Below are positions 1 to 64,000 of a stretch of DNA of 64,000 nucleotides, piece after piece. Source of the DNA: Alphaproteobacteria bacterium CG1_02_46_17 (GTDB taxonomy: Bacteria > Pseudomonadota > Alphaproteobacteria > Micavibrionales > Micavibrionaceae). The translations under genes were made by a program, and so were the position numbers. Numbering within the stretch: position 1 is the stretch's first letter; the number at the start of each line of letters is the position of its first letter. The notes under the pieces were generated by a model. That model saw nothing but the letters and a program-made list of their open reading frames with translations. It was not told the origin of the DNA and ran no database searches. The stretch is from the NCBI GenBank assembly GCA_001871905.1, contig MNUG01000029.1, forward strand, positions 32,218-96,217. Direction: 5' to 3'.

Positions 1-1
1 C

Positions 2-1570
2 ATCGGCTGGTTTGAACGCCACACCCCCTTAACCGGACGCGGCATGATCCTGCTGCTCAATGCCGCACAGCAAACCAACCAGATTGACCACGCCATAAAA
101 ATCATCACCTCTGGCTGGGTCGATGCCGATATCAGCAATAATGATTTCCAAACACTTTATAACGCAATCGGGAATCGCCTTCCGGCTGATATTATGGTGC
201 GACGTCTGGACAACCTGCTCTTTGCCAAAAAATATACTGCCGCCCGCCAACTGGCCACCCTGATGGGAAAAGGATATCCCCAACTGAGCGAGGCGCGTAT
301 TGCCCTGGCTGAAGACAAACCCAATATCTCGGGTTTGATTGCCAACATCCCCGCCGCCCTGAAGAACGATACCGGACTTTTGTTTGAACGCCTGCGCTGG
401 CGTCGTCGCCACGATGAAGATAAAGGCGCCATTGAAATTTTGAATATGGCCCCCAAGCTCGATGACGTATGCAATCAACCGGACTGGTGGAAAGAACGCC
501 ACATCATGATCCGTCGCTCAATCGAAAACCACGATTTCAAAACGGCCTATCTGCTGGCTGCCCATTACGGACCTCTGGACACTGGCGACCGCGCTGAATC
601 CGAGTGGATCGCCGGTTGGCTAGCCTTACGGTTTTTGAACCAGCCACAAGTAGCAAAAAGCCATTTCAACACCATGATCTCTATCGTCGGGACAGCCATC
701 AGCAAATCCCGTGGCAATTATTGGATGGGCCGCGCCGAAGAACAATCCGGCAATAAGGAAAAAGCGCAATCATGGTATGTCGCCGCATCCATTTATTCCA
801 GAACCTATTACGGTCAGTTGGCTTTGAAAAAACTGGGCTATACCAAACCAGGAACAGAGGTCATCACCCCGACCCCGCAGGATATTTCCAAAATCGAGAA
901 TTCCAACCTGTTGACAACTGCCCTGATCGCGCATGTCGCAGATTTGAAAACAATACATAGCCAGTTGATAACGGCCTTGATCGCCACACTCTCGACGCCG
1001 GGAGAATATATGTTCGCAGCTCGCAAGTTAAAACAACACGGAGATGAAACAGGATCATTCCGTGTGGCAAAAGCGGCCTCGTGGAAGAATTATGATCTGG
1101 GCCCGTACGCCTATCCCAAACATGAAAACTATATGTCCGGATTGACTGGAGATCACGCGCTGTATCACGCCATCATCCGTCAGGAAAGCCAGTTCGATAC
1201 GCAAGCCCGCAGCCCTGCCGGCGCATTGGGTTTAATGCAATTGATGCCTGCAACCGCGAAAGAAACAGCCCAAAAGGTCGGTGTTGCACACCAAACCGGT
1301 TGGCTAACATCTAAGCCTGATCACAACATTCTTCTGGGATCAAATTATATCAATAGATTATTGACCCGTTTTGATAATGCCATTCCATTAGCAATAGCAG
1401 GGTACAATGCCGGCCCATCCCGCGTTAATCAATGGGTCGAAAAATTCGGCGACCCCAGAACAGAAAAAATTGACTGGATCGATTGGGTAGAGTTGATTCC
1501 GGTGGGAGAAACACGCAATTATGTGCAGCGCGTCATGGAAAATTATTTTATCTATACGAATTCACATTAA
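2..1570 (+). CDS. Soluble lytic murein transglycosylase (Slt-like), 5' end outside window
   Basis: The frame is open back to the window start (IGWFERHTPLTGRGMILLL...). The C-terminus has the SLT motif 'HAIIRQESQFDTQARSPAGALGLMQLMPATA' and 'AIAGYNAGPSRVNQW'. Confidence 0.93.
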   Translation: MGWFERHTPLTGRGMILLLNAAQQTNQIDHAIKIITSGWVDADISNNDFQTLYNAIGNRLPADIMVRRLDNLLFAKKYTAARQLATLMGKGYPQLSEARIALAEDKPNISGLIANIPAALKNDTGLLFERLRWRRRHDEDKGAIEILNMAPKLDDVCNQPDWWKERHIMIRRSIENHDFKTAYLLAAHYGPLDTGDRAESEWIAGWLALRFLNQPQVAKSHFNTMISIVGTAISKSRGNYWMGRAEEQSGNKEKAQSWYVAASIYSRTYYGQLALKKLGYTKPGTEVITPTPQDISKIENSNLLTTALIAHVADLKTIHSQLITALIATLSTPGEYMFAARKLKQHGDETGSFRVAKAASWKNYDLGPYAYPKHENYMSGLTGDHALYHAIIRQESQFDTQARSPAGALGLMQLMPATAKETAQKVGVAHQTGWLTSKPDHNILLGSNYINRLLTRFDNAIPLAIAGYNAGPSRVNQWVEKFGDPRTEKIDWIDWVELIPVGETRNYVQRVMENYFIYTNSH

Positions 1571-1678
1571 AGTGAACACGCAGACATGAAATAGTGTTAT
1601 AATTTTTCCGGGTTAATGTTCGGTTCACACTATTCGCAATATGATATTCACGAGCCATATTAGGCAAAGGAGCCACGT

Positions 1679-2377
1679 ATGCATTTACTAATAGCCGACG
1701 ACCACACCATGTTCCGTGATGCGATGTCTCAATATTTGATACGTTCCAATCCGGATGCTCAGATTGCCACCGCAAAAAATCTGGACGATGCTTTTTCTTA
1801 TATGAAAGAGTCTCAAACCAAGCCTGATCTGGTTCTGCTTGACCTGAATATGCCCGGTATGAGTGGACTAAAAGGGTTTCAAACCTTCCGGAAAAATTAT
1901 CCTGACACCCCTGTTGCTCTCATTTCAGGTATTGCAGAAATTGAAGATGTCCAGCACGCCATGGATTTAGGTGCCGTGGGATACTTCCCCAAAACACTTT
2001 CTGGGCGCGCGATGCTCAAAGCCATTGAGCTGGTTCTTTCAGGCGAAAAATTTATCCCCGTCGATCACGCCACCAACGGATTGATGCCCTCCTATTTCAG
2101 CGATCACAATAAAAATGCGCGCACCGCTCCGCTTCCCATGCACACCAAAGCTCCACACTCTACCGCTAAAACAGGTATTAACCTGACACCGCGTGAAGAA
2201 GATGTTCTAGAGCGTCTGGGCCGTGGTTTAAGCAACAAGGACATTGCCCGCGAACTTGACTTGCAGGAAGTAACCATCAAACTGCATATTCGTGGAATCT
2301 GTCGGAAACTCGAAGCTACCAACAGAACACAAGCCGCACTTAAAGCTTACGAACTTGGTCTCATAAAGAAAATCTAG
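1679..2377 (+). CDS. LuxR/NarL-family response regulator (REC + HTH)
   Basis: N-terminal REC with phospho-Asp context 'LVLLDLNMPGMSG'. C-terminal LuxR HTH 'LTPREEDVLERLGRGLSNKDIARELDLQEVTIKLHIRGICRKL'. Confidence 0.92.
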   Translation: MHLLIADDHTMFRDAMSQYLIRSNPDAQIATAKNLDDAFSYMKESQTKPDLVLLDLNMPGMSGLKGFQTFRKNYPDTPVALISGIAEIEDVQHAMDLGAVGYFPKTLSGRAMLKAIELVLSGEKFIPVDHATNGLMPSYFSDHNKNARTAPLPMHTKAPHSTAKTGINLTPREEDVLERLGRGLSNKDIARELDLQEVTIKLHIRGICRKLEATNRTQAALKAYELGLIKKI

Positions 2378-2393
2378 CAGGACAGGGCAAAAT

Positions 2394-3152
2394 ATGGCAC
2401 AAGCAAAAAAACGAACCCCCGAGCAACTTCAGGAATTGGGAAATATGACCCAAGGCCTTCTCCATAATATCAATAATTCTCTGGCCACGATTGCAGGCTA
2501 TTCGGAATTCTTGTGTGAAGACTTGCCCCGAAACTCCCAAACGCATGGTTTTGCCGAAAAAATCCAGCACTCGGCAGAGCACATAAAAACCATGGTCCAC
2601 CAACTCTGGATGATCAATGGCATATCCGATATCCCTCCATCAGGAATGTCGGAGACAACAGATCTCGCCGAGATCATAGAGACCATCCTTCTGGATATCG
2701 CAGAAACGGTTTCCAAAAATCTCGGGATCATATTGGATTTTGAAGTACAAGAAGACCTGCACAACACAAAAATCACAGGTCATCAGGGTTATCTGACTCT
2801 GGCTATTCTGGGATTGATCAACAATGCCATAGAATCTTTTCTCGACCAGCAAAAAGGTGAGTATGCTTTACAGAAAATATAAATCTATCTCGGGAAAAAT
2901 CCAGAAAATAAGGAACAACTCATTCTTGAAATCAAGGATAACGGCACAGGAATGCCCGAAGATGTCTTGGAACACTGTCAAAAACCGTTTTTCTCGACCA
3001 AAGACCCCTCTCTCCACCACGGGTTGGGTCTGACCACCACAAAAACCATTCTCAAAACAGTGCAAGCCAAGCTGGACATCACGTCCAAACGTGGTCACGG
3101 AACAAACATCAAAGTCTATTTCCCCCACTTAACGGCGAAATCTTCAGCATAG
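2394..3152 (+). pseudogene. Sensor histidine kinase interrupted by an in-frame TAA (2880-2882)
   Basis: ORFs 2394..2882 and 2952..3152 are in the same frame. Reading through the TAA gives '...GEYALQKI*IYLGKNPENKEQLILEIKDNGTGMPEDVLEHCQKPFFSTKDPSLHHGLGLTTTKTILK', which is a continuous HATPase domain. The H-box-like 'LLHNINNSLATIAGYSEFL' lies upstream. Confidence 0.8.
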
Positions 3153-3394
3153 GGTCAGGCTGAGGCAAACTATACCATTGGCAGCAGCTCCCCCAGCGCA
3201 TATATTAAGAAGTATATTTCTCGTCTGAAAATGAAATTGGTAACGTCCTGTTAACCAGTTGTCAGGCATCTTATAGTCTAGGGGTTAATCTATGACAGGT
3301 ATGTCCAGATGCAGAACTCCTGTTTCTGAGTACCATTTACACATAACTGGCCTTTGACTGACACACCTAAAACCCATAACACAGGGACACTTCT

Positions 3395-6061
3395 ATGGAT
3401 GATCTCATTATCGAATTTTTGACCGAAACCAATGAAAGTCTGATGGAATTGGATACCGATCTCATCAAACTGGAACAAAATCCGAATGACAAGGATCTGA
3501 TTTCAAAGATTTTCCGCCTGATGCACACCATCAAGGGAACTTGTGGGTTCCTCGGTTTGCCTCGTCTTGAAACAGTGGCACACCGTGCAGAAAACGTGAT
3601 GGGTCGCTTCCGTGACGGCGATCTGGAAGTAACCGCTGAATATGTCTCCCTGATCCTCGAATCCCTTGACCGCGTGCGCTACCTGTTGGGTCATATTGAA
3701 GAACATGGAACAGAGCCGGAAGGCAATGACACCGACCTGACAACACGTCTGGATGCCGTATATGAAGGCCGTGACGCATTCCAAACTGGACAAACCACGC
3801 CTGGCCCGGTAGAACTTCCGGAAGAAGACCCTGTGGAAGTAGCCGCACACGACCCGCTCGCAGATATCTTCGACACAATCGAAATCCCTGTCGCTACTCC
3901 TGCCGCGATCGAACCGAGTCATCAACCCGTTGCTGCCGCCGCCCCGCCCCAAACAAAAGAGGCCACAGAAAGCGCCGTAGCCAACCAGTCCTTGCGCGTC
4001 AATATGGATGTACTGGAGAACCTGATGACCATGGTGTCCGAGCTGGTGCTCACCCGTAACCAGCTTCTACAGATTTCCAGAACCGAGAAGGAAAATAGCT
4101 TTATTACCCCCTTGCAACGTCTGAACCATGTCGTGTCTGACCTGCAAGAAGGTGTCATGAAAACCCGTATGCAGCCAATCGGCAACGCATGGGCAAAATT
4201 ACCACGCATTATCCGCGATCTGAGCATCGAGCTTGGCAAGAAAATCGACCTGATTATGATCGGTCAGGACACAGAGCTTGATCGTCAGGTTCTGGACATG
4301 ATCAAAGATCCTTTGACCCACATGGTTCGCAATTCCGGTGACCACGGCATCGAGGTTCCCACAGAACGGATCAAGGCCGGAAAACCAGAAACCGGAAAAA
4401 TCCATTTGCGCGCCTATCATGAAGGTGGACACATCATCATCGAAATTGCCGATGACGGAAAAGGCCTGCCGACAGAAAAAATTCGTCAAAAACTTATTTC
4501 CAATGGCTTGGTCAGCGAAGAAGAGTCCAAAAAACTCACCCCTCAACAAGTCCACCAGTATATTTTCCACGCCGGCCTATCCACCGCAGAAAAAGTCACC
4601 TCGGTTTCCGGACGCGGCGTTGGAATGGACGTGGTTCGTACCAATATCGAGAAAATCGGCGGATCGATCGAAATGAAATCGGTCGAAGGCAAAGGATCAA
4701 CTTTCTTTATCAAGATCCCTCTGACCCTTGCCATTGTCTCTTCGCTGATTGTTGAATCAGCCGGTGAGCGCTTTGCGATCCCGCAGCTCGCAGTACGCGA
4801 ACTGGTGCTGGTATCCCAGAAATCTGAAAACCGCATCGAAATGATTAAGAACACCCCCGTTTTCCGCCTTCGCGAAAAATTATTGCCTCTGGTTTCACTG
4901 GAAGATCTGTTGAAAATCGGACAACATAGCGGCGAAAATTTCGAGGATCGTTTCGAGCATAAATATATTATCGTGACACAGGTCGGAAATTATTCTTTTG
5001 GTCTGATTGTCGATCAGGTCTTTGACACGGAAGAAATCGTAGTGAAGCCCGTGGCGAAAATCCTTAAGAATATCGAGCTATTCTCAGGAAACACTATTCT
5101 GGGCGACGGTAGCGTCATCATGATTCTTGATCCGGGTGGAATTGCCAAAGTCACCGGAGAAAGTAACCTGTCCGATGCATCGCAAGATTCACAAGAAGCC
5201 GCCGAAAAACTGATCAGCGACAAGAAAACCTCACTTCTGGTCTTTACTGCAGGGCCAGGATCTCCGAAGGCTGTTCCGCTATCGCTGATTTCGCGTCTTG
5301 AGAATATCGACATGAACTCAGTTGAGGAAACAGATGGGCAGATGTTGGTTCAATATCGCGGAGCACTGATGCCAATCATTCCATTCTCGGATCAAATGGA
5401 TCTCTCCAAAGATAAAATGAAACCTTTGCTGGTCTTTGCCGACCGTGGCAAAAGTGTTGGTTTGATTGTCGATGAAATCGTGGATATCCGCGAAGAAATT
5501 ATCGATATTCAGCTGGAAGGAAAACGCAAAGGCGTCTTTGGTAGTGCGATTATCTCTGGAAAAGCATCGGAAATTGTTGATGTCATGCACTTTTTGAACT
5601 CTGTCCATGGTGACTGGTTCAAAGATCACGGCGACGATCCGTTTCTGGCCAGTGACAAAGCCAAAAAAGAAGGAAAGTCCGGAACCAAGCGTATTCTTTT
5701 GGTAGATGACAGCCCCTTCTTCCGCAATATGCTTTGCCCTCTGCTGACTGCCGCAGGATACGAAGTCATTGCAGTTGAGGGACCATCCAAAGCCCTGGAA
5801 CTGACCGAACGTGATGAAAATTTCGACCTCATTATTTCAGATATCGAAATGCCGGATATGAACGGTTATGACTTTGCCACACGCGTCAGAGCTTCCGAAA
5901 AATGGCAGAATACGCCGATGGTTGCTTTAACGTCCCACGCAACACCAGAGGATATCGATCACGGATATGAGTCAGGGTTTGACGAGTATATTGCCAAGTT
6001 TGATCGGGATACCCTGTTAAGCACCATATCAAAAACTCTCTCCAGAGGAGCTGACGCATGA
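3395..6061 (+). CDS. cheA: Chemotaxis histidine kinase CheA (Hpt, dimerization, HATPase, two CheW-like domains, C-terminal REC)
   Basis: Hpt 'LMHTIKGTCGFLGL'; 'MVRNSGDHGIE' N-box; 'GRGVGMDVVRTNIEKIGG'; CheW-like regions; C-terminal REC 'KRILLVDDSPFFRNML...LIISDIEMPDMNGYDF'. Confidence 0.95.
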   Translation: MDDLIIEFLTETNESLMELDTDLIKLEQNPNDKDLISKIFRLMHTIKGTCGFLGLPRLETVAHRAENVMGRFRDGDLEVTAEYVSLILESLDRVRYLLGHIEEHGTEPEGNDTDLTTRLDAVYEGRDAFQTGQTTPGPVELPEEDPVEVAAHDPLADIFDTIEIPVATPAAIEPSHQPVAAAAPPQTKEATESAVANQSLRVNMDVLENLMTMVSELVLTRNQLLQISRTEKENSFITPLQRLNHVVSDLQEGVMKTRMQPIGNAWAKLPRIIRDLSIELGKKIDLIMIGQDTELDRQVLDMIKDPLTHMVRNSGDHGIEVPTERIKAGKPETGKIHLRAYHEGGHIIIEIADDGKGLPTEKIRQKLISNGLVSEEESKKLTPQQVHQYIFHAGLSTAEKVTSVSGRGVGMDVVRTNIEKIGGSIEMKSVEGKGSTFFIKIPLTLAIVSSLIVESAGERFAIPQLAVRELVLVSQKSENRIEMIKNTPVFRLREKLLPLVSLEDLLKIGQHSGENFEDRFEHKYIIVTQVGNYSFGLIVDQVFDTEEIVVKPVAKILKNIELFSGNTILGDGSVIMILDPGGIAKVTGESNLSDASQDSQEAAEKLISDKKTSLLVFTAGPGSPKAVPLSLISRLENIDMNSVEETDGQMLVQYRGALMPIIPFSDQMDLSKDKMKPLLVFADRGKSVGLIVDEIVDIREEIIDIQLEGKRKGVFGSAIISGKASEIVDVMHFLNSVHGDWFKDHGDDPFLASDKAKKEGKSGTKRILLVDDSPFFRNMLCPLLTAAGYEVIAVEGPSKALELTERDENFDLIISDIEMPDMNGYDFATRVRASEKWQNTPMVALTSHATPEDIDHGYESGFDEYIAKFDRDTLLSTISKTLSRGADA

Positions 6062-6561
6062 GCCAGAACGTTCAGGAACAACACCATATGTCCAAAAATC
6101 CACAGCACGTCGTCACTGGAAAAACCAAGGACTTTCTGACCATCGTCATTGAAGGCCAGTTGTTCGGCATTCCCATTCTTCAGGTTCAAGACGTTCTGGG
6201 AGAATTGAAAGTTACGAAGATCCCTCTGGCTCCGCCACAAGTATCAGGGTCGTTGAACCTTCGGGGACGTATTGTAACAGCCATTGACGTTAGAAAATGT
6301 CTTGGTCTGCCCCCCATGGAACGAGGAGAAGACGAGAAGCTCATGAGCGTTGTGGTCAACCATGACGACGAGCTCTATAGCCTCATTATTGACAATGTCG
6401 GCGATGTTTTGACCCTGCATGAAAAAGACTTCGAATCAAATCCTGCAACTCTTGATATTATTTGGAAATCAGTATCCCTTGGTGTCTATCGCCTGCAGGG
6501 GAAAATCCTTGTTGTTCTGGATGTCCCGAAACTACTTCTAGCATTACATCCCGCACACTAA
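6058..6561 (+). CDS. cheW: Chemotaxis coupling protein CheW
   Basis: 'FLTIVIEGQLFGIPILQVQDVLGELKVTKIPLAPPQVSGSLNLRGRIVTAIDVRKCLGL'. Start overlaps the cheA stop (ATGA). Confidence 0.95.
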   Translation: MSQNVQEQHHMSKNPQHVVTGKTKDFLTIVIEGQLFGIPILQVQDVLGELKVTKIPLAPPQVSGSLNLRGRIVTAIDVRKCLGLPPMERGEDEKLMSVVVNHDDELYSLIIDNVGDVLTLHEKDFESNPATLDIIWKSVSLGVYRLQGKILVVLDVPKLLLALHPAH

Positions 6562-6633
6562 AAACTAACAAAAAATTCAGTCTTTGAGCATAAGCTGCAA
6601 GGACATGATGTTATTTTTAACAGGAGATAATTA

Positions 6634-7011
6634 ATGAAAACCTGTCTGGTCGTAGATGACAGCCGCGTAGTTAGAAAAGTCGCAAGACGTATTCTTGAAG
6701 AGTTGCGTTTTAATTGCGAGGAAGCCGAGGATGGACAGCAGGCATATGAATATTGTGCGAAATCCATGCCGGAAGCCATCTTGCTGGACTGGAACATGCC
6801 GGTCATGAGTGGCATTGAATTTCTTGAAAAGCTTCGTCAGATGCCCACAGGAGGCGAGCCGAAAGTTGTATTTTGTACAACCGAAAACGATATGTCCCAT
6901 ATTCAGCGCGCCATAATGGCGGGTGCCAACGAATATATTATGAAGCCTTTTGATACGGACATCATCAGATCAAAATTTATCCAGATCGGATTGATTGAAG
7001 ACACGGAATAA
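6634..7011 (+). CDS. cheY: Chemotaxis response regulator CheY
   Basis: Single REC domain 'CLVVDDSRVVRKVARRIL...ILLDWNMPVMSGIEFLEKLR'. Confidence 0.93.
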   Translation: MKTCLVVDDSRVVRKVARRILEELRFNCEEAEDGQQAYEYCAKSMPEAILLDWNMPVMSGIEFLEKLRQMPTGGEPKVVFCTTENDMSHIQRAIMAGANEYIMKPFDTDIIRSKFIQIGLIEDTE

Positions 7012-7061
7012 AAGCAAATTGCCTTTGCAACTAAGACAATAAATAGAAAGCCTCCGTAGTA

Positions 7062-8237
7062 ATGCCCTCTCAACCTCCCTCATCCCCTGTCAAAATCATG
7101 ATTGTCGATGACTCGGCTGTCATTCGTGGCTTTTTAGGAAAGATGATTAGCAATGTTCCAGACTTCGAAGTTGTCAGCACCGCCGCCAATGGTCAAATTG
7201 CCGTCAACAATCTGAAAAAAGAACGGATCGACATTGTCTTGCTGGATGTTGAAATGCCGGTCATGGATGGACTGACAACCATTCCCCTTCTGCTCGAGGT
7301 TCAACCCGACATCAAAATTATCATGTGTTCAACTCTGACAACCCAGAATGCGGAAACCACTTTGAACGCTCTGGCCCTTGGCGCGGTCGATTGCATTGCA
7401 AAACCCAGTACCACTCAGGACATTTACGCAAAAGATACCTTCAGGGATATCCTGACCCACACAATCAAAGAAATCGCAGGCCCCAGAAGAGGGCTTAACC
7501 GCCCAACATCCCCTCCCCAAGCTGGAGGAGCTTCTCAAAGATTATCAGCCACACCCTCAAGTCCGTCGGATAAAGCCACCTCGACATCCCAAAGCTTCAC
7601 ATCCCTAAACAGGACGGGGAAAATTATAAAACTCCGTTCCCCTAACGAAGGATATAGCGGAAAACCTGACATTTTGGCGATCGGCAGCTCGACAGGCGGC
7701 CCCAACGCCCTGTTCCAATTATTGCCCAGCCTTAAAGGAATCCAGATTCCGGTGATTATCACCCAGCATATGCCCCCAACATTTACCAGAATCCTTGCGG
7801 AGCATATTCAACAGCAAACAGGTATCCCGTCTGTCGAAGGGGCAGAAGGAATGCCTTTGATGCCTGGACGTATCCATATCGCCCCCGGGGGCTATCATAT
7901 GCTATTCAAAAAGAACGGAACCGCCACGGTTATTAGCCTCGATGACGGGCCTATGGAAAATTTCTGTCGCCCCGCAGTCGATCCAATGCTGCGCTCTGCC
8001 ACGAAAATCTACGGTCAGAAAATCATGACTGTTATTTTAACAGGAATGGGGCAAGATGGCATGATGGGATCACGGGATGTTGTTGAAGCTGGAGGACGTG
8101 TCGTCGCTCAAGATGAAAGTACCAGCGTTGTTTGGGGAATGCCCGGGGCTGTCGCCATAGATGGAACATGCACGACTGTTCTGCCTCTTAAAGAAATAGG
8201 ACCTTGGCTTAAAAAATCGTCCTTGCGTATGGTATAG
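7062..8237 (+). CDS. cheB: Protein-glutamate methylesterase CheB
   Basis: REC plus methylesterase motifs 'AIGSSTGGPNALFQLLPSL', 'ITQHMPPTFT', 'VILTGMGQDGMMGSRDV'. Confidence 0.95.
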   Translation: MPSQPPSSPVKIMIVDDSAVIRGFLGKMISNVPDFEVVSTAANGQIAVNNLKKERIDIVLLDVEMPVMDGLTTIPLLLEVQPDIKIIMCSTLTTQNAETTLNALALGAVDCIAKPSTTQDIYAKDTFRDILTHTIKEIAGPRRGLNRPTSPPQAGGASQRLSATPSSPSDKATSTSQSFTSLNRTGKIIKLRSPNEGYSGKPDILAIGSSTGGPNALFQLLPSLKGIQIPVIITQHMPPTFTRILAEHIQQQTGIPSVEGAEGMPLMPGRIHIAPGGYHMLFKKNGTATVISLDDGPMENFCRPAVDPMLRSATKIYGQKIMTVILTGMGQDGMMGSRDVVEAGGRVVAQDESTSVVWGMPGAVAIDGTCTTVLPLKEIGPWLKKSSLRMV

Positions 8238-8257
8238 GGAAAAGGGTACAAAAATTC

Positions 8258-9172
8258 ATGAAAATTTCTGATTTCGAGCTATTCAAATCTCTTCTGTACG
8301 AACGCTCCGGCCTTGTCGTCACGCCGGACAAGTCTTACCTGTTGGACTCTCGCCTGACACCAATCGCAAAAAAGTGGGGCTATCCGACTTTGGAATCCAT
8401 GACTTTGCAATTGCGCGCCCTTCCTGATGAAAAGCTCATCAAGGATATTGTCGAGGCCATGACCACCAATGAGACATCATTTTTCCGCGACACAAAGCCT
8501 TTCCAGATTTTTCAGGATACTATTCTGCCCGTTATGCTGGAGAAAAGAAAAGCCCGCAAGACCATCCGCATCTGGTGCGCCGCCTGTTCCAGCGGACAAG
8601 AACCATACTCGTTGGCTATGATCCTCAAGGAAAAAGAGGCTCAGCTCAAAGGATGGAGATTTGAAATCGTCGCGACAGACATTTCCGATGACATTCTCGA
8701 TCAAGCCAAACGCGCCTCATACAGCCAGTTTGAAGTCCAAAGAGGGCTTCCCATCCAGTATCTGATGAAATATTTCATGCAACTGGGTGAAGCATGGCAG
8801 TTAAAAGATGAAATCCGCAATATGGTTCGTTTTTCGAACTTTAACCTTCTGGATGGTATGTCACGCCTTGGATCATTCGATATCGTCTTTTGCCGCAACG
8901 TTCTGATTTATTTCGACGAAAAAACCAAAGCCACAATTCTTGAAAAAATCGCGGGACAACTGGAAAATGACGGTTTCCTGCTGCTCGGCGGGGCCGAAAC
9001 TGTGTTGGGAATTACCAATAAATTTGTCCCCAATCCAGAAAAACGCGGTCTTTATATCAAAGCAGGAACACCAGCCGTAACAGGATCAACCACGACAGGG
9101 TTCTCACCTGCAGGAACAACCCCTGCAAAAACGACCTCAAGCTTTAGTTCTGGTCTTTTCAAACGCACATAA
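8258..9172 (+). CDS. cheR: Chemotaxis methyltransferase CheR
   Basis: '[17 protein letters not shown]', '[21 protein letters not shown]', '[17 protein letters not shown]'. Confidence 0.95.
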
Positions 9173-9215
9173 TATGCTACAAACGGGCTTGTCCAAAAAC
9201 AAGGAGATGCCCGTT

Positions 9216-10802
9216 ATGTCAGTTGCCGCAAAGCCCCGCACCACACCACGTCCAGACCGCGTAAAAATCAAAACTGCTCTGCTGTCTGTATCTGACAAGA
9301 CCGGTTTGATGGAACTGGCTCAAAAACTGGGGCAAGCCGGCGTCAAACTTCTCTCGACCGGAGGAACCGCCAAAGCCCTGCGTGATGCAGGACTGGATGT
9401 CACAGACGTGTCAAGCCATACCGGATTTCCAGAAATTATGGATGGGCGGGTCAAAACCCTGCACCCCAAAGTCCACGGAGGCCTTCTCGCCCGTCGTGAC
9501 GATGCCGACCACGTCACAGCCATGACTGAACAAGATATCGAATCCATTGATTTGCTGGTTGTAAACCTGTACCCGTTCCGCGAAACAGTCGCCAAGGGTG
9601 CGGATTACGATAACTGCGTTGAAAATATCGATATTGGTGGCCCAGCCATGTTGCGTGCCGCCGCCAAAAACCACGATTTTGTAACCGTTGTCACCGACCC
9701 CGCCGATTACGCCGCCATCGCTGAAGAAATCGCCGCAGGCGGCACAACCTTTGCCACCCGCCAGCGCCTTGCTGCCAAAACCTATGCGACAACCGCCAGT
9801 TATGACGCCGCAATTTCGGCATGGTTTGCCAAAGAACTGGGGGAGACATTCCCTCAAACCCTGTCCGTTACCGCGACAAAACTTTCCACCCTGAGATACG
9901 GAGAAAATCCGCACCAGCAAGCCGCCGTCTATAGCGACGGGACAAATCGCGCCGGAGTCGTCACAGCCAGACAATTGCAAGGCAAGGAACTTTCCTACAA
10001 TAATCTCAACGACACAGATGCCGCGTTCGAGCTGGTCTCGGAATTCAAAGACCCGACCGTAGCCATTATCAAACACGCCAACCCATGTGGCGTCGCGTCG
10101 GGCAAAGATATGCTCTCGGCTTATCAATCCGCTCTTGTTTGTGATCCGACCAGTGCCTTTGGGGGAATTATCGCCCTCAACCGTCCTCTGGATGCCCCCA
10201 CCGCCCAGGAGATCATAAAAATTTTCTCGGAAGTCATTATTGCCCCTGAAATCACGATGGAAGCCCGCGAAGTTCTGGCTGCCAAAAAGAATATCCGCGT
10301 TCTTGAAACAGGTGCCATGACCGACCCGACACAAAACCGCATGACCTTGAGAACCATCTCGGGCGGCTGGTTGCTGCAAAATGCCGATTACGGACATATC
10401 ACCGAAGCAGACCTGAAAATCGTCACCAAGCGCCAACCCACCGAACAGGAACTCAAAGACTTGCTCTTTGCTTTCCGCGTTTGTAAACACGTCAAATCCA
10501 ACGCGATTATCTATGCCAAAGACGGAAAAACCGTCGGCATCGGCGCAGGCCAGATGTCCCGCGTCGATTCAAGCCGTATCGCCGCATGGAAGGCCAAGGA
10601 AGCAGGAACACAGATAGAAGGGTCTGTCGTGGCATCGGACGCATTCTTCCCCTTCCCTGACGGTTTATTGGCCGCAGCAGATGCAGGCGCCACCGCCGTG
10701 ATCCAACCCGGTGGATCAATCAAGGATGACGATGTTATCAAAGCAGCAGATGAACGGGGTCTGGCCATGGTTCTAACCGGAATGCGCCATTTCCGGCATT
10801 AA
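9216..10802 (+). CDS. purH: Bifunctional AICAR formyltransferase/IMP cyclohydrolase PurH
   Basis: '[21 protein letters not shown]', '[15 protein letters not shown]', '[14 protein letters not shown]', '[13 protein letters not shown]'. ATG 9216 preferred (AAGGAG about 9 nt upstream); the ORF track starts at 9174. Confidence 0.96.
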
Positions 10803-10943
10803 TTATGCTTCTTCGAGAATATCCTGCGGATATATGAAAAAACATGGGCAATCTGCTCTGGAAATCAAAGGAAAAATGGGTATTCTAGCGCTTCCTGACG
10901 GAGCGGGATCCCCCGCCCCCCCAATTTTGGAGACAGAATCAAA

Positions 10944-11864
10944 GTGAAGAAAATACTTGTCCTTGGCGCAAATGGTATGTTGGGCGCGATGCTCACCAGA
11001 TGGTTTTCATCAAACCCTAATTTTTCCGTGACGGCCACCACCAGAAACGGACAATCCAGTGAAGCTTTGCGTGCCTTTTTACCATCCGGACAAGATGTTG
11101 AGTTTATTCCCCTTAATGCCGACACCACCACAGCCAAAGAATTGGCCACCATTCTGGGCAATTATGATTTTGCGATCAATGCCATCGGAAGAATAAAACA
11201 AAAAATCCGTGATAAAAATCTGGAAGATTATGAAAGCACTTTGCGTGCCAATGCACTCTTTTCTATCATTCTGGGGCAAGCCACAGAACAATCGGGTACC
11301 AAAGTCATCCAGATTGCCACCGATTGCGTTTATACAGGTGTGGACGGCCAATATAACGAAGATCATTTGCACGATGCCAACGACATTTATGGCCGCAGCA
11401 AAAGTGCCGGAGAGGTTATTAGCAAAAACCAAATCAATCTGCGGTGTTCCGTCATCGGCCCTGAGCTAAACTCATCCTATTCTCTACTGAGCTGGTTTTT
11501 ATCAAACAAGCAAGGCTCCACTCTCAATGGATTTTCCAATCATATCTGGAATGGCGTGACGTCTTTGCATTTTGCCAAAATCTGCCAAGGGGTCATTGAA
11601 AACCCGATGTCCTTGGACTTCGTTCCTCATATTGTTCCATCCAACACCATATCGAAACTCGACCTGCTGCGGGCTTTCCAGAAAAATTTTAATCGGCAAG
11701 ATATATCCATTACCGAAAAACAAGCCACAGAGGCCATTGACCGGACATTAACCACTAATCACCCTGACTTAAATATTGAGTTATGGCGCAACGCAGGGCA
11801 TGATGCCCCACCAACCATCGAAAGCATGGTCGAAGAACTCGCAACCTATATCGGACAAAAATAA
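10944..11864 (+). CDS. NAD(P)-dependent sugar reductase (RmlD/dTDP-4-dehydrorhamnose reductase-like)
   Basis: Rossmann 'KILVLGANGMLGAML'; 'IQIATDCVYTGVDGQYNEDH'; 'YGRSKSAGE' (YxxxK). GTG start. Confidence 0.85.
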   Translation: MKKILVLGANGMLGAMLTRWFSSNPNFSVTATTRNGQSSEALRAFLPSGQDVEFIPLNADTTTAKELATILGNYDFAINAIGRIKQKIRDKNLEDYESTLRANALFSIILGQATEQSGTKVIQIATDCVYTGVDGQYNEDHLHDANDIYGRSKSAGEVISKNQINLRCSVIGPELNSSYSLLSWFLSNKQGSTLNGFSNHIWNGVTSLHFAKICQGVIENPMSLDFVPHIVPSNTISKLDLLRAFQKNFNRQDISITEKQATEAIDRTLTTNHPDLNIELWRNAGHDAPPTIESMVEELATYIGQK

Positions 11865-11865
11865 A

Positions 11866-12498
11866 ATGAGTGATTTTTTATACAAAGGCAAACGCCGGAT
11901 CATTACAACTCTGGAATCCCTATTGGGACTAAAGTCCATTCCTTTACGGGCCGATGGTAAAGTTGACCACAAATGGCACCAGAATTTTATTCTGAATCTG
12001 GCCAGCACCCTGCGCCCCGAAAACTATCTGGAGCTTGGCATTTATCATTGTGGTCTGTTTAACCAGATGATCCCATTTGCAAAAAACCTGACCGGCGTCG
12101 ATATTGCCCCGCAGGCCGGTGATTTTATGAACAAATCATCCAAGACGCGTTTTGTATGTTCCAGTACCGATGCTTACGCCGAGGAACTTCGCAAAACCGG
12201 CGAGACATTCGATTTCATCTTTATTGATGCCGACCATTCGAAAGAGGCCGTTCATTCCGACTTTACCAATTATTTCGAGCGGTTGCGTCCGCATGGGCTT
12301 TTGTTGTTGCATGACACACATCCGATTGATGATGCTGCCACCGATCAGGCAAGATGCGGGGACGGTCATATTGCGATCAATGATTTTTCACACAAGAACC
12401 AAAACTGGGAGATGATGACCATCCCGCTTCACCCCGGCCTGACCATCTGCCGCAAAAGAACAACCCAGTTGAGCTGGCAAGAACCCCAAAAGGTATAA
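11866..12498 (+). CDS. Class I SAM-dependent methyltransferase-like protein
   Basis: 'NYLELGIYHCGLFNQM...GVDIAP...FDFIFIDADHSKEAVHSDFTNYFERLRPHGLLLLHDTHPID'. ATG 11866 chosen; the ORF track starts at 11776. Confidence 0.75.
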   Translation: MSDFLYKGKRRIITTLESLLGLKSIPLRADGKVDHKWHQNFILNLASTLRPENYLELGIYHCGLFNQMIPFAKNLTGVDIAPQAGDFMNKSSKTRFVCSSTDAYAEELRKTGETFDFIFIDADHSKEAVHSDFTNYFERLRPHGLLLLHDTHPIDDAATDQARCGDGHIAINDFSHKNQNWEMMTIPLHPGLTICRKRTTQLSWQEPQKV

Positions 12499-12503
12499 TC
12501 ACC

Positions 12504-13433
12504 ATGGAAATTCACATTCATACAACTGTTTCAAGCAATTCCCTGCGTTACTTTGATTATGTTTGTGAAAACTATATCGGATTGAGCAGTGGCAAACTTC
12601 CGGTTATATTCTACGCATATTGCCTTGATAAAGAATCCTATAACGAATTGTCAAAAGACAAGCGCATCCATCAGGCTGTCGGTCTGGAATTCGGGCGTGG
12701 ATCAATAGGACACGCCAGATCAATCGACACCGCCATTTCCAACTTCGCGGCAGGCCAGATCAACATCATTTCAGATACCGACATTGCCATTCTTGCTCAG
12801 GATTGGGATCTGGATTTACAGCAAGCCCTGTGCGGGCCTAATGCGGTCGGTGTTGTTGCAACTAAAATGGAAGGGTTCGGCGGATTTAATTGTGGCACTC
12901 TTGAAATCCAGCATTACAAGGAAAAACCAACCACCACATGGATGGCTATCTCTCCGCAATTCGACTTCTCGAAACTCACCGTCATGCCGGACAAGAAAAA
13001 TTATATCGACGTGACCAATGAAGAACTGGCCGATCTTTATCAAATTCCAGTCGGTCACAAAGTTTTGAAAGACACAGGCTGGCAAGTGCCCTCCTATCTG
13101 AAAGACAACAACATTCCTTACATCGCAATGGATATTGTCAAACCGACCAGCCCCGAATCCATCGCCCTCAAAGGATGCAACCCATACCATGATGAGTTTC
13201 ATTGGAATGGAAAGCCTTTTCTGGCGCATCAGCGCGGTTCTATGAAACACCGTTTCCGTATTGATCCTTTATCTCAGGATTTTTACAACGCTTGCGACAA
13301 GTTTTTGGATAACCCGTCATGGGCTGTTTTCCCAACCAAAAAAGATAAACAAAAAGCGTTGGTGCAAGACCTAATCAGTCTAGCCAAGACTCCAGTCCGC
13401 ATAGCTCGCCGCCTCGTCGCAGGACAAAAGTAA
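12504..13433 (+). CDS. Hypothetical protein, possibly glycosyltransferase-related
   Basis: Complete 309-aa ORF in the polysaccharide locus; 'INIISDTDIAIL' has a GT-A-like DxD. Family not recognised. Confidence 0.6.
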   Translation: MEIHIHTTVSSNSLRYFDYVCENYIGLSSGKLPVIFYAYCLDKESYNELSKDKRIHQAVGLEFGRGSIGHARSIDTAISNFAAGQINIISDTDIAILAQDWDLDLQQALCGPNAVGVVATKMEGFGGFNCGTLEIQHYKEKPTTTWMAISPQFDFSKLTVMPDKKNYIDVTNEELADLYQIPVGHKVLKDTGWQVPSYLKDNNIPYIAMDIVKPTSPESIALKGCNPYHDEFHWNGKPFLAHQRGSMKHRFRIDPLSQDFYNACDKFLDNPSWAVFPTKKDKQKALVQDLISLAKTPVRIARRLVAGQK

Positions 13434-13435
13434 AA

Positions 13436-14443
13436 TTAACTTTTGCGACTGGAAATCCAGCGATGATGGTCACGGCACATCTGTGATACATCGCGTTTGG
13501 CACTCCATCCAAGGAACTGTTCAGCCAATTCGACATTGGCGCACACATGTGCGGCATCCCCGGCGCGGCGCGGCCCGTATTCAAAGGAGATCTGAACACT
13601 GTTGGCTGTTTCATAGGACTTGATCAACGCAACAACGCTCAAGCCCTTCCCCGTTCCGATATTGAGTAAAAACCCGTGATCGAGAGACAAAAGCCTTTCC
13701 AATGCCACGACATGGGCTTCCGCCACATCCATCACATGAATAAAGTCCCGAACGGCTGTGCCGTCTGGTGTGTCGTAATCCTGACCATAGACAACCAGCT
13801 TTTCAAGCTTGCCAGCAACAACTTGACCCAAGATTGGCATCAGATTATTGGGGCGACCTTTCGGGTTTTCACCAATCAGGCCACTTTCATGTGCCCCCAC
13901 CGGATTGAAATATCGCAAGATAGCGGCATTCAAATCACCGGAAAATTCGACATCACGCAAAATCTGTTCACTGAATAATTTTCCATGCCCATATGGATTA
14001 ATCGGCGCCAAGGGTGCATCTTCCTTGTAATATCCGTGGGCATCAGGCGCATAGACTGTGGCGCTGCTGCTAAAAACAAACTTTGTAACACTCTTATCCT
14101 TCATCACATTCAGGATAGAAAATAACCCGTCGAGATTTTCCTCGTAATAAGACAGCGGGTTCTTAACCGAGTCTTCGACAGCCTTTTTGGCAGCCAGATG
14201 AATCACGGCGACAGGTTGATACGCATCAAAAATTTTTGCAACCTCATCCCGGTTGCAAACATCAATCTGGTAGAAAGGCAGGGGTTTCGAAGACGTAATC
14301 TGTTCGATCATTCCGATGGTTTCAGGAAACGCATTCGACAGATCATCAATAATGACAGGTGTATATCCGGATTGAATCAACGCCACACAAATATGACTGC
14401 CGATATATCCCGCCCCACCTGTTACAATTACATTCCTGTTCAT
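13436..14443 (-). CDS. galE: UDP-glucose 4-epimerase
   Basis: 'NVIVTGGAGYIGSHICVALIQSGYTPVIIDDLSNAFPE', 'FSSSATVYAPD', 'NPYGHGKLFSE', 'LNIGTGKGLSVVALIKSYE'. Confidence 0.93.
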   Translation of the reverse strand: MNRNVIVTGGAGYIGSHICVALIQSGYTPVIIDDLSNAFPETIGMIEQITSSKPLPFYQIDVCNRDEVAKIFDAYQPVAVIHLAAKKAVEDSVKNPLSYYEENLDGLFSILNVMKDKSVTKFVFSSSATVYAPDAHGYYKEDAPLAPINPYGHGKLFSEQILRDVEFSGDLNAAILRYFNPVGAHESGLIGENPKGRPNNLMPILGQVVAGKLEKLVVYGQDYDTPDGTAVRDFIHVMDVAEAHVVALERLLSLDHGFLLNIGTGKGLSVVALIKSYETANSVQISFEYGPRRAGDAAHVCANVELAEQFLGWSAKRDVSQMCRDHHRWISSRKS

Positions 14444-14453
14444 CCCCTACCCC

Positions 14454-16445
14454 TTACTTCAACATGTCACTGATTGTCTGGCGATACACATCCAGAATAA
14501 TCGGTGCTGAAAATTTTTTGCAAACGATACGCCGCGCTTCTTCCTTCATAGCATAGAACCGGTCTTCCGACAAAGACAGGGCTTTGCCCATTGCTTGCGC
14601 TAGAGACTCCGCAGACCTGAGCTCTACCAGAAACCCGTTTACTCCGTCTTCGACCACATCTTTACATCCCGCAACATCTGTCGCAATCATCGGTCGGCGC
14701 AATGCCGCCGATTCAAGCAAGGCCAAGGGGACACCTTCGCGGTAAGACGGCAGAACCGAAAACGCTGCATTAACAATAGAAGGCCGGACATCCGTTGCAA
14801 CGCCAAGATAAGTTATCGGGAAATCCCGACAGAGCGTGTCAAATTCATCCCGCGACAGTGCGGCAGGATTATCCATATCCAAATCCCCCAACAGATAAAA
14901 AATTGCGTCAGGAAAGTTTTGGCGAACAAGTTTGGCTGCTGCAGCATATTCAACAATCCCCTTATCCCGCAAAATACGCGAGATCATCAAAAAAGATTGA
15001 GGATGGTATGAGGACGCCTGAATTTTTCTATCATCAAAATAATCCGTATCAATCCCCTCGCCTGCCACCATATGAAGTTTTGATTTCAAAAACGGGTAGT
15101 ACCCGCCCAGAACATCGGCATCATCCTGATTGAGCGTCCAGACACGTTTGGCAAATGACAGTCCCGTACTTAAAATCGTCCGCGCCACTTTTGCTTTCAA
15201 ACTTTTCTGGATAAAGGCATAACCCAATCCGGTCACCACAGCCAAAGAAGGAATTGCCAGAAATTTAGCCAGAAACGGAACATAGGCATTTGGTTTAATG
15301 GTATAAGACACCACCAGATCAGGAGAAATCCGTTTCAAAATCCTGTAAAGCTGGAAGACAGATTTTATTTCCTGAAACGGCGCAACCCCCGCGCGACTTA
15401 AAGAAACCGGATAAAACTCGACACCCAGATCCCGCAATGTTTTTTCGGTCTCGACATCAGGCGCCGCCAAACACGATACGCGAACCCCATCCTGCATTAA
15501 TCCGCTGATAATATGTCCCCTGAACCTGACCAGAGATGCAGCGGTGTTGGAGACAAAAACAATATGCGGTGGAAGTTTTTCTTCCATCTGATCGAGAAAC
15601 TGCTGCGCCTTATGCCTATCATCATCTATCTTTGACGCAGAAAGTTTTTTATTCCGGTAATAACCCGAGATAAAAGGAAATAACTGCGCAACATCAAACA
15701 GGGATTTTGCAATAAAAACGCCAACCGATAGAGCCGCATTTTTATAGTTTTTGTGCTGCGTAAAAAAACCGAGCTGGGATTTCAATGTATGCCGTCGTGC
15801 AATTGACGTTTTCTGGTACTGAAATTTTCCTTGTCGATAACACAACACGACATCAGGCAGACAGGCAAATCTGCTTGATTGATAGGATCTCAATAACAAA
15901 TCCTGATCTTCGGCACGCCAGATCTCCGGTAACGCATAACCATATTTCAAAAACCAGTCCCGTTTTCCCATCCATGTTGGATGCGGCATTGGAAAGTTAT
16001 TCCATGGCCGACGGGTTATCGTCGCATGATCCGGCGCAAAGGGCAGTAATCCGAAAATTCTGTGCTGGTCATCAAACACCACGGCACGACCCGCCACAAC
16101 ATCAATATCCAAATGGCGTTCGAGATACGTAACCTGTTTTTGAAAACGATCTGGAAAGGCCAGATCGTCGGCATCCATCCGCGCAACATATTTCCCACGA
16201 CACTGCGTCAAAGCTTCATTCAACCGCCGTGGCAAGCCTTGGTTGGTGTGATCTCCCATCACCTTCAAACGTGGGTCGGCAATGCCGTCCAGAACGCCCA
16301 AAGTTCCGTCGGTTGATCCGTCATTCATGACAATTAATTCAAAATCAGTAAAGCTTTGCTGTAGAATGCTCTGCACTGCCGCCAGAATAGTGCGTTCATT
16401 ATTAAAGACTGGCAAAATTACACTGAGCATCAGAGCCATATCCAT
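14454..16445 (-). CDS. Two-domain glycosyltransferase (GT2-like N-terminus fused to GT4-like C-terminus)
   Basis: N-terminal 'LSVILPVFNNERTILAAVQSILQQSFTDFELIVMNDGSTDGT...YVARMDADD'. C-terminal 'LVVSYTIKPNAYVPFLAKFLAIPSLAVVTGLG...VLPSYREGVPLALLESAALRRPMIATDVAGCKDVVEDGVNGFLV'. ATG 16445 overlaps the upstream stop (TGATG). Confidence 0.85.
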   Translation of the reverse strand: MDMALMLSVILPVFNNERTILAAVQSILQQSFTDFELIVMNDGSTDGTLGVLDGIADPRLKVMGDHTNQGLPRRLNEALTQCRGKYVARMDADDLAFPDRFQKQVTYLERHLDIDVVAGRAVVFDDQHRIFGLLPFAPDHATITRRPWNNFPMPHPTWMGKRDWFLKYGYALPEIWRAEDQDLLLRSYQSSRFACLPDVVLCYRQGKFQYQKTSIARRHTLKSQLGFFTQHKNYKNAALSVGVFIAKSLFDVAQLFPFISGYYRNKKLSASKIDDDRHKAQQFLDQMEEKLPPHIVFVSNTAASLVRFRGHIISGLMQDGVRVSCLAAPDVETEKTLRDLGVEFYPVSLSRAGVAPFQEIKSVFQLYRILKRISPDLVVSYTIKPNAYVPFLAKFLAIPSLAVVTGLGYAFIQKSLKAKVARTILSTGLSFAKRVWTLNQDDADVLGGYYPFLKSKLHMVAGEGIDTDYFDDRKIQASSYHPQSFLMISRILRDKGIVEYAAAAKLVRQNFPDAIFYLLGDLDMDNPAALSRDEFDTLCRDFPITYLGVATDVRPSIVNAAFSVLPSYREGVPLALLESAALRRPMIATDVAGCKDVVEDGVNGFLVELRSAESLAQAMGKALSLSEDRFYAMKEEARRIVCKKFSAPIILDVYRQTISDMLK

Positions 16446-17545
16446 CACCCCGCACCGGAACATAATTTCGAGAAGATCTCCCTGTGACGTTGCCCCCAGA
16501 AAGATAAATCGAATTTTTCAACGGCACGAGCGCGCGCCGCCAGAGCATATACGTCCCTGTTTGCAATAATAGCTTCCATCCCGCGAGCGAGATCTTCGGC
16601 AGAGGGCACAGGTTGGTCTTCATAGGTTTCAGGAACATTGATCCCGATACCGGCATCCGTCCCGACCAGTTCAGGAACTCCTCCCGATGCCGAATAAAGA
16701 ATAGGCAGCCCACAAGACATAGCTTCCAATACCACATTGGGACATGGGTCATTATGTTTGGTCATCAGATAGGCATCAGCCGATGCAAAAACATGCGGTG
16801 CGGACATCCGGTCATAAGCGCCGGAGAGAATAAAATATTGATCCAGTGCGCGGTCACTGATTTTCCGACGGAAATCCTGTTCCAGATCAGCGGGCAGAAT
16901 ACCGGAGAAAGACAGTTCAACTTTTAGGCCTTTTTGCCGTGCAATGACCAGAGCATCGAGCGCATTGGTCAAGCGGTAATAGGTCGAAAGCCCAATATGT
17001 CCAGTCACCAAAAAACGAAAGTTTTCGCGTGCAGGATGATTCAAGGGTGGTACAAAATTCTTAGTATCAACCGCGTTATACAGAATTTCAAAAGATTTTG
17101 CGGTCGTCCCCAAAAATTTATCGGCCGATTTTTTACAGAATTCAGACTGGTAAAACACATGGTCGGCCAAATCCAGTGCGCGCGCCATCCGCGCATTTTC
17201 TTCCTGCCAATCCTTTGGATACCATGCCGGATAAAAAACGCCATTTTGATTAATAACAAGTTTAACGCCTTTTGCCTTTATTTTTTTGATTATCTCTGTT
17301 GGCAGATACAAGGCACCAGATGACAAATAAAGAACATTAAAATCAAAACGGTTTTCGGGAAAAATATCCTGCAACAACTTGACCTTGACCTGTGGCCCGC
17401 CACGATATCCTGCCCGCGCACCACCATAAAAAACCCGCAAGTCATGTTGAGAAGCAGTCAAGGAAGACAGACATATCCCCGCATAGGCCGCATAGCCCAC
17501 GGCCCGCCCATAAAGTTCACGTTTTATCTTTCCCAGCAGGTTCAT
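16445..17545 (-). CDS. Glycosyltransferase (GT4 family-like)
   Basis: 'FLVTGHIGLSTYYRLTNALDALVIARQKG...DPCPNVVLEAMSCGLPILYSASGGVPELVG'. Confidence 0.85.
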   Translation of the reverse strand: MNLLGKIKRELYGRAVGYAAYAGICLSSLTASQHDLRVFYGGARAGYRGGPQVKVKLLQDIFPENRFDFNVLYLSSGALYLPTEIIKKIKAKGVKLVINQNGVFYPAWYPKDWQEENARMARALDLADHVFYQSEFCKKSADKFLGTTAKSFEILYNAVDTKNFVPPLNHPARENFRFLVTGHIGLSTYYRLTNALDALVIARQKGLKVELSFSGILPADLEQDFRRKISDRALDQYFILSGAYDRMSAPHVFASADAYLMTKHNDPCPNVVLEAMSCGLPILYSASGGVPELVGTDAGIGINVPETYEDQPVPSAEDLARGMEAIIANRDVYALAARARAVEKFDLSFWGQRHREIFSKLCSGAG

Positions 17546-18690
17546 ACCATATCCTTATAAACCAGATCATAATGCGCCCGACCGATCTTTGACCAGTCAT
17601 AGTTAAGAATATCTTCCCGCGCCTGATCTGTCACCATACGCATCCTGTCGCGATTGGAACACGCATCAAGAATTTTAAGTGCCAGTGCCTCGACATCACC
17701 AACATCAACCAGAACGCCGTTACGACCGGAAACAATCACATCTTCGGCCATTCCAACTTTAGTGCTTGCCACAAAGACGCCAGACGCCATCGCCTCCAAT
17801 ATTCCTTTGGGGCCACCTTCTTCCCGCGACGGATTGATATAGACATCCAGCGGCGCAAAACGCGACGGCAAATCCAGATAGTCTTCCAGAAATTCATGGG
17901 CATAAGGAATACCCTCATCATCAAGATGTTTTTTAACAAACCCGCGCGCAGGCCCCGTAAGCAACACAAAAACCGGAACATCTTTTGCCAGTCGTTTGGC
18001 AACATCAACAAGAACATCCGGCCCCTTAATCAGCTTTGGTTCCATCCCGTCACCCCAGCCAACACCATCCTTTTGGAATGACCCGATCACTAACTGGTGA
18101 TCTTTGATACCGTATTTTTCTCGCGCGGCACGACGTTGGGATTCGGAAAAAGGTTTGAACAAATTGCAATCAACACCGATCGGTATGCGTACCAGTTTCT
18201 CGCGTGGCACGCCCCATTCCAGAAGACGGCGTTCAATCAGGCTCGCCGCCGTAATCACTTTGTCCAGATAGGGAAGCCCTTCGAGAAATTCATCGACATG
18301 ACGCGCCATTCCAGCATCATCGGATTTTTTCCCGTGAAAAAACGTGCAAACCATCCTGTTCGAGCGCGCCATATGTTTATACCAGGACACAAATTGAAAC
18401 TGTGACCCGAAATGCGCGATTTTGTGAGACAGTAAAAATGGATTTTCTTCAACCACGATCAAACTAGGGCTGATCTTATCAACCTCCCTAGCCACATAAT
18501 GACCATCCCATTTGATCGACCAATTTCCCTTTTCAATGATAAAGCGCACCGGATGTTTTGAACTATGCGGCAAATGCATCGCATCAGCCATCCGGACAGG
18601 CAACGTAGAAAGCGGATATTTGTAACGTGCCAGCCCCATATCATCTATACCGGAATTTGATTGATTAGAAACAAAGGAATATTGCGCCAT
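17542..18690 (-). CDS. Glycosyltransferase (GT4 family-like)
   Basis: 'DVYINPSREEGGPKGILEAMASGVFVASTKVGMAEDVIVSGRNGVLVDVGDVEAL'. An alternative start at 18639 (MGLARYKY) avoids the long overlap. Confidence 0.85.
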   Translation of the reverse strand: MAQYSFVSNQSNSGIDDMGLARYKYPLSTLPVRMADAMHLPHSSKHPVRFIIEKGNWSIKWDGHYVAREVDKISPSLIVVEENPFLLSHKIAHFGSQFQFVSWYKHMARSNRMVCTFFHGKKSDDAGMARHVDEFLEGLPYLDKVITAASLIERRLLEWGVPREKLVRIPIGVDCNLFKPFSESQRRAAREKYGIKDHQLVIGSFQKDGVGWGDGMEPKLIKGPDVLVDVAKRLAKDVPVFVLLTGPARGFVKKHLDDEGIPYAHEFLEDYLDLPSRFAPLDVYINPSREEGGPKGILEAMASGVFVASTKVGMAEDVIVSGRNGVLVDVGDVEALALKILDACSNRDRMRMVTDQAREDILNYDWSKIGRAHYDLVYKDMV

Positions 18691-19667
18691 AATTTGCGTT
18701 GTGCCGCGATGTCAGATTTTTGCACAAATATCCTGTCAAGAAAAGTAATCCAGTCGGCGACCATACGTTCTGCCGTATGCGGATAACCGGAAATTTTCAG
18801 ACAATAATCCTGATAGTGATCGCGTAGCGCATAAAGCGCAGCCTCGACATCATCGACACCGTTATACCCGACCCCGAATCCGTCACAATATTCAGGCATA
18901 CATCCGGAAAGGCGATACACAATCGGCAACCCGCAGCAGGCACCTTCGTTCTGGTGATTGCCCCCCGGTTCGTTAATTGAGCCAGTCAAATAGGCGTGAA
19001 AACCCCGCAAACGGTCGGCCAGAGCTTCCCCATCCAAGGGTGCAATATGATCGATAGCATTGAACCGATACCCATCCGGCAACCTGCCGATATAGCTCAT
19101 CGAAAAATGCGTGGGAAAATCGGCTTGGCCCAGTAACTGGTCAACCCGTTCATACACATCAAATCCCTTGAATCGGTGATATCCCCAGTGATGAGTGACA
19201 AATTTAAGCGGCCCCGTTCCATCCCAAGGCACGAACCCATTGGCGTGAAATATTTTTTGATCGGCCCCGTTCAAAATGACATCACATCTGGAATGGTCTT
19301 TATTTTTCCAAGCTGGTAAATCCATCAACCAACTACCAACAAAGACTGTGAAATCCGCCGCATAATTGGCACGCAACAGGCGATCAGTAATAAATTTTTC
19401 GCCTTTGCGTTCATCACATTCGTTGATCCTGTGTACCACAAGTGTTTGGGGATACTTCACCAAATGGCGCAGAATTGCTCCCGCCCCGAATGTCACATTA
19501 GGCGAACGCACTCGCGTTTCCACCATCAAAATCACATCAACGTCAGACGATAGATGATGAACCACAGAGTGTCCGCGAGCCGTCATCCCTTCGACCAAGG
19601 CCTGCACAAAGCGGTTTCCACCACCCCATGGCCCGTCATAAGGTTGTTGGTTAATGGCAATAATCAT
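18645..19667 (-). CDS. Glycosyltransferase-like protein
   Basis: 'IIAINQQPYDGPWGGGNRFVQALVEGMTARGHSVVHHLSSDVDVILMVE'; 'GSINEPGGNHQNEGACCGLPIVYRLSGCMPEYC'. Confidence 0.7.
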   Translation of the reverse strand: MIIAINQQPYDGPWGGGNRFVQALVEGMTARGHSVVHHLSSDVDVILMVETRVRSPNVTFGAGAILRHLVKYPQTLVVHRINECDERKGEKFITDRLLRANYAADFTVFVGSWLMDLPAWKNKDHSRCDVILNGADQKIFHANGFVPWDGTGPLKFVTHHWGYHRFKGFDVYERVDQLLGQADFPTHFSMSYIGRLPDGYRFNAIDHIAPLDGEALADRLRGFHAYLTGSINEPGGNHQNEGACCGLPIVYRLSGCMPEYCDGFGVGYNGVDDVEAALYALRDHYQDYCLKISGYPHTAERMVADWITFLDRIFVQKSDIAAQRKLWRNIPLFLINQIPV

Positions 19668-21325
19668 GGCACAACATCCAACTTGATATTCACATCAACC
19701 TGCAAATCCGGATGTGGACGGTGAGACACAACGACAATGGTCATCTGCCCTTTTAAGGAATTTATGACCCCGACAATACCGGACTCGGTGTGTTGATCCA
19801 GATTGGCTGTAGCTTCATCCAACAGCAACACAGAGGGCTTTCTCAATAAAGCCCGCGCCAACGCCAAACGTTGTTTTTGCCCCGCAGATAAACCCTGCCC
19901 CTGTTCAGTCAAAATATGATTCAAACCATCTTTGAATTCGAACACAAAATCCGCATGAACCCGCCGCAAGACCTCTTCCAATTCGGCATCTGTTGAGTGA
20001 ACGTGACCGGATAATAATTGATCTCGAACGGTTCCGGCAATCAAGAAAGGGTCAGACCCGACATAGGAAATCACCTGATTAATCCGCCCATGAATATCCT
20101 GCGCCCCACCATCCTGATGCAACAGCGTCAAATGACCTTGCGTAGGAGAAAGCAACCCCAACAACAAATGGAACAGGGTTGTCTTCCCCGCACCAGACGG
20201 CCCGATAATCATGGCAATGGTTCCGGGTTTAATTTCGAAATTCAAATTATGAATGGCGGTTTCCTTGCCATTTGGCCAGACAAAAGAAAGACCCTCTGCG
20301 CGCCACCCCACCAGATGATGATCTTGCCCATCATTTATCAATGCCGTTTTTCCCAGATCGGAACCCGAAATATTCTCGGCCCACCATTTATACAGCAAGG
20401 AAATGCGAGGGTAATTCAGGCGGAGATTACCGCTTACCCGTGCGAGGTCTGCCAAAACTTGAAACAGCCGCAACACCATATAAAGATAGGCAATCATGGA
20501 CGCCGGATTATCAGGAAAATAAATCGACCCTTGAATGGCAATGATGACGACGACCGCCAACCCCAGAACCTGCGGAATGGACGCCCTCAAATAGGACAAG
20601 GCATAGTAACGGATACTGGCTTGCCCATATTGATCGACCTCCCGATTCACATGGGATATTTCCTGATCCATCAGATTATGCAGCGAAATATAGAGATTGT
20701 TCTTAACAGCTCGCGACAGCAGAGAAACCCCATTGGCCAAAGAACCTTGAATTTGTTTTGAATTGCGACTGACAATCCGGTCAATGATCATTTGAAGCGG
20801 CGCAAACAAAATAATCACCCCGACCACCAGCAAAGTCATCTGAATAGACGACAGCACCAGAACAAGAAATATCCCTCCCATCAAGATCAGACGAGAAAAC
20901 ACATAAAAAATATTACCAATCGAAACAGCCGCACCAATCACAATATCATTGAAATAGGACATCACCTGACCAATTTCCTGACCACCATGCATGATCGCCC
21001 ATCGCGAGAGCATATGACGTTTTTCTGTTTCAACCTGAATCTGGCATTTTCCGGCATAATAGCCATTTGCCCAGATCGTCAATGCCCGCAACAGTCCGGC
21101 CAGAACCAGCAATACGCCTTCTATATAGGGTGAATGCAAATCAATCCCCAAAGGCATTGTGCCACCTGTCTTCACCAATCCGGTCGCCATAAAAAACCGT
21201 TGGGTTAACATCGCAATCGCCAGATCAAAAAAGAACGAGACAAACCCGAGCACAACAACGATCAAACCGTACGCAACAGTATGACTTCCGATAAAGTCGA
21301 ACATTTTAGATAGTTGCGTTTTCAC
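19664..21325 (-). CDS. ABC transporter, fused permease/ATPase
   Basis: Several N-terminal hydrophobic helices. Walker A 'IIGPSGAGKTTLFHLLLG', signature 'LSAGQKQRLALARALL', Walker B 'VLLLDEATANLDQHTE'. Confidence 0.9.
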   Translation of the reverse strand: MKTQLSKMFDFIGSHTVAYGLIVVVLGFVSFFFDLAIAMLTQRFFMATGLVKTGGTMPLGIDLHSPYIEGVLLVLAGLLRALTIWANGYYAGKCQIQVETEKRHMLSRWAIMHGGQEIGQVMSYFNDIVIGAAVSIGNIFYVFSRLILMGGIFLVLVLSSIQMTLLVVGVIILFAPLQMIIDRIVSRNSKQIQGSLANGVSLLSRAVKNNLYISLHNLMDQEISHVNREVDQYGQASIRYYALSYLRASIPQVLGLAVVVIIAIQGSIYFPDNPASMIAYLYMVLRLFQVLADLARVSGNLRLNYPRISLLYKWWAENISGSDLGKTALINDGQDHHLVGWRAEGLSFVWPNGKETAIHNLNFEIKPGTIAMIIGPSGAGKTTLFHLLLGLLSPTQGHLTLLHQDGGAQDIHGRINQVISYVGSDPFLIAGTVRDQLLSGHVHSTDAELEEVLRRVHADFVFEFKDGLNHILTEQGQGLSAGQKQRLALARALLRKPSVLLLDEATANLDQHTESGIVGVINSLKGQMTIVVVSHRPHPDLQVDVNIKLDVVP

Positions 21326-22248
21326 TAATTCGACTCCATAGCACGAACAATTGTCATCCAGTCATTCCGTTCAAACATTTTCTTGGCAGATGTCCGCATC
21401 CGCTCATTCCGTTCATCCGGATTCATATTCTGGATTTGTGCGATAATATCAGGAACATCGGAAACCTTGCGATAGGTGAAAATAGTCGGCAATTCATCAA
21501 TCCCGTAGGCATATGCTTCATCTTCATGATCGCGGATAGCAAAGGAACCGCGCGCAGCAGCCTCCGTATCCTTGATCCATAAGGCATTGCGCGGAATAAC
21601 CTGCCCCTCGACCGTCCACGGCGCATCTTCGGTATGGATATAAATCTGCATATCATGAAGGGCTTCGAGAAACTGGTGATAGGGGCGCGATTTGATAAAT
21701 TCGACATTCAACCCGTAACCTGCCAGCTCATCATAAAATTTCTTACGGTGCGGATGAAGCGTCCCCTGAAACGCCAGATGGTGATGGCGGTTTTCCCATG
21801 TCGGGCCAGCATCACAATAACGTTGCAACATCCCCATCCGGACAAAAGTTGCAGGAACACCGCGCGCCTTACAAAAATCCGTCCACCATCTTGTGGTGAG
21901 AAAAAAAGATACAACATTTAATTTTTCAAGGATGCGCGCATAAGCACCTTTCCACGGCGAATCATCCATGTAAGCCTGCCAGACATCTTGTTCGTAGATA
22001 TAAAGTTGCCCCCCCCCCATAAAACGGGAAATAATATTCAAATTATCGTCAAGGGTTCGCAACTTCAAAACACTTAAAACCTTGTCATACGATTTGGGAT
22101 TGGCCCATGGCAGATATTTTATTTCCTTGAGGGTAATCATCCGCACATCATATTCTTGCTCTAACACCTCGGCCAACTGGCTTTGGTAACAATTTTCGCG
22201 GATATAGCTGCGCGCATCGACCAACAGGAGTAAACTTTTCTTTTTCAT
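21325..22248 (-). CDS. Glycosyltransferase-like protein containing a G10 homopolymer
   Basis: 307-aa ORF starting 'KKKSLLLLVDARSYIRENCYQSQLAEVLEQ', within the operon. On the coding strand ATG is followed by G10 (+ strand C10 at 22009-22018). Confidence 0.6.
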   Translation of the reverse strand: MKKKSLLLLVDARSYIRENCYQSQLAEVLEQEYDVRMITLKEIKYLPWANPKSYDKVLSVLKLRTLDDNLNIISRFMGGGQLYIYEQDVWQAYMDDSPWKGAYARILEKLNVVSFFLTTRWWTDFCKARGVPATFVRMGMLQRYCDAGPTWENRHHHLAFQGTLHPHRKKFYDELAGYGLNVEFIKSRPYHQFLEALHDMQIYIHTEDAPWTVEGQVIPRNALWIKDTEAAARGSFAIRDHEDEAYAYGIDELPTIFTYRKVSDVPDIIAQIQNMNPDERNERMRTSAKKMFERNDWMTIVRAMESN

Positions 22249-23096
22249 GATGCAACTTTAACCTCTGGATCTTGTGTAATGGGCACAATGCAGGAATAAC
22301 GGGTAGTCTGATACCCGATTTTCTTCAACTGGTCGTCACCGGAATAGCTACCACTGACTACGGTCTTCATATTTTCTCTGGAATAGATCGAATAGAATAA
22401 TCCGCCATCATACACACCGATATGCGGATATATTTTAACCATTTCAGCAAAGAAATCTCCTTCGGAAAAATCACCCTGCTGTTCCAGTTTTGTAAAAACA
22501 GCCTTCAATGCCTCCACTCTGTTAAGAGCTGGTAATTTGGCATGTAAATTTGATTTATAAATATGGGGCAATGATGTTTTTTTGAACCACGCCTTTTCGT
22601 TGGTTACCAGATTAAGCAATCTGATCTCCGACCGCGTGACGTGGAAAGGCAAAAATTGTAACCCCTTATCAAACCGCCAGCGCCACCGCACTGAAAATTC
22701 CTGTGTCCGCACGCAAGATGCATCAGGACAGGCATCCAGAAATTTTTCACATTCGGCCAAGGCTTTCAAATCCGTATGATAAAGATCAGATTCAACCATA
22801 TAAATATATTTGTATGATCGACCCATCACCTGTGGCGCATTCTCCAGCACCCATTTGATTGCAGTCCAGTATCCAATATTCTCTGCCGATTGAATGATCT
22901 TGGTTCCCTGCGGCACATATTGGATATGATCTTTGAACGCAGACGCATTATCAAACAAGATAAAATCATTCGACAATCCGGCATCGGGAATTTTATCTGC
23001 CAGATTCTGCACCACCCGCACCGCCAGATCACGCCGCGATTCATCCATCGAACAGGTCACAAGGCACACAAGTGTTTGTTGTGGCAAATCAGTCAT
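22245..23096 (-). CDS. GT-A-like glycosyltransferase/hypothetical
   Basis: 'LVCLVTCSMDESRRDLAVRVVQNLAD...FILFDNASAFKDHIQ...ENIGYWTAIKWVL...IYMVESDLYHTD'. Start 23096 (MTDLPQQ) preferred over 23111. Confidence 0.6.
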   Translation of the reverse strand: MTDLPQQTLVCLVTCSMDESRRDLAVRVVQNLADKIPDAGLSNDFILFDNASAFKDHIQYVPQGTKIIQSAENIGYWTAIKWVLENAPQVMGRSYKYIYMVESDLYHTDLKALAECEKFLDACPDASCVRTQEFSVRWRWRFDKGLQFLPFHVTRSEIRLLNLVTNEKAWFKKTSLPHIYKSNLHAKLPALNRVEALKAVFTKLEQQGDFSEGDFFAEMVKIYPHIGVYDGGLFYSIYSRENMKTVVSGSYSGDDQLKKIGYQTTRYSCIVPITQDPEVKVAS

Positions 23097-23098
23097 CT

Positions 23099-23644
23099 TT
23101 ATTTCTTCCACTCGGACGCCAACAGCCCCATGGCCACCAGATTTTTATATACGCCGTCACGGAAAATGGCTTCGCGCCGCACGCCTTCTTTTACAAACCC
23201 CAGACTGGTATAAAGATTAAGCGCCCGATCATTATCTTCGAGTGTTACCAATTCCACACGGTGCAATCGGCAAGCCCCGAACAGATACGACAAAATATAA
23301 TTATAAAATTCACGGGCATAGCCCTGACGCTGATAATCTGGCGCAATATCGCACCCGACAAACGCATTGCCATTGATATAGTCAATCGAGTCCACACGGA
23401 ACATGCCGATAAATTCATCCGTACCGCGCAACCGCGCCACATAGCGACGCGATGACCGTGAGGTCGAAGCCGATTTGAACCATGCCTCTTGCTGTTCTTC
23501 GGACACATGGGTCGGATCGGTCAACCGCATCAACACATCATCTGCGTTATGCATGACCCGCAAGTCTTCCAGATCACGCTGTTCCATCAAGCGGATCACC
23601 AGACGAGACGATCCATCATTTTCCAAAGGTTTCAAGTCGTTCAT
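23099..23644 (-). CDS. GNAT-family N-acetyltransferase (PseH/RimJ-like)
   Basis: 'LVIRLMEQRDLEDLRVMHN...GNAFVGCDIAPDYQRQGYAREFYNYILSYLFGACRLHRVELVTLEDNDRALNLYTSLGFVKEGVRREAIFRDGVYKNLVAMGLL'. Confidence 0.85.
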   Translation of the reverse strand: MNDLKPLENDGSSRLVIRLMEQRDLEDLRVMHNADDVLMRLTDPTHVSEEQQEAWFKSASTSRSSRRYVARLRGTDEFIGMFRVDSIDYINGNAFVGCDIAPDYQRQGYAREFYNYILSYLFGACRLHRVELVTLEDNDRALNLYTSLGFVKEGVRREAIFRDGVYKNLVAMGLLASEWKK

Positions 23645-24387
23645 ACCAAATCCCCATACTGACCATGAATAAATTTCAAAACAGCGCCTTCGCGCAACCG
23701 AGTGTCTTCAAGAGACAAAAAAGATTTGGCAAAATTTTTTGCCGCATAACCACGACCACCAAAATTCCACCACTTAACAGACGCCGCCCCAGCCAACGCC
23801 CAGCCACGCGCAGCATCCCGATGTTTGAGCCACGCAATCGCCACACGTCGCAAAACTTGTTTTTGACGTTTCATCTGACGATGAAAGCCAAAATGAAAGG
23901 CCTGACGCGCTGTCGGATTTTTGCCATGCCACGCAATCGGCGCCAGATGACGGACAACATCACCTTTCAAGACCATTTTATGGCCCGTATCAGCATGATC
24001 AGCAAACAGCTTTCTTTTAGACTTCCTGAAAACAACCGCCGTAGAAAACGCATTTAACCCCGCAATCAGATCATCCGTAAAATAATCCTGCATGAGAATC
24101 TGCGCGCCCGTCACATCCGGATTTTGAAAGAGCGCCACAATATCAGCCAATGCCGTATCCCGCATCAAAACAGTATCGGCATCAATTTTAACGAACAGAT
24201 CATGGCTTCCCTTTTGGTCATTCCATGCTTGCCACAACATATTATGGGCTTCATATTCAGGCTGATCCCGAATAACATGATGCGTCACAAGGACATTTTT
24301 TTGATTTTGAATCGCCTGACAACATTCATCGAATTCAGCCTCGCCGCAGGCAAGAGTCCCAACAAATATGCGCGGCAGATCCTGCAT
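23641..24387 (-). CDS. GT2-like glycosyltransferase/hypothetical
   Basis: 'RIFVGTLACGEAEFDECCQAIQNQKNV...HDLFVKIDADTVLMRDTAL', with a DxD motif. Confidence 0.6.
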   Translation of the reverse strand: MQDLPRIFVGTLACGEAEFDECCQAIQNQKNVLVTHHVIRDQPEYEAHNMLWQAWNDQKGSHDLFVKIDADTVLMRDTALADIVALFQNPDVTGAQILMQDYFTDDLIAGLNAFSTAVVFRKSKRKLFADHADTGHKMVLKGDVVRHLAPIAWHGKNPTARQAFHFGFHRQMKRQKQVLRRVAIAWLKHRDAARGWALAGAASVKWWNFGGRGYAAKNFAKSFLSLEDTRLREGAVLKFIHGQYGDLV

Positions 24388-24413
24388 GAAGACACCTTTG
24401 ATCTTGTTTGAAG

Positions 24414-25577
24414 CTAAGCGGCGTTCCGCAAAGCTTTCTCACACAATTCCAGAACACGGGTGGCGATATGCTCGCAATCCTCAGCGCCCAACCACCAGCC
24501 ACAAGGCAAAGAAATCTGGGTGCTGGCAAATTTATGTGTTTCCGGCAAATCGGTCAGCGACTCTTTGAAAGCACTGTAGGAATCATTGGGCATATGCACC
24601 AGACCTGCCGCAATTCCTTCTTGATTCAAAGCTTCCAGTAACAAATCCCGATCAATCTGGGGGTCATTGACCAAAGCGGTAAACACCCAGAAGCTCGATG
24701 TCGCTTGCGAAGGAACATCCAGAGAGTGGATCACGTTGCTATTAGCAAAACATTTCTGATAGACAGCCGCATTGGCGCGGTGTGCATCAATCAATTTGCC
24801 GATATAAGGCATTTGCGCCAAACCGATCGCCGCCGCAACATTGTTCATATTGAATTTATATCCGACTTCACCGGGGAAAATATCGGCGCTCCAACGCTGT
24901 CCCTTCCACTCGCCCTTTTCGTCCTTATGAGCATCGCGGTCATAACCGAACCATTTCAGTTTACGCGCCAACTCGAAATCTTTCTCGTCTCGGCAGATCA
25001 AGGCTCCGCCATCTCCAGATGACAGATGTTTAATCGCTTGAAAAGAATAACAGGTAAAATCCGAAAATTCGGAAACAGGGCGACCATTCCATCTGGAATC
25101 AAACGCATGCGCCGCGTCTTGCACCACCGGAATATTGTGCCGTTTGGCAACATCAGCAACAGCTTCCAGATCACAGGGCGTTCCTGCCCAACTGACAATC
25201 ACAATCGCTTTTGTTTTCGGTGTAATTTTGCGTTCGATATCTTTCGGGTCAATTGATCCGGTATTGGCATCAATATCCGCCCAGACAATTTTTGCGCCCA
25301 GATTGTCAATCGGCGTATTGGTTGCAATGCACGTCATTGCAGTGGTAATGACTTCTGTATCCGGCCCGACACCACAGATCTTATAAGCCATGGTCAACGC
25401 ACTGGTACAAGAATTCACCACAACCAGATTGGTAACCCCCAGATGTTCTTTCAACGCATTCTGGAATTGGGTAACCTGAAGGCCTTCATTGATAAATCCG
25501 GATTCCAGCACTTCACGAATACCCACCAGAGCATCCTCGACAGGAACATGAACTTTGAACAGGGGGTATGATTTCAT
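24414..25577 (-). CDS. DegT/DnrJ/EryC1/StrS-family PLP aminotransferase
   Basis: 'VNSCTSALTMAYKICGVGPDTEVITTAMTCIATNTPIDNLGAKIVWADIDANTGSIDP...VVQDAAHAFDSRWNG...FQAIKHLSSGDGGALIC' (Lys in the cofactor loop). Confidence 0.92.
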   Translation of the reverse strand: MKSYPLFKVHVPVEDALVGIREVLESGFINEGLQVTQFQNALKEHLGVTNLVVVNSCTSALTMAYKICGVGPDTEVITTAMTCIATNTPIDNLGAKIVWADIDANTGSIDPKDIERKITPKTKAIVIVSWAGTPCDLEAVADVAKRHNIPVVQDAAHAFDSRWNGRPVSEFSDFTCYSFQAIKHLSSGDGGALICRDEKDFELARKLKWFGYDRDAHKDEKGEWKGQRWSADIFPGEVGYKFNMNNVAAAIGLAQMPYIGKLIDAHRANAAVYQKCFANSNVIHSLDVPSQATSSFWVFTALVNDPQIDRDLLLEALNQEGIAAGLVHMPNDSYSAFKESLTDLPETHKFASTQISLPCGWWLGAEDCEHIATRVLELCEKALRNAA

Positions 25578-25586
25578 TTTTCCACC

Positions 25587-26633
25587 TTACGCTTGTTTGC
25601 GGGTTTTAACGATCTCGTCAATTTCCAGACCAATAAATTTATTCATATCTGTTTCAAAAATATTGATCGAATTCAAGTAAGCCTCAAGCCCTGCCTGATC
25701 CAGAACATCATCATTCGATCCATAACTGAATATTTTTGCATCCAGGGCTGGCATCACATGGGACGGCGCCATATGATAATAATCACCACTATCTGTGACA
25801 CGCACAGATTCAGGTGAGCTAATCAGCTCCTCGAACAATTTCTCGCCCGGGCGCATCCCGATCACATCGACAGGCTTATCGAATTTGGACGAGAAGATTT
25901 GTGCCAGATCCATAATGTTCATGGCACGCAATTTCGGCAGCCAGATCTCACCGGATTTGGCCCCTTTGGCAGTCGCCACGATCAAATCAATACTTTCATC
26001 CAAGGTCATAATGAAACGGGTCATTTCAGGATGGGTAACGGTAAACCGTTCTGCATTCTCAGCTTGCCACCGAAACAATGGAATAATCGATCCACGCGAT
26101 TCCAGAACGTTCCCGTAACGCACGCCAACGAATTTAATCGGCGAACCGGAAATGCTCTGGCTGGTCACAACCCGTTCAGAGATAGCCTTACACATTCCAT
26201 AGACATTGGTTGGAGCGCAGGCCTTATCGGTCGAGACCATCAGAACTGTTTCCAGATTAGGCAGGCGGTCTTCCTGACGCACAACGGCATTCACCACATT
26301 GTGAATTCCCAGAGTGTTGGTCTGAATACTTTCAAATGGAGAGCGTTCACAGGTATCAACTTGCTTCAACGCCGCCGCAATCAGAATGATATTCGGCTTC
26401 CATTTCAAGACAATTTCTTCAACCCGCGCACCATCGCGAATATCACCGACCTCGAACACCACATTTTGTTGGGGGGTCAATTGGTTGCGGATCGTCCAGT
26501 GTTTTGCTTCATCACGGGAATATACAATCAGTTGGTTGTCCTCGGACAAACGACGGATCAATGCCCGTCCCAAGGAACCTGTTCCACCGATAATCAGAAT
26601 CTTTTTATTCTGGAAATTCATTAACTGCCTCAA
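25587..26633 (-). CDS. UDP-GlcNAc 4,6-dehydratase-like (PseB/CapD family)
   Basis: 'ILIIGGTGSLGRALIRRLSEDNQLIVYSRDEAKHW'; 'AAALKQVDTCERSPFESIQTNTLG'; 'VSTDKACAPTNVYGMCKAISE'. Confidence 0.9.
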   Translation of the reverse strand: MRQLMNFQNKKILIIGGTGSLGRALIRRLSEDNQLIVYSRDEAKHWTIRNQLTPQQNVVFEVGDIRDGARVEEIVLKWKPNIILIAAALKQVDTCERSPFESIQTNTLGIHNVVNAVVRQEDRLPNLETVLMVSTDKACAPTNVYGMCKAISERVVTSQSISGSPIKFVGVRYGNVLESRGSIIPLFRWQAENAERFTVTHPEMTRFIMTLDESIDLIVATAKGAKSGEIWLPKLRAMNIMDLAQIFSSKFDKPVDVIGMRPGEKLFEELISSPESVRVTDSGDYYHMAPSHVMPALDAKIFSYGSNDDVLDQAGLEAYLNSINIFETDMNKFIGLEIDEIVKTRKQA

Positions 26634-26735
26634 ATAATTTATAAATACCGTCCAAATGTCCGGTCATGATTGCATTAAGATATACAGGCTCTTGTTTAGT
26701 AAAGATTAAGGGCTTTGACCAGTTAAAAATAGAGA

Positions 26736-26758
26736 AAGCCCCCAATTTCTGGGGGCTT
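26736..26758 (-). terminator. Intrinsic terminator
   Basis: Perfect 8-bp stem AAGCCCCC-AATTTCT-GGGGGCTT. On the minus strand it is followed by the T-rich tract TTTCTCTATTTTTAA. Confidence 0.8.
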
Positions 26759-26786
26759 GTCTATAAAGCTCGAAAACTCGCTAAAC

Positions 26787-27017
26787 TTATTGCGGCGCAC
26801 GATCCTGAGATGGGCTGGCCTGTTGAAGTGGGGCAGGCATCATCGCAGCTACACGTTTTTCGTAATATTCAGCCAATGCCGCAGAAATATCTAAAGCAGA
26901 CCATGGAGCCTCAGTGGCAATAGCCTGAAGAACAGGTAATTCCACTAATTTTTCGTCATATATTTTTTGCGAGAGGGAACAATATGTCAACTTGCATTTT
27001 CGGTCAAGAAATACCAT
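26787..27017 (-). CDS. Small hypothetical protein (76 aa)
   Basis: Lies between the methyltransferase stop and the terminator at 26736-26758. Pro/Gln-rich C-terminus; overlaps the upstream gene by 31 bp, so the start is uncertain. Confidence 0.4.
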   Translation of the reverse strand: MVFLDRKCKLTYCSLSQKIYDEKLVELPVLQAIATEAPWSALDISAALAEYYEKRVAAMMPAPLQQASPSQDRAPQ

Positions 27018-27805
27018 CCGACACTATGCTCTGGGCGTTTTTCAACAAATCTATGCTTCCAGCGTTGAAAATAACGGTAAAGGCGCGGGGAAATGACCGC
27101 ACTGAGCGCAATCAGGCCATTAACCGGCAAAGATGGCACAATCGGATACAATTCCCCCGTCACCTTTAAGCCGGCACTGGCCAATTCCTCATTCAAGGTC
27201 TCTACCGAATATTCGATTTTGTGATCGTCATCATCGCGGCTATCAACCCCGAACTTGCGTTGGAACATCTTCCACGGCGTATTGGTATTGGGGATTGAAA
27301 TATACATTTGCCCGTCGGCTTTCAATATCCGGCGCAGCTCGGTCAAAATCGTCTGACGATTGTTCAAATGCTCCAACACATTTGAAAAACTAATCAAATC
27401 GACCGAATGGTCAGGCAACGGAATAGATGCCAATTCCAAATTCAAATCAAAAATATCATACTGGCCTTTATAGTCGGCCAGCCGTTCATGGGACAAAATG
27501 ATCGAGGATTTATTATATTCAACCCCGTAAACCTGTGACGCCCCGCTTTTCAAGGCATTGAGGCATTCCGAACCGCTCCCAGAACCAATATCCAGAAAAA
27601 CCATGCCGGGACGCACCAAAGACGCCAGAAACTGATTGCGCTGATCATCAAACAAGTGTTTGGGGTGAATGGGATGTTTGGAGTGCCCCAGCCATTTCAT
27701 GGCGCGCATTGATAAGCCTGTCAGGCGTTTATCCTGATATTTAAGCAACTTGATAAGGGGACGCATAAAATAAGTCGTTACAGAGTTACGAGGCATCTCA
27801 CCCAT
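26987..27805 (-). CDS. Class I SAM-dependent methyltransferase
   Basis: 'GMVFLDIGSGSGSECLNALKSGASQVYGVEYNKSSI...VDLISFSNVLEHLNNRQTILTELRRILKADGQMYISIPN'. Confidence 0.88.
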   Translation of the reverse strand: MGEMPRNSVTTYFMRPLIKLLKYQDKRLTGLSMRAMKWLGHSKHPIHPKHLFDDQRNQFLASLVRPGMVFLDIGSGSGSECLNALKSGASQVYGVEYNKSSIILSHERLADYKGQYDIFDLNLELASIPLPDHSVDLISFSNVLEHLNNRQTILTELRRILKADGQMYISIPNTNTPWKMFQRKFGVDSRDDDDHKIEYSVETLNEELASAGLKVTGELYPIVPSLPVNGLIALSAVISPRLYRYFQRWKHRFVEKRPEHSVGWYFLTENAS

Positions 27806-27892
27806 TCCCTTTCATAAAACAGAGCCAAAAAGCAGCGCAGACATTATCACCACATAAAAATTCAGGCTACCAATTTTCTATCGCCAAACAAC

Positions 27893-29176
27893 ATGCCAGC
27901 GTTTATAGTCACCCCACAAAATTTTAAGATAGAACACACCAACCCGATAAACATGACTGAACATTGGCTAGCCCTCTCTTTGAAATCCAACCTCACAGGA
28001 ATTCTGATCCTGAGTGTCATATTTATATCCTGCATCTTGCCCCTGACCTTATCCTTTCTGCCGCAGACAATGGGATTGATCGGTGCAGCAGTCCTCTATA
28101 AAAGAATGGGTAGAAAAATCTTCGCCCCCCTCTCAAAAGCCCATCTTGTTCTATTATTGATCCCGATTCTGACCATGGCCAGTTCCATCTGGTCGATCAC
28201 GCCGGAATCGAGCCTGATCCGATCCCTTAAAATCAGCGGCGAAATCCTGTCCTTTTTCCCACTCTATATCTTCTTATACGCGTTGCCTGATGACACCACA
28301 TCTTTCATCAAGAAATATCTTCCGGTTCCGTTAATTCTGGGCGGAACTTTTCTTGCCATTGAACTGGTTCTCGATTTTCCGATCTCCCGTATTTTGCGCC
28401 CGTCCCATACCGAATTCAGTACTTGGGAGCTGAACAAAAGCGTTGCTGTTTTTATCCTGATGACTCCTCTCGCCTTGATCACGACCCTGATCCCGTTCAA
28501 AAAAGCAAACTGGAAGCACTATAGGCTACCTCTGCTGCTGCTTATCCCTGCGGCTTTTATATTAAGCGCAACAGCCAGCCAGTCTGCCCAGCTCTCTGTC
28601 ATCGCCATGATTGTGGCCCTGATCGGCATGATCAAGTTGCCCCGTCTGGCTTTGCCCCTATGTTTTGGTACAGTTATTCTGCTTTTTTCAATTTTTCCAT
28701 GGGTCACCACACCTCTTTATAAGAGCTTTGCCAAAGAGAGCGATCAGGTTCAGATTCTAAAAGACGCCAGCACCAGCACACGGCTTGAGGTCTGGGACTT
28801 TGTCGCCGACAAGATCCATGAAAACCCGTGGACAGGATTCGGAATTGATACCACCCGCATCATCCAATTCGATTATCCGATGGTCTATTACTGGGACACC
28901 AGTATCATGCACCCGCATAATGCCCCTCTTCAGCTCTGGATCGAGTTTGGCGCCTTAGGCGCCCTGCTCGCAGATACTTTGTTGCTCACCTTGTTTCTTT
29001 CCATCAGACGCCGCCCTCTCGCCGCGCAGATTCTCCCGACCGTTGTTTTCTCGGGAATCCTGATTTTCCTGATTTTATCATGGTCTTTGTGGTCAAGCTG
29101 GCTGATCGGATTGATGATCTTTCTGACCTGCATTATGAGCTCTTTGAACAAGCCCCCTGAACCTTCCGCCCATTAA
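27893..29176 (+). CDS. O-antigen ligase/polymerase family membrane protein (WaaL/Wzy-like)
   Basis: Polytopic hydrophobic protein with the Wzy_C-like signature 'STSTRLEVWDFVADKIHENPWTGFGIDTTR...HPHNAPLQLWIEFGALGALLA'. The start may be ATG 27953. Confidence 0.85.
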   Translation: MPAFIVTPQNFKIEHTNPINMTEHWLALSLKSNLTGILILSVIFISCILPLTLSFLPQTMGLIGAAVLYKRMGRKIFAPLSKAHLVLLLIPILTMASSIWSITPESSLIRSLKISGEILSFFPLYIFLYALPDDTTSFIKKYLPVPLILGGTFLAIELVLDFPISRILRPSHTEFSTWELNKSVAVFILMTPLALITTLIPFKKANWKHYRLPLLLLIPAAFILSATASQSAQLSVIAMIVALIGMIKLPRLALPLCFGTVILLFSIFPWVTTPLYKSFAKESDQVQILKDASTSTRLEVWDFVADKIHENPWTGFGIDTTRIIQFDYPMVYYWDTSIMHPHNAPLQLWIEFGALGALLADTLLLTLFLSIRRRPLAAQILPTVVFSGILIFLILSWSLWSSWLIGLMIFLTCIMSSLNKPPEPSAH

Positions 29177-29231
29177 CACATTGTTTACCCTTTTTTTATG
29201 GTATTGATCTTCACTTTCCTATAAAATCAGC

Positions 29232-29246
29232 CATAGTTATATAAAA
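29232..29246 (+). promoter_or_regulatory. Repeated AT-rich upstream element, copy 1 (CATAGTTATATAAAA)
   Basis: Near-identical to 30502-30516 (14 of 15 nt). Both lie just upstream of genes in the same uncharacterised cluster. Confidence 0.4.
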
Positions 29247-29268
29247 TAAAATAAAAAAGGGTGTAAAA

Positions 29269-30486
29269 ATGGCAAGCTTTTGGGAAGACCTGAAATCATC
29301 TTCATCCTATCGAGCTCTGGTTCGCGCTGCGGATGCTGCCCCTACCCCTGTAAATACAATCAGCCACATGATGGATCAAACCCACGAGACCAAAGTCCTG
29401 AAAGATGGCATAGCCGAAGGAACTGCCGCTACCATCGGATATGCTCTCGGCCTTCCCCAGATGATTCATAGGTTTTATAAAGAACATACCGACGGTAAAA
29501 AATTCGAACAGGCTCCGGAAGATCAAAAATATTCTTCGGAATGGTTCAAAAGACAAATGATGGGCGAGTACGAGGATAATCTCGAAATCCTTGGCAAAAA
29601 GCGTCCCGAATTAAGAGCAGGTACGAATGACGGATATATCCACTTTGGAGGACAGATGGTTCCTCTGGTCGGGTCATTCTTTATCCCCGGGGGTCAGGCT
29701 TTGGGAGCCTCCAAAGTGGCGCAGGTCATAGGTACTGTCGCCCCTAAAGCTGGAGTCATAGGTTTTGCGACAGAGACAGCCATTGAAGGGTACGAAATAA
29801 CAGAAGATTATTTGGGCTTCGGGCAAACAATGCACAACAAAGTTGGTTTTGGTATCACGACAGACGCAGCCACTCAGACCATTGCCGCAACAACTGAAGG
29901 GGCTGAAGCGAAGGCAAAGAAACCCAATGAAGACCGAGGACAGATCAAACTTGCGTCTCACGAGATTTCAGCACCAAAACAATCCACATCAACTGTGCCA
30001 CAAACAGCAAAAATTCTGGGATTGGCTCTCGGGAATGACCTTATCGATTCGGAAAACCCCACCCAGTTCAACAAAGACGGTGTTCACGCACTTCAGGAGC
30101 TTTTGACAGATAAAAAACTATACACGCATACAATTGATGACATCGCAGGCAAATACACCATGCAGGCCGCCGATAAAGCTATCAAGGACGCGATCAAGCC
30201 ATCGAGTCTGACTGAGGATTTGCGGGCCCAATATGAAACCCGCATGAAAGATCTGGCGAAAGACCTGCGGGAACAACCCGCCAACCCATACGGATATGAC
30301 CCCCGGGTCATGGCCTTGCAGACCTGTGGCTACGCCCTAGGCCTATATAATAAGAGCATTGATGGTCTGGTAGGAGATTCAACCACAAAGGCGATCCATC
30401 TCATTGAAAACAAAGAGTTAAGTGAAACAAAACCGATTATGACGACCCGGCAGAACGCGCCTGCCGCGCCTGCACCAGTCGTATAG
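29269..30486 (+). CDS. Hypothetical protein with central Gly-rich hydrophobic segment and two PG_binding_1-like C-terminal repeats
   Basis: 'MVPLVGSFFIPGGQALGASKVAQVIGTVAPKAGVIGF'. Repeat-like segments 'VHALQELLTDKKLYTHTIDDIAGKYTMQAADKAI' and 'VMALQTCGYALGLYNKSIDGLVGDSTTKAIHLI' match the LQ...L...G.Y...IDG..G..T..A pattern. Confidence 0.65.
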   Translation: MASFWEDLKSSSSYRALVRAADAAPTPVNTISHMMDQTHETKVLKDGIAEGTAATIGYALGLPQMIHRFYKEHTDGKKFEQAPEDQKYSSEWFKRQMMGEYEDNLEILGKKRPELRAGTNDGYIHFGGQMVPLVGSFFIPGGQALGASKVAQVIGTVAPKAGVIGFATETAIEGYEITEDYLGFGQTMHNKVGFGITTDAATQTIAATTEGAEAKAKKPNEDRGQIKLASHEISAPKQSTSTVPQTAKILGLALGNDLIDSENPTQFNKDGVHALQELLTDKKLYTHTIDDIAGKYTMQAADKAIKDAIKPSSLTEDLRAQYETRMKDLAKDLREQPANPYGYDPRVMALQTCGYALGLYNKSIDGLVGDSTTKAIHLIENKELSETKPIMTTRQNAPAAPAPVV

Positions 30487-30501
30487 GGAATAAAAAGCGG
30501 T

Positions 30502-30516
30502 CATAGTTCTATAAAA
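30502..30516 (+). promoter_or_regulatory. Repeated AT-rich upstream element, copy 2 (CATAGTTCTATAAAA)
   Basis: See copy 1 at 29232-29246. Confidence 0.4.
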
Positions 30517-30578
30517 GTTTGCAATATTCAATAGAGCTATGATAAAATGCAATTAACATATTAAAAATGGAGTGTGTG

Positions 30579-31418
30579 ATGGGGTTATTCAAAAGAGTTA
30601 AAGCAGGTTATGAAGCCTTCAAAGACGCCGAGCGTATAGCGCACCAGCCAGCCGTTGATGCTGCTGTTGAGGCCGCAAAGAAAAAGCCCATTACAGACGC
30701 AAATGCAGTTGCAGATTATCTGGAAAGCGTAAAAAAAGGTGAGCGCGGAGCAGAAACTACTGCAGGAGCTGCTGGCCACGGAGCCGGTAAGCCACCAACC
30801 TCGGCTCCTCCTGTCACCGCACCAATGACCCCCGGATTTGGTGGTGCTGTGGGTGGAATAATGGGGTTCGCAAATCACCTGCCCAGCTGGATCAAGAAGC
30901 CCCTTGTAGCCACAGCTTTAGGGTATGGTCTTCTTGTTGACAATCCATTCACTCCGGGAACGGAAGGGATGGCCGTTCAGGCAGGTAAGCAATTGTACGG
31001 GGTCGTGGAAGGCAAGCCACAGGCTGAGATTAAACAACAAATCAGTCAGGCCAAGCAAAGTGAGCAATTGGTTAGTGCCCAACAAGGTTCGGTTGCCGTT
31101 GCACAAAAAGCAGGACGTGCATTTCTGACTGGAGAAACACCAGAAGTCAGCATAGATCAAGCAGCAACGAAATTTGGCTCATTGATTAAGTCCCAAATTT
31201 CTACCACAACGGACAGCATCACAACCTACGAGAGCAGATTCAAAAGTATTCTGCAGGAACAAATTGACCAGAATAAAGACTCTATGCTACAGCCAGCTGA
31301 AGGAAAAGGCTTGGCATCATCCCAGAGCTTTATTGGTCTGATTAACGACCTACCAATGGATGATAAGCAAAAAGCGTACGTGGCAAGCCAAACTCTTGCT
31401 ATGAGCGGGTACAAATAA
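30579..31418 (+). CDS. Hypothetical protein with Gly/Pro-rich linker and central hydrophobic segment
   Basis: Complete ORF. Preferred start ATG 30579 (MGLFKRVKAGYEAF), preceded by GGAGTGTGTG; the ORF track starts at 30567. 'GFGGAVGGIMGFANHLPSWIKKPLVATALGYGLLV'. Confidence 0.65.
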   Translation: MGLFKRVKAGYEAFKDAERIAHQPAVDAAVEAAKKKPITDANAVADYLESVKKGERGAETTAGAAGHGAGKPPTSAPPVTAPMTPGFGGAVGGIMGFANHLPSWIKKPLVATALGYGLLVDNPFTPGTEGMAVQAGKQLYGVVEGKPQAEIKQQISQAKQSEQLVSAQQGSVAVAQKAGRAFLTGETPEVSIDQAATKFGSLIKSQISTTTDSITTYESRFKSILQEQIDQNKDSMLQPAEGKGLASSQSFIGLINDLPMDDKQKAYVASQTLAMSGYK

Positions 31419-31467
31419 GATATTTAGAAATCAAGTGTTAAGACATAAGAATTAAGAGAGGGCAAAA

Positions 31468-32310
31468 ATGGCTAACGATCAAACAACACCGGCAGGTTCC
31501 GCAGCAGTTCAGGATCCAAACGGAATCGCCTTACAAGGTCTAATCCGCGGAATAAGTGAGCTCGACCCGAACTCACGGGATATTTCCGTCGAGATGATGC
31601 GTCTGTTTGAAGGATATTACAAACAGACTGGTAATATGCAACTTGCAGATAACGTGAACAAAGTTCTCAAGCTCGCGCAAGAAGGGAAATATGACCTTCG
31701 CAAAACTTTTGGTCAATCCGCTCAGGAGATCTGGAAGCTTGCAAGAACAACCGAGCAAGACCTTCAGAAAAAAGATCACAGTCAATACCAAGATCTCTAC
31801 TACAGCACTCAACAACAAAGAATATCCGCAGAACTTGATGTTCAAACAATGATTATCAAAGGGGCAGCTAGCGGATACAAACTACTCGCTATGATAGGCT
31901 CAATTGTGTCCGCGATCCCTGGGTTGGAAGAGATTGGCAAGAATTTGGTCGATACCTCCATTCAAGCTTCCAAGGATCTGAAAGTGGATAAAATTGAAGA
32001 AGACGCCGTTCGTCAATCAGATCGTAACAATGCCAGAACACCAAAAATTGGTGAAGTCTCTGGTGCAGATGCTGCCAAGAAAGCAGAGGATCTGATCAGG
32101 AAAGTCATGGATGATGCAAAGATCGTCGGCGAATCGAGAACCTCACAGCGCGCAAGCGGAGGAACAAACCCAGATAAGGCAAGCACATTCAGTGCAAACG
32201 GCGCAGCCGCAACAGCCCCATCTGAAACAACACCTTCGGCTGCCACAGAAAAACCTGCAATATGCAACACGACCTTTGGTAGTAAAATGCCAGAATGTCA
32301 GCCAAGTTAA
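31468..32310 (+). CDS. Hypothetical helical protein with central hydrophobic segment
   Basis: Complete ORF with RBS GAGAGGG; 'MIIKGAASGYKLLAMIGSIVSAIPGLEEIGKNLV'. An intrinsic terminator follows. Confidence 0.65.
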   Translation: MANDQTTPAGSAAVQDPNGIALQGLIRGISELDPNSRDISVEMMRLFEGYYKQTGNMQLADNVNKVLKLAQEGKYDLRKTFGQSAQEIWKLARTTEQDLQKKDHSQYQDLYYSTQQQRISAELDVQTMIIKGAASGYKLLAMIGSIVSAIPGLEEIGKNLVDTSIQASKDLKVDKIEEDAVRQSDRNNARTPKIGEVSGADAAKKAEDLIRKVMDDAKIVGESRTSQRASGGTNPDKASTFSANGAAATAPSETTPSAATEKPAICNTTFGSKMPECQPS

Positions 32311-32329
32311 GCGACTAATAACAATCCAA

Positions 32330-32357
32330 CCCCCGCTTTGGCGGGGGTTTTTCTTTT
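32330..32357 (+). terminator. Intrinsic terminator
   Basis: CCCCCGC-TTTG-GCGGGGG followed by TTTTTCTTTT. Confidence 0.9.
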
Positions 32358-32517
32358 GCCGCATCATTCCTGAAAAGTTTGCAAATTATGTCACGAATGT
32401 GGCATACTCTTTTCACGCGATGACATACGAAAAATTAACCGGCAATAAAAACAAACAGACCGGAATAGATGTTATCCAAACGGCAAGTGTGAAATAGAGA
32501 ATAAAGGAGTGTGTGCG

Positions 32518-34272
32518 ATGTCTCATCCCACAAAAAGTGTATACAACTCATTGCGAGATGAGGATGAGAAGTCTTTGGTGCCTGCGCCATTGGACGAAAA
32601 AGCAGAAATTGAAAATCTGCAAAAACGGCGCGTATTGTTTCTGAATGAACTCAGAGATATGCAGCAGCCAACACAAGAGCAGATCGACTTTTCTCTGTCG
32701 ATGTATAGGAATATCCTTAATCTCGAAGCATCTCGTCTGGCCGAGCTTCGCGAGCAAATCACGAAAAAGGTGATAGATATCGAGAAAAACCAGACCGCCA
32801 TAGAAGATCTATTGCAAAATCTGGATAACGAGCAGGATCGCCAGATCATGCAAGACGCCCTTGCCCACAATCAGGCCTTGATCGAAGATGAAAATAAAAA
32901 GATCAAAACCACATCTCGCTTGAACCGCCTGATCGACCAGCAGATTTCCCGCGCCACCACAGAGGCCACCAAAAAAATTGAAGCGGCAGCATCGGCTCCC
33001 CCAACAGCTGCTCTCTCAGAACAACAGGAAAAAGCTCCTGAAAATCACGAATTGAAACAGTTGCAAGACAAGCTGTTAAAAGAAGCTTTGCAAGCGCAAA
33101 AACTTACCTCGGCTACGGTACAACAAATCTGGCAGAACAGCGATCCGCACCTTCTGGATAACCGCCTGTCTGTTCCGATCTCAAACGCAGCAAGAGAAAT
33201 TAACGCACGTCTGGCCCAAGGGTTAAAGGATGAGACAACTTTACTGTTGATCGACCATCGCCGTTTGTTGATGAAATTTCAAAGTGAAGTCATGGCGAAG
33301 TTCGATTGCTCCATCGAAGACCATGCCGATGCGGAAGAAGAACCCGACGATCTCGCCGCCATAGTGAATTACAACCCGTTTAACTCGCAAGAACTGGAAC
33401 AACGTGCGTTATATGCATGGGAAACTGCGCGCAAGTCAGAACCTGAATTTTTGAATAACTTCCTGATCCATTCCATCCTTGATGATCGGGACGAAGCCCT
33501 TGCATACCGCAGGCAAGCACAAAGAACAGGAGCCGACACAAGGCCCGTTGATGCCTTCCTTAAGAAAACCGGACAAGCCACGCAACTTGCCCACCAGCGA
33601 ATCGTTGACGCAGGCCTAACCCCCAGAAGCAGATCCGTGATTGACGACATGTTTGAGGAGAAAACACTAGATGATTCTTCAGAAGAAATTTCGATGCCCC
33701 AGAAAACCATCGTTGAAAAAGTTGGGATTTTCTTTTCCGGACTGAAAAAGCAATTCAGTGAAGCCGCAAAAAATACTATGGCCGCCCTGACACCGAGAGT
33801 TCCATCAGGATTCGCCACCGGCGCTGTCGCAAGCATGGCCAGCGTAGCCGCAATCAGTTTGTCGATGATGTTCAATACCGGAGCCAGCCAGACAGAATCT
33901 CCTGTTCAAAAAATCGATGCCCCGACGACAACCTCTTCAATCGCAAAAAACGCCGCAGCACCCAAAATGCACGGGGACTATACGCTTGAAGAAGCACAAA
34001 ATATTCTGAAAGCATCAGTCGTACAACCGGAGAGCAAAGCATCCCGCCAGATTGCACCCAAACAGCAAGCTGACACGTCCCAACCAGTCAGTGTGAGCTT
34101 TAAGGCCAAAACCAATCCGGAACAAAAACCCATAGTTTCTGTCTCTACAGAGCAAACAAGGTTCAGTTCCCAGACATACGAAGCGGCATGCAATGAAGTT
34201 CACGCCAACAATTCGGCTGCGGCAAAAACCTGTTATAAAATCGCGATGGATACACCAAGGGAATTTCTGTAG
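32518..34272 (+). CDS. Hypothetical coiled-coil protein with one predicted TM segment
   Basis: Long Glu/Gln/Lys-rich N-terminus; hydrophobic 'FATGAVASMASVAAISLSMMF' near the C-terminal third. Preferred start ATG 32518 (MSHPTKSVYN) after GGAGTGTGTGCG; the ORF track starts at 32509. Confidence 0.65.
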   Translation: MSHPTKSVYNSLRDEDEKSLVPAPLDEKAEIENLQKRRVLFLNELRDMQQPTQEQIDFSLSMYRNILNLEASRLAELREQITKKVIDIEKNQTAIEDLLQNLDNEQDRQIMQDALAHNQALIEDENKKIKTTSRLNRLIDQQISRATTEATKKIEAAASAPPTAALSEQQEKAPENHELKQLQDKLLKEALQAQKLTSATVQQIWQNSDPHLLDNRLSVPISNAAREINARLAQGLKDETTLLLIDHRRLLMKFQSEVMAKFDCSIEDHADAEEEPDDLAAIVNYNPFNSQELEQRALYAWETARKSEPEFLNNFLIHSILDDRDEALAYRRQAQRTGADTRPVDAFLKKTGQATQLAHQRIVDAGLTPRSRSVIDDMFEEKTLDDSSEEISMPQKTIVEKVGIFFSGLKKQFSEAAKNTMAALTPRVPSGFATGAVASMASVAAISLSMMFNTGASQTESPVQKIDAPTTTSSIAKNAAAPKMHGDYTLEEAQNILKASVVQPESKASRQIAPKQQADTSQPVSVSFKAKTNPEQKPIVSVSTEQTRFSSQTYEAACNEVHANNSAAAKTCYKIAMDTPREFL

Positions 34273-34317
34273 ATAAAAATACAGACAAGAACAATCCGGC
34301 ATTTTCAAAGGTGAGTC

Positions 34318-35388
34318 ATGAGTGAAAATGACAAAAGAACAGCAGAAACACACCTCTCTGCTAAGGCTGCAAGATTAGGATCATACAAAAATCTGTCAGA
34401 GAGAATTCTCCTGCTGGACGACCGTCAGCTTATGCTGAAACGTCTTCTGGCCATGAATAATCTCTTGAAAAAGGACGGCGGGAAATCTCGGGACTTTCTG
34501 GAATTCAGACTCGAGATTGCAAGGAAATATCTCGATGTAAAGAAGAGTCTCCAACACTCCCCCTCTGTCACCCCAACACCTCAAAGAAATTTTTTTAGCC
34601 CAAAGAAACTGGCTCTTGCAAGTGCGATATTGACCTCAAGCTTTATCATGGCAACACTGGCCCCTACTTTATTGCCGGAAAAAACCTCCCCCTCCTCTAC
34701 AAACCAGAATGTCATTCCACTAACAAAACTCACAAGAGTTATTCTGCCAGACCAAAGTGTCAAAACAGTTGATCTGACCAAAGATCAAAAAATGCCGGAT
34801 GAAAAAACAATCAGAGAAACATTCAATAGATCCATTCACCGTCTGCTGACGAAGACCGATGGCATGGGATATGGATTAAAAGCAGATGGCCGGAACGGTA
34901 GAATTAATTGCAGCCATTTTGTTGCCAAAGGGTTGCAATACGCAAAAAAAGATTTAGACCACCATCTTGAAGTCAATCTGGATTTGGGAGGAATGTCCAC
35001 AACATCGTCGGGCATTTTCTGGACTTTTGCAAAATCCGGAAAATATCTGAAAGGTCAGGAGATCAACCCCAACACCATCAAGTCCGGAATGGTTCTGACC
35101 GTTGATTCCGGCCCAAAATGGTATGATAAAGGCCGCCCCTTGGGTATTGACCATATTCTGATTACCTACCGCGATCAAAAAACCAATATTCTGATGGTTG
35201 CCCAAAGCGAAACCGGTCGCGGCCCACACGCCACACCTTTGGATGACTGGCTGAAAATCGCCCGAAAACGTAACTACAAATTATTTGCGACGGATCCCTT
35301 GGCCAAAATCGCAGAAATCCAGCCCGTTCCAGACCATGTTGTCGAGAGCTATCGCTTCCCGTTCCTACATAAATCCCCAAACCGGTAG
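34318..35388 (+). CDS. Membrane-anchored NlpC/P60 or CHAP-like cysteine hydrolase candidate
   Basis: Single TM 'LALASAILTSSFIMATLAPTLL', then 'NGRINCSHFVAKGLQYA' (Cys198) and 'SGMVLTVDSGPKWYDKGRPLGIDHILITYRDQKTNILMVAQSETGRGPHATPLDDWL' (His279). The order matches the Cys-His arrangement of NlpC/P60. Confidence 0.65.
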   Translation: MSENDKRTAETHLSAKAARLGSYKNLSERILLLDDRQLMLKRLLAMNNLLKKDGGKSRDFLEFRLEIARKYLDVKKSLQHSPSVTPTPQRNFFSPKKLALASAILTSSFIMATLAPTLLPEKTSPSSTNQNVIPLTKLTRVILPDQSVKTVDLTKDQKMPDEKTIRETFNRSIHRLLTKTDGMGYGLKADGRNGRINCSHFVAKGLQYAKKDLDHHLEVNLDLGGMSTTSSGIFWTFAKSGKYLKGQEINPNTIKSGMVLTVDSGPKWYDKGRPLGIDHILITYRDQKTNILMVAQSETGRGPHATPLDDWLKIARKRNYKLFATDPLAKIAEIQPVPDHVVESYRFPFLHKSPNR

Positions 35389-35417
35389 GCCAAAAATCCT
35401 ATTGAAAAATAGCCCAA

Positions 35418-35438
35418 AACCCCCTATTGAAGGGGGTT
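35418..35438 (+). promoter_or_regulatory. Perfect hairpin directly abutting the lepA start codon
   Basis: AACCCCC-TATTGAA-GGGGGTT, then ATG at 35439. The purine-rich SD-like GAAGGGGG is in the 3' arm. Confidence 0.55.
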
Positions 35439-37262
35439 ATGAGCTCAGACCCGAAAAAACCATTAGAAAAAATCCGTAACTTTGCGATCATCGCCCATAT
35501 TGACCATGGAAAATCAACCTTGGCAGATCGGCTGATCCAGTCCTGTGGTGGGTTGACCCTACGCGAGATGAAAGAACAAGTGCTCGATAATATGGAGATC
35601 GAGCGCGAACGCGGCATCACCATCAAAGCCCAGACCGTTCGCCTGATGTACACCGCCAATGACGGTGAAACCTATCAATATAATCTGATGGATACGCCCG
35701 GCCATGTGGACTTTACTTATGAAGTGTCACGGTCTTTGGCTTCTTGTGAAGGATCGTTGCTGGTCGTTGACGCCACGCAAGGGGTCGAAGCCCAAACACT
35801 GGCCAATGTCTATCAGGCCATTGAAAACAATCACGAGATCATTCCGGTCATCAACAAGATTGATTTGCCAGCCGCCGATGTTGAGCGCGTGCGCGAACAA
35901 ATCGAAGACGTCATCGGCATTGATGCATCAGACGCCATATGCGTTTCAGGAAAATCCGGCATCAATATTGACCTGCTTCTGGAAGCCATTCACCAGCGCT
36001 TGCCAGCCCCGAAAGGCAATCCAGACACCCCAACCAAGGCTTTATTGGTGGATTCATGGTATGACTCCTATCTGGGCGTGGTCATTCTGGTGCGGGTCAT
36101 TGACGGATACCTGAGAAAAGGCATGAAAGTCCGCTTTATGGGGACTGGCGCCACCCGCGAGATTGAGCGCGTGGGCATTTTTACCCCCAAACATATTGTG
36201 ATCGATGAGCTCGGCCCGGGCGAGATGGGATTTATTACCGCCGCCATCAAGGAAATTTCGGAAACAAAAGTCGGCGATACCATCACCGAAGAACGGCACG
36301 CCGATAAAGTTAAGCCCCTCGCAGGTTTTAAACCATCTATCCCGATGGTATTTTGTTCGTTGTTCCCGATTGACAGTTCCGAATTTGAAAAACTGCGCGA
36401 CTGTCTGGGCAAACTTGCACTCAATGACGCATCGCTCCATTACGAACAGGAAAGTTCCCAAGCCCTCGGAATGGGGTTCCGCTGTGGCTTTCTAGGCCTT
36501 CTTCATATGGAGATTATTCAAGAACGCCTTGACCGCGAATTTGATCTCGACCTGATCCCCACCGCGCCAAGCGTGGTCTATAAGCTTGATCTCACCGACG
36601 GCTCCAAAATGGAGATCTATAACCCTGTTGATATGCCGGAAGTCCAACGGATCAAAGAAATATATGAGCCATGGATCAAAGCCACCATTCTGACCCCTGA
36701 TGAATATCTGGGCGGGCTTTTGAAACTATGCGAAGAACGTCGAGGCAAGCAGGTCAATCTGTCCTATGTTGGCTCGCGCGCGATGCTCGAATATCACCTG
36801 CCACTCAACGAAATTGTTTTCGACTTTTATGACCGCCTGAAATCCATCTCGCGCGGCTATGCCAGCTTTGATTACCATCTGGAAGATTTCCGGGAAGGTG
36901 ATCTGGTCAAAATGGAAGTCATGGTAAATCAGGAACCCGTTGACGCCCTGTCGATGATTGTCCACCGGTCCCAAGCCGAACGGCGTGGTCGTCAAATTTG
37001 CGAACGCTTAAAAGAACTGATCCCGCGCCAGCTCTTCAAAATTGCCATTCAGGCCACCATTGGAGCGAAAATTATCGCCCGCGAAGATGTTTCGGCCATG
37101 CGCAAGGACGTCACCGCAAAATGTTATGGCGGCGACATCTCCCGTAAACGCAAACTCCTCGACAAACAAAAAGAGGGCAAAAAGAAAATGCGCCAGTTCG
37201 GGAACGTCGAAATTCCTCAATCTGCCTTTATCTCCGCCCTCAAAATGGGTGACGAGAAATAG
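35439..37262 (+). CDS. lepA: Elongation factor 4 (LepA)
   Basis: '[28 protein letters not shown]', '[18 protein letters not shown]', '[18 protein letters not shown]', C-terminal '[24 protein letters not shown]'. ATG 35439; the ORF track starts at TTG 35427. Confidence 0.97.
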
Positions 37263-37297
37263 CTGGATTTATCGACCAAAGGAACTAATCTATCAAC

Positions 37298-37681
37298 ATG
37301 CTTATTTTCTTCGGACGCTGGCTCAAAGGCCTGATAGTAGGCTGGTTGATGGCCTTGATTTTCTTTCTGATTAAGCGCGCAATGAAACGTGCCTTCGGGA
37401 ATGTTGCCGACTTCGACCAACAGGCCCAACAAGCGCGGCAGGCGCATCGTCCTCCACATTCCGCAGACATCATCGAAACACTTTGGGACGGCATGACCAC
37501 ATCCCAATTGATTGCCAGCTATGGCCAGCCGGATCAAAAATACCGTGATGGACAAGCCAGAGAAATCTGGACCTACATGCGCATGACAGGCCGAACAGAC
37601 CCCACCGAAATCACCATAGAAAACGGCAGCGTTACCAAATGGCAAGCTGCCGCCTTCAAAGAAATTACGAATAAGAACTAA
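37298..37681 (+). CDS. Hypothetical membrane-anchored protein
   Basis: N-terminal TM 'LIVGWLMALIFFLI', then 'IIETLWDGMTTSQLIASYGQPDQKYRDGQAREIWTYMR' (BamE/SmpA-like pattern, tentative). Confidence 0.55.
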   Translation: MLIFFGRWLKGLIVGWLMALIFFLIKRAMKRAFGNVADFDQQAQQARQAHRPPHSADIIETLWDGMTTSQLIASYGQPDQKYRDGQAREIWTYMRMTGRTDPTEITIENGSVTKWQAAAFKEITNKN

Positions 37682-37684
37682 AGC

Positions 37685-37939
37685 CTATTCCTTGGTGTCT
37701 TCTTTCGAGGAACATGACCCACCACCGCAGCAAACTTTGCCTTCTTCACCTGCGCACACAGTTGAAATATTCAACGGGCAATAAAGTGGACACCACCCCA
37801 AAGAAGCCGTTGCCAAAGGCACAAGACCAATCAGCCCAAGCCAACGCATGTCGCCTTCCAGAACAAACAACAGCGACAACAGTGCCAATCCCGCAATCAC
37901 ACGGACAATACGGTCGATTTTTCCAATATTCTGTTTCAT
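37685..37939 (-). CDS. DUF2892-like small membrane protein with Cys-rich tail
   Basis: 'MKQNIGKIDRIVRVIAGLALLSLLFVLEGDMRWLGLIGLVPLATASLGWCPLYCPLNIST', then 'VCAGEEGKVCCGGGSCSS'. Confidence 0.75.
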   Translation of the reverse strand: MKQNIGKIDRIVRVIAGLALLSLLFVLEGDMRWLGLIGLVPLATASLGWCPLYCPLNISTVCAGEEGKVCCGGGSCSSKEDTKE

Positions 37940-38086
37940 TTAATAAAGCTCCCAAATAAAAAAACGTAAAAAACGGATAACATTCCTATACCCATCAATA
38001 TGGCACAAAACAAAACTTTATCCAGAGCAAGATTGATCTGGATAGCCATAAATAAAATAAAGTTGTTCAGGTTCTGCTAATATACC

Positions 38087-38269
38087 CTAGGAGGAAGACC
38101 CAAGGATATTCGTCAAGGAATCAAACATCCCGACAATATTGCCTCCGACTGAGTAAACGGCAGCAGAAATTGCCAACGCAATTCCTGCCGCGATCAACCC
38201 GTATTCGACAGCCGTGGCTCCATCGTCCCTGGAGAACCACGAGCGCATAAAATCAAACATTCCGGACAT
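38087..38269 (-). CDS. Flp/Fap-type pilin
   Basis: 'FSRDDGATAVEYGLIAAGIALAISAAVYSVGGNI' is the typical Flp G[AS]TAxEYGLIAA motif. Start MSGMFDF preferred over 38287. Confidence 0.9.
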   Translation of the reverse strand: MSGMFDFMRSWFSRDDGATAVEYGLIAAGIALAISAAVYSVGGNIVGMFDSLTNILGSSS

Positions 38270-38349
38270 TTTGACGCACCTATCCATTACAGATCAGTGT
38301 ATCAAACCCATCTTTCTCCATTGTTAAAATTAGATAAAAAGCAAAGAAT

Positions 38350-39831
38350 CTAATCCACAATCTTATTGGAGGCATCCTTGGTTTGCTCGACCGCAGAGAC
38401 CACATCATGAATGGCATCAATAATGCTGCTTAGGTTCGAACTCACATCATTCACCGCCTGAGAAGCACTCTGCATATTCGAGGACATGTCCTGCGCCACC
38501 GCACTTTGCTCTTCAACAGCTCCAGCCACGACGGACACATAGCCGCGTGCCGAATCAATCGAATGGTTAATTGCTTGCAACCCGTTAGCCACAACAGACA
38601 CAACTTTTTGAACATTGTTGATCTCGTCACCAATTCTCTTGGTTGCGTCACCCACTTGTGAAGCCAGATTTTTAACCTCGCTCGCAACAACCGCAAAGCC
38701 TTTACCTGCTTCACCGGCACGCGCCGCCTCGATCGTCGCATTCAAGGACAAAAGATTAACCTGCTCGGCAATCTTTTGAATCAATCCGACAATCCCGTTC
38801 ATCGCCTGAGCCGCATCAAGAAGTTTGACCGTCTCTTCTCCGGTTGTCACAACTTGTGCGTAAGCTTCATCCGTCGCCGCAGAAGATCTCGTCATATTTT
38901 GAGAAATTTCAACAACTGACGCACGAAGCTCTTCTGCGCCAGCCGCAACAGTCTGGACATTGGTCGCCGTCTGTGTTGCCCCACTGGACGCCGAAGACGA
39001 TTGCATACTCACAGTATTGACAGCCCCTTCGATCTGGGACAGGTACTGGTTCATATTTGCCTTGATCGAACGAAGCTGGTCGATATTCTTGGTAATATCC
39101 GTTGCAAATTTGACAACCTTATAAACCTTGCCATCCGCATTCCTGATCGGGTTATAAGATGCCTCGATCCAGACTTCCCGTCCACCTTTCCCCAGACGCA
39201 TATACTGGGCAGCTTGGAACTGACCCGCACGCAAATCATCCCAGAATTTCTTGTATTCAGAGCTATTCCGGTAATTCGCTTCGACAAACATACTGTGATG
39301 TTTACCTTTAATCTCTGGCAGACTATACCCCAGCGCATTCAGGAAGTTCGCATTCGCCGTAATGATGGTGCCATCTATCTCGAACTCGATGACGGCTTGG
39401 GATTTGTCAACCGCCGCCAATTTTCCTGCCATTTCGTAATATTCACTGGTGCGATCTGTCACATCGGTTGCAAATTTGACAACTTTATAAACGCGCCCTT
39501 TATCATCAAGGGCAGGGTTATAAGATGCCTCGATCCAGACTTCTTTGCCGCCCTTGCCAATGCGTTTGAACTGGGCTGCTTGAAATTTCCCCGCACGTAA
39601 ATCCTCCCATAATTTCTTATACTCCGGACTATCGCGAAAGGAAGCTTCAACAAACATACTATGATGTTTGCCCTGAACCTCAGAGAGGTCATACCCCATC
39701 GCTTTCAGAAAATTTTCATTCGCAGTAATAATAGTTCCGTCTGGTTCGAACTCGATCACGGCCTGTGACTTATCAAGAGACTTGTATTTCGCAGCAATAT
39801 CGGAAAGCGCTGAGGATGACTTAAAAAACAT
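38350..39831 (-). CDS. Cytoplasmic methyl-accepting chemotaxis protein with two tandem PAS domains
   Basis: Two PAS repeats ('[36 protein letters not shown]') plus MCP signalling hairpin '[39 protein letters not shown]'. Start at 39831 after GGGAG. Confidence 0.93.
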
Positions 39832-39869
39832 GAACAACTCCCTTTTCATGGTTTAAGAAAATAAAAAAA

Positions 39870-41192
39870 TCAGGCTACTTTACGCAACGCTACCATAAAG
39901 TTTTCCATCTTGTTCAGTAACGCCTGAACATCGGCCACAGTCCTAGTAGAAAGAACATCAGTAAGACCCGACACTTGACCGGCGGCCTCATTAACAGATC
40001 CAATTTCATGAGCCAAATCTGTCATACTCTCAGAAACAGACGTTGTTCCGTGAGACGCACGTTGTGCACTCACCGCAATTTCACGAGAAGCCGCACTTTG
40101 TTCTTCGACTGCGGCAGAAATATTTGCCGTGTACTGATTTATCTCCTCAATCACATGAATAATTGCTTCAAATGTTTTTGCAGAGACCACTGTTGATTCT
40201 TGTATCGCTGAAATTTGCATGCGGATTTCGTTCGTTGACTGCGTAGTTTGCTCAGCCAACGTCTTAACTTCATTGGCCACAACCGCAAACCCCTTACCTG
40301 CTTCACCGGCGCGAGCGGCCTCGATGGTTGCATTCAACGCTAATAAATTGGTTTGTTTGGCAATATCATCAATCAACAAAACAACCTGTCCGATCTTTTG
40401 CGCCGTTTCCACCATCTCAACAACTGTTCCACGAGCAGCCTGCGCGTCAGAAGATGCCTGCATTGCAATCTGGGAAGCCTTATTCACCTGTTGGCTGATT
40501 TCCGTGATTGAAGCCGACATTTCTTCAGACGCCGAAGAGATTGTATCAACCGACATAGCCATCTCAACCGCTCCGCTTGTTGCAAGCGACGTTTTCTGGT
40601 GAGCCTGACGAACGGTTCCATCCATGCTGTTGGCTGTCATTTTCAATGCCTCAACAGAATCTGTTACATCTTTTACAACCTGAGTTAACGACCGATCTAC
40701 ATCATTGGCAACCATGTTAAAATTATTCATTTTATCACCAACACTTGTCAAAGCCTTATTGATAATTAGACTGCCATGCGCCAGCGCGCCCCGCATTCCA
40801 TCTGGCAATATCCTACGATAATATTTATTCTCGCTGACCGCTTTCATACAAGCCGTCGATTCACGAATAAACGAATCCACACAATCAACCATGTCATTGA
40901 GAGAATAGAGAAAAGTACCAACTTCTCCTTTTTCACGAATATTCATGATCCGGACAGAAAAATCGCCTTCTGCAAGTTGAGAACACACAATATTGGCATC
41001 TTTAATCGCACGCTGCGTCTTATTCACAAGTGCGGTTATCACAATACAAGCGACGATACCCACAGCCAACAAAGCAGCATCAAAGGTTACAATCCCTTCA
41101 TTCTTTGAAACAAAGAAAAAACCGACAACTAGAAGTGCCGCCAAAGATCCCGACAAGAACTTAGCTTTGGAGAGCGAAGACAAATTCATCAT
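39870..41192 (-). CDS. Methyl-accepting chemotaxis protein with TM hairpin and HAMP
   Basis: N-terminal '[18 protein letters not shown]...[20 protein letters not shown]'; '[42 protein letters not shown]'. Confidence 0.92.
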
Positions 41193-41688
41193 AAGTCGAG
41201 CCTTTCTGTTTTAACAATGCATTCAAATGATCGTAAGCCGCGTTCATTCCAGTTTTATGGTTTGAACAACTATCCTCAATTCTCAATAGCTCTTTATAAA
41301 TAGGAGATATAACTTCATTCAGAACCCGACGATCAGGGACGCGGCGATTGGAATGATATCCATTGACATTTCCAGATAGATCAAAGCTAGGGGTCACATG
41401 CGCCAGAACCCAATAGTGATCTCCATTGGTTGCGCGGTTGACAACATAAGCAAAAATCTCATGCTCTGCCTCTATTTTCTCCCAAAGAAGTTTGAAAATG
41501 CTCCGCGGCATAGCGGGATGGCGTAAAATACTGTGAGGGGAGCCAATTAATTCCTTTTCTTCAAAAATCCCGACACGCATAAAAGTACGGTTCGCATAGA
41601 GGATGTTCCCTTTCATGTCCGTCTTGCTGACAATGATTTCATCCTTATCAAAAAATCTTTCATTTCCAGTCAAAAAGAGCTTTGGCAT
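41161..41688 (-). CDS. Stand-alone PAS-domain protein (Aer N-terminus-like)
   Basis: '[55 protein letters not shown]...[12 protein letters not shown]' resembles the PAS of Aer-type receptors. Overlaps the downstream MCP start by 32 nt. Confidence 0.88.
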
Positions 41689-41906
41689 TGTTTTACCTCA
41701 AAAAAATTTTACAACAGGAATAAACACAGAAAAACATCAACCCGGAAAGAGTTAACCCAGAAGTAAGACTAAGACTGGCCTGGCACCGAAAATCCGGTAT
41801 TATTATATTTATGCTTCAGGCCCCTTTGAGGAACATAAACGACACGTATATAATAACAGGACGACTTTAACAGACTTTTAAGATGCTAACAAGGACACCA
41901 AGACCT

Positions 41907-42791
41907 ATGCCTTTGTATTCAAAACATTTTTTCTGGACTTTGCCTTTGTGCATTGCGGCATCTATTATATTAGCACCTGCTGTAAATGCTCAAGCTTTGC
42001 CAGAATTAAACAAAAATGTTGCCGGCATGAAAAAAATGGTTATCACACCAGCCGACAACGCAACAAAAAACCAAATCACCGAAACCACCCTTTCCATAGA
42101 GGTCGAAAAGGATACAACCGAAAAGCTGGAGCAACCCGATCCATACCCCCCTTTAGATGCAAAAGTGGCTCTCATCAAGATCGAAGAATTGAAGACATGG
42201 GGTAGCTTGTCACTGGCCGCCACAACACAAAATAAAGAAGATGCCGACAAGCTGGTTTCAGAAATAGAATCACACCGCGATGTCATCGCGCCACAAGGAT
42301 TGTTTCTTGCGGCAAAAGCTTTGTCCGATGTAGGGGAGATGGAACAAGCCTCCATCTATCTGTTTGTGGCACAGCTTCGTTTGGACTTCGACAAGGCAAG
42401 ATGGCCAGAATCTGTCCCCACGCATATAAAAAATATGGCTGATATCAATGCAAAAAAATCGGCGGATCAAGCTCTACCAACCGCGACAACGAGTCAAACA
42501 ATCAACCCGCATTCCTATACAGAGACTCTTTCCTCAAGCATAAGCCCCCCGATTTTCCAATGGGTCATCAAAGATCCAACACGGTTTCGAACCTTGCTGG
42601 ATCAGGCCAGAAAGTGGGATATGGCCACCGCCTATCGATACAAACCAGGATATGAAACAAAAGATATGGTGCCATTCGAACAATGGGAAGACGTGCTGAA
42701 CAAGACCAGAGAAAATTATTTCAACCGCATGGGTGGCTTACAAGAAGCCTTGGCAAAATACGCAACGCCTAAATATGTCACGACGAAATAG
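41907..42791 (+). CDS. Hypothetical exported protein
   Basis: N-terminal signal-peptide-like 'MPLYSKHFFWTLPLCIAASIILAPAVNAQA'. The rest has no recognised family; the ORF track starts at 41883. Confidence 0.6.
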   Translation: MPLYSKHFFWTLPLCIAASIILAPAVNAQALPELNKNVAGMKKMVITPADNATKNQITETTLSIEVEKDTTEKLEQPDPYPPLDAKVALIKIEELKTWGSLSLAATTQNKEDADKLVSEIESHRDVIAPQGLFLAAKALSDVGEMEQASIYLFVAQLRLDFDKARWPESVPTHIKNMADINAKKSADQALPTATTSQTINPHSYTETLSSSISPPIFQWVIKDPTRFRTLLDQARKWDMATAYRYKPGYETKDMVPFEQWEDVLNKTRENYFNRMGGLQEALAKYATPKYVTTK

Positions 42792-42803
42792 ACGAAATAA
42801 ATG

Positions 42804-44762
42804 TCAGGAAGATTGCGCGAGGGTTTTGATGTCACGTTCAACATGGTGAAATTCCCTGTTAAGACGCATGCATAAGGACACGTCACACATCCCGTCTTCA
42901 GATTTTTTCTGAAGCTCGGCGGCAAGTTCACCCAAAGCCATCGCACCGGCAGAGCGCGCCGCCCCTTTCAACGAATGGGCATGATCGCGCAGCTCGGCGG
43001 CTTGTCCAGCACGACAAGTGGTCTCGATCTTCTCGACCAATGGACGCATCATGTCCGGAAAGCGCGCCAGCATATCTATTGCACTGGCATCGAGTTCCCC
43101 CATCTGTTCGCTCAGAACGCCCATATCCAGAGAAAAATAGTCCAGATCAGCATCATCCTGACCTTCCTTCAAAACGCGGTCATATAATTGTTTGCGCTCG
43201 AAAGACTGAAAATTTTCCGGAAGCTTGTTCTGAGAGTCTTTGTTAATCGTAACCCCCCAGCGGATAAATAATTGACGAAGTGCCCCCAGAGAAATGGGTT
43301 TTAGCAAACATTCATCAAAGCCAAGCGGCATATATGTTTGATAACCGGACATCTGGATATCGGCAGTCAATAAAATGACCGGCAGATGAGAAAGGTCGCT
43401 TTCCTGCTTTCTGATTTCACGGATCAATCCATAGCCATCCATACGCGGCATATGCAGATCACTCAACACCAGATGGTAGGTCTGATTTTTCATTTTCTCC
43501 AACGCCTCAATGCCATTCTCGGCAAAATCGGCATCCACTCCGAGTAATTCAAATTGACGACGAAACATCTCGAGAACCGATTCTGTATCCTCGACCACCA
43601 GAACTTTTCCACTACTGTCCTTACGCTCCGGAAATTGCCGCGCTGCCACTTGTGCAATGGCATTGCCCAACCCGTGCCGACTGGCAGGTTTTTCCAGATA
43701 AATCGCGCCCAAGGATTGCAAAGATTGCCGCATCCCTGCATCATCGCGTGCGGTGTACATGACCAATCCCGTCCTCGGCCAACGCTCGGAGACATAGCGG
43801 ATCACATCGAGTCCGGTCAGGCCATCGGTTAAACTCTGGTCACTCATCACCACATCAAATGGACGGAACGCCAGAATGGCTTTAGCGTCACCAGAAGATT
43901 TACAACTCTCGACTTTTGCTCCCATGGACGAGAGTGTCGATACAATTTCGCGTGCCGCCTGCGGATGATCCTCGACAGAAAGAATTGTTAGGCCCACCAG
44001 ATCAGGCAAAGGCTCTCCCAATAAATCCTCTTCCGCTTCACTCACCGGAATTTCAAACCAGAACACAGTTCCTTGCCCCGGTTGACTGGAGACGCCTATT
44101 TTACCCCCCATCAATTCAACCAGTTTTCGCGAAATGGACAACCCCAACCCCGTCCCTCCATATTCGCGCGATGTGGAATTATCCGCTTGTGAAAAGGGGC
44201 GGAATAATTTTTTAATTGCACTCTCATTCATCCCAATGCCGGTATCAATCACCTCAAAACGTAATTGCAGGGGCATTTTGGAACAAACAGAAACCTTAAT
44301 CGTTACACTTCCCTGAGCCGTAAATTTGACAGCATTCCCCACCAGATTAATCAGAATTTGACGCAACCTCTTGGGGTCGCCTATGACAACGCGCGGCACA
44401 TCTGACAAAACATCATCAAGCAACACAACATCTTTTTGAGAAACTTTAGGCTCCAAAGCCTCGAGTACCCCGCGCACCAAAGTCCGCACAGGAACCTCGA
44501 ACCGGTCAAGAACCATTTTATCGGCGTCAATCTTTGCCACGTCCAGAATATCATCAAGTATTTCCAATACACCAGAAGCCGACATCATTGCCTGATCAAT
44601 CATGTCTTTCATACGGTCAGTCGGCTGTTCCAACAACATCAGTTCCAGAAAGCCAAATACAGATTGCATTGGCGTTCTGAGCTCATGACTCATCGTCGCC
44701 AATAAATTGGATTTCATTTCGACGATATCGTCTGCTTTTTCTTCTTTTTTAGTATCAACCAT
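42804..44762 (-). CDS. Hybrid sensor histidine kinase (HisKA-HATPase-REC-REC-Hpt)
   Basis: 'LLATMSHELRTPMQSVFGFLELM', 'GGTGLGLSISRKLVELMGG', two REC domains ('VVMSDQSLTDG', 'LVLSDLHMPRMDG'), C-terminal Hpt 'HAHSLKGAARSAGAMAL'. Confidence 0.93.
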   Translation of the reverse strand: MVDTKKEEKADDIVEMKSNLLATMSHELRTPMQSVFGFLELMLLEQPTDRMKDMIDQAMMSASGVLEILDDILDVAKIDADKMVLDRFEVPVRTLVRGVLEALEPKVSQKDVVLLDDVLSDVPRVVIGDPKRLRQILINLVGNAVKFTAQGSVTIKVSVCSKMPLQLRFEVIDTGIGMNESAIKKLFRPFSQADNSTSREYGGTGLGLSISRKLVELMGGKIGVSSQPGQGTVFWFEIPVSEAEEDLLGEPLPDLVGLTILSVEDHPQAAREIVSTLSSMGAKVESCKSSGDAKAILAFRPFDVVMSDQSLTDGLTGLDVIRYVSERWPRTGLVMYTARDDAGMRQSLQSLGAIYLEKPASRHGLGNAIAQVAARQFPERKDSSGKVLVVEDTESVLEMFRRQFELLGVDADFAENGIEALEKMKNQTYHLVLSDLHMPRMDGYGLIREIRKQESDLSHLPVILLTADIQMSGYQTYMPLGFDECLLKPISLGALRQLFIRWGVTINKDSQNKLPENFQSFERKQLYDRVLKEGQDDADLDYFSLDMGVLSEQMGELDASAIDMLARFPDMMRPLVEKIETTCRAGQAAELRDHAHSLKGAARSAGAMALGELAAELQKKSEDGMCDVSLCMRLNREFHHVERDIKTLAQSS

Positions 44763-44861
44763 GATGTAAACTTGTTCCGGATCTTGAAAAAAAACTCAAG
44801 GCACTCTATCACAAAAGGGTTAATGGATTTTTCCTGAATCAAAAGCTAATAGAGAGTTATT

Positions 44862-45878
44862 ATGTCATATAAAGTTGCCGTCGTCGGTGCCAGTGGAAAT
44901 GTTGGTCGTGAAATGTTGCAAATCCTGAAGGAGCGCGACTTTCCAATATCCACGATCCATGCTCTGGCCTCCAGCCGCTCGGCTGGTCAGGGAGTCTCCT
45001 TTGGCGACAAAGATCTCATAATCGAAGACCTTGCCAAGTTCGATTTTGCCGGAACTGATATTGTTCTTTCTTCAGCCGGAGCAAAAATTTCCGCAGAGTT
45101 TGCGCCACGCGCGACGGCGGCAGGCGCGGTGGTCATTGACAACACCTCCCATTTCCGCACCGACCCCGATGTGCCTTTGGTGGTACCAGAAGTAAACCCG
45201 CACGCCATTGCAGATTATAAAAAGAAAGGGATCATTGCCAACCCGAACTGTTCTACCATTCAAATGGTTGTGGCTCTCAAACCACTGCATGACGCCGCAA
45301 AAATAAAACGGGTAGTCGTATCAACCTACCAATCCGTTTCAGGTGCAGGAAAAGAGGCGATGGACGAACTGTTCAACCAGACCCGCGCCATCTTTATGAA
45401 CGGCTCACTAACTCCTGTACAATTCAAAAAGCAGATTGCCTTCAACGCCATTCCACAAATTGATGTTTTTATGGACGACCGTCGTACCAAAGAAGAATGG
45501 AAGATGGATGTTGAAACAAAGAAAATCCTCGACCCCAAAATCAAGGTTTGCGCCAACTGCGTCCGCATCCCTGCCTTTATCGGTCACGCCGAAATGATCA
45601 ACGTTGAATTTGAACGCGAACTTTCAGCCCTCCAAGCCCTGTCAATTTTACAAAAAGCCAAAGGCATTACAGTCATCGACCTTGAAGCAGAAATGGAATT
45701 TGTAACACCCGTTGAAATTCAAGGCGAGGACAATGTCTTTATTTCCCGCATGCGGGATGACCCCACCGTCGATTACGGTATCAATTTCTGGTGCGTAGCA
45801 GACAACCTCCGCAAGGGGGCGGCGCTCAACGCTGTTCAGATCGCCGAGCTCCTGATTCGCGATTATTTGAAGAAATAG
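44862..45878 (+). CDS. asd: Aspartate-semialdehyde dehydrogenase
   Basis: 'YKVAVVGASGNVGREMLQILKERDFP', 'GIIANPNCSTIQMVVALKPLHDAAKIKRVVVSTYQSVSGAGKEAMDEL'. Confidence 0.95.
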   Translation: MSYKVAVVGASGNVGREMLQILKERDFPISTIHALASSRSAGQGVSFGDKDLIIEDLAKFDFAGTDIVLSSAGAKISAEFAPRATAAGAVVIDNTSHFRTDPDVPLVVPEVNPHAIADYKKKGIIANPNCSTIQMVVALKPLHDAAKIKRVVVSTYQSVSGAGKEAMDELFNQTRAIFMNGSLTPVQFKKQIAFNAIPQIDVFMDDRRTKEEWKMDVETKKILDPKIKVCANCVRIPAFIGHAEMINVEFERELSALQALSILQKAKGITVIDLEAEMEFVTPVEIQGEDNVFISRMRDDPTVDYGINFWCVADNLRKGAALNAVQIAELLIRDYLKK

Positions 45879-45885
45879 GTCAACC

Positions 45886-46845
45886 ATGTCTGCAGGATTT
45901 CTAGCCCTACTCGATGACGTTGCCACCATCATGTCAAAGGCCGCGGCCGGTCTGGATGACGTCGCCACCATGGCAGGGGTCGGCGCCAGAGGAGCCAGCG
46001 CCGTGGTCATTGATGACATTCCGGTCAACGCCCAAGCCGTCACCGAATTTGAAATCGATGCCAAACGCGAAGTACCGATTGTCAGGGCGATTGAAAGAGG
46101 CTCACTCATTAACAAATCAATTGCCATCCCCCTTGCGATGGTTGTTAACAGCTTTGCGCCTTTCCTTCTCACACCGATTCTGGCTTTGGGTGGTGCATAT
46201 CTCGGATTCGAAGGCGCAGAAAAAGTAATTCACGCTGTGCGCGCCAAGCTGGGCAAACATCATGAAGACAAAGAAAATGGCGACACTACTGTGGCCAAAA
46301 CTCAGGAAGAATTTGAAACCCAACTGGTCAAAGGGGCCATCCGTACCGATCTGGTGATGTCGATTGAAATTGTTTTCATTGCACTGGCCAGTATCAACGA
46401 CCTGATGCCTGATGCCCATTGGGGTATGATGCTGATTACCCTGATCATCATCGGATATCTGATTACCAAGATTATATACGGATTGGTTTTGGGGTTATTA
46501 CGGCTCGATGATCTGGCGCTCCACCTGACAGTGACCGCCAAAGAAAATAGAGCCGGAGCGTATAAAAAACGTCTGGCGGTATGGATTATCCGTTTATCAC
46601 CCCCATTGATGAAAACCATGTCGGTCGTCGGGGCCGCTGCGATGTTGTTTATCAGTGGTGAATTGCTGAGCAAACAATTCACCTTCATTTCCGATGCAGT
46701 CCACCACATCACCCCCGAGTTTATCAGTGGGCCATTTCATTTTCTGGCTTACTCGGTTGTGGGGCTGACAGTTGGAGCGGTTCTGATTGGCACGATGAAA
46801 CTGGCACAACGGGCAATGAAAGACCCGATGCCAGGAGGAGGCTGA
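45886..46845 (+). CDS. DUF808 (YedI-like) membrane protein
   Basis: 'AGFLALLDDVATIMSKAAAGLDDVATMAGVGARGASAVVIDDIPVNAQAV' with several TM segments. Confidence 0.88.
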   Translation: MSAGFLALLDDVATIMSKAAAGLDDVATMAGVGARGASAVVIDDIPVNAQAVTEFEIDAKREVPIVRAIERGSLINKSIAIPLAMVVNSFAPFLLTPILALGGAYLGFEGAEKVIHAVRAKLGKHHEDKENGDTTVAKTQEEFETQLVKGAIRTDLVMSIEIVFIALASINDLMPDAHWGMMLITLIIIGYLITKIIYGLVLGLLRLDDLALHLTVTAKENRAGAYKKRLAVWIIRLSPPLMKTMSVVGAAAMLFISGELLSKQFTFISDAVHHITPEFISGPFHFLAYSVVGLTVGAVLIGTMKLAQRAMKDPMPGGG

Positions 46846-46925
46846 CATCGGGCTTCAATATGGTCGGTCTATGGTGTCTTGGTATAAGGTGTTGAACCAC
46901 CCTATATTTTCATAATCTCATATGA
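46823..46925. repeat. Duplicated hairpin-containing element, copy 1
   Basis: cccgatg...catcggg stem across the DUF808 stop, then 'ggcttcaatatggtcggtctatggtgtcttggtataaggt'; closely repeated at 47007. Confidence 0.75.
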
Positions 46926-47006
46926 TTGTGGCAAAATTTTGGTCGATGATTGCCTTAATTAAGATTTTTCTGCCTTTTTTATCAGAAAATACCTATATAA
47001 AAAAAT

Positions 47007-47122
47007 GCCCGATGTCAGGGGGGCTAACATCGGGCTTCAGTGATGGTCGGTCTATGGTGTCTTGGGTTAAGGTCTTTCTAGCTGAAACTATTCGGTCCTT
47101 ATATTTCTATAATCCCATGTTT
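47007..47122. repeat. Duplicated hairpin-containing element, copy 2
   Basis: gcccgatgt...acatcgggc perfect 9-bp stem, then 'ttcagtgatggtcggtctatggtgtcttgggttaaggt'. Confidence 0.75.
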
Positions 47123-47369
47123 TGACCTCTCGATCAAGCGCTGAATTCAAAATTATGCTTATGCGTCAATGACTTATACAAATGGCTATACCACAATTTA
47201 CACCCTATACTTTTGGCACAAATCCCCTATCCTTCTTGCTCGAAATCCACTCATAATCTTTACGCTTTTTTATTAAATTAGGAAGAAGATGGGGAACCCT
47301 GACCATGTCGGGCACTTTGTTTATTTTCAACGCACTACAAACAACATTCATGTCTTTTGAGGTTCCACT

Positions 47370-50042
47370 ATGACACGCGCTGGCCACGATACGCTTCAAA
47401 CCCGTAAAACACTGACAATCGACGGGAAATCCTACGATTACTTCTCTTTGAAAGACGCACAGGCCAAAATCGGTGATCTCTCGACCCTGCCTTTCTCTCT
47501 TAAGGTTTTGTTTGAAAATCTCTTGCGCTTTGAAGATGGCCGCTCGGTTCATGTTGAACATATCGAATCCCTGAAAGAATGGCTGCAAAAACGCACCTCA
47601 TCTCAGGAAATCGCTTACCGCCCTGCGCGCGTTCTGATGCAGGATTTCACAGGCGTTCCCGCTGTGGTGGATTTGGCCGCCATGCGTGAAGCCATGGGTG
47701 ATCTGGGTGGAAACCGTCAAAAAATTAACCCGCTGACCGCTGTTGATCTGGTCATTGACCACTCGGTGATGGTGGATGCTTTCGGTGGCGCAGACTCGTT
47801 CAAGAAGAACGTCGATATCGAGTTTGAGCGCAACGGAGAACGTTATGCCTTCTTGCGTTGGGGACAAACAGCCTTCAAAAATTTCCGTGTCGTACCACCC
47901 GGAACCGGTATCTGCCATCAGGTCAATCTGGAATATCTGGCACAAACTATCTGGGTTGAAGAAGATGAAGATAAAGCAGGTACGATGCTTGCCTATCCGG
48001 ATACATTGGTTGGAACCGACTCTCACACCACCATGGTCAATGGTCTGGGTGTCCTCGGATGGGGGGTCGGCGGGATTGAAGCCGAAGCCGCCATGCTCGG
48101 ACAACCTGTTTCTATGCTGATCCCTGAAGTCATCGGATTCAAACTCACCGGACAAATGAAAGAAGGCAACACGGCAACCGATCTGGTTCTCACCGTAACG
48201 CAGATGCTGCGTGCCAAAGGCGTGGTAAATAAATTCGTTGAATTCTATGGCCCCGGCCTTGATAACCTTTCTCTCGCTGACCGTGCCACCATTGCCAACA
48301 TGGCTCCTGAATATGGCGCAACATGCGGATTTTTCCCGATTGATGCTGAAACCATCCGCTACATGAATTTTACAGGTCGTGACTCTCACCGCGTGAAACT
48401 GGTCGAGGCTTACGCCAAGGAACAAGGCATGTGGCGCGATTCTGGCACGCCTGATCCGGTCTTCACCGATACATTAGAACTTAACCTGAATGATGTGGAA
48501 CCGTCTCTGGCGGGCCCTAAACGTCCACAAGACCGCGTGCCATTGTCAAAAATGCCTGAATCAATAAAATCAATCGTGCCTGAACGTCGATCAATTCCGG
48601 TTGATGGCGCAGATTATACTCTGGATGATGGCGCAGTCGTTATTGCAGCAATCACGTCTTGCACCAATACCTCGAACCCGTCTGTACTGGTCGCGGCAGG
48701 CCTTGTGGCCCGCAAAGCACTGGCCAAAGGACTAACCGTCAAGCCATGGGTCAAAACATCTCTGGCTCCCGGCTCGCAAGTTGTCACTGACTATCTGAAC
48801 AAGGCCGGTTTGCAAGCCGACCTCGACAAGCTCGGATTTAATCTGGTCGGATATGGATGCACCACCTGTATCGGAAACTCTGGCCCTCTGCCAGCACCGA
48901 TCGCCAAGGCTGTCGAAACCGGTGATTTAACCGTATCGGCCGTTCTCTCTGGCAACAGGAACTTCGAAGGTCGTGTCTCGCCACATGTCAAAGCCAACTA
49001 TCTGGCATCACCTCCTTTGGTTGTCGCATACGCTTTGGCTGGAAATACCCATCTTGATCTGCTGAACGAACCTTTGGGAACCGGCAGTGATGGACAACCT
49101 GTCTATCTGAAAGACATCTGGCCAACCAATAAGGAAATCCGTGAGATGGTTGAAAGCTGCCTGACATCGGACATGTTCAAATCACGGTACGCCGATGTGT
49201 TCAAAGGCCCCGAACAATGGCAAGCCATTAGTGCAGATACTGCAGGTGAAGTTTACGACTGGGATGCCAAATCAACCTATGTCGCTAACCCGCCATATTT
49301 CCATGGCATGTCGAAAACATCCGGAATCATCTCGGATATTAAAAACGCAAATATCCTCGCCCTGTTTGGCGACTCCATCACCACAGACCATATTTCCCCT
49401 GCCGGAAACATCAAAAAAGATTCTCCGGCTGGAAAATATTTGATGGAACACGGTGTCGAAGTCGCTGACTTCAACTCCTACGGCGCACGTCGTGGAAACC
49501 ATGAAGTCATGATGCGCGGAACCTTTGCCAATATCCGCATTAAAAACGAGATGCTCGATGGCGTCGAAGGCGGCCTGACCAAATATGTTCCAACCGGCGA
49601 ACAAATGCCAATCTATGACGCCGCGATGAAATATAAAGAAACCGACACGCCGCTTGTGGTCTTTGCCGGTAAAGAATATGGCACCGGATCATCCCGTGAC
49701 TGGGCAGCAAAAGGAACTATTCTTTTAGGTGTAAAGGCCGTCATTGCCGAAAGTTTCGAACGCATCCACCGATCTAATCTCGTCGGGATGGGTGTTCTGC
49801 CTCTGGTCTTCAAAGATGGCATGACTCGTCAGGATCTCAAACTCACAGGAAATGAAACCATCAGCATCACCGGAATCGAAAACGGTATCATTCCACATAT
49901 GGATGTTAATCTGACATTGACCCGTAGAAACGGATCAACCGAAACTGTCAAATTAATGTGCCGCATTGATACCCTTGATGAAGTCGAATATTATAAAAAC
50001 GGTGGCGTTCTGAATTACGTTTTAAGAGGTCTCGCCTCATAG
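47370..50042 (+). CDS. acnA: Aconitate hydratase A
   Basis: '[20 protein letters not shown]', '[34 protein letters not shown]', '[13 protein letters not shown]', '[16 protein letters not shown]'. Confidence 0.97.
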
Positions 50043-50064
50043 AATTTTTACTTCCGAAAGATAC

Positions 50065-50098
50065 AAAAAAAGCCTTCTTATGAAGGCTTTTTTATTTT
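50065..50098. terminator. Intrinsic terminator between convergent genes
   Basis: AAAGCCTTC-TTAT-GAAGGCTTT followed by TTTTATTTTAT, with an A-run on the other side, so possibly bidirectional. Confidence 0.9.
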
Positions 50099-51027
50099 AT
50101 GCCGAATTGCGAAGATTCAATCAGATGATGCTGAAACTCTGCGGATTCCTTTGCAATCGCAGCGAAATCAGGGCGTTCGGGGCGAAAGCGCACATCCAGC
50201 ATATTCTCAAAACCATTAATTTCGGTGGAAATTTCTTCCAGTCGTTTCCGCGCAGAAATATTCTCGAACGCTTCTGGCGAATTATTGCTGTTGGCTTTCC
50301 CCATTGCGATCAATTCATTATTCATCCCCAAACGCACCGAGATCTGGATCCCTTCCAGAAAGGCGGCGCTGACATTTAGGCATTGTACGGGAGACACTCC
50401 GAAATCCGAAGATTTTCGTTCGGCGACAAAATTGAATGTTGTGTTTTTATAAGGATTGCGGAGGATCAGACCACACCGTCCAATCTCGTCATTCACATGC
50501 GCGACCATACCGATATTCGAGTTGTGAGAGATTGAAACAGACCGTCCCATTTTTTTGAACGTGTCTTCGGCGATTAAAACCGCACCATCATAATTCCCCG
50601 GATTTTTGGAATCACATTTTTCAATGACATCGAGAAACGGGTGATAGCTTCCTTCCGAAAACACCACCTTTGAATTATTATACAAGCAGATCCACGGCTT
50701 ATCAGAATATTTTTCATCATGTGATGTCCGAGTCATATCCCAGCCATCCTTGAAATTAAAAGGAACCTGCCGCGCCATGATCGGCCCCGATCTTTGGTAG
50801 GTCTGGATAATCTGGGCCGCCATCCGTATGGCAGAGTGCATAACTCTCGCCCGTACGATAAACGTTTCGACCACATCCCCGTTGGAATGCCGCAACGGAA
50901 CAACTAGCCTGTTGCTCATCGCAATCAGAGTTTCGGCAGAGGTCGCATCATGGGGATCAAGATCCCTGATTACAAAGCGCTCCCGCAACAAAGTTGTGTT
51001 TAATTCCACGCCGAATTTCTCGTACAA
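50092..51027 (-). CDS. Hypothetical protein (311 aa)
   Basis: Complete ORF with a TTG start preceded by GGAAAA and a TATAAT at 51045-51050. No recognised domain. Confidence 0.65.
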   Translation of the reverse strand: MYEKFGVELNTTLLRERFVIRDLDPHDATSAETLIAMSNRLVVPLRHSNGDVVETFIVRARVMHSAIRMAAQIIQTYQRSGPIMARQVPFNFKDGWDMTRTSHDEKYSDKPWICLYNNSKVVFSEGSYHPFLDVIEKCDSKNPGNYDGAVLIAEDTFKKMGRSVSISHNSNIGMVAHVNDEIGRCGLILRNPYKNTTFNFVAERKSSDFGVSPVQCLNVSAAFLEGIQISVRLGMNNELIAMGKANSNNSPEAFENISARKRLEEISTEINGFENMLDVRFRPERPDFAAIAKESAEFQHHLIESSQFGIK

Positions 51028-51044
51028 GCTGTTTTCCGGATTTG

Positions 51045-51050
51045 ATTATA
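51045..51050 (-). promoter_or_regulatory. Putative -10 box (GGGGTATAATC)
   Basis: Perfect TATAAT on the minus strand, about 18 nt before the TTG start at 51027. The -35 (TTCTCA at 17-bp spacing) is weak. Confidence 0.4.
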
Positions 51051-51091
51051 CCCCAGAGAACAAAAAGTGAGAAACCAAAAGATGAGATGAT

Positions 51092-51128
51092 AAAAAAACA
51101 AGAACGGGATCGCCAATAGCGAACCCGT
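51092..51128 (-). terminator. Intrinsic terminator of the putative minus-strand RNA
   Basis: Minus strand ACGGG-T-TCGC-TATTG-GCGA-T-CCCGT followed by TCTTGTTTTTTTA. Confidence 0.75.
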
Positions 51129-51360
51129 CCTGTTTACTTGAACTTTCACACATCCCCCCTGAAAAACTCCGCTGCCCCCTATGGAAATCATTTCCCTGAT
51201 ATCCCGTGGGACAAACCCGTTTGTCCAGAACGTAAGAGACTAGGGAAGAAAAACCTTTTAATGCCTTGTTTGTGTCTGCTTGGCTACGGCCTTCAATCGC
51301 GTCTCTCAACGTCCTTTGATCCTAGCAAGCCAACCTCAATACAGATTTAACATTCCCTAA
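51092..51360 (-). ncRNA. Putative structured non-coding RNA or leader of unknown family
   Basis: About 370-bp intergenic region without a convincing ORF. It contains several inverted repeats (GGACAAAC-GG-GTTTGTCC; GGAAAT-G-ATTTCC; TAGGGAA...TTCCCTA; TTGGCT...AGCCAA) and ends in an intrinsic terminator. The 5' end is a guess. Confidence 0.5.
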
Positions 51361-51395
51361 AATTTGAGATAAATCCGGACTATATATACCAGGCA

Positions 51396-52130
51396 CTATG
51401 GGCAGTCGGGCGTGTCCACGTGGACAGCAGTTGATTTCAGAACAATCCAATAGCGGAAACAGATGTTACCGCTCGCACAGCTTCGCTCCGACGATGATCC
51501 GGGCGTCACATCACTGGTAATGTTCAAGCTGCCAGCTGAACGCTGGTCAATCACTTCGGCCTCACATTGAGAGTATTTGTCATTCAAACGGGCAAAGGCC
51601 GTCTCGATATAAGAGTCGGTTTTATCGGTTGCAATCGTAATCGCAACCCCGTCAGCCCCATTATAATATTCCCAGTCATTAAACATCTGCGGTGCAGGAG
51701 GAAGAAATTTCCCTGAAGTTCCTGCGAACATACGGGCATGATCCTGATTATTACTGCCCGTCCCTCCCGGATTGCCCGGACAACGTATATATTTGGCACT
51801 ATCATCCGGATCAGTGAGCGGATCAGCCGACTGGGAATCAAAATATGGATCACTCGGGTTAATTGGATAAGGCGCATTTTTCTGCTCAGCAGACGTCAAT
51901 TCGGAATCCTGATCGGGGTGAGTGAGAACACATTCTGAAATCGCCGAGGTAATAAACCCGATCTGCCCATCCAGTTCCGTATAGATATTGGTTGCATTCT
52001 GGCTTTGGGATTGTTGACCTGCAGGCTCCATCAAACTGACGGTCAAAGCAGCAAGCAACGCCACCGCCACCAGAATATAAATCAAGGCACTGCCTCGCTC
52101 GCAAGCTCTACATCTTACTGGAGTTCTCAT
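51396..52130 (-). CDS. Pilin/pseudopilin-like exported protein
   Basis: 'MRTPVRCRACERGSALIYILVAVALLAALTVSLMEPAGQQ': short basic leader, Gly, then a hydrophobic helix. Start 52130 preferred over 52199. Confidence 0.65.
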   Translation of the reverse strand: MRTPVRCRACERGSALIYILVAVALLAALTVSLMEPAGQQSQSQNATNIYTELDGQIGFITSAISECVLTHPDQDSELTSAEQKNAPYPINPSDPYFDSQSADPLTDPDDSAKYIRCPGNPGGTGSNNQDHARMFAGTSGKFLPPAPQMFNDWEYYNGADGVAITIATDKTDSYIETAFARLNDKYSQCEAEVIDQRSAGSLNITSDVTPGSSSERSCASGNICFRYWIVLKSTAVHVDTPDCP

Positions 52131-52162
52131 TTGCCCTTGTCCTTTTCTATCCCTTTTATTAG

Positions 52163-52191
52163 GTGAAAAAAGCCCGGACTCACTCCGGGCT
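52163..52191 (-). terminator. Intrinsic terminator downstream of the 52233-52985 gene
   Basis: AGCCCGGA-CTCAC-TCCGGGCT; minus strand continues TTTTTTC. Confidence 0.8.
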
Positions 52192-52232
52192 CTCCTCAAA
52201 ATTCTCTTTAGCCATTTAAGGAACGGCCCTGA

Positions 52233-52985
52233 TTACCGCTCAACCAGAACAGCGTAATAGATGTATGCAGTACCAACTCTGAAACAACCTTGTGGCTGTC
52301 CTACCAATTCTGTGGCTGTTGCACCGATAGTTCCACCCACAGCGATCAAGATACGGTCATCCGCAGCACCATATGTGGACTCCTGATTATTTGTATAATC
52401 TATACTAACCTCGGCATTGGTAAAGGTTGTCGCCAAACCAAGCTGAGAATGGATTTTTTCACAAATAGCCTTTTTGACATTCGGCAAGAACGCAATGGTG
52501 TCTGCCGTTACATCCGTTGGGGCCGAGCCATCTGTTTGTCCGATATCTTGAATCTGGTTGTTAGTATTAAAAACCCAAGCCTGAGGAGAGGCTGTTACGA
52601 CGCTGTCAGGCGCCAAGGCATACACCGCACCGCCACCGGTCGGATAAAACACGTTGGCAGACTGAAGAGCCGTTGTGGTCAAATTGGTAGAAAACAACGA
52701 AGGATCATCAAACGAGAGTTCGTAAGGTGTAATAGAGTTACTGATAATCATTCGGGTAATTGAAGTTTTAAGCGAGGCAGGATACTGGGTGATCTGCGAA
52801 GAGTTCACAAGGTTGGTTTCGCTACTGGCGTCCCCCCCACCGGAACGGGTGGATTGAGTGACCGCATAAGAGAGCGCAGCAAAAAGAGCCACGGCAATCA
52901 GGATCAGGAACAACACGTTCCCCGAATCACTCCGCGCCTTCGGCTTGCGGGACTCAGTCGCAGTTTCCAAGGAAGTTGTTATCAT
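52233..52985 (-). CDS. Pilin/pseudopilin-like exported protein
   Basis: 'KARSDSGNVLFLILIAVALFAALSYAVTQSTRSGGG' has the same N-terminal architecture as the 51396-52130 product. Confidence 0.65.
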   Translation of the reverse strand: MITTSLETATESRKPKARSDSGNVLFLILIAVALFAALSYAVTQSTRSGGGDASSETNLVNSSQITQYPASLKTSITRMIISNSITPYELSFDDPSLFSTNLTTTALQSANVFYPTGGGAVYALAPDSVVTASPQAWVFNTNNQIQDIGQTDGSAPTDVTADTIAFLPNVKKAICEKIHSQLGLATTFTNAEVSIDYTNNQESTYGAADDRILIAVGGTIGATATELVGQPQGCFRVGTAYIYYAVLVER

Positions 52986-53015
52986 ATCTCTACTCCAACT
53001 CTGGCTTTTACTAGG

Positions 53016-53630
53016 TTACATGGTACTCGAGCTTGACGGTTTGTCAATCTCAAGCTTCTGGATTTTTACAGTCGCGCTCAAAGCATTCTGCTTGCACTCA
53101 CGACCGATACAAAGATCTTCTATACTGGTTTGCCAACCTGACCCACCATTTACGACATGTCCCATGGCCTCACGAAACTGGCCATAAGAGCCCGTCGTTT
53201 TGGATTGGATCATAATCGAGCTGCCCTTGGCCGTAAAGGTCAGACCTGGATACAACGTCTTGAAATTGTTAAGAATGTCTTTGAGCTCACCCGCCGCAAC
53301 CGGGGTTTTTGATATCACAGGAACCATCGGCACCAAGGCTTCACTTTGTAACAATTCCGCGCGAAGTTCTGTCAAATTTTGCATCTGCATGACGGTAAAC
53401 AGACCCAGAGCCGCCACCATCAACCAAGCGATTCCAGCCGCGATCAAAGCGCTCTGACCCGCATTTTGTGGCAGTTTTTCAAGGAATACGTTCAGGTCCC
53501 CGCTTGCTTGGGGATTAAAATATTTCTGAAATGATCTAAAGTCAAAAGACTTAACTGCCAAAACGCTTTTCCTGTCAAAAATATAGTCACTGAAATTTTC
53601 TAGTGCACATAGAACTATGATAGCCGACAT
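53016..53630 (-). CDS. Hypothetical bitopic membrane protein (PilO/GspM-like layout)
   Basis: Single TM 'ALIAAGIAWLMVAALGLFTVMQ' followed by a coiled and then a globular region. Confidence 0.55.
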   Translation of the reverse strand: MSAIIVLCALENFSDYIFDRKSVLAVKSFDFRSFQKYFNPQASGDLNVFLEKLPQNAGQSALIAAGIAWLMVAALGLFTVMQMQNLTELRAELLQSEALVPMVPVISKTPVAAGELKDILNNFKTLYPGLTFTAKGSSIMIQSKTTGSYGQFREAMGHVVNGGSGWQTSIEDLCIGRECKQNALSATVKIQKLEIDKPSSSSTM

Positions 53631-53742
53631 GGCTTAAAATCATTTTAAGTTTAATTACAATTTTATACAATCCCTTTTTCCAGAGATTTTGCACCTTTGG
53701 AAATGGTTTATTTTGCATATTAAACTTTTCTAAAACAAGGGG

Positions 53743-54021
53743 TTATCCGACTTGCGGTTGATACCTGTTCGTAAGGTCAGGGGAAGACGGAGAAACCCTT
53801 GCCATGCCCTCAATTCGTGCAGTTGCGGCCGCAAAAGCGGAAGGAAGGCCAGGTTTGAAATTCTCGATCTCAAGGTTCGCACCCCATTGGGCCGCCGCAG
53901 CTTGGCAGGCATGGGCCACCGGATTTCCGGAATTATCCGATTTTGGGTCGGAAGATACAAATTTACCCTCTAGCCCGACCTGATCGAAAACAGCACCGCC
54001 AACCTGTACATCCAAAGACAT
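53743..54021 (-). CDS. Small hypothetical protein (92 aa)
   Basis: Complete ORF, same strand as and 34 nt from the next gene. Confidence 0.5.
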   Translation of the reverse strand: MSLDVQVGGAVFDQVGLEGKFVSSDPKSDNSGNPVAHACQAAAAQWGANLEIENFKPGLPSAFAAATARIEGMARVSPSSPDLTNRYQPQVG

Positions 54022-54055
54022 GATATTCTCCCCTTACTTCATAACTACGCTATAA

Positions 54056-54346
54056 CTACGCGGCTTCGACCATCACTTCGATATTGGCCACGGCAGAGAT
54101 ATAGGCCGGAAATCTCGGTACGCCGTTCAAAAATTCAACCAGTCCGACCTTGGCCTTACTGACCAGCCGCTGCAAAACATCAAGGCGGGAGCATGGAACA
54201 TCAGCAAATTTGTCGTCTCCTGACCTGAAAATGATCCCGCCACTATGAACCTCGATACTCAAAGGCTGATCCTTGGGTAAGGTTTCGGGCACAATCACGA
54301 TAATCGAATCATTTTCGCCCAGAATAAAATCGCATTCTGTGAACAT
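54056..54346 (-). CDS. Small hypothetical protein (96 aa)
   Basis: 'MFTECDFILGENDSIIVIVPETLPKDQPLSIEVHSGGIIFRSGDDKFADVP'; RBS-like AAGGAAGG upstream. Confidence 0.55.
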   Translation of the reverse strand: MFTECDFILGENDSIIVIVPETLPKDQPLSIEVHSGGIIFRSGDDKFADVPCSRLDVLQRLVSKAKVGLVEFLNGVPRFPAYISAVANIEVMVEAA

Positions 54347-54538
54347 TACACACCTTCCTTATCAAGGTCTAAAAACATATCACCTGCACAGCAGCTGACT
54401 CTTTGACCCAACCCGTATTTCTTTGTGTTTTTTACAAACACTTGGGCTTTTCGCCTCTTTATCACCCCCACTCTGCCACGATCCGGTTAAAATCGAATTA
54501 ACATTGATTTTTGCGGCTAAATCATTAGGTTACAAGGC

Positions 54539-55537
54539 ATGACCCTATTGATTAAAGACAAAACCATTCTGGTTACAGGTGCTGCCGGCTTCATTGGCTT
54601 TCATGTTGTCGAGCAACTGCACCAAGCCTATCCGGATGCAAAACTGGTCGGGATAGATAATATCAATGATTATTATGACCCTGCCTTAAAGCAAGCCCGA
54701 CTAAAACAGTTGGAAAAGATCACTGATTTCACTTTCCTGAAACTCGATCTCGCTGATCGCACTGGCATGGAAAACCTGTTTTCAACATACCGCCCCGATC
54801 TGGTGGTGCATCTCGCCGCTCAAGCTGGTGTCCGCTATTCGATCGACAACCCGCACGCCTATATCAACAGTAATATTGTTGGCTTCCTGAATATCCTCGA
54901 AGGATGCCGCCATAACAAAGTCGAACACCTGCTCTATGCGTCATCCAGTTCAGTCTATGGCGCAAACACCAAAGTTCCATTTTCAACCGATGCCCCTGTT
55001 GACCACCCTGTCTCACTGTATGCGGCAACAAAAAAATCGAATGAATTAATGGCGCACACATACGCCCATCTTTACGGCATTCCCGCGACTGGTCTGCGGT
55101 TCTTTACCGTCTATGGCCCATGGGGACGCCCCGACATGGCTTATTTCAAATTTACCCAAGCCATCTTGTCCGGCAAAGCGATCGACATTTATAATTTCGG
55201 AGATATGAAACGCGACTTCACCTATATAGATGATATTGTCGAGGGCATTATTCGCCTCATGACAAATCCTCCACAACCGGAAACAGGTGCACCATACGCC
55301 GTTTATAATATCGGCAACAACAATCCCGAAGATTTGATGGAAATGATCTCTATTCTGGAAGAAGAACTCGGTGTAAAGGCTGAACGCAATCTGCTCCCCA
55401 TGCAACCGGGTGATGTTTACGCAACCTATGCCGATGTTGACCCGTTGAGTAAGCTGACAGGATTCAAACCCTCCACGTCACTCAAAGATGGCCTGCATAA
55501 ATTTGTGAAATGGTATAAAGACTATTACAAGCCGTAA
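54539..55537 (+). CDS. NAD-dependent epimerase (UDP-glucuronate 4-epimerase-like)
   Basis: 'TILVTGAAGFIGFHVVEQLHQ', 'VGIDNINDYYDPALKQARL', 'YASSSSVYGANTKVPFS', 'SLYAATKKSNELMAHTYAHLYGIPATGLRFFTVYGPWGRPDMAYFKFTQAIL'. Confidence 0.92.
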   Translation: MTLLIKDKTILVTGAAGFIGFHVVEQLHQAYPDAKLVGIDNINDYYDPALKQARLKQLEKITDFTFLKLDLADRTGMENLFSTYRPDLVVHLAAQAGVRYSIDNPHAYINSNIVGFLNILEGCRHNKVEHLLYASSSSVYGANTKVPFSTDAPVDHPVSLYAATKKSNELMAHTYAHLYGIPATGLRFFTVYGPWGRPDMAYFKFTQAILSGKAIDIYNFGDMKRDFTYIDDIVEGIIRLMTNPPQPETGAPYAVYNIGNNNPEDLMEMISILEEELGVKAERNLLPMQPGDVYATYADVDPLSKLTGFKPSTSLKDGLHKFVKWYKDYYKP

Positions 55538-56256
55538 TCTTCGGGACGAACGATCTCTCCATGACGAGTACAATCCGATGACGCCAGCGCAACAAATAAA
55601 GGCGCAACCTGTTCTGCCGTCCGCAAATCATCCCCTTGATACCCGCCGGGAAAAACCTGTCTGAGCATATCAGTATCAACCGCACCGGGACGCACGATAT
55701 TGATCCGCAAATTGCCCGTCCGGTTTTCTTCCGCCCATGTCCGGAATAAAAACATGACAGCAGCCTTGCTCACACCGTACTCACCGCCAAAAGCCTTGGC
55801 ATCAATTCCCATACCAGACCCCACCAGAATAGCCCGTCCTGTATCCGCGGCTTTCAGCAACGGCTCCAACGTCCGGATCATCTGCACATTGGCCAGCACA
55901 TTGGTTGTCCATGTGTCTTTCCAGTCTTTCATTTTGGAATGGGACACCAAGGTCATCTCGCCGAGAATTCCGGCATTGGCCACAAAAATATCCAACTTGC
56001 CAAAACGATCATAAATTGTCGGCCCCAGCGCCTCCAGATCGTCAATCTTGGTCAAGTCAAAAGGCATCAAGGTCACATGACCCTCTCCGCATTCGGCACA
56101 GATTGAATCATCGACCTCTTCCAGACCGGATTTCGAGCGCGCCAACAAAATAACATGAGCCCCTTCGCGAGCGTAAAGTTTGGCGATTTCAGCACCAATA
56201 CCGCGAGACGCACCTGTAATCAGAGCCACCTTGTTTTCAAGTCTTTTGGACGTCAT
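55525..56256 (-). CDS. SDR-family oxidoreductase
   Basis: 'KVALITGASRGIGAEIAKLYAREGAHVILLARS', 'VANAGILGEM', 'GEYGVSKAAVM', 'INIVRPGAVDTDM'. Confidence 0.92.
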   Translation of the reverse strand: MTSKRLENKVALITGASRGIGAEIAKLYAREGAHVILLARSKSGLEEVDDSICAECGEGHVTLMPFDLTKIDDLEALGPTIYDRFGKLDIFVANAGILGEMTLVSHSKMKDWKDTWTTNVLANVQMIRTLEPLLKAADTGRAILVGSGMGIDAKAFGGEYGVSKAAVMFLFRTWAEENRTGNLRINIVRPGAVDTDMLRQVFPGGYQGDDLRTAEQVAPLFVALASSDCTRHGEIVRPEDYGL

Positions 56257-56260
56257 GATT

Positions 56261-57691
56261 TCAGCAAGCTTTCTTCAGCATGATTTGATCCACCAGTTCG
56301 ACCGGATAATCGCCGGTAAAGCACGCATCACAATATTGGGGAAGTTCGGCATTCCGCCCATCCTCGCCCATAGCCCGATACAGCCCGTCATTCGAGATAA
56401 AGGCTAGTGAATCTACCTGAATAAAATCGGCGATCTCTTGAATTGAGTTTTTAGACGCCAGCAAGTCTTCGCGTGACGGTGTATCAATCCCATAAAAACA
56501 TCCATGGGTAATCGGTGGCGACGAAATGCGCATATGCACTTCACTGGCGCCAGCTTGGCGCATCATCTCGACAATTTTGCGGGATGTTGTTCCCCGCACA
56601 ATCGAGTCATCGACCAAGACAATACGCTTGCCTTCGACCACGCCCCGATTGCCGTTATGCTTGCGCTTGACACCCAGATGGCGGATTTTCTGGGTTGGTT
56701 CGATAAAAGTCCGTCCGACATAATGGTTGCGGATAATCCCCAGTTCAAATGGCAATCCTGCCTCTTGTGAAAAACCGATCGCAGCAGGCACACCACTGTC
56801 AGGAACCGGCACAACCAGATCAACATCACAAGGGGATTCTTGAGCCAATACCGCCCCGATTTTTTTACGCATATCGTAAACGGATTTTCCCGCGATCAGT
56901 GAATCAGGACGGGCAAAATAAATATATTCAAAAATACAGAACCGTGAGGGAGCCATTTCAAACGGATGGTGACTTTGAATTCCTTCTTTGGAAATCACCA
57001 CCATTTCGCCCGGTTCGACATCGCGCACAAAGTCAGCCCCGATAATATCAAGCGCACAAGTTTCAGACGCCAGAATATGAGCATCACCCAGACGCCCCAG
57101 AACCAATGGACGGAACCCGTACGGATCACGAACCCCGATCATGCGGCCTTCGGCAAAGCAAATCAGGGAATAGGCACCCTCAACCTGTTTCAAGGACTCC
57201 ACCAGACGATCCAGAACCGTTTTCTTTTGTGAAAGAGCAACCAGATGGATAATCACTTCCGTATCCGAGGTGCACTGAAAAATCGCACCGCGTTGGGTCA
57301 GTTCATTGCGGATTTTTATCGCATTGGTCAGATTGCCATTATGCGCCACTGTCAGCCCGCCAAAAGCCAGTTCTGCATAAAGAGGTTGCACATTCCGCAG
57401 TAAAGTTTCACCGGTTGTGGCATAGCGGTTATGACCGATTGCGCTGCGTCCTGTTAAACGGGCCACCACATTCGCATCATTGAAAATATCATCCACCAGA
57501 CCCAAACCGCGATGAACAAAGAATTGTCCATCCCCTTTTGTATCATCGTAGGACACGATCCCCGAGGACTCCTGACCGCGGTGCTGTAAAGCATGAAGCC
57601 CCAACGCAGTCAACGTCGAGGCATCTTCATGGCCAAATATTCCGAATACGCCGCATTCTTCATGCATTTTGTCATCGAATGGACTACTCAT
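56261..57691 (-). CDS. purF: Amidophosphoribosyltransferase PurF
   Basis: 'HEECGVFGIFGHEDASTLTALGLHALQHRGQESSGI', 'RIVLVDDSIVRGTTSRKIVEMMRQAGASEVHMRISSPPI'. ATG 57691; the ORF track starts at 58021. Confidence 0.96.
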   Translation of the reverse strand: MSSPFDDKMHEECGVFGIFGHEDASTLTALGLHALQHRGQESSGIVSYDDTKGDGQFFVHRGLGLVDDIFNDANVVARLTGRSAIGHNRYATTGETLLRNVQPLYAELAFGGLTVAHNGNLTNAIKIRNELTQRGAIFQCTSDTEVIIHLVALSQKKTVLDRLVESLKQVEGAYSLICFAEGRMIGVRDPYGFRPLVLGRLGDAHILASETCALDIIGADFVRDVEPGEMVVISKEGIQSHHPFEMAPSRFCIFEYIYFARPDSLIAGKSVYDMRKKIGAVLAQESPCDVDLVVPVPDSGVPAAIGFSQEAGLPFELGIIRNHYVGRTFIEPTQKIRHLGVKRKHNGNRGVVEGKRIVLVDDSIVRGTTSRKIVEMMRQAGASEVHMRISSPPITHGCFYGIDTPSREDLLASKNSIQEIADFIQVDSLAFISNDGLYRAMGEDGRNAELPQYCDACFTGDYPVELVDQIMLKKAC

Positions 57692-58454
57692 TATATCCTC
57701 TTTTCTGTGCAGGATTTGTATCTTGATGTTCTTTTTGGGTGTCAGGAGGAGATTTAATCTGATCCAGCAAATTGTCCAGACCGTTGCGATCCTGCGTGTC
57801 GTACCCGTCTTGCGCATCTCCGTTTTGTGTATCATCGGCATTCTCAGGTGTGATCCGCTTATCGCCCAACACATCAATTTCACGCAGCCGCTCACGCGCA
57901 TCTTCTGCGATATCTCCAGCCCCTTGGCCATCTTGTGGCAGATAAGTCGCCATCCATTCCGCGACATTTTCAATATAAAAAATGGTCTTGGAACCGGACA
58001 ACCATTCTTTTTTATTTTCATCGGGCAAAATCAAATGAAACGGCAGATAAACCAGCCCCAACAGCAAAACACCACGCGCCACACCGAAGAAGACTCCCAG
58101 AGTCCGGTCAACAGGTCCCAGCCCAATCGCATGAGCAGAAGACGCCAGAAAGTAACTGGCCAATTGCAAAAGCAGAAATACCCCGATAAACACCAGCGCA
58201 TAAGCCGTAATATCTGCGGCCAGATTCATGGGGATCAGATCAAACAGCTTTCCGGCATCTTCGCCATCCTTGATGCCAAACCATCCATAAGCAAACGGTT
58301 TCAACGCACCCCCAAAAAGAAGGGCCGCCAGCGCCCCGCCCATGACTCCCACAATAGTGAGAACTTCGCGGATAACCCCACGGTAAAACGACACACCTGC
58401 CGAAATCAAAAGAACAAGAATAACGCCAATATCAACGAGCAAGGCGATAGTCAT
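57684..58454 (-). CDS. CvpA family protein
   Basis: 'IALLVDIGVILVLLISAGVSFYRGVIREVLTIVGVMGGALAALLFGG', multiple TM segments, immediately upstream of purF. Confidence 0.85.
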   Translation of the reverse strand: MTIALLVDIGVILVLLISAGVSFYRGVIREVLTIVGVMGGALAALLFGGALKPFAYGWFGIKDGEDAGKLFDLIPMNLAADITAYALVFIGVFLLLQLASYFLASSAHAIGLGPVDRTLGVFFGVARGVLLLGLVYLPFHLILPDENKKEWLSGSKTIFYIENVAEWMATYLPQDGQGAGDIAEDARERLREIDVLGDKRITPENADDTQNGDAQDGYDTQDRNGLDNLLDQIKSPPDTQKEHQDTNPAQKRGYNE

Positions 58455-58547
58455 ATGAAAAACCCCAAAGGCTTGCCAAACGGCTTGATTGAATAAAAAA
58501 CCGTGATAGTCGAAAAGACCTTATTTTGCAAGTGAATATCAGGATTT

Positions 58548-59390
58548 TTAGAGCTTGACCCTCTTCAGTTTGGCATATTTATGAGCAGCACACGCCCCCG
58601 CAAAATGATCATATATCGCCTTGTTCAAAGAGTGGGTCTTGTGGCTCCATTCCGGATGCCATTGAACCCCCACACAAAAAGCAGGGGCTTCGGGAATGGA
58701 AATCGCCTCTATCACCCCGTCTTCGGCTCTCGCCTCAACAAAGACCCCCTGCCCTGGGCGAGCGATTCCTTGCTCGTGAAGTGAGTTCACAAAGAACCGG
58801 CCTTCTCCCTGACAGGATTCCTGACAGATTTTTTCAAACAATCCACCTTCTTGAATCGAGATATTATGAGCATCGACATATCGTTCTTCATACGTTGAGG
58901 ATTCCGGTTCACGATGATCGAAATGACCTTCCACCTCTTGAATGCGCGAATATAAGGAACCGCCCCGTGCCACATTCATTTCCTGCAACCCCCGACAAAT
59001 TCCAAGAAGTGGAATACCGCGCTGGATGGCTTTATCAATCAAGGGCAACGATGTTCCGTCCCTTTGCAAATCCAGCTTGTTAGGATCTTCCTGATAATCG
59101 GACTGGTAGAAATGCGGGGCAACATTGGCAACCGCCCCCGTCAACAAAATCCCGTCAACAATACCAAGCCACCCATCAATAATATCTTGAATACCGATTT
59201 GTCCCAACCCTGCCACAGCGGGCAGAAAGAAAGGAACACACGGAAAATGGTCAACGACGGACGCCACATATTTTTCCTGCACACTGTGACGGACAATCAC
59301 CCCGTGTTCTTTGAACGGATCACGAACCACAGTACATGGAATTCCGATCACGGGAAGATCGCAAACCTCTACATCCGAAAACCCTGTCAT
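58548..59390 (-). CDS. Class I glutamine amidotransferase-like gamma-glutamyl hydrolase (peptidase C26/PuuD-like)
   Basis: 'IPLLGICRGLQEMNVARGGSLYSRIQE', 'FCVGVQWHPEWS'. Confidence 0.88.
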   Translation of the reverse strand: MTGFSDVEVCDLPVIGIPCTVVRDPFKEHGVIVRHSVQEKYVASVVDHFPCVPFFLPAVAGLGQIGIQDIIDGWLGIVDGILLTGAVANVAPHFYQSDYQEDPNKLDLQRDGTSLPLIDKAIQRGIPLLGICRGLQEMNVARGGSLYSRIQEVEGHFDHREPESSTYEERYVDAHNISIQEGGLFEKICQESCQGEGRFFVNSLHEQGIARPGQGVFVEARAEDGVIEAISIPEAPAFCVGVQWHPEWSHKTHSLNKAIYDHFAGACAAHKYAKLKRVKL

Positions 59391-59432
59391 CGCCTTAAAA
59401 TGCCCCTGAAAAAAAGTTTTTCCTATAAAATT

Positions 59433-60851
59433 TTACTTCTGAACAACATATGGAGTAACGACGCCACCTTCACGCAGCAACGATGCCAGTTCATCAAGAT
59501 GGCGGATTTCATGAATTTTAAACCCGTCAATTGATCCTGTTTTGGCAGATGTTTTCTTCTGTGATGAAATACGTTCGGCAATACAACCACCTGTGAAACC
59601 AAGCTTGGCAGCCTCTTTCAATCGTTGATCCGGTTGCGAGACAGCACGAATTTCCCCCGACAATCCAACTTCACCAAAAAAGACATATTCAGACGGAACC
59701 GATCGCCCTTGCAACGCACTGATTAACGCTGCCGCCACGGCCAGATCGGCCGCCGGTTCGGTAATACGGATTCCGCCCGCCATATTGAGATAAACTTCAG
59801 AGCCCGAAAACATCAATCCGCAGCGTGCCTCGAGCACCGCTAGAATCATAGATAAGCGGTTTTGATCCCACCCGATCACCGAGCGGCGCGGCGCTCCATA
59901 AGGCGCAGGCGCGACCAAGGCCTGAACTTCAACCAACAAAGGCCGCGTTCCTTCCATACCGGCAAAGACCGCAGAACCCGTCACATCCGCCTGACGTTGC
60001 GACAAAAACAATGCCGAGGGGTTGGCAACTTCACTCAAACCCAACTCGCCCATTTCGAATACACCGATTTCGTCTGTCGGGCCAAAACGGTTTTTAACTG
60101 TCCGCAAAATACGGAACTGATGCCCGCGATCTCCTTCAAAATATAAAACCGTGTCAACCATATGTTCGAGCACGCGCGGCCCCGCGATTTGACCGTCTTT
60201 GGTCACATGCCCGACAAAAAATGTGGCAGTTCCGGTTTTCTTGGTGAGCCGGATCAATTCCTGTGCCGCCGTGCGGACTTGCGTGACCGTCCCGGGAGCA
60301 CTCTCGACCGTGTCAACATACATGGTCTGGATAGAGTCAATCACCAGAACGTCAATATCTTCATTTTCAATAGTTGCCGCGATCTCACGCACATTGGTGG
60401 CAGACGCCAAAGCAACGGGTGCATCTGCCATGCCCAGACGATCGGCACGCAACCGCACCTGATCGACCGCCTCTTCCCCTGAAATATAAACGCATCTCAA
60501 CCCTTGTCTGGCCAACATGCAAACTGCTTGTAACAATAAAGTCGATTTTCCGATCCCCGGATCACCACCCAATAAAATAGCGCATCCCGGAACAAGGCCA
60601 CCACCCGTCACGCGATCAAACTCACCCAAGCCCGTAACCAGTCTTTTAAGGGGTTTGTCTTCGGACATTTTCAGCCCGACCAGCTCCAGAGCCTTGCCTT
60701 TTTTGCCACTCCCCAGACCTTTAGGGGGACCACTCTCACTCACTTCCGCTTGCAGGCTGTTCCATGCACCGCACGCATCACATTTTCCCGCCCATAAACG
60801 ATGGACGGCTCCACAAGATTGACAAACATAAGAGGTTTTTGATTTGGCCAT
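59433..60851 (-). CDS. radA: DNA repair protein RadA
   Basis: Zinc finger 'YVCQSCGAVHRLWAGKCDACGAWNSL', Walker A 'LGGDPGIGKSTLLLQ', 'KNRFGPTDEIGVFEM'. Confidence 0.96.
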   Translation of the reverse strand: MAKSKTSYVCQSCGAVHRLWAGKCDACGAWNSLQAEVSESGPPKGLGSGKKGKALELVGLKMSEDKPLKRLVTGLGEFDRVTGGGLVPGCAILLGGDPGIGKSTLLLQAVCMLARQGLRCVYISGEEAVDQVRLRADRLGMADAPVALASATNVREIAATIENEDIDVLVIDSIQTMYVDTVESAPGTVTQVRTAAQELIRLTKKTGTATFFVGHVTKDGQIAGPRVLEHMVDTVLYFEGDRGHQFRILRTVKNRFGPTDEIGVFEMGELGLSEVANPSALFLSQRQADVTGSAVFAGMEGTRPLLVEVQALVAPAPYGAPRRSVIGWDQNRLSMILAVLEARCGLMFSGSEVYLNMAGGIRITEPAADLAVAAALISALQGRSVPSEYVFFGEVGLSGEIRAVSQPDQRLKEAAKLGFTGGCIAERISSQKKTSAKTGSIDGFKIHEIRHLDELASLLREGGVVTPYVVQK

Positions 60852-60875
60852 GACCAGACTTTACCAGAACGGCAC

Positions 60876-61709
60876 TTACACGCAAGCAAGCTCTCTGGTC
60901 ACCAGCATCAAATTCGAGTCACGGGACTCCTCGTGCTCACTGGCAGGCGCCCGACGTTCCTGTTGAGGAACGAAATGCTGGAACAGCTCAATTCCGGATT
61001 TTGCCATATCTTTAAGATAGGCAGGACGGAGATAAAGCATCTCACTGGTTAAACCTTCTTGGACGAACACTTGATCCGGATATAATTTTCTATACTGGGC
61101 AATCTGGCCATAAATATCTTCGGCATGACCCGCGACGCATTTCTCAATCATCGCATGATCAAATTTGATGATTTCCGCATAAGGCGCCAGTTTTTCCAAC
61201 CGCTCAACCTGTTCCGGAATATATGGATTGAAATCATCAATCGCCAGCCGGAAACCATGCGCTTTGAAATTCTGCAAAACCTCAACCCGAGCCCCTTCGG
61301 GAATCTCGGCATGTTCGGTAATCTCGAAGAAGATTTTGGCGCGGTCAAAGAACCCTTTTTCCGAGCAGATCAAAGATGCGCGGGCCGCAAAAGATGGCTC
61401 AAGAGCGCTGCTCAGATCAATGTTAAAACTGAAAGACCCGATCGACTTTTCTTGTGCCTTGGCATAATCCAGAGCCTTACCGAAAAGAAACAGATCCGTG
61501 TGCAGGCTTTCGCGACGGTGGCGAACCCCTTGAAAGAAATCTTCACAATCCGAACGGTTCAACAAAATCTCGCAAGACGGAACCAGATGATCCACCCCGT
61601 AGGAAGTATAAAATTTTTCAGAGCGAAACATGGGATCTTCCCCGCTTGACGGACGACCGACAGCACTAATTTGAAAATGATCAGATAAATCCCTGATACT
61701 TGCGTTCAC
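60876..61709 (-). CDS. EAL-domain protein with divergent motifs
   Basis: 'PSCEILLN' (EAL position), 'FFEITEHAE', 'RLAIDDFNPYI', 'IIKFDHAMIE', 'VFVQEGLTSE'. Confidence 0.8.
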   Translation of the reverse strand: MNASIRDLSDHFQISAVGRPSSGEDPMFRSEKFYTSYGVDHLVPSCEILLNRSDCEDFFQGVRHRRESLHTDLFLFGKALDYAKAQEKSIGSFSFNIDLSSALEPSFAARASLICSEKGFFDRAKIFFEITEHAEIPEGARVEVLQNFKAHGFRLAIDDFNPYIPEQVERLEKLAPYAEIIKFDHAMIEKCVAGHAEDIYGQIAQYRKLYPDQVFVQEGLTSEMLYLRPAYLKDMAKSGIELFQHFVPQQERRAPASEHEESRDSNLMLVTRELACV

Positions 61710-61796
61710 GAAGAACCCCTGCGTATTTTGTTATTTATATATACAGAAGAACAGATTTAAAAATCTTTGTCAAAGAAAACTGGCAAATAAACAAAG

Positions 61797-63485
61797 CTAT
61801 TCACGTTGCAGTGCCCACTTAACCTGTAGTGCCTCTCCGTCCAGTGCAGTTTTCAAAACCAACTGGTGCGTTTTAACGGGTCTTATACCGTTTCCGAGAT
61901 ACACGCTTTCTTCAACCTCAAGTTTTGCTCCAACTCCGTAGAACCGCCAACTGCTGCCCGAAGGAACAGTCAAAACGACATCTTGATCCTGATGAACTTG
62001 CGACACCTGAACTTTTGGGTGCAAATGAAACCGCAGGGCGACCTCTTTTGACTTCATGTCGCCACCACTCGACATCAACGTATCTTCCCCGCGCAAATCA
62101 TGACCCGTATCAGTCAGGAACAACCGACGACGATGGGAAATCCCCATCGAGGACAAATACCCGTCATGGGTAGCTTCCAACAAACAGGCCTGACGGTTTT
62201 CGGTTCTGGAACATTTGATCGGGGCAAAGTCACGCGCCACAGAATAATCGGCACGAAGGTCATGAACAGGCCGACCATTGACCACCACCGCATTGTGAGC
62301 CGCCGTATGGCGCAAAATCTGTTGCCAATCCTGATGTGCTGGATGACCGCCACAATGGGTAAAAATCCGGTCGCGCCCATACATAAATTCAAAGGACAAG
62401 GGGGCAGAATGCCAGACCTGATCGAACGGTGAGTCCGGACAGGAACTATGATCCATCATCAGGAACGACCGTCCCACCATCACCCGTTCAAACCCGCCAA
62501 GACTTGAGCCCTTCATCGGACGTTTCGACCCACGGATTTGCGACAGAACAGAATCAATTTCGGCAATCTCGCCTTCCTGCCCACCGTGATATAAACCCAG
62601 CTTCCGGTCAGGATAGCAGAAGAACCGCAAAGCCGGCCCCATCTTTTCGATCGAAGTCGTCAGCATGGATGGAATCGGCAATCCCGCACGATTAAGAGCG
62701 TAGCGCAGATCGAGTAAAATTTTAGCGCATTCCAAAAGATTTTCAGGCGCACCAGACGCATGCAACCCGTCAGACGTAACCTGTTTAGGTATTTCCTTCA
62801 GAACCGATTGAAAGCCCTGCAAGATCCACGCATCCCGTCCAGGAAAGGACAACCCCGCATAGATCAGGCCACGCGCCGCCCGCAATAGAGGAAGTCCGGA
62901 AAGCCCAGCCGGAAAGACCCGCGACAAATGACGGGCCTGACGATTGAGAGAGGCAAAATATTTTTCCTGAAACGCTTCGTCAGCACTTCCACAAAAGAAA
63001 TCGAAAAAGGATAACCACATCGTGATCCGTTGGCCGACCAGATCGGCACGCCAGATCCCCGCATCCCAACGATCATAACGGGTGATCCAGTCATCAACGA
63101 AATTTCGCGCCATTCTCCGCGCGGCATCTCCTCCGGCAGCACGTAAATCTCTGAGCCAGCAAAACCCATGAATATGGTCGCGCCATAACGGAGCTTCTTC
63201 CGACACCCGCCAGAAATCATGGTTGATTGGTAAACTGGCACCATGGGCGCGCATCACTCCTTGAGTCATCAAGCGCCCCAGATCGGCCTGCCCGACCCAC
63301 GGATCGGACAGACGGACACTCAACTGATCGGGAGACTGACCAGAAGATAAGAGCCAATGATAAAAAGGGGTTTTACAAGCAACACGTCCGGCGCGATCTT
63401 TCATCTCGCCCAACATAGAAAGAGGTGCCACTAAAGAATGGGAAAATGTTTTTTGTATCTGGCCATGATGAATCTGGGCCGACAT
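61797..63485 (-). CDS. Heparinase II/III family protein
   Basis: 'GFCWLRDLRAAGGDAARRMARNFVDDWITRYDRWDAGIWRADLVGQRITMWLSFFDF', 'HCGGHPAHQDWQQILRHTAAHNAVVVNGRPVHDLRADYSV'. Confidence 0.88.
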   Translation of the reverse strand: MSAQIHHGQIQKTFSHSLVAPLSMLGEMKDRAGRVACKTPFYHWLLSSGQSPDQLSVRLSDPWVGQADLGRLMTQGVMRAHGASLPINHDFWRVSEEAPLWRDHIHGFCWLRDLRAAGGDAARRMARNFVDDWITRYDRWDAGIWRADLVGQRITMWLSFFDFFCGSADEAFQEKYFASLNRQARHLSRVFPAGLSGLPLLRAARGLIYAGLSFPGRDAWILQGFQSVLKEIPKQVTSDGLHASGAPENLLECAKILLDLRYALNRAGLPIPSMLTTSIEKMGPALRFFCYPDRKLGLYHGGQEGEIAEIDSVLSQIRGSKRPMKGSSLGGFERVMVGRSFLMMDHSSCPDSPFDQVWHSAPLSFEFMYGRDRIFTHCGGHPAHQDWQQILRHTAAHNAVVVNGRPVHDLRADYSVARDFAPIKCSRTENRQACLLEATHDGYLSSMGISHRRRLFLTDTGHDLRGEDTLMSSGGDMKSKEVALRFHLHPKVQVSQVHQDQDVVLTVPSGSSWRFYGVGAKLEVEESVYLGNGIRPVKTHQLVLKTALDGEALQVKWALQRE

Positions 63486-64000
63486 TATTTCTCCCCGCGC
63501 AAGGACTGAATTGCAGAGGCATAAGAATCCGGCCCGTTTTTGAACACGTAACTTCCCGCCACCAAGACATTGGCCCCCGCCGCAATCACATCTTTGGCAG
63601 TCTTGTCATTTACACCGCCATCAATCTCGAGATCAATATCCCGACCAGTTGCCGCGATCATCGCGCGCGCTTCGCGCACCTTGTCTAAAAGTGGAATAAA
63701 AGACTGCCCGCCAAAACCGGGGTTAACCGTCATAATCAACACCAGATCAACCATATCCATCACATGGGCAATGTCCGACACAGACGTTGCCGGATTAAGG
63801 GACACACCGGCCTTTTTCCCTAAGCTTTTGATGGTTTGCAACGTTCGGTGCAAATGTGGCCCTGCTTCTGGATGCACGGTAATAATATCCGCCCCCGCAT
63901 CGGCAAAATCTTTCAAAAACAAATCCACCGGAGAAATCATCAGATGCACATCGAAAACTTTTTTCGAGTGGGGCCGCAAAGCTTTCACAACAGCCGGGCC
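63485..64000 (-). CDS. rpe: Ribulose-phosphate 3-epimerase, N-terminus outside window
   Basis: 'FDVHLMISPVDLFLKDFADAGADIITVHPEA', 'LVLIMTVNPGFGGQSFIPLLDKV', 'DLEIDGGVNDKTAKDVIAAGANVLVAGSYVF'. Confidence 0.94.
   Translation of the reverse strand, partial: GPAVVKALRPHSKKVFDVHLMISPVDLFLKDFADAGADIITVHPEAGPHLHRTLQTIKSLGKKAGVSLNPATSVSDIAHVMDMVDLVLIMTVNPGFGGQSFIPLLDKVREARAMIAATGRDIDLEIDGGVNDKTAKDVIAAGANVLVAGSYVFKNGPDSYASAIQSLRGEK

Follow-up and report, generated by a model that had tools for sequence, protein, structure and literature searches.

Background

To our knowledge, the means by which epibiotic Micavibrio-group predators breach their prey has not been established. The question raised by the present locus is what is encoded by five consecutive, unrecognised genes (P1 to P5) of a Micavibrio-like alphaproteobacterium, Alphaproteobacteria bacterium CG1_02_46_17. 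The genes lie in a window of 64,000 nucleotides, by which we mean the whole stretch of DNA analysed, and the original prediction, made from the letters of the DNA, had placed a cell-wall-acting assembly in them. We consider the chances about even that P1-P5 form an envelope assembly specific to this lineage and equipped with a peptidoglycan hydrolase of its own.

Results and discussion

Layout and identification of the five genes

Five plus-strand open reading frames were found, as predicted, between a Wzy_C O-antigen ligase gene and lepA, with the expected positions and lengths (Table 1). Compared with their orthologues in UBA6212 they show 91-98% identity and dN/dS values of 0.10-0.24, and the starts of all five are preceded by purine-rich ribosome-binding sites; P1-P5 are therefore intact genes under purifying selection and not chance reading frames. 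The O-antigen ligase gene is the last part of an 18-kb LPS island (10944-29176), which in the window sits between purH (9174-10802) and P1, and in three relatives purH directly adjoins the cluster.

No family could be named for P1-P4 at the outset, and none of the five proteins scored above a Pfam or NCBIfam cut-off. The PHROG scan of P1-P5 returned weak matches only, nothing convincing, and the PADLOC scan for anti-phage defence returned only AbiTi for P3 (E 0.021), which was unconvincing. A match to an already described system or prophage module, named beforehand as grounds for discarding the idea, was looked for with Pfam, NCBIfam, PHROG and PADLOC and, for P1, P3, P4 and P5, in a phage collection, and none was found.

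Table 1. Features of the five-gene cluster, in positions of the window
Feature	Positions	Strand	Basis
P1, 405 aa; hydrophobic Gly/Ala-rich centre, C-terminal PG_binding_1-like repeats	29269..30486	+	ORF, orthologues, dN/dS 0.17
P1 hydrophobic Gly/Ala-rich stretch, aa 130-168	29656..29772	+	hydropathy peaks 1.14 and 1.27
P1 PG_binding_1-like repeat 1, aa 272-307	30082..30189	+	by eye, alignment; no profile match of its own
P1 PG_binding_1-like repeat 2, aa 346-381	30304..30411	+	Pfam PF01471 E 1e-3, below cut-off
P2, 279 aa	30579..31418	+	ORF; dN/dS 0.14
P3, 280 aa; most widely conserved member of the cluster	31468..32310	+	profile search
P3 central hydrophobic stretch, aa 139-157	31882..31938	+	hydropathy 1.46; hydrophobic in aligned relatives too
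P4, 584 aa; long helical N-terminal part, one TM, tail	32518..34272	+	ORF, P4 family
P4 helical unit, ~aa 186-258, common to N-terminus of G005 SLT hydrolase	33073..33291	+	HMM
P4 transmembrane segment, aa 434-452	33817..33873	+	hydropathy 1.57
P5, 356 aa; N-terminal helical part, TM, NlpC/P60-like domain	34318..35388	+	ORF, homologues, dN/dS 0.24
P5 transmembrane segment, aa 98-116	34609..34665	+	hydropathy 1.71
P5 divergent NlpC/P60-like domain, aa 166-326; Cys198, His279	34813..35295	+	invariant Cys/His, sub-threshold matches

Characteristics of P1-P4

Of the two PG_binding_1-like repeats claimed for P1, both copies are visible, but the PF01471 score of 19.7 bits stays under the gathering cut-off of 23; the sub-threshold match recurs in 4/4 orthologues. 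P1 resembles HxsA and other PG_binding_1 proteins in that the repeats of its C-terminus weakly match TIGR03979 and PF01471, but it scores 16.9 bits against an HxsA cut-off of 121.65 and the match is confined to the repeats. Profile searches of the PDB with P1 and with its C-terminus yielded nothing beyond coiled-coil and BAK noise. Hydropathy peaks bear out the central hydrophobic stretch ascribed to each of the first three proteins for P1 and P3; for P2 they give no clear support. No signal peptide was recognised in P1-P3. P2 contains a C-terminal EF-hand-like loop, DQNKDSMLQPAE, noticed by eye at aa 230, and members of its family reach up to 871 aa. C-terminal endings such as ALELA, AFELS and KLELQ were also seen by eye; the idea of a shared export signal was dropped.

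P4 has a long helical N-terminal part; the single transmembrane segment described for it is supported by hydropathy, and the tail contains Cys558 and Cys572. The P4 family is present in the window genome (G000) and in G004, G003, G010 and G006. An HMM built from P4 only matched the SLT hydrolase of G005 (G005_12, aa 25-121, E 6e-8), and the whole-genome profile search likewise linked P4 to this hydrolase at E 2e-7.

P5 and the hydrolases of related clusters

A transmembrane segment plus a Cys...His pair had been noted in P5; the segment is supported by hydropathy, and Cys198 and His279 are invariant in 5-6 divergent homologues. P5 itself has no Pfam match to the NlpC/P60 family, its homologue in G020 matches NLPC_P60 at E 0.003, under the cut-off, and the MepS model matches two of five P5 homologues (best E 0.0033). 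When the P5 domain profile was compared with the PDB, Spr/MepS were the top matches on the Cys motif, at a sub-threshold E of 0.1-0.17. P5 shares with NlpC/P60 endopeptidases such as E. coli MepS/Spr a Cys-containing motif at a helix start plus a conserved His, but differs from MepS/Spr in that its N-terminal part is helical, a transmembrane segment lies within the protein where MepS/Spr have a lipoprotein signal, and its matches are sub-threshold. Judged by these motifs, P5 is probably an enzyme of divergent NlpC/P60 type that lies behind a transmembrane segment. AlphaFold gave low-quality models for P1 and P5 (mean pLDDT 40-45; 39.8 for P5) and Foldseek gave no meaningful match; the models being too weak, structure predictions add no evidence.

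NlpC/P60-like hydrolases are encoded in the clusters of G000, G004 and G006, an SLT domain above the Pfam cut-off (PF01464) in those of G005 and G001, and hydrolases of both kinds, the SLT one again above the cut-off, in that of G010. The likeness to SLT lytic transglycosylases thus lies in homologous clusters of three relatives, and the window's own cluster encodes none. In G010 and G005 the SLT domain has a helical region at the N-terminus and a hydrophobic segment in front of it; in G001 it follows a Tat signal. An N-terminal region is common to the SLT and NlpC cluster proteins (hhalign 97.9%). The clusters of G003 and G002 have no hydrolase and the P1-P2-P3 triad of G009 has neither P4 nor a hydrolase, so a hydrolase is not obligatory there. 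Peptidoglycan targeting, on which the predicted assembly was founded, is supported for P5 and for the SLT hydrolases found in its place or alongside it in relatives, and weakly for P1.

Distribution and divergence within the genus

The cluster is mostly located between purH and lepA across its genus. The order P1-P2-P3-P4-hydrolase-lepA is fixed in G000, G004 and G010, with variants in other genus genomes. With the P3 profile, hits at E <= 1e-22 were obtained in nine of the 11 genus genomes, and there were none in the 96 other family genomes; in G008, a genus genome, no P3, P4 or P5 was seen. Co-occurrence, the key check proposed originally, was observed: P2-like and P3-like genes are adjacent in ten genus genomes, a count in which P3 of G001 and P2 of G006 were assigned mainly by position, and the triad of G009 has been relocated as a block (E 3e-25, 3e-15 and 2e-31 for P1, P2 and P3). 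Because the triad stands elsewhere as a block in that genome, P1-P2-P3 are regarded as a unit.

P1 is 96% identical to its orthologue in G004, 62% in G003 and 53% in G010, and where lepA identity is 93-94%, that of P1 is 53-62% and that of P4 27-29%. No homology was detectable between P1 of the window genome and P1 of G005, G002 or G009. The five-gene set is conserved in the genus yet diverging extremely fast.

The same interval in other genera and alternative explanations

In other genera a different gene set occupies the purH-lepA interval. Among its products are giant proteins that show homology, in their N-terminal region, to Autographiviridae internal virion protein D, a podoviral gp16-like ejection protein: tblastn gave E 3e-7 and 6e-6, hhalign gave 99.7% across 394 columns, and an HMM from the bacterial giants alone gave 129 bits to LUZ100 gp47. 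These gp16-like giants occur in 22 of 107 family genomes, are essentially absent from the other alphaproteobacteria sampled, and never occur together with the window-type set in the 107. A gp14 role for the ~200-aa first genes of other genera was rejected upon negative hhalign comparison with gp14, and a likeness between P1 and the gp16-like domain, seen with one profile at E 0.02-0.6, was also dropped because it disappeared with a broader profile.

The window set resembles the podoviral gp14/gp15/gp16 proteins (T7-type ejectosome) in its hydrophobic proteins, peptidoglycan hydrolase and rapid divergence, and is tied to them in position by the gp16-like homologues in the same chromosomal interval of related genera; it differs in having no sequence homology, capsid or tail, and in comprising five genes with separate hydrolase genes. 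The interval could hold alternative trans-envelope delivery modules functionally akin to podoviral ejection proteins, the window set being one variant that breaches prey or partner cells. The giants' homology and their mutual absence with the window-type set point this way, as does the fact that ejection proteins diverge fast and exchange peptidoglycan-hydrolase domains (PMC8954989). However, hhalign and HMM comparisons found no homology of P1-P4 to gp14, gp15, gp16-like proteins or the giants, and tblastn with P1, P3, P4 and P5 against 50,697 phage records gave no match. Because the window proteins have no homology to ejection proteins, only the common interval carries this reading, and it is weak evidence for common function; we regard the reading as unlikely. 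That purH-lepA is a dedicated site for ejectosome-like machines breaching other cells, with giants in some genera that descend from, or are shared with, podoviral internal virion protein D, and with P1-P5 either an independent counterpart or one that has diverged extremely far, bringing its own peptidoglycan hydrolases, appears to us decidedly doubtful.

A housekeeping or differentiation structure, namely a polar or cell-division-linked complex that remodels the cell's own wall and has no delivery role, would also suit inner-membrane-anchored hydrolases that bear helical domains in the cytosol and have a partner binding peptidoglycan. The stable place beside lepA and a base composition resembling that of the surrounding DNA agree with this, but divergence so far above that of lepA is unusual for core division factors, and we think such a role improbable. 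That the genes are structural or lysis genes left in the chromosome by a prophage or another mobile element is very unlikely: hydrolases do adjoin unrecognised Gly/Ala-rich proteins, and P4 and one P3 homologue have weak PHROG tail-protein matches (E 2e-3), but none of the window ORFs inspected was recognised as a capsid, terminase, portal or integrase gene, no tRNA was present, P1, P3, P4 and P5 lack matches in the phage records, and the frames are intact, under purifying selection and kept in position across the genus.

Proposed function

Returning to the lineage-specific envelope assembly, we infer that the cluster encodes an inner-membrane-anchored, peptidoglycan-remodelling assembly. P1-P3 would be its core, assembling at or through the envelope; since they have no recognisable folds or export signals, we only infer their envelope location. 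P4 and P5 would sit in the inner membrane, with the N-terminal helical part probably cytosolic and the C-terminal part periplasmic. The P4-type helical unit may tether hydrolases to the core, P1 may bind peptidoglycan via its C-terminal repeats, and P5, or the SLT enzyme in relatives, would cut peptidoglycan locally. Use of the assembly against prey is a guess.

Conclusions

Genome analysis of M. aeruginosavorus reported type I and II secretion systems and no type III or IV (PMC3189940). The gp16-like giants are noteworthy in themselves. A fast-diverging gene set with dedicated peptidoglycan hydrolases, with relatives of a phage ejection protein in the same interval of sister genera, offers concrete genes to test.

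Gene content and chromosomal position

The five consecutive ORFs upstream of lepA (P1-P5) that the original prediction had listed were confirmed in position and proved to be genuine genes: each has a plausible ribosome-binding site, and dN/dS values of 0.10-0.24, computed with the Micavibrio sp. UBA6212 orthologues, show that purifying selection acts on all of them. The genome holding the window comprises 2.07 Mb in 40 contigs, and P1 is also carried by the named records Micavibrio sp. UBA6212, Micavibrio sp. UBA5572 and MAG SZUA-429. Conservation of the neighbourhood in related genomes, proposed earlier as a check, was borne out: P1-P3-type genes recur across the genus, with matches of the P3 profile in 9 of its 11 genomes and in 0 of the 96 other family genomes. 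Matches of the P4 profile were confined to the genus, and the NlpC/P60-like (NlpC) domain of P5 was additionally found in three other genera. The gene orders are listed in the table; P1-P3 are co-transferred, standing in G009 as a block at another locus.

In G003, G006 and G010, purH and lepA flank the cluster directly; in the window purH and P1 are separated by an LPS region, and O-antigen-type genes likewise lie upstream of P1 in UBA6212. None of G003, G006 and G010 has the LPS/O-antigen island at that site.

Gene order and coordinates of the clusters and related loci (G000, genome of the window; other G numbers, family relatives; L numbers, their loci; SLT, lytic transglycosylase; giant, very large protein, mostly of the purH-lepA interval)
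Genome	Feature	Location
G000	purH	window 9174-10802
G000	LPS/O-antigen biosynthesis island	window 10944-29176
G000	P1-P2-P3-P4-NlpC	window 29269-35388
G004 (UBA6212)	P1-P2-P3-P4-NlpC	
G010 (SZUA-429)	P1-P2-P3-P4-SLT-NlpC	
G003 (UBA5572)	P1-P2-P3-P4	
G006	189-aa gene; P3 and P2-like gene on other strand; P4; NlpC	
G005	different P1 on other strand; P2-like, P3, SLT	
G002	P1 of G005 type; P2; P3	
G007	P2 (partial), P3, P4-like protein	
G001	P2; P3-like gene assigned from position alone; SLT with Tat signal; P4-like protein	
G009	P1, P2, P3	between M16 peptidase gene and dapB (neighbours named by eye)
G016	giant	L057:6782-11080
G013	giant	L047:3653-8476
	other giants	L059, L045, L065, L079-L081
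	small-protein family (equivalents in many other genera)	L049:2574-2936, L049:3002-3475
G103	434-aa protein	L078:8605-9909
G012	peptidoglycan hydrolase cluster	L014:4665-11509
G020	peptidoglycan hydrolase cluster	L015:3766-10533

Divergence, domains and the hydrolase link

The cluster diverges far faster than its neighbour: when the window is compared with G003 or G010, identity is 93-94% for lepA, 53-62% for P1 and 27-29% for P4. Relatives of P3 fall to 14-22% identity and are yet alignable over their length, and two P3 groups matched each other by hhalign (E 6e-4, 231 columns).

Hydrolase signatures are present in the cluster, and none of P1-P5 reached a curated cut-off in domain-family profile scans. 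A sub-threshold PG_binding_1 match in P1 recurred in all four orthologues. In P5 the Cys and His are invariant, and the best PDB matches of their context, located exactly on the Cys motif, were the NlpC/P60 enzymes Spr and MepS, at E values of only 0.1-0.17; a MepS model was matched by two of five P5 homologues (best E 0.0033), and the G020 homologue matched NLPC_P60 at E 0.003. P5 is thus likely, judging from sequence, a divergent NlpC/P60-type enzyme. The AlphaFold models of P1 and P5, built on three- and four-sequence alignments, were of poor quality, and Foldseek returned no match with them. Hydropathy placed a single TM segment each in P4 (aa 434-452) and P5 (aa 98-116), as well as hydrophobic stretches in P1 and P3.

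In the G005 SLT protein a P4-only profile matched the N-terminal end (E 6e-8), the same place being recovered by whole-genome search (E 2e-7), and hhalign of two groups revealed an N-terminal region common to the SLT and NlpC proteins of G010, G006 and G005. Most simply, this points to a putative adaptor domain by which hydrolases would dock to a common partner. Many signal-less P3 homologues and hydrolases (e.g. at L013, L014, L030 and L086) end in short alternating hydrophobic C-termini (ALELA, AFELS, KLELQ, ALNLN, ALEINT), possibly a common export signal. Near succinyl-CoA ligase genes, G012 and G020 carry peptidoglycan hydrolase clusters (GH108, NlpC-like, M23, SLT-like) that also include unrecognised proteins; the NlpC members of these clusters are close P5 homologues outside the genus.

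The purH-lepA interval in other genera

In other genera this interval often encodes a hydrophobic protein of ~200 aa, a giant of 1,100-2,100 aa and, from a single family, one or two small proteins. In their N-terminal region the giants are homologous to Autographiviridae internal virion protein D (hhalign 99.7%, 394 columns; no match with column-shuffled controls). Among 50,697 phage records, tblastn matched giants to phage LUZ100 gp47 (E 6e-6 and 3e-7) and to two Pelagibacter phages (E 2e-3 and 5e-3), and against a profile of exclusively bacterial sequences LUZ100 gp47 scored 129 bits and HTVC142P gp35 76 bits. This gp16-like domain was found in 22 of 107 family genomes (11 genera) and, in the same search, was absent from the window's genus; among 387 alphaproteobacteria sampled, it was detected only in two Micavibrionaceae members, plus one marginal match. 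The giants lie mostly in the purH-lepA interval, that of G015 being elsewhere. Rapid divergence of ejection proteins and exchange of their peptidoglycan-hydrolase domain are already known (PMC8954989).

The small proteins (~105-160 aa, motif FHNKPF..LSWLEFDL) lie between the giant gene and lepA, often in duplicate; the members scanned matched nothing in Pfam, PHROG or PADLOC. The 434-aa protein of G103 has a gp16-like domain and is itself matched to the P1d family (E 8e-6), connecting the giants with the smaller proteins encoded by the first genes in G011, G014 and G022.

Interpretation

The P1-P5-type set and the giants' set occupy the same chromosomal interval, and no genome searched held both; this is compatible with an equivalent function of the two sets but does not establish it. 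HMM and hhalign comparisons detected no homology of P1-P4 to the giants, gp14, gp15 or gp16; an ejectosome-like function of the window's set is therefore kept as a rival, though an unlikely one. Searches covering the open PMC literature found neither the P1-P5 cluster nor ejection-protein homologues in these bacteria described. The published Micavibrio genome has type I and II secretion systems and no type III or IV (PMC3189940), and only kinship with Micavibrio hints at a predatory role for the cluster.

P1-P5 are best read as an envelope assembly, whose topology, complex formation and possible transport function are inferred. P1-P3 would form the core, with P1 binding peptidoglycan; P4 and P5 would be anchored in the inner membrane, and P5 or SLT enzymes would cut the peptidoglycan locally.
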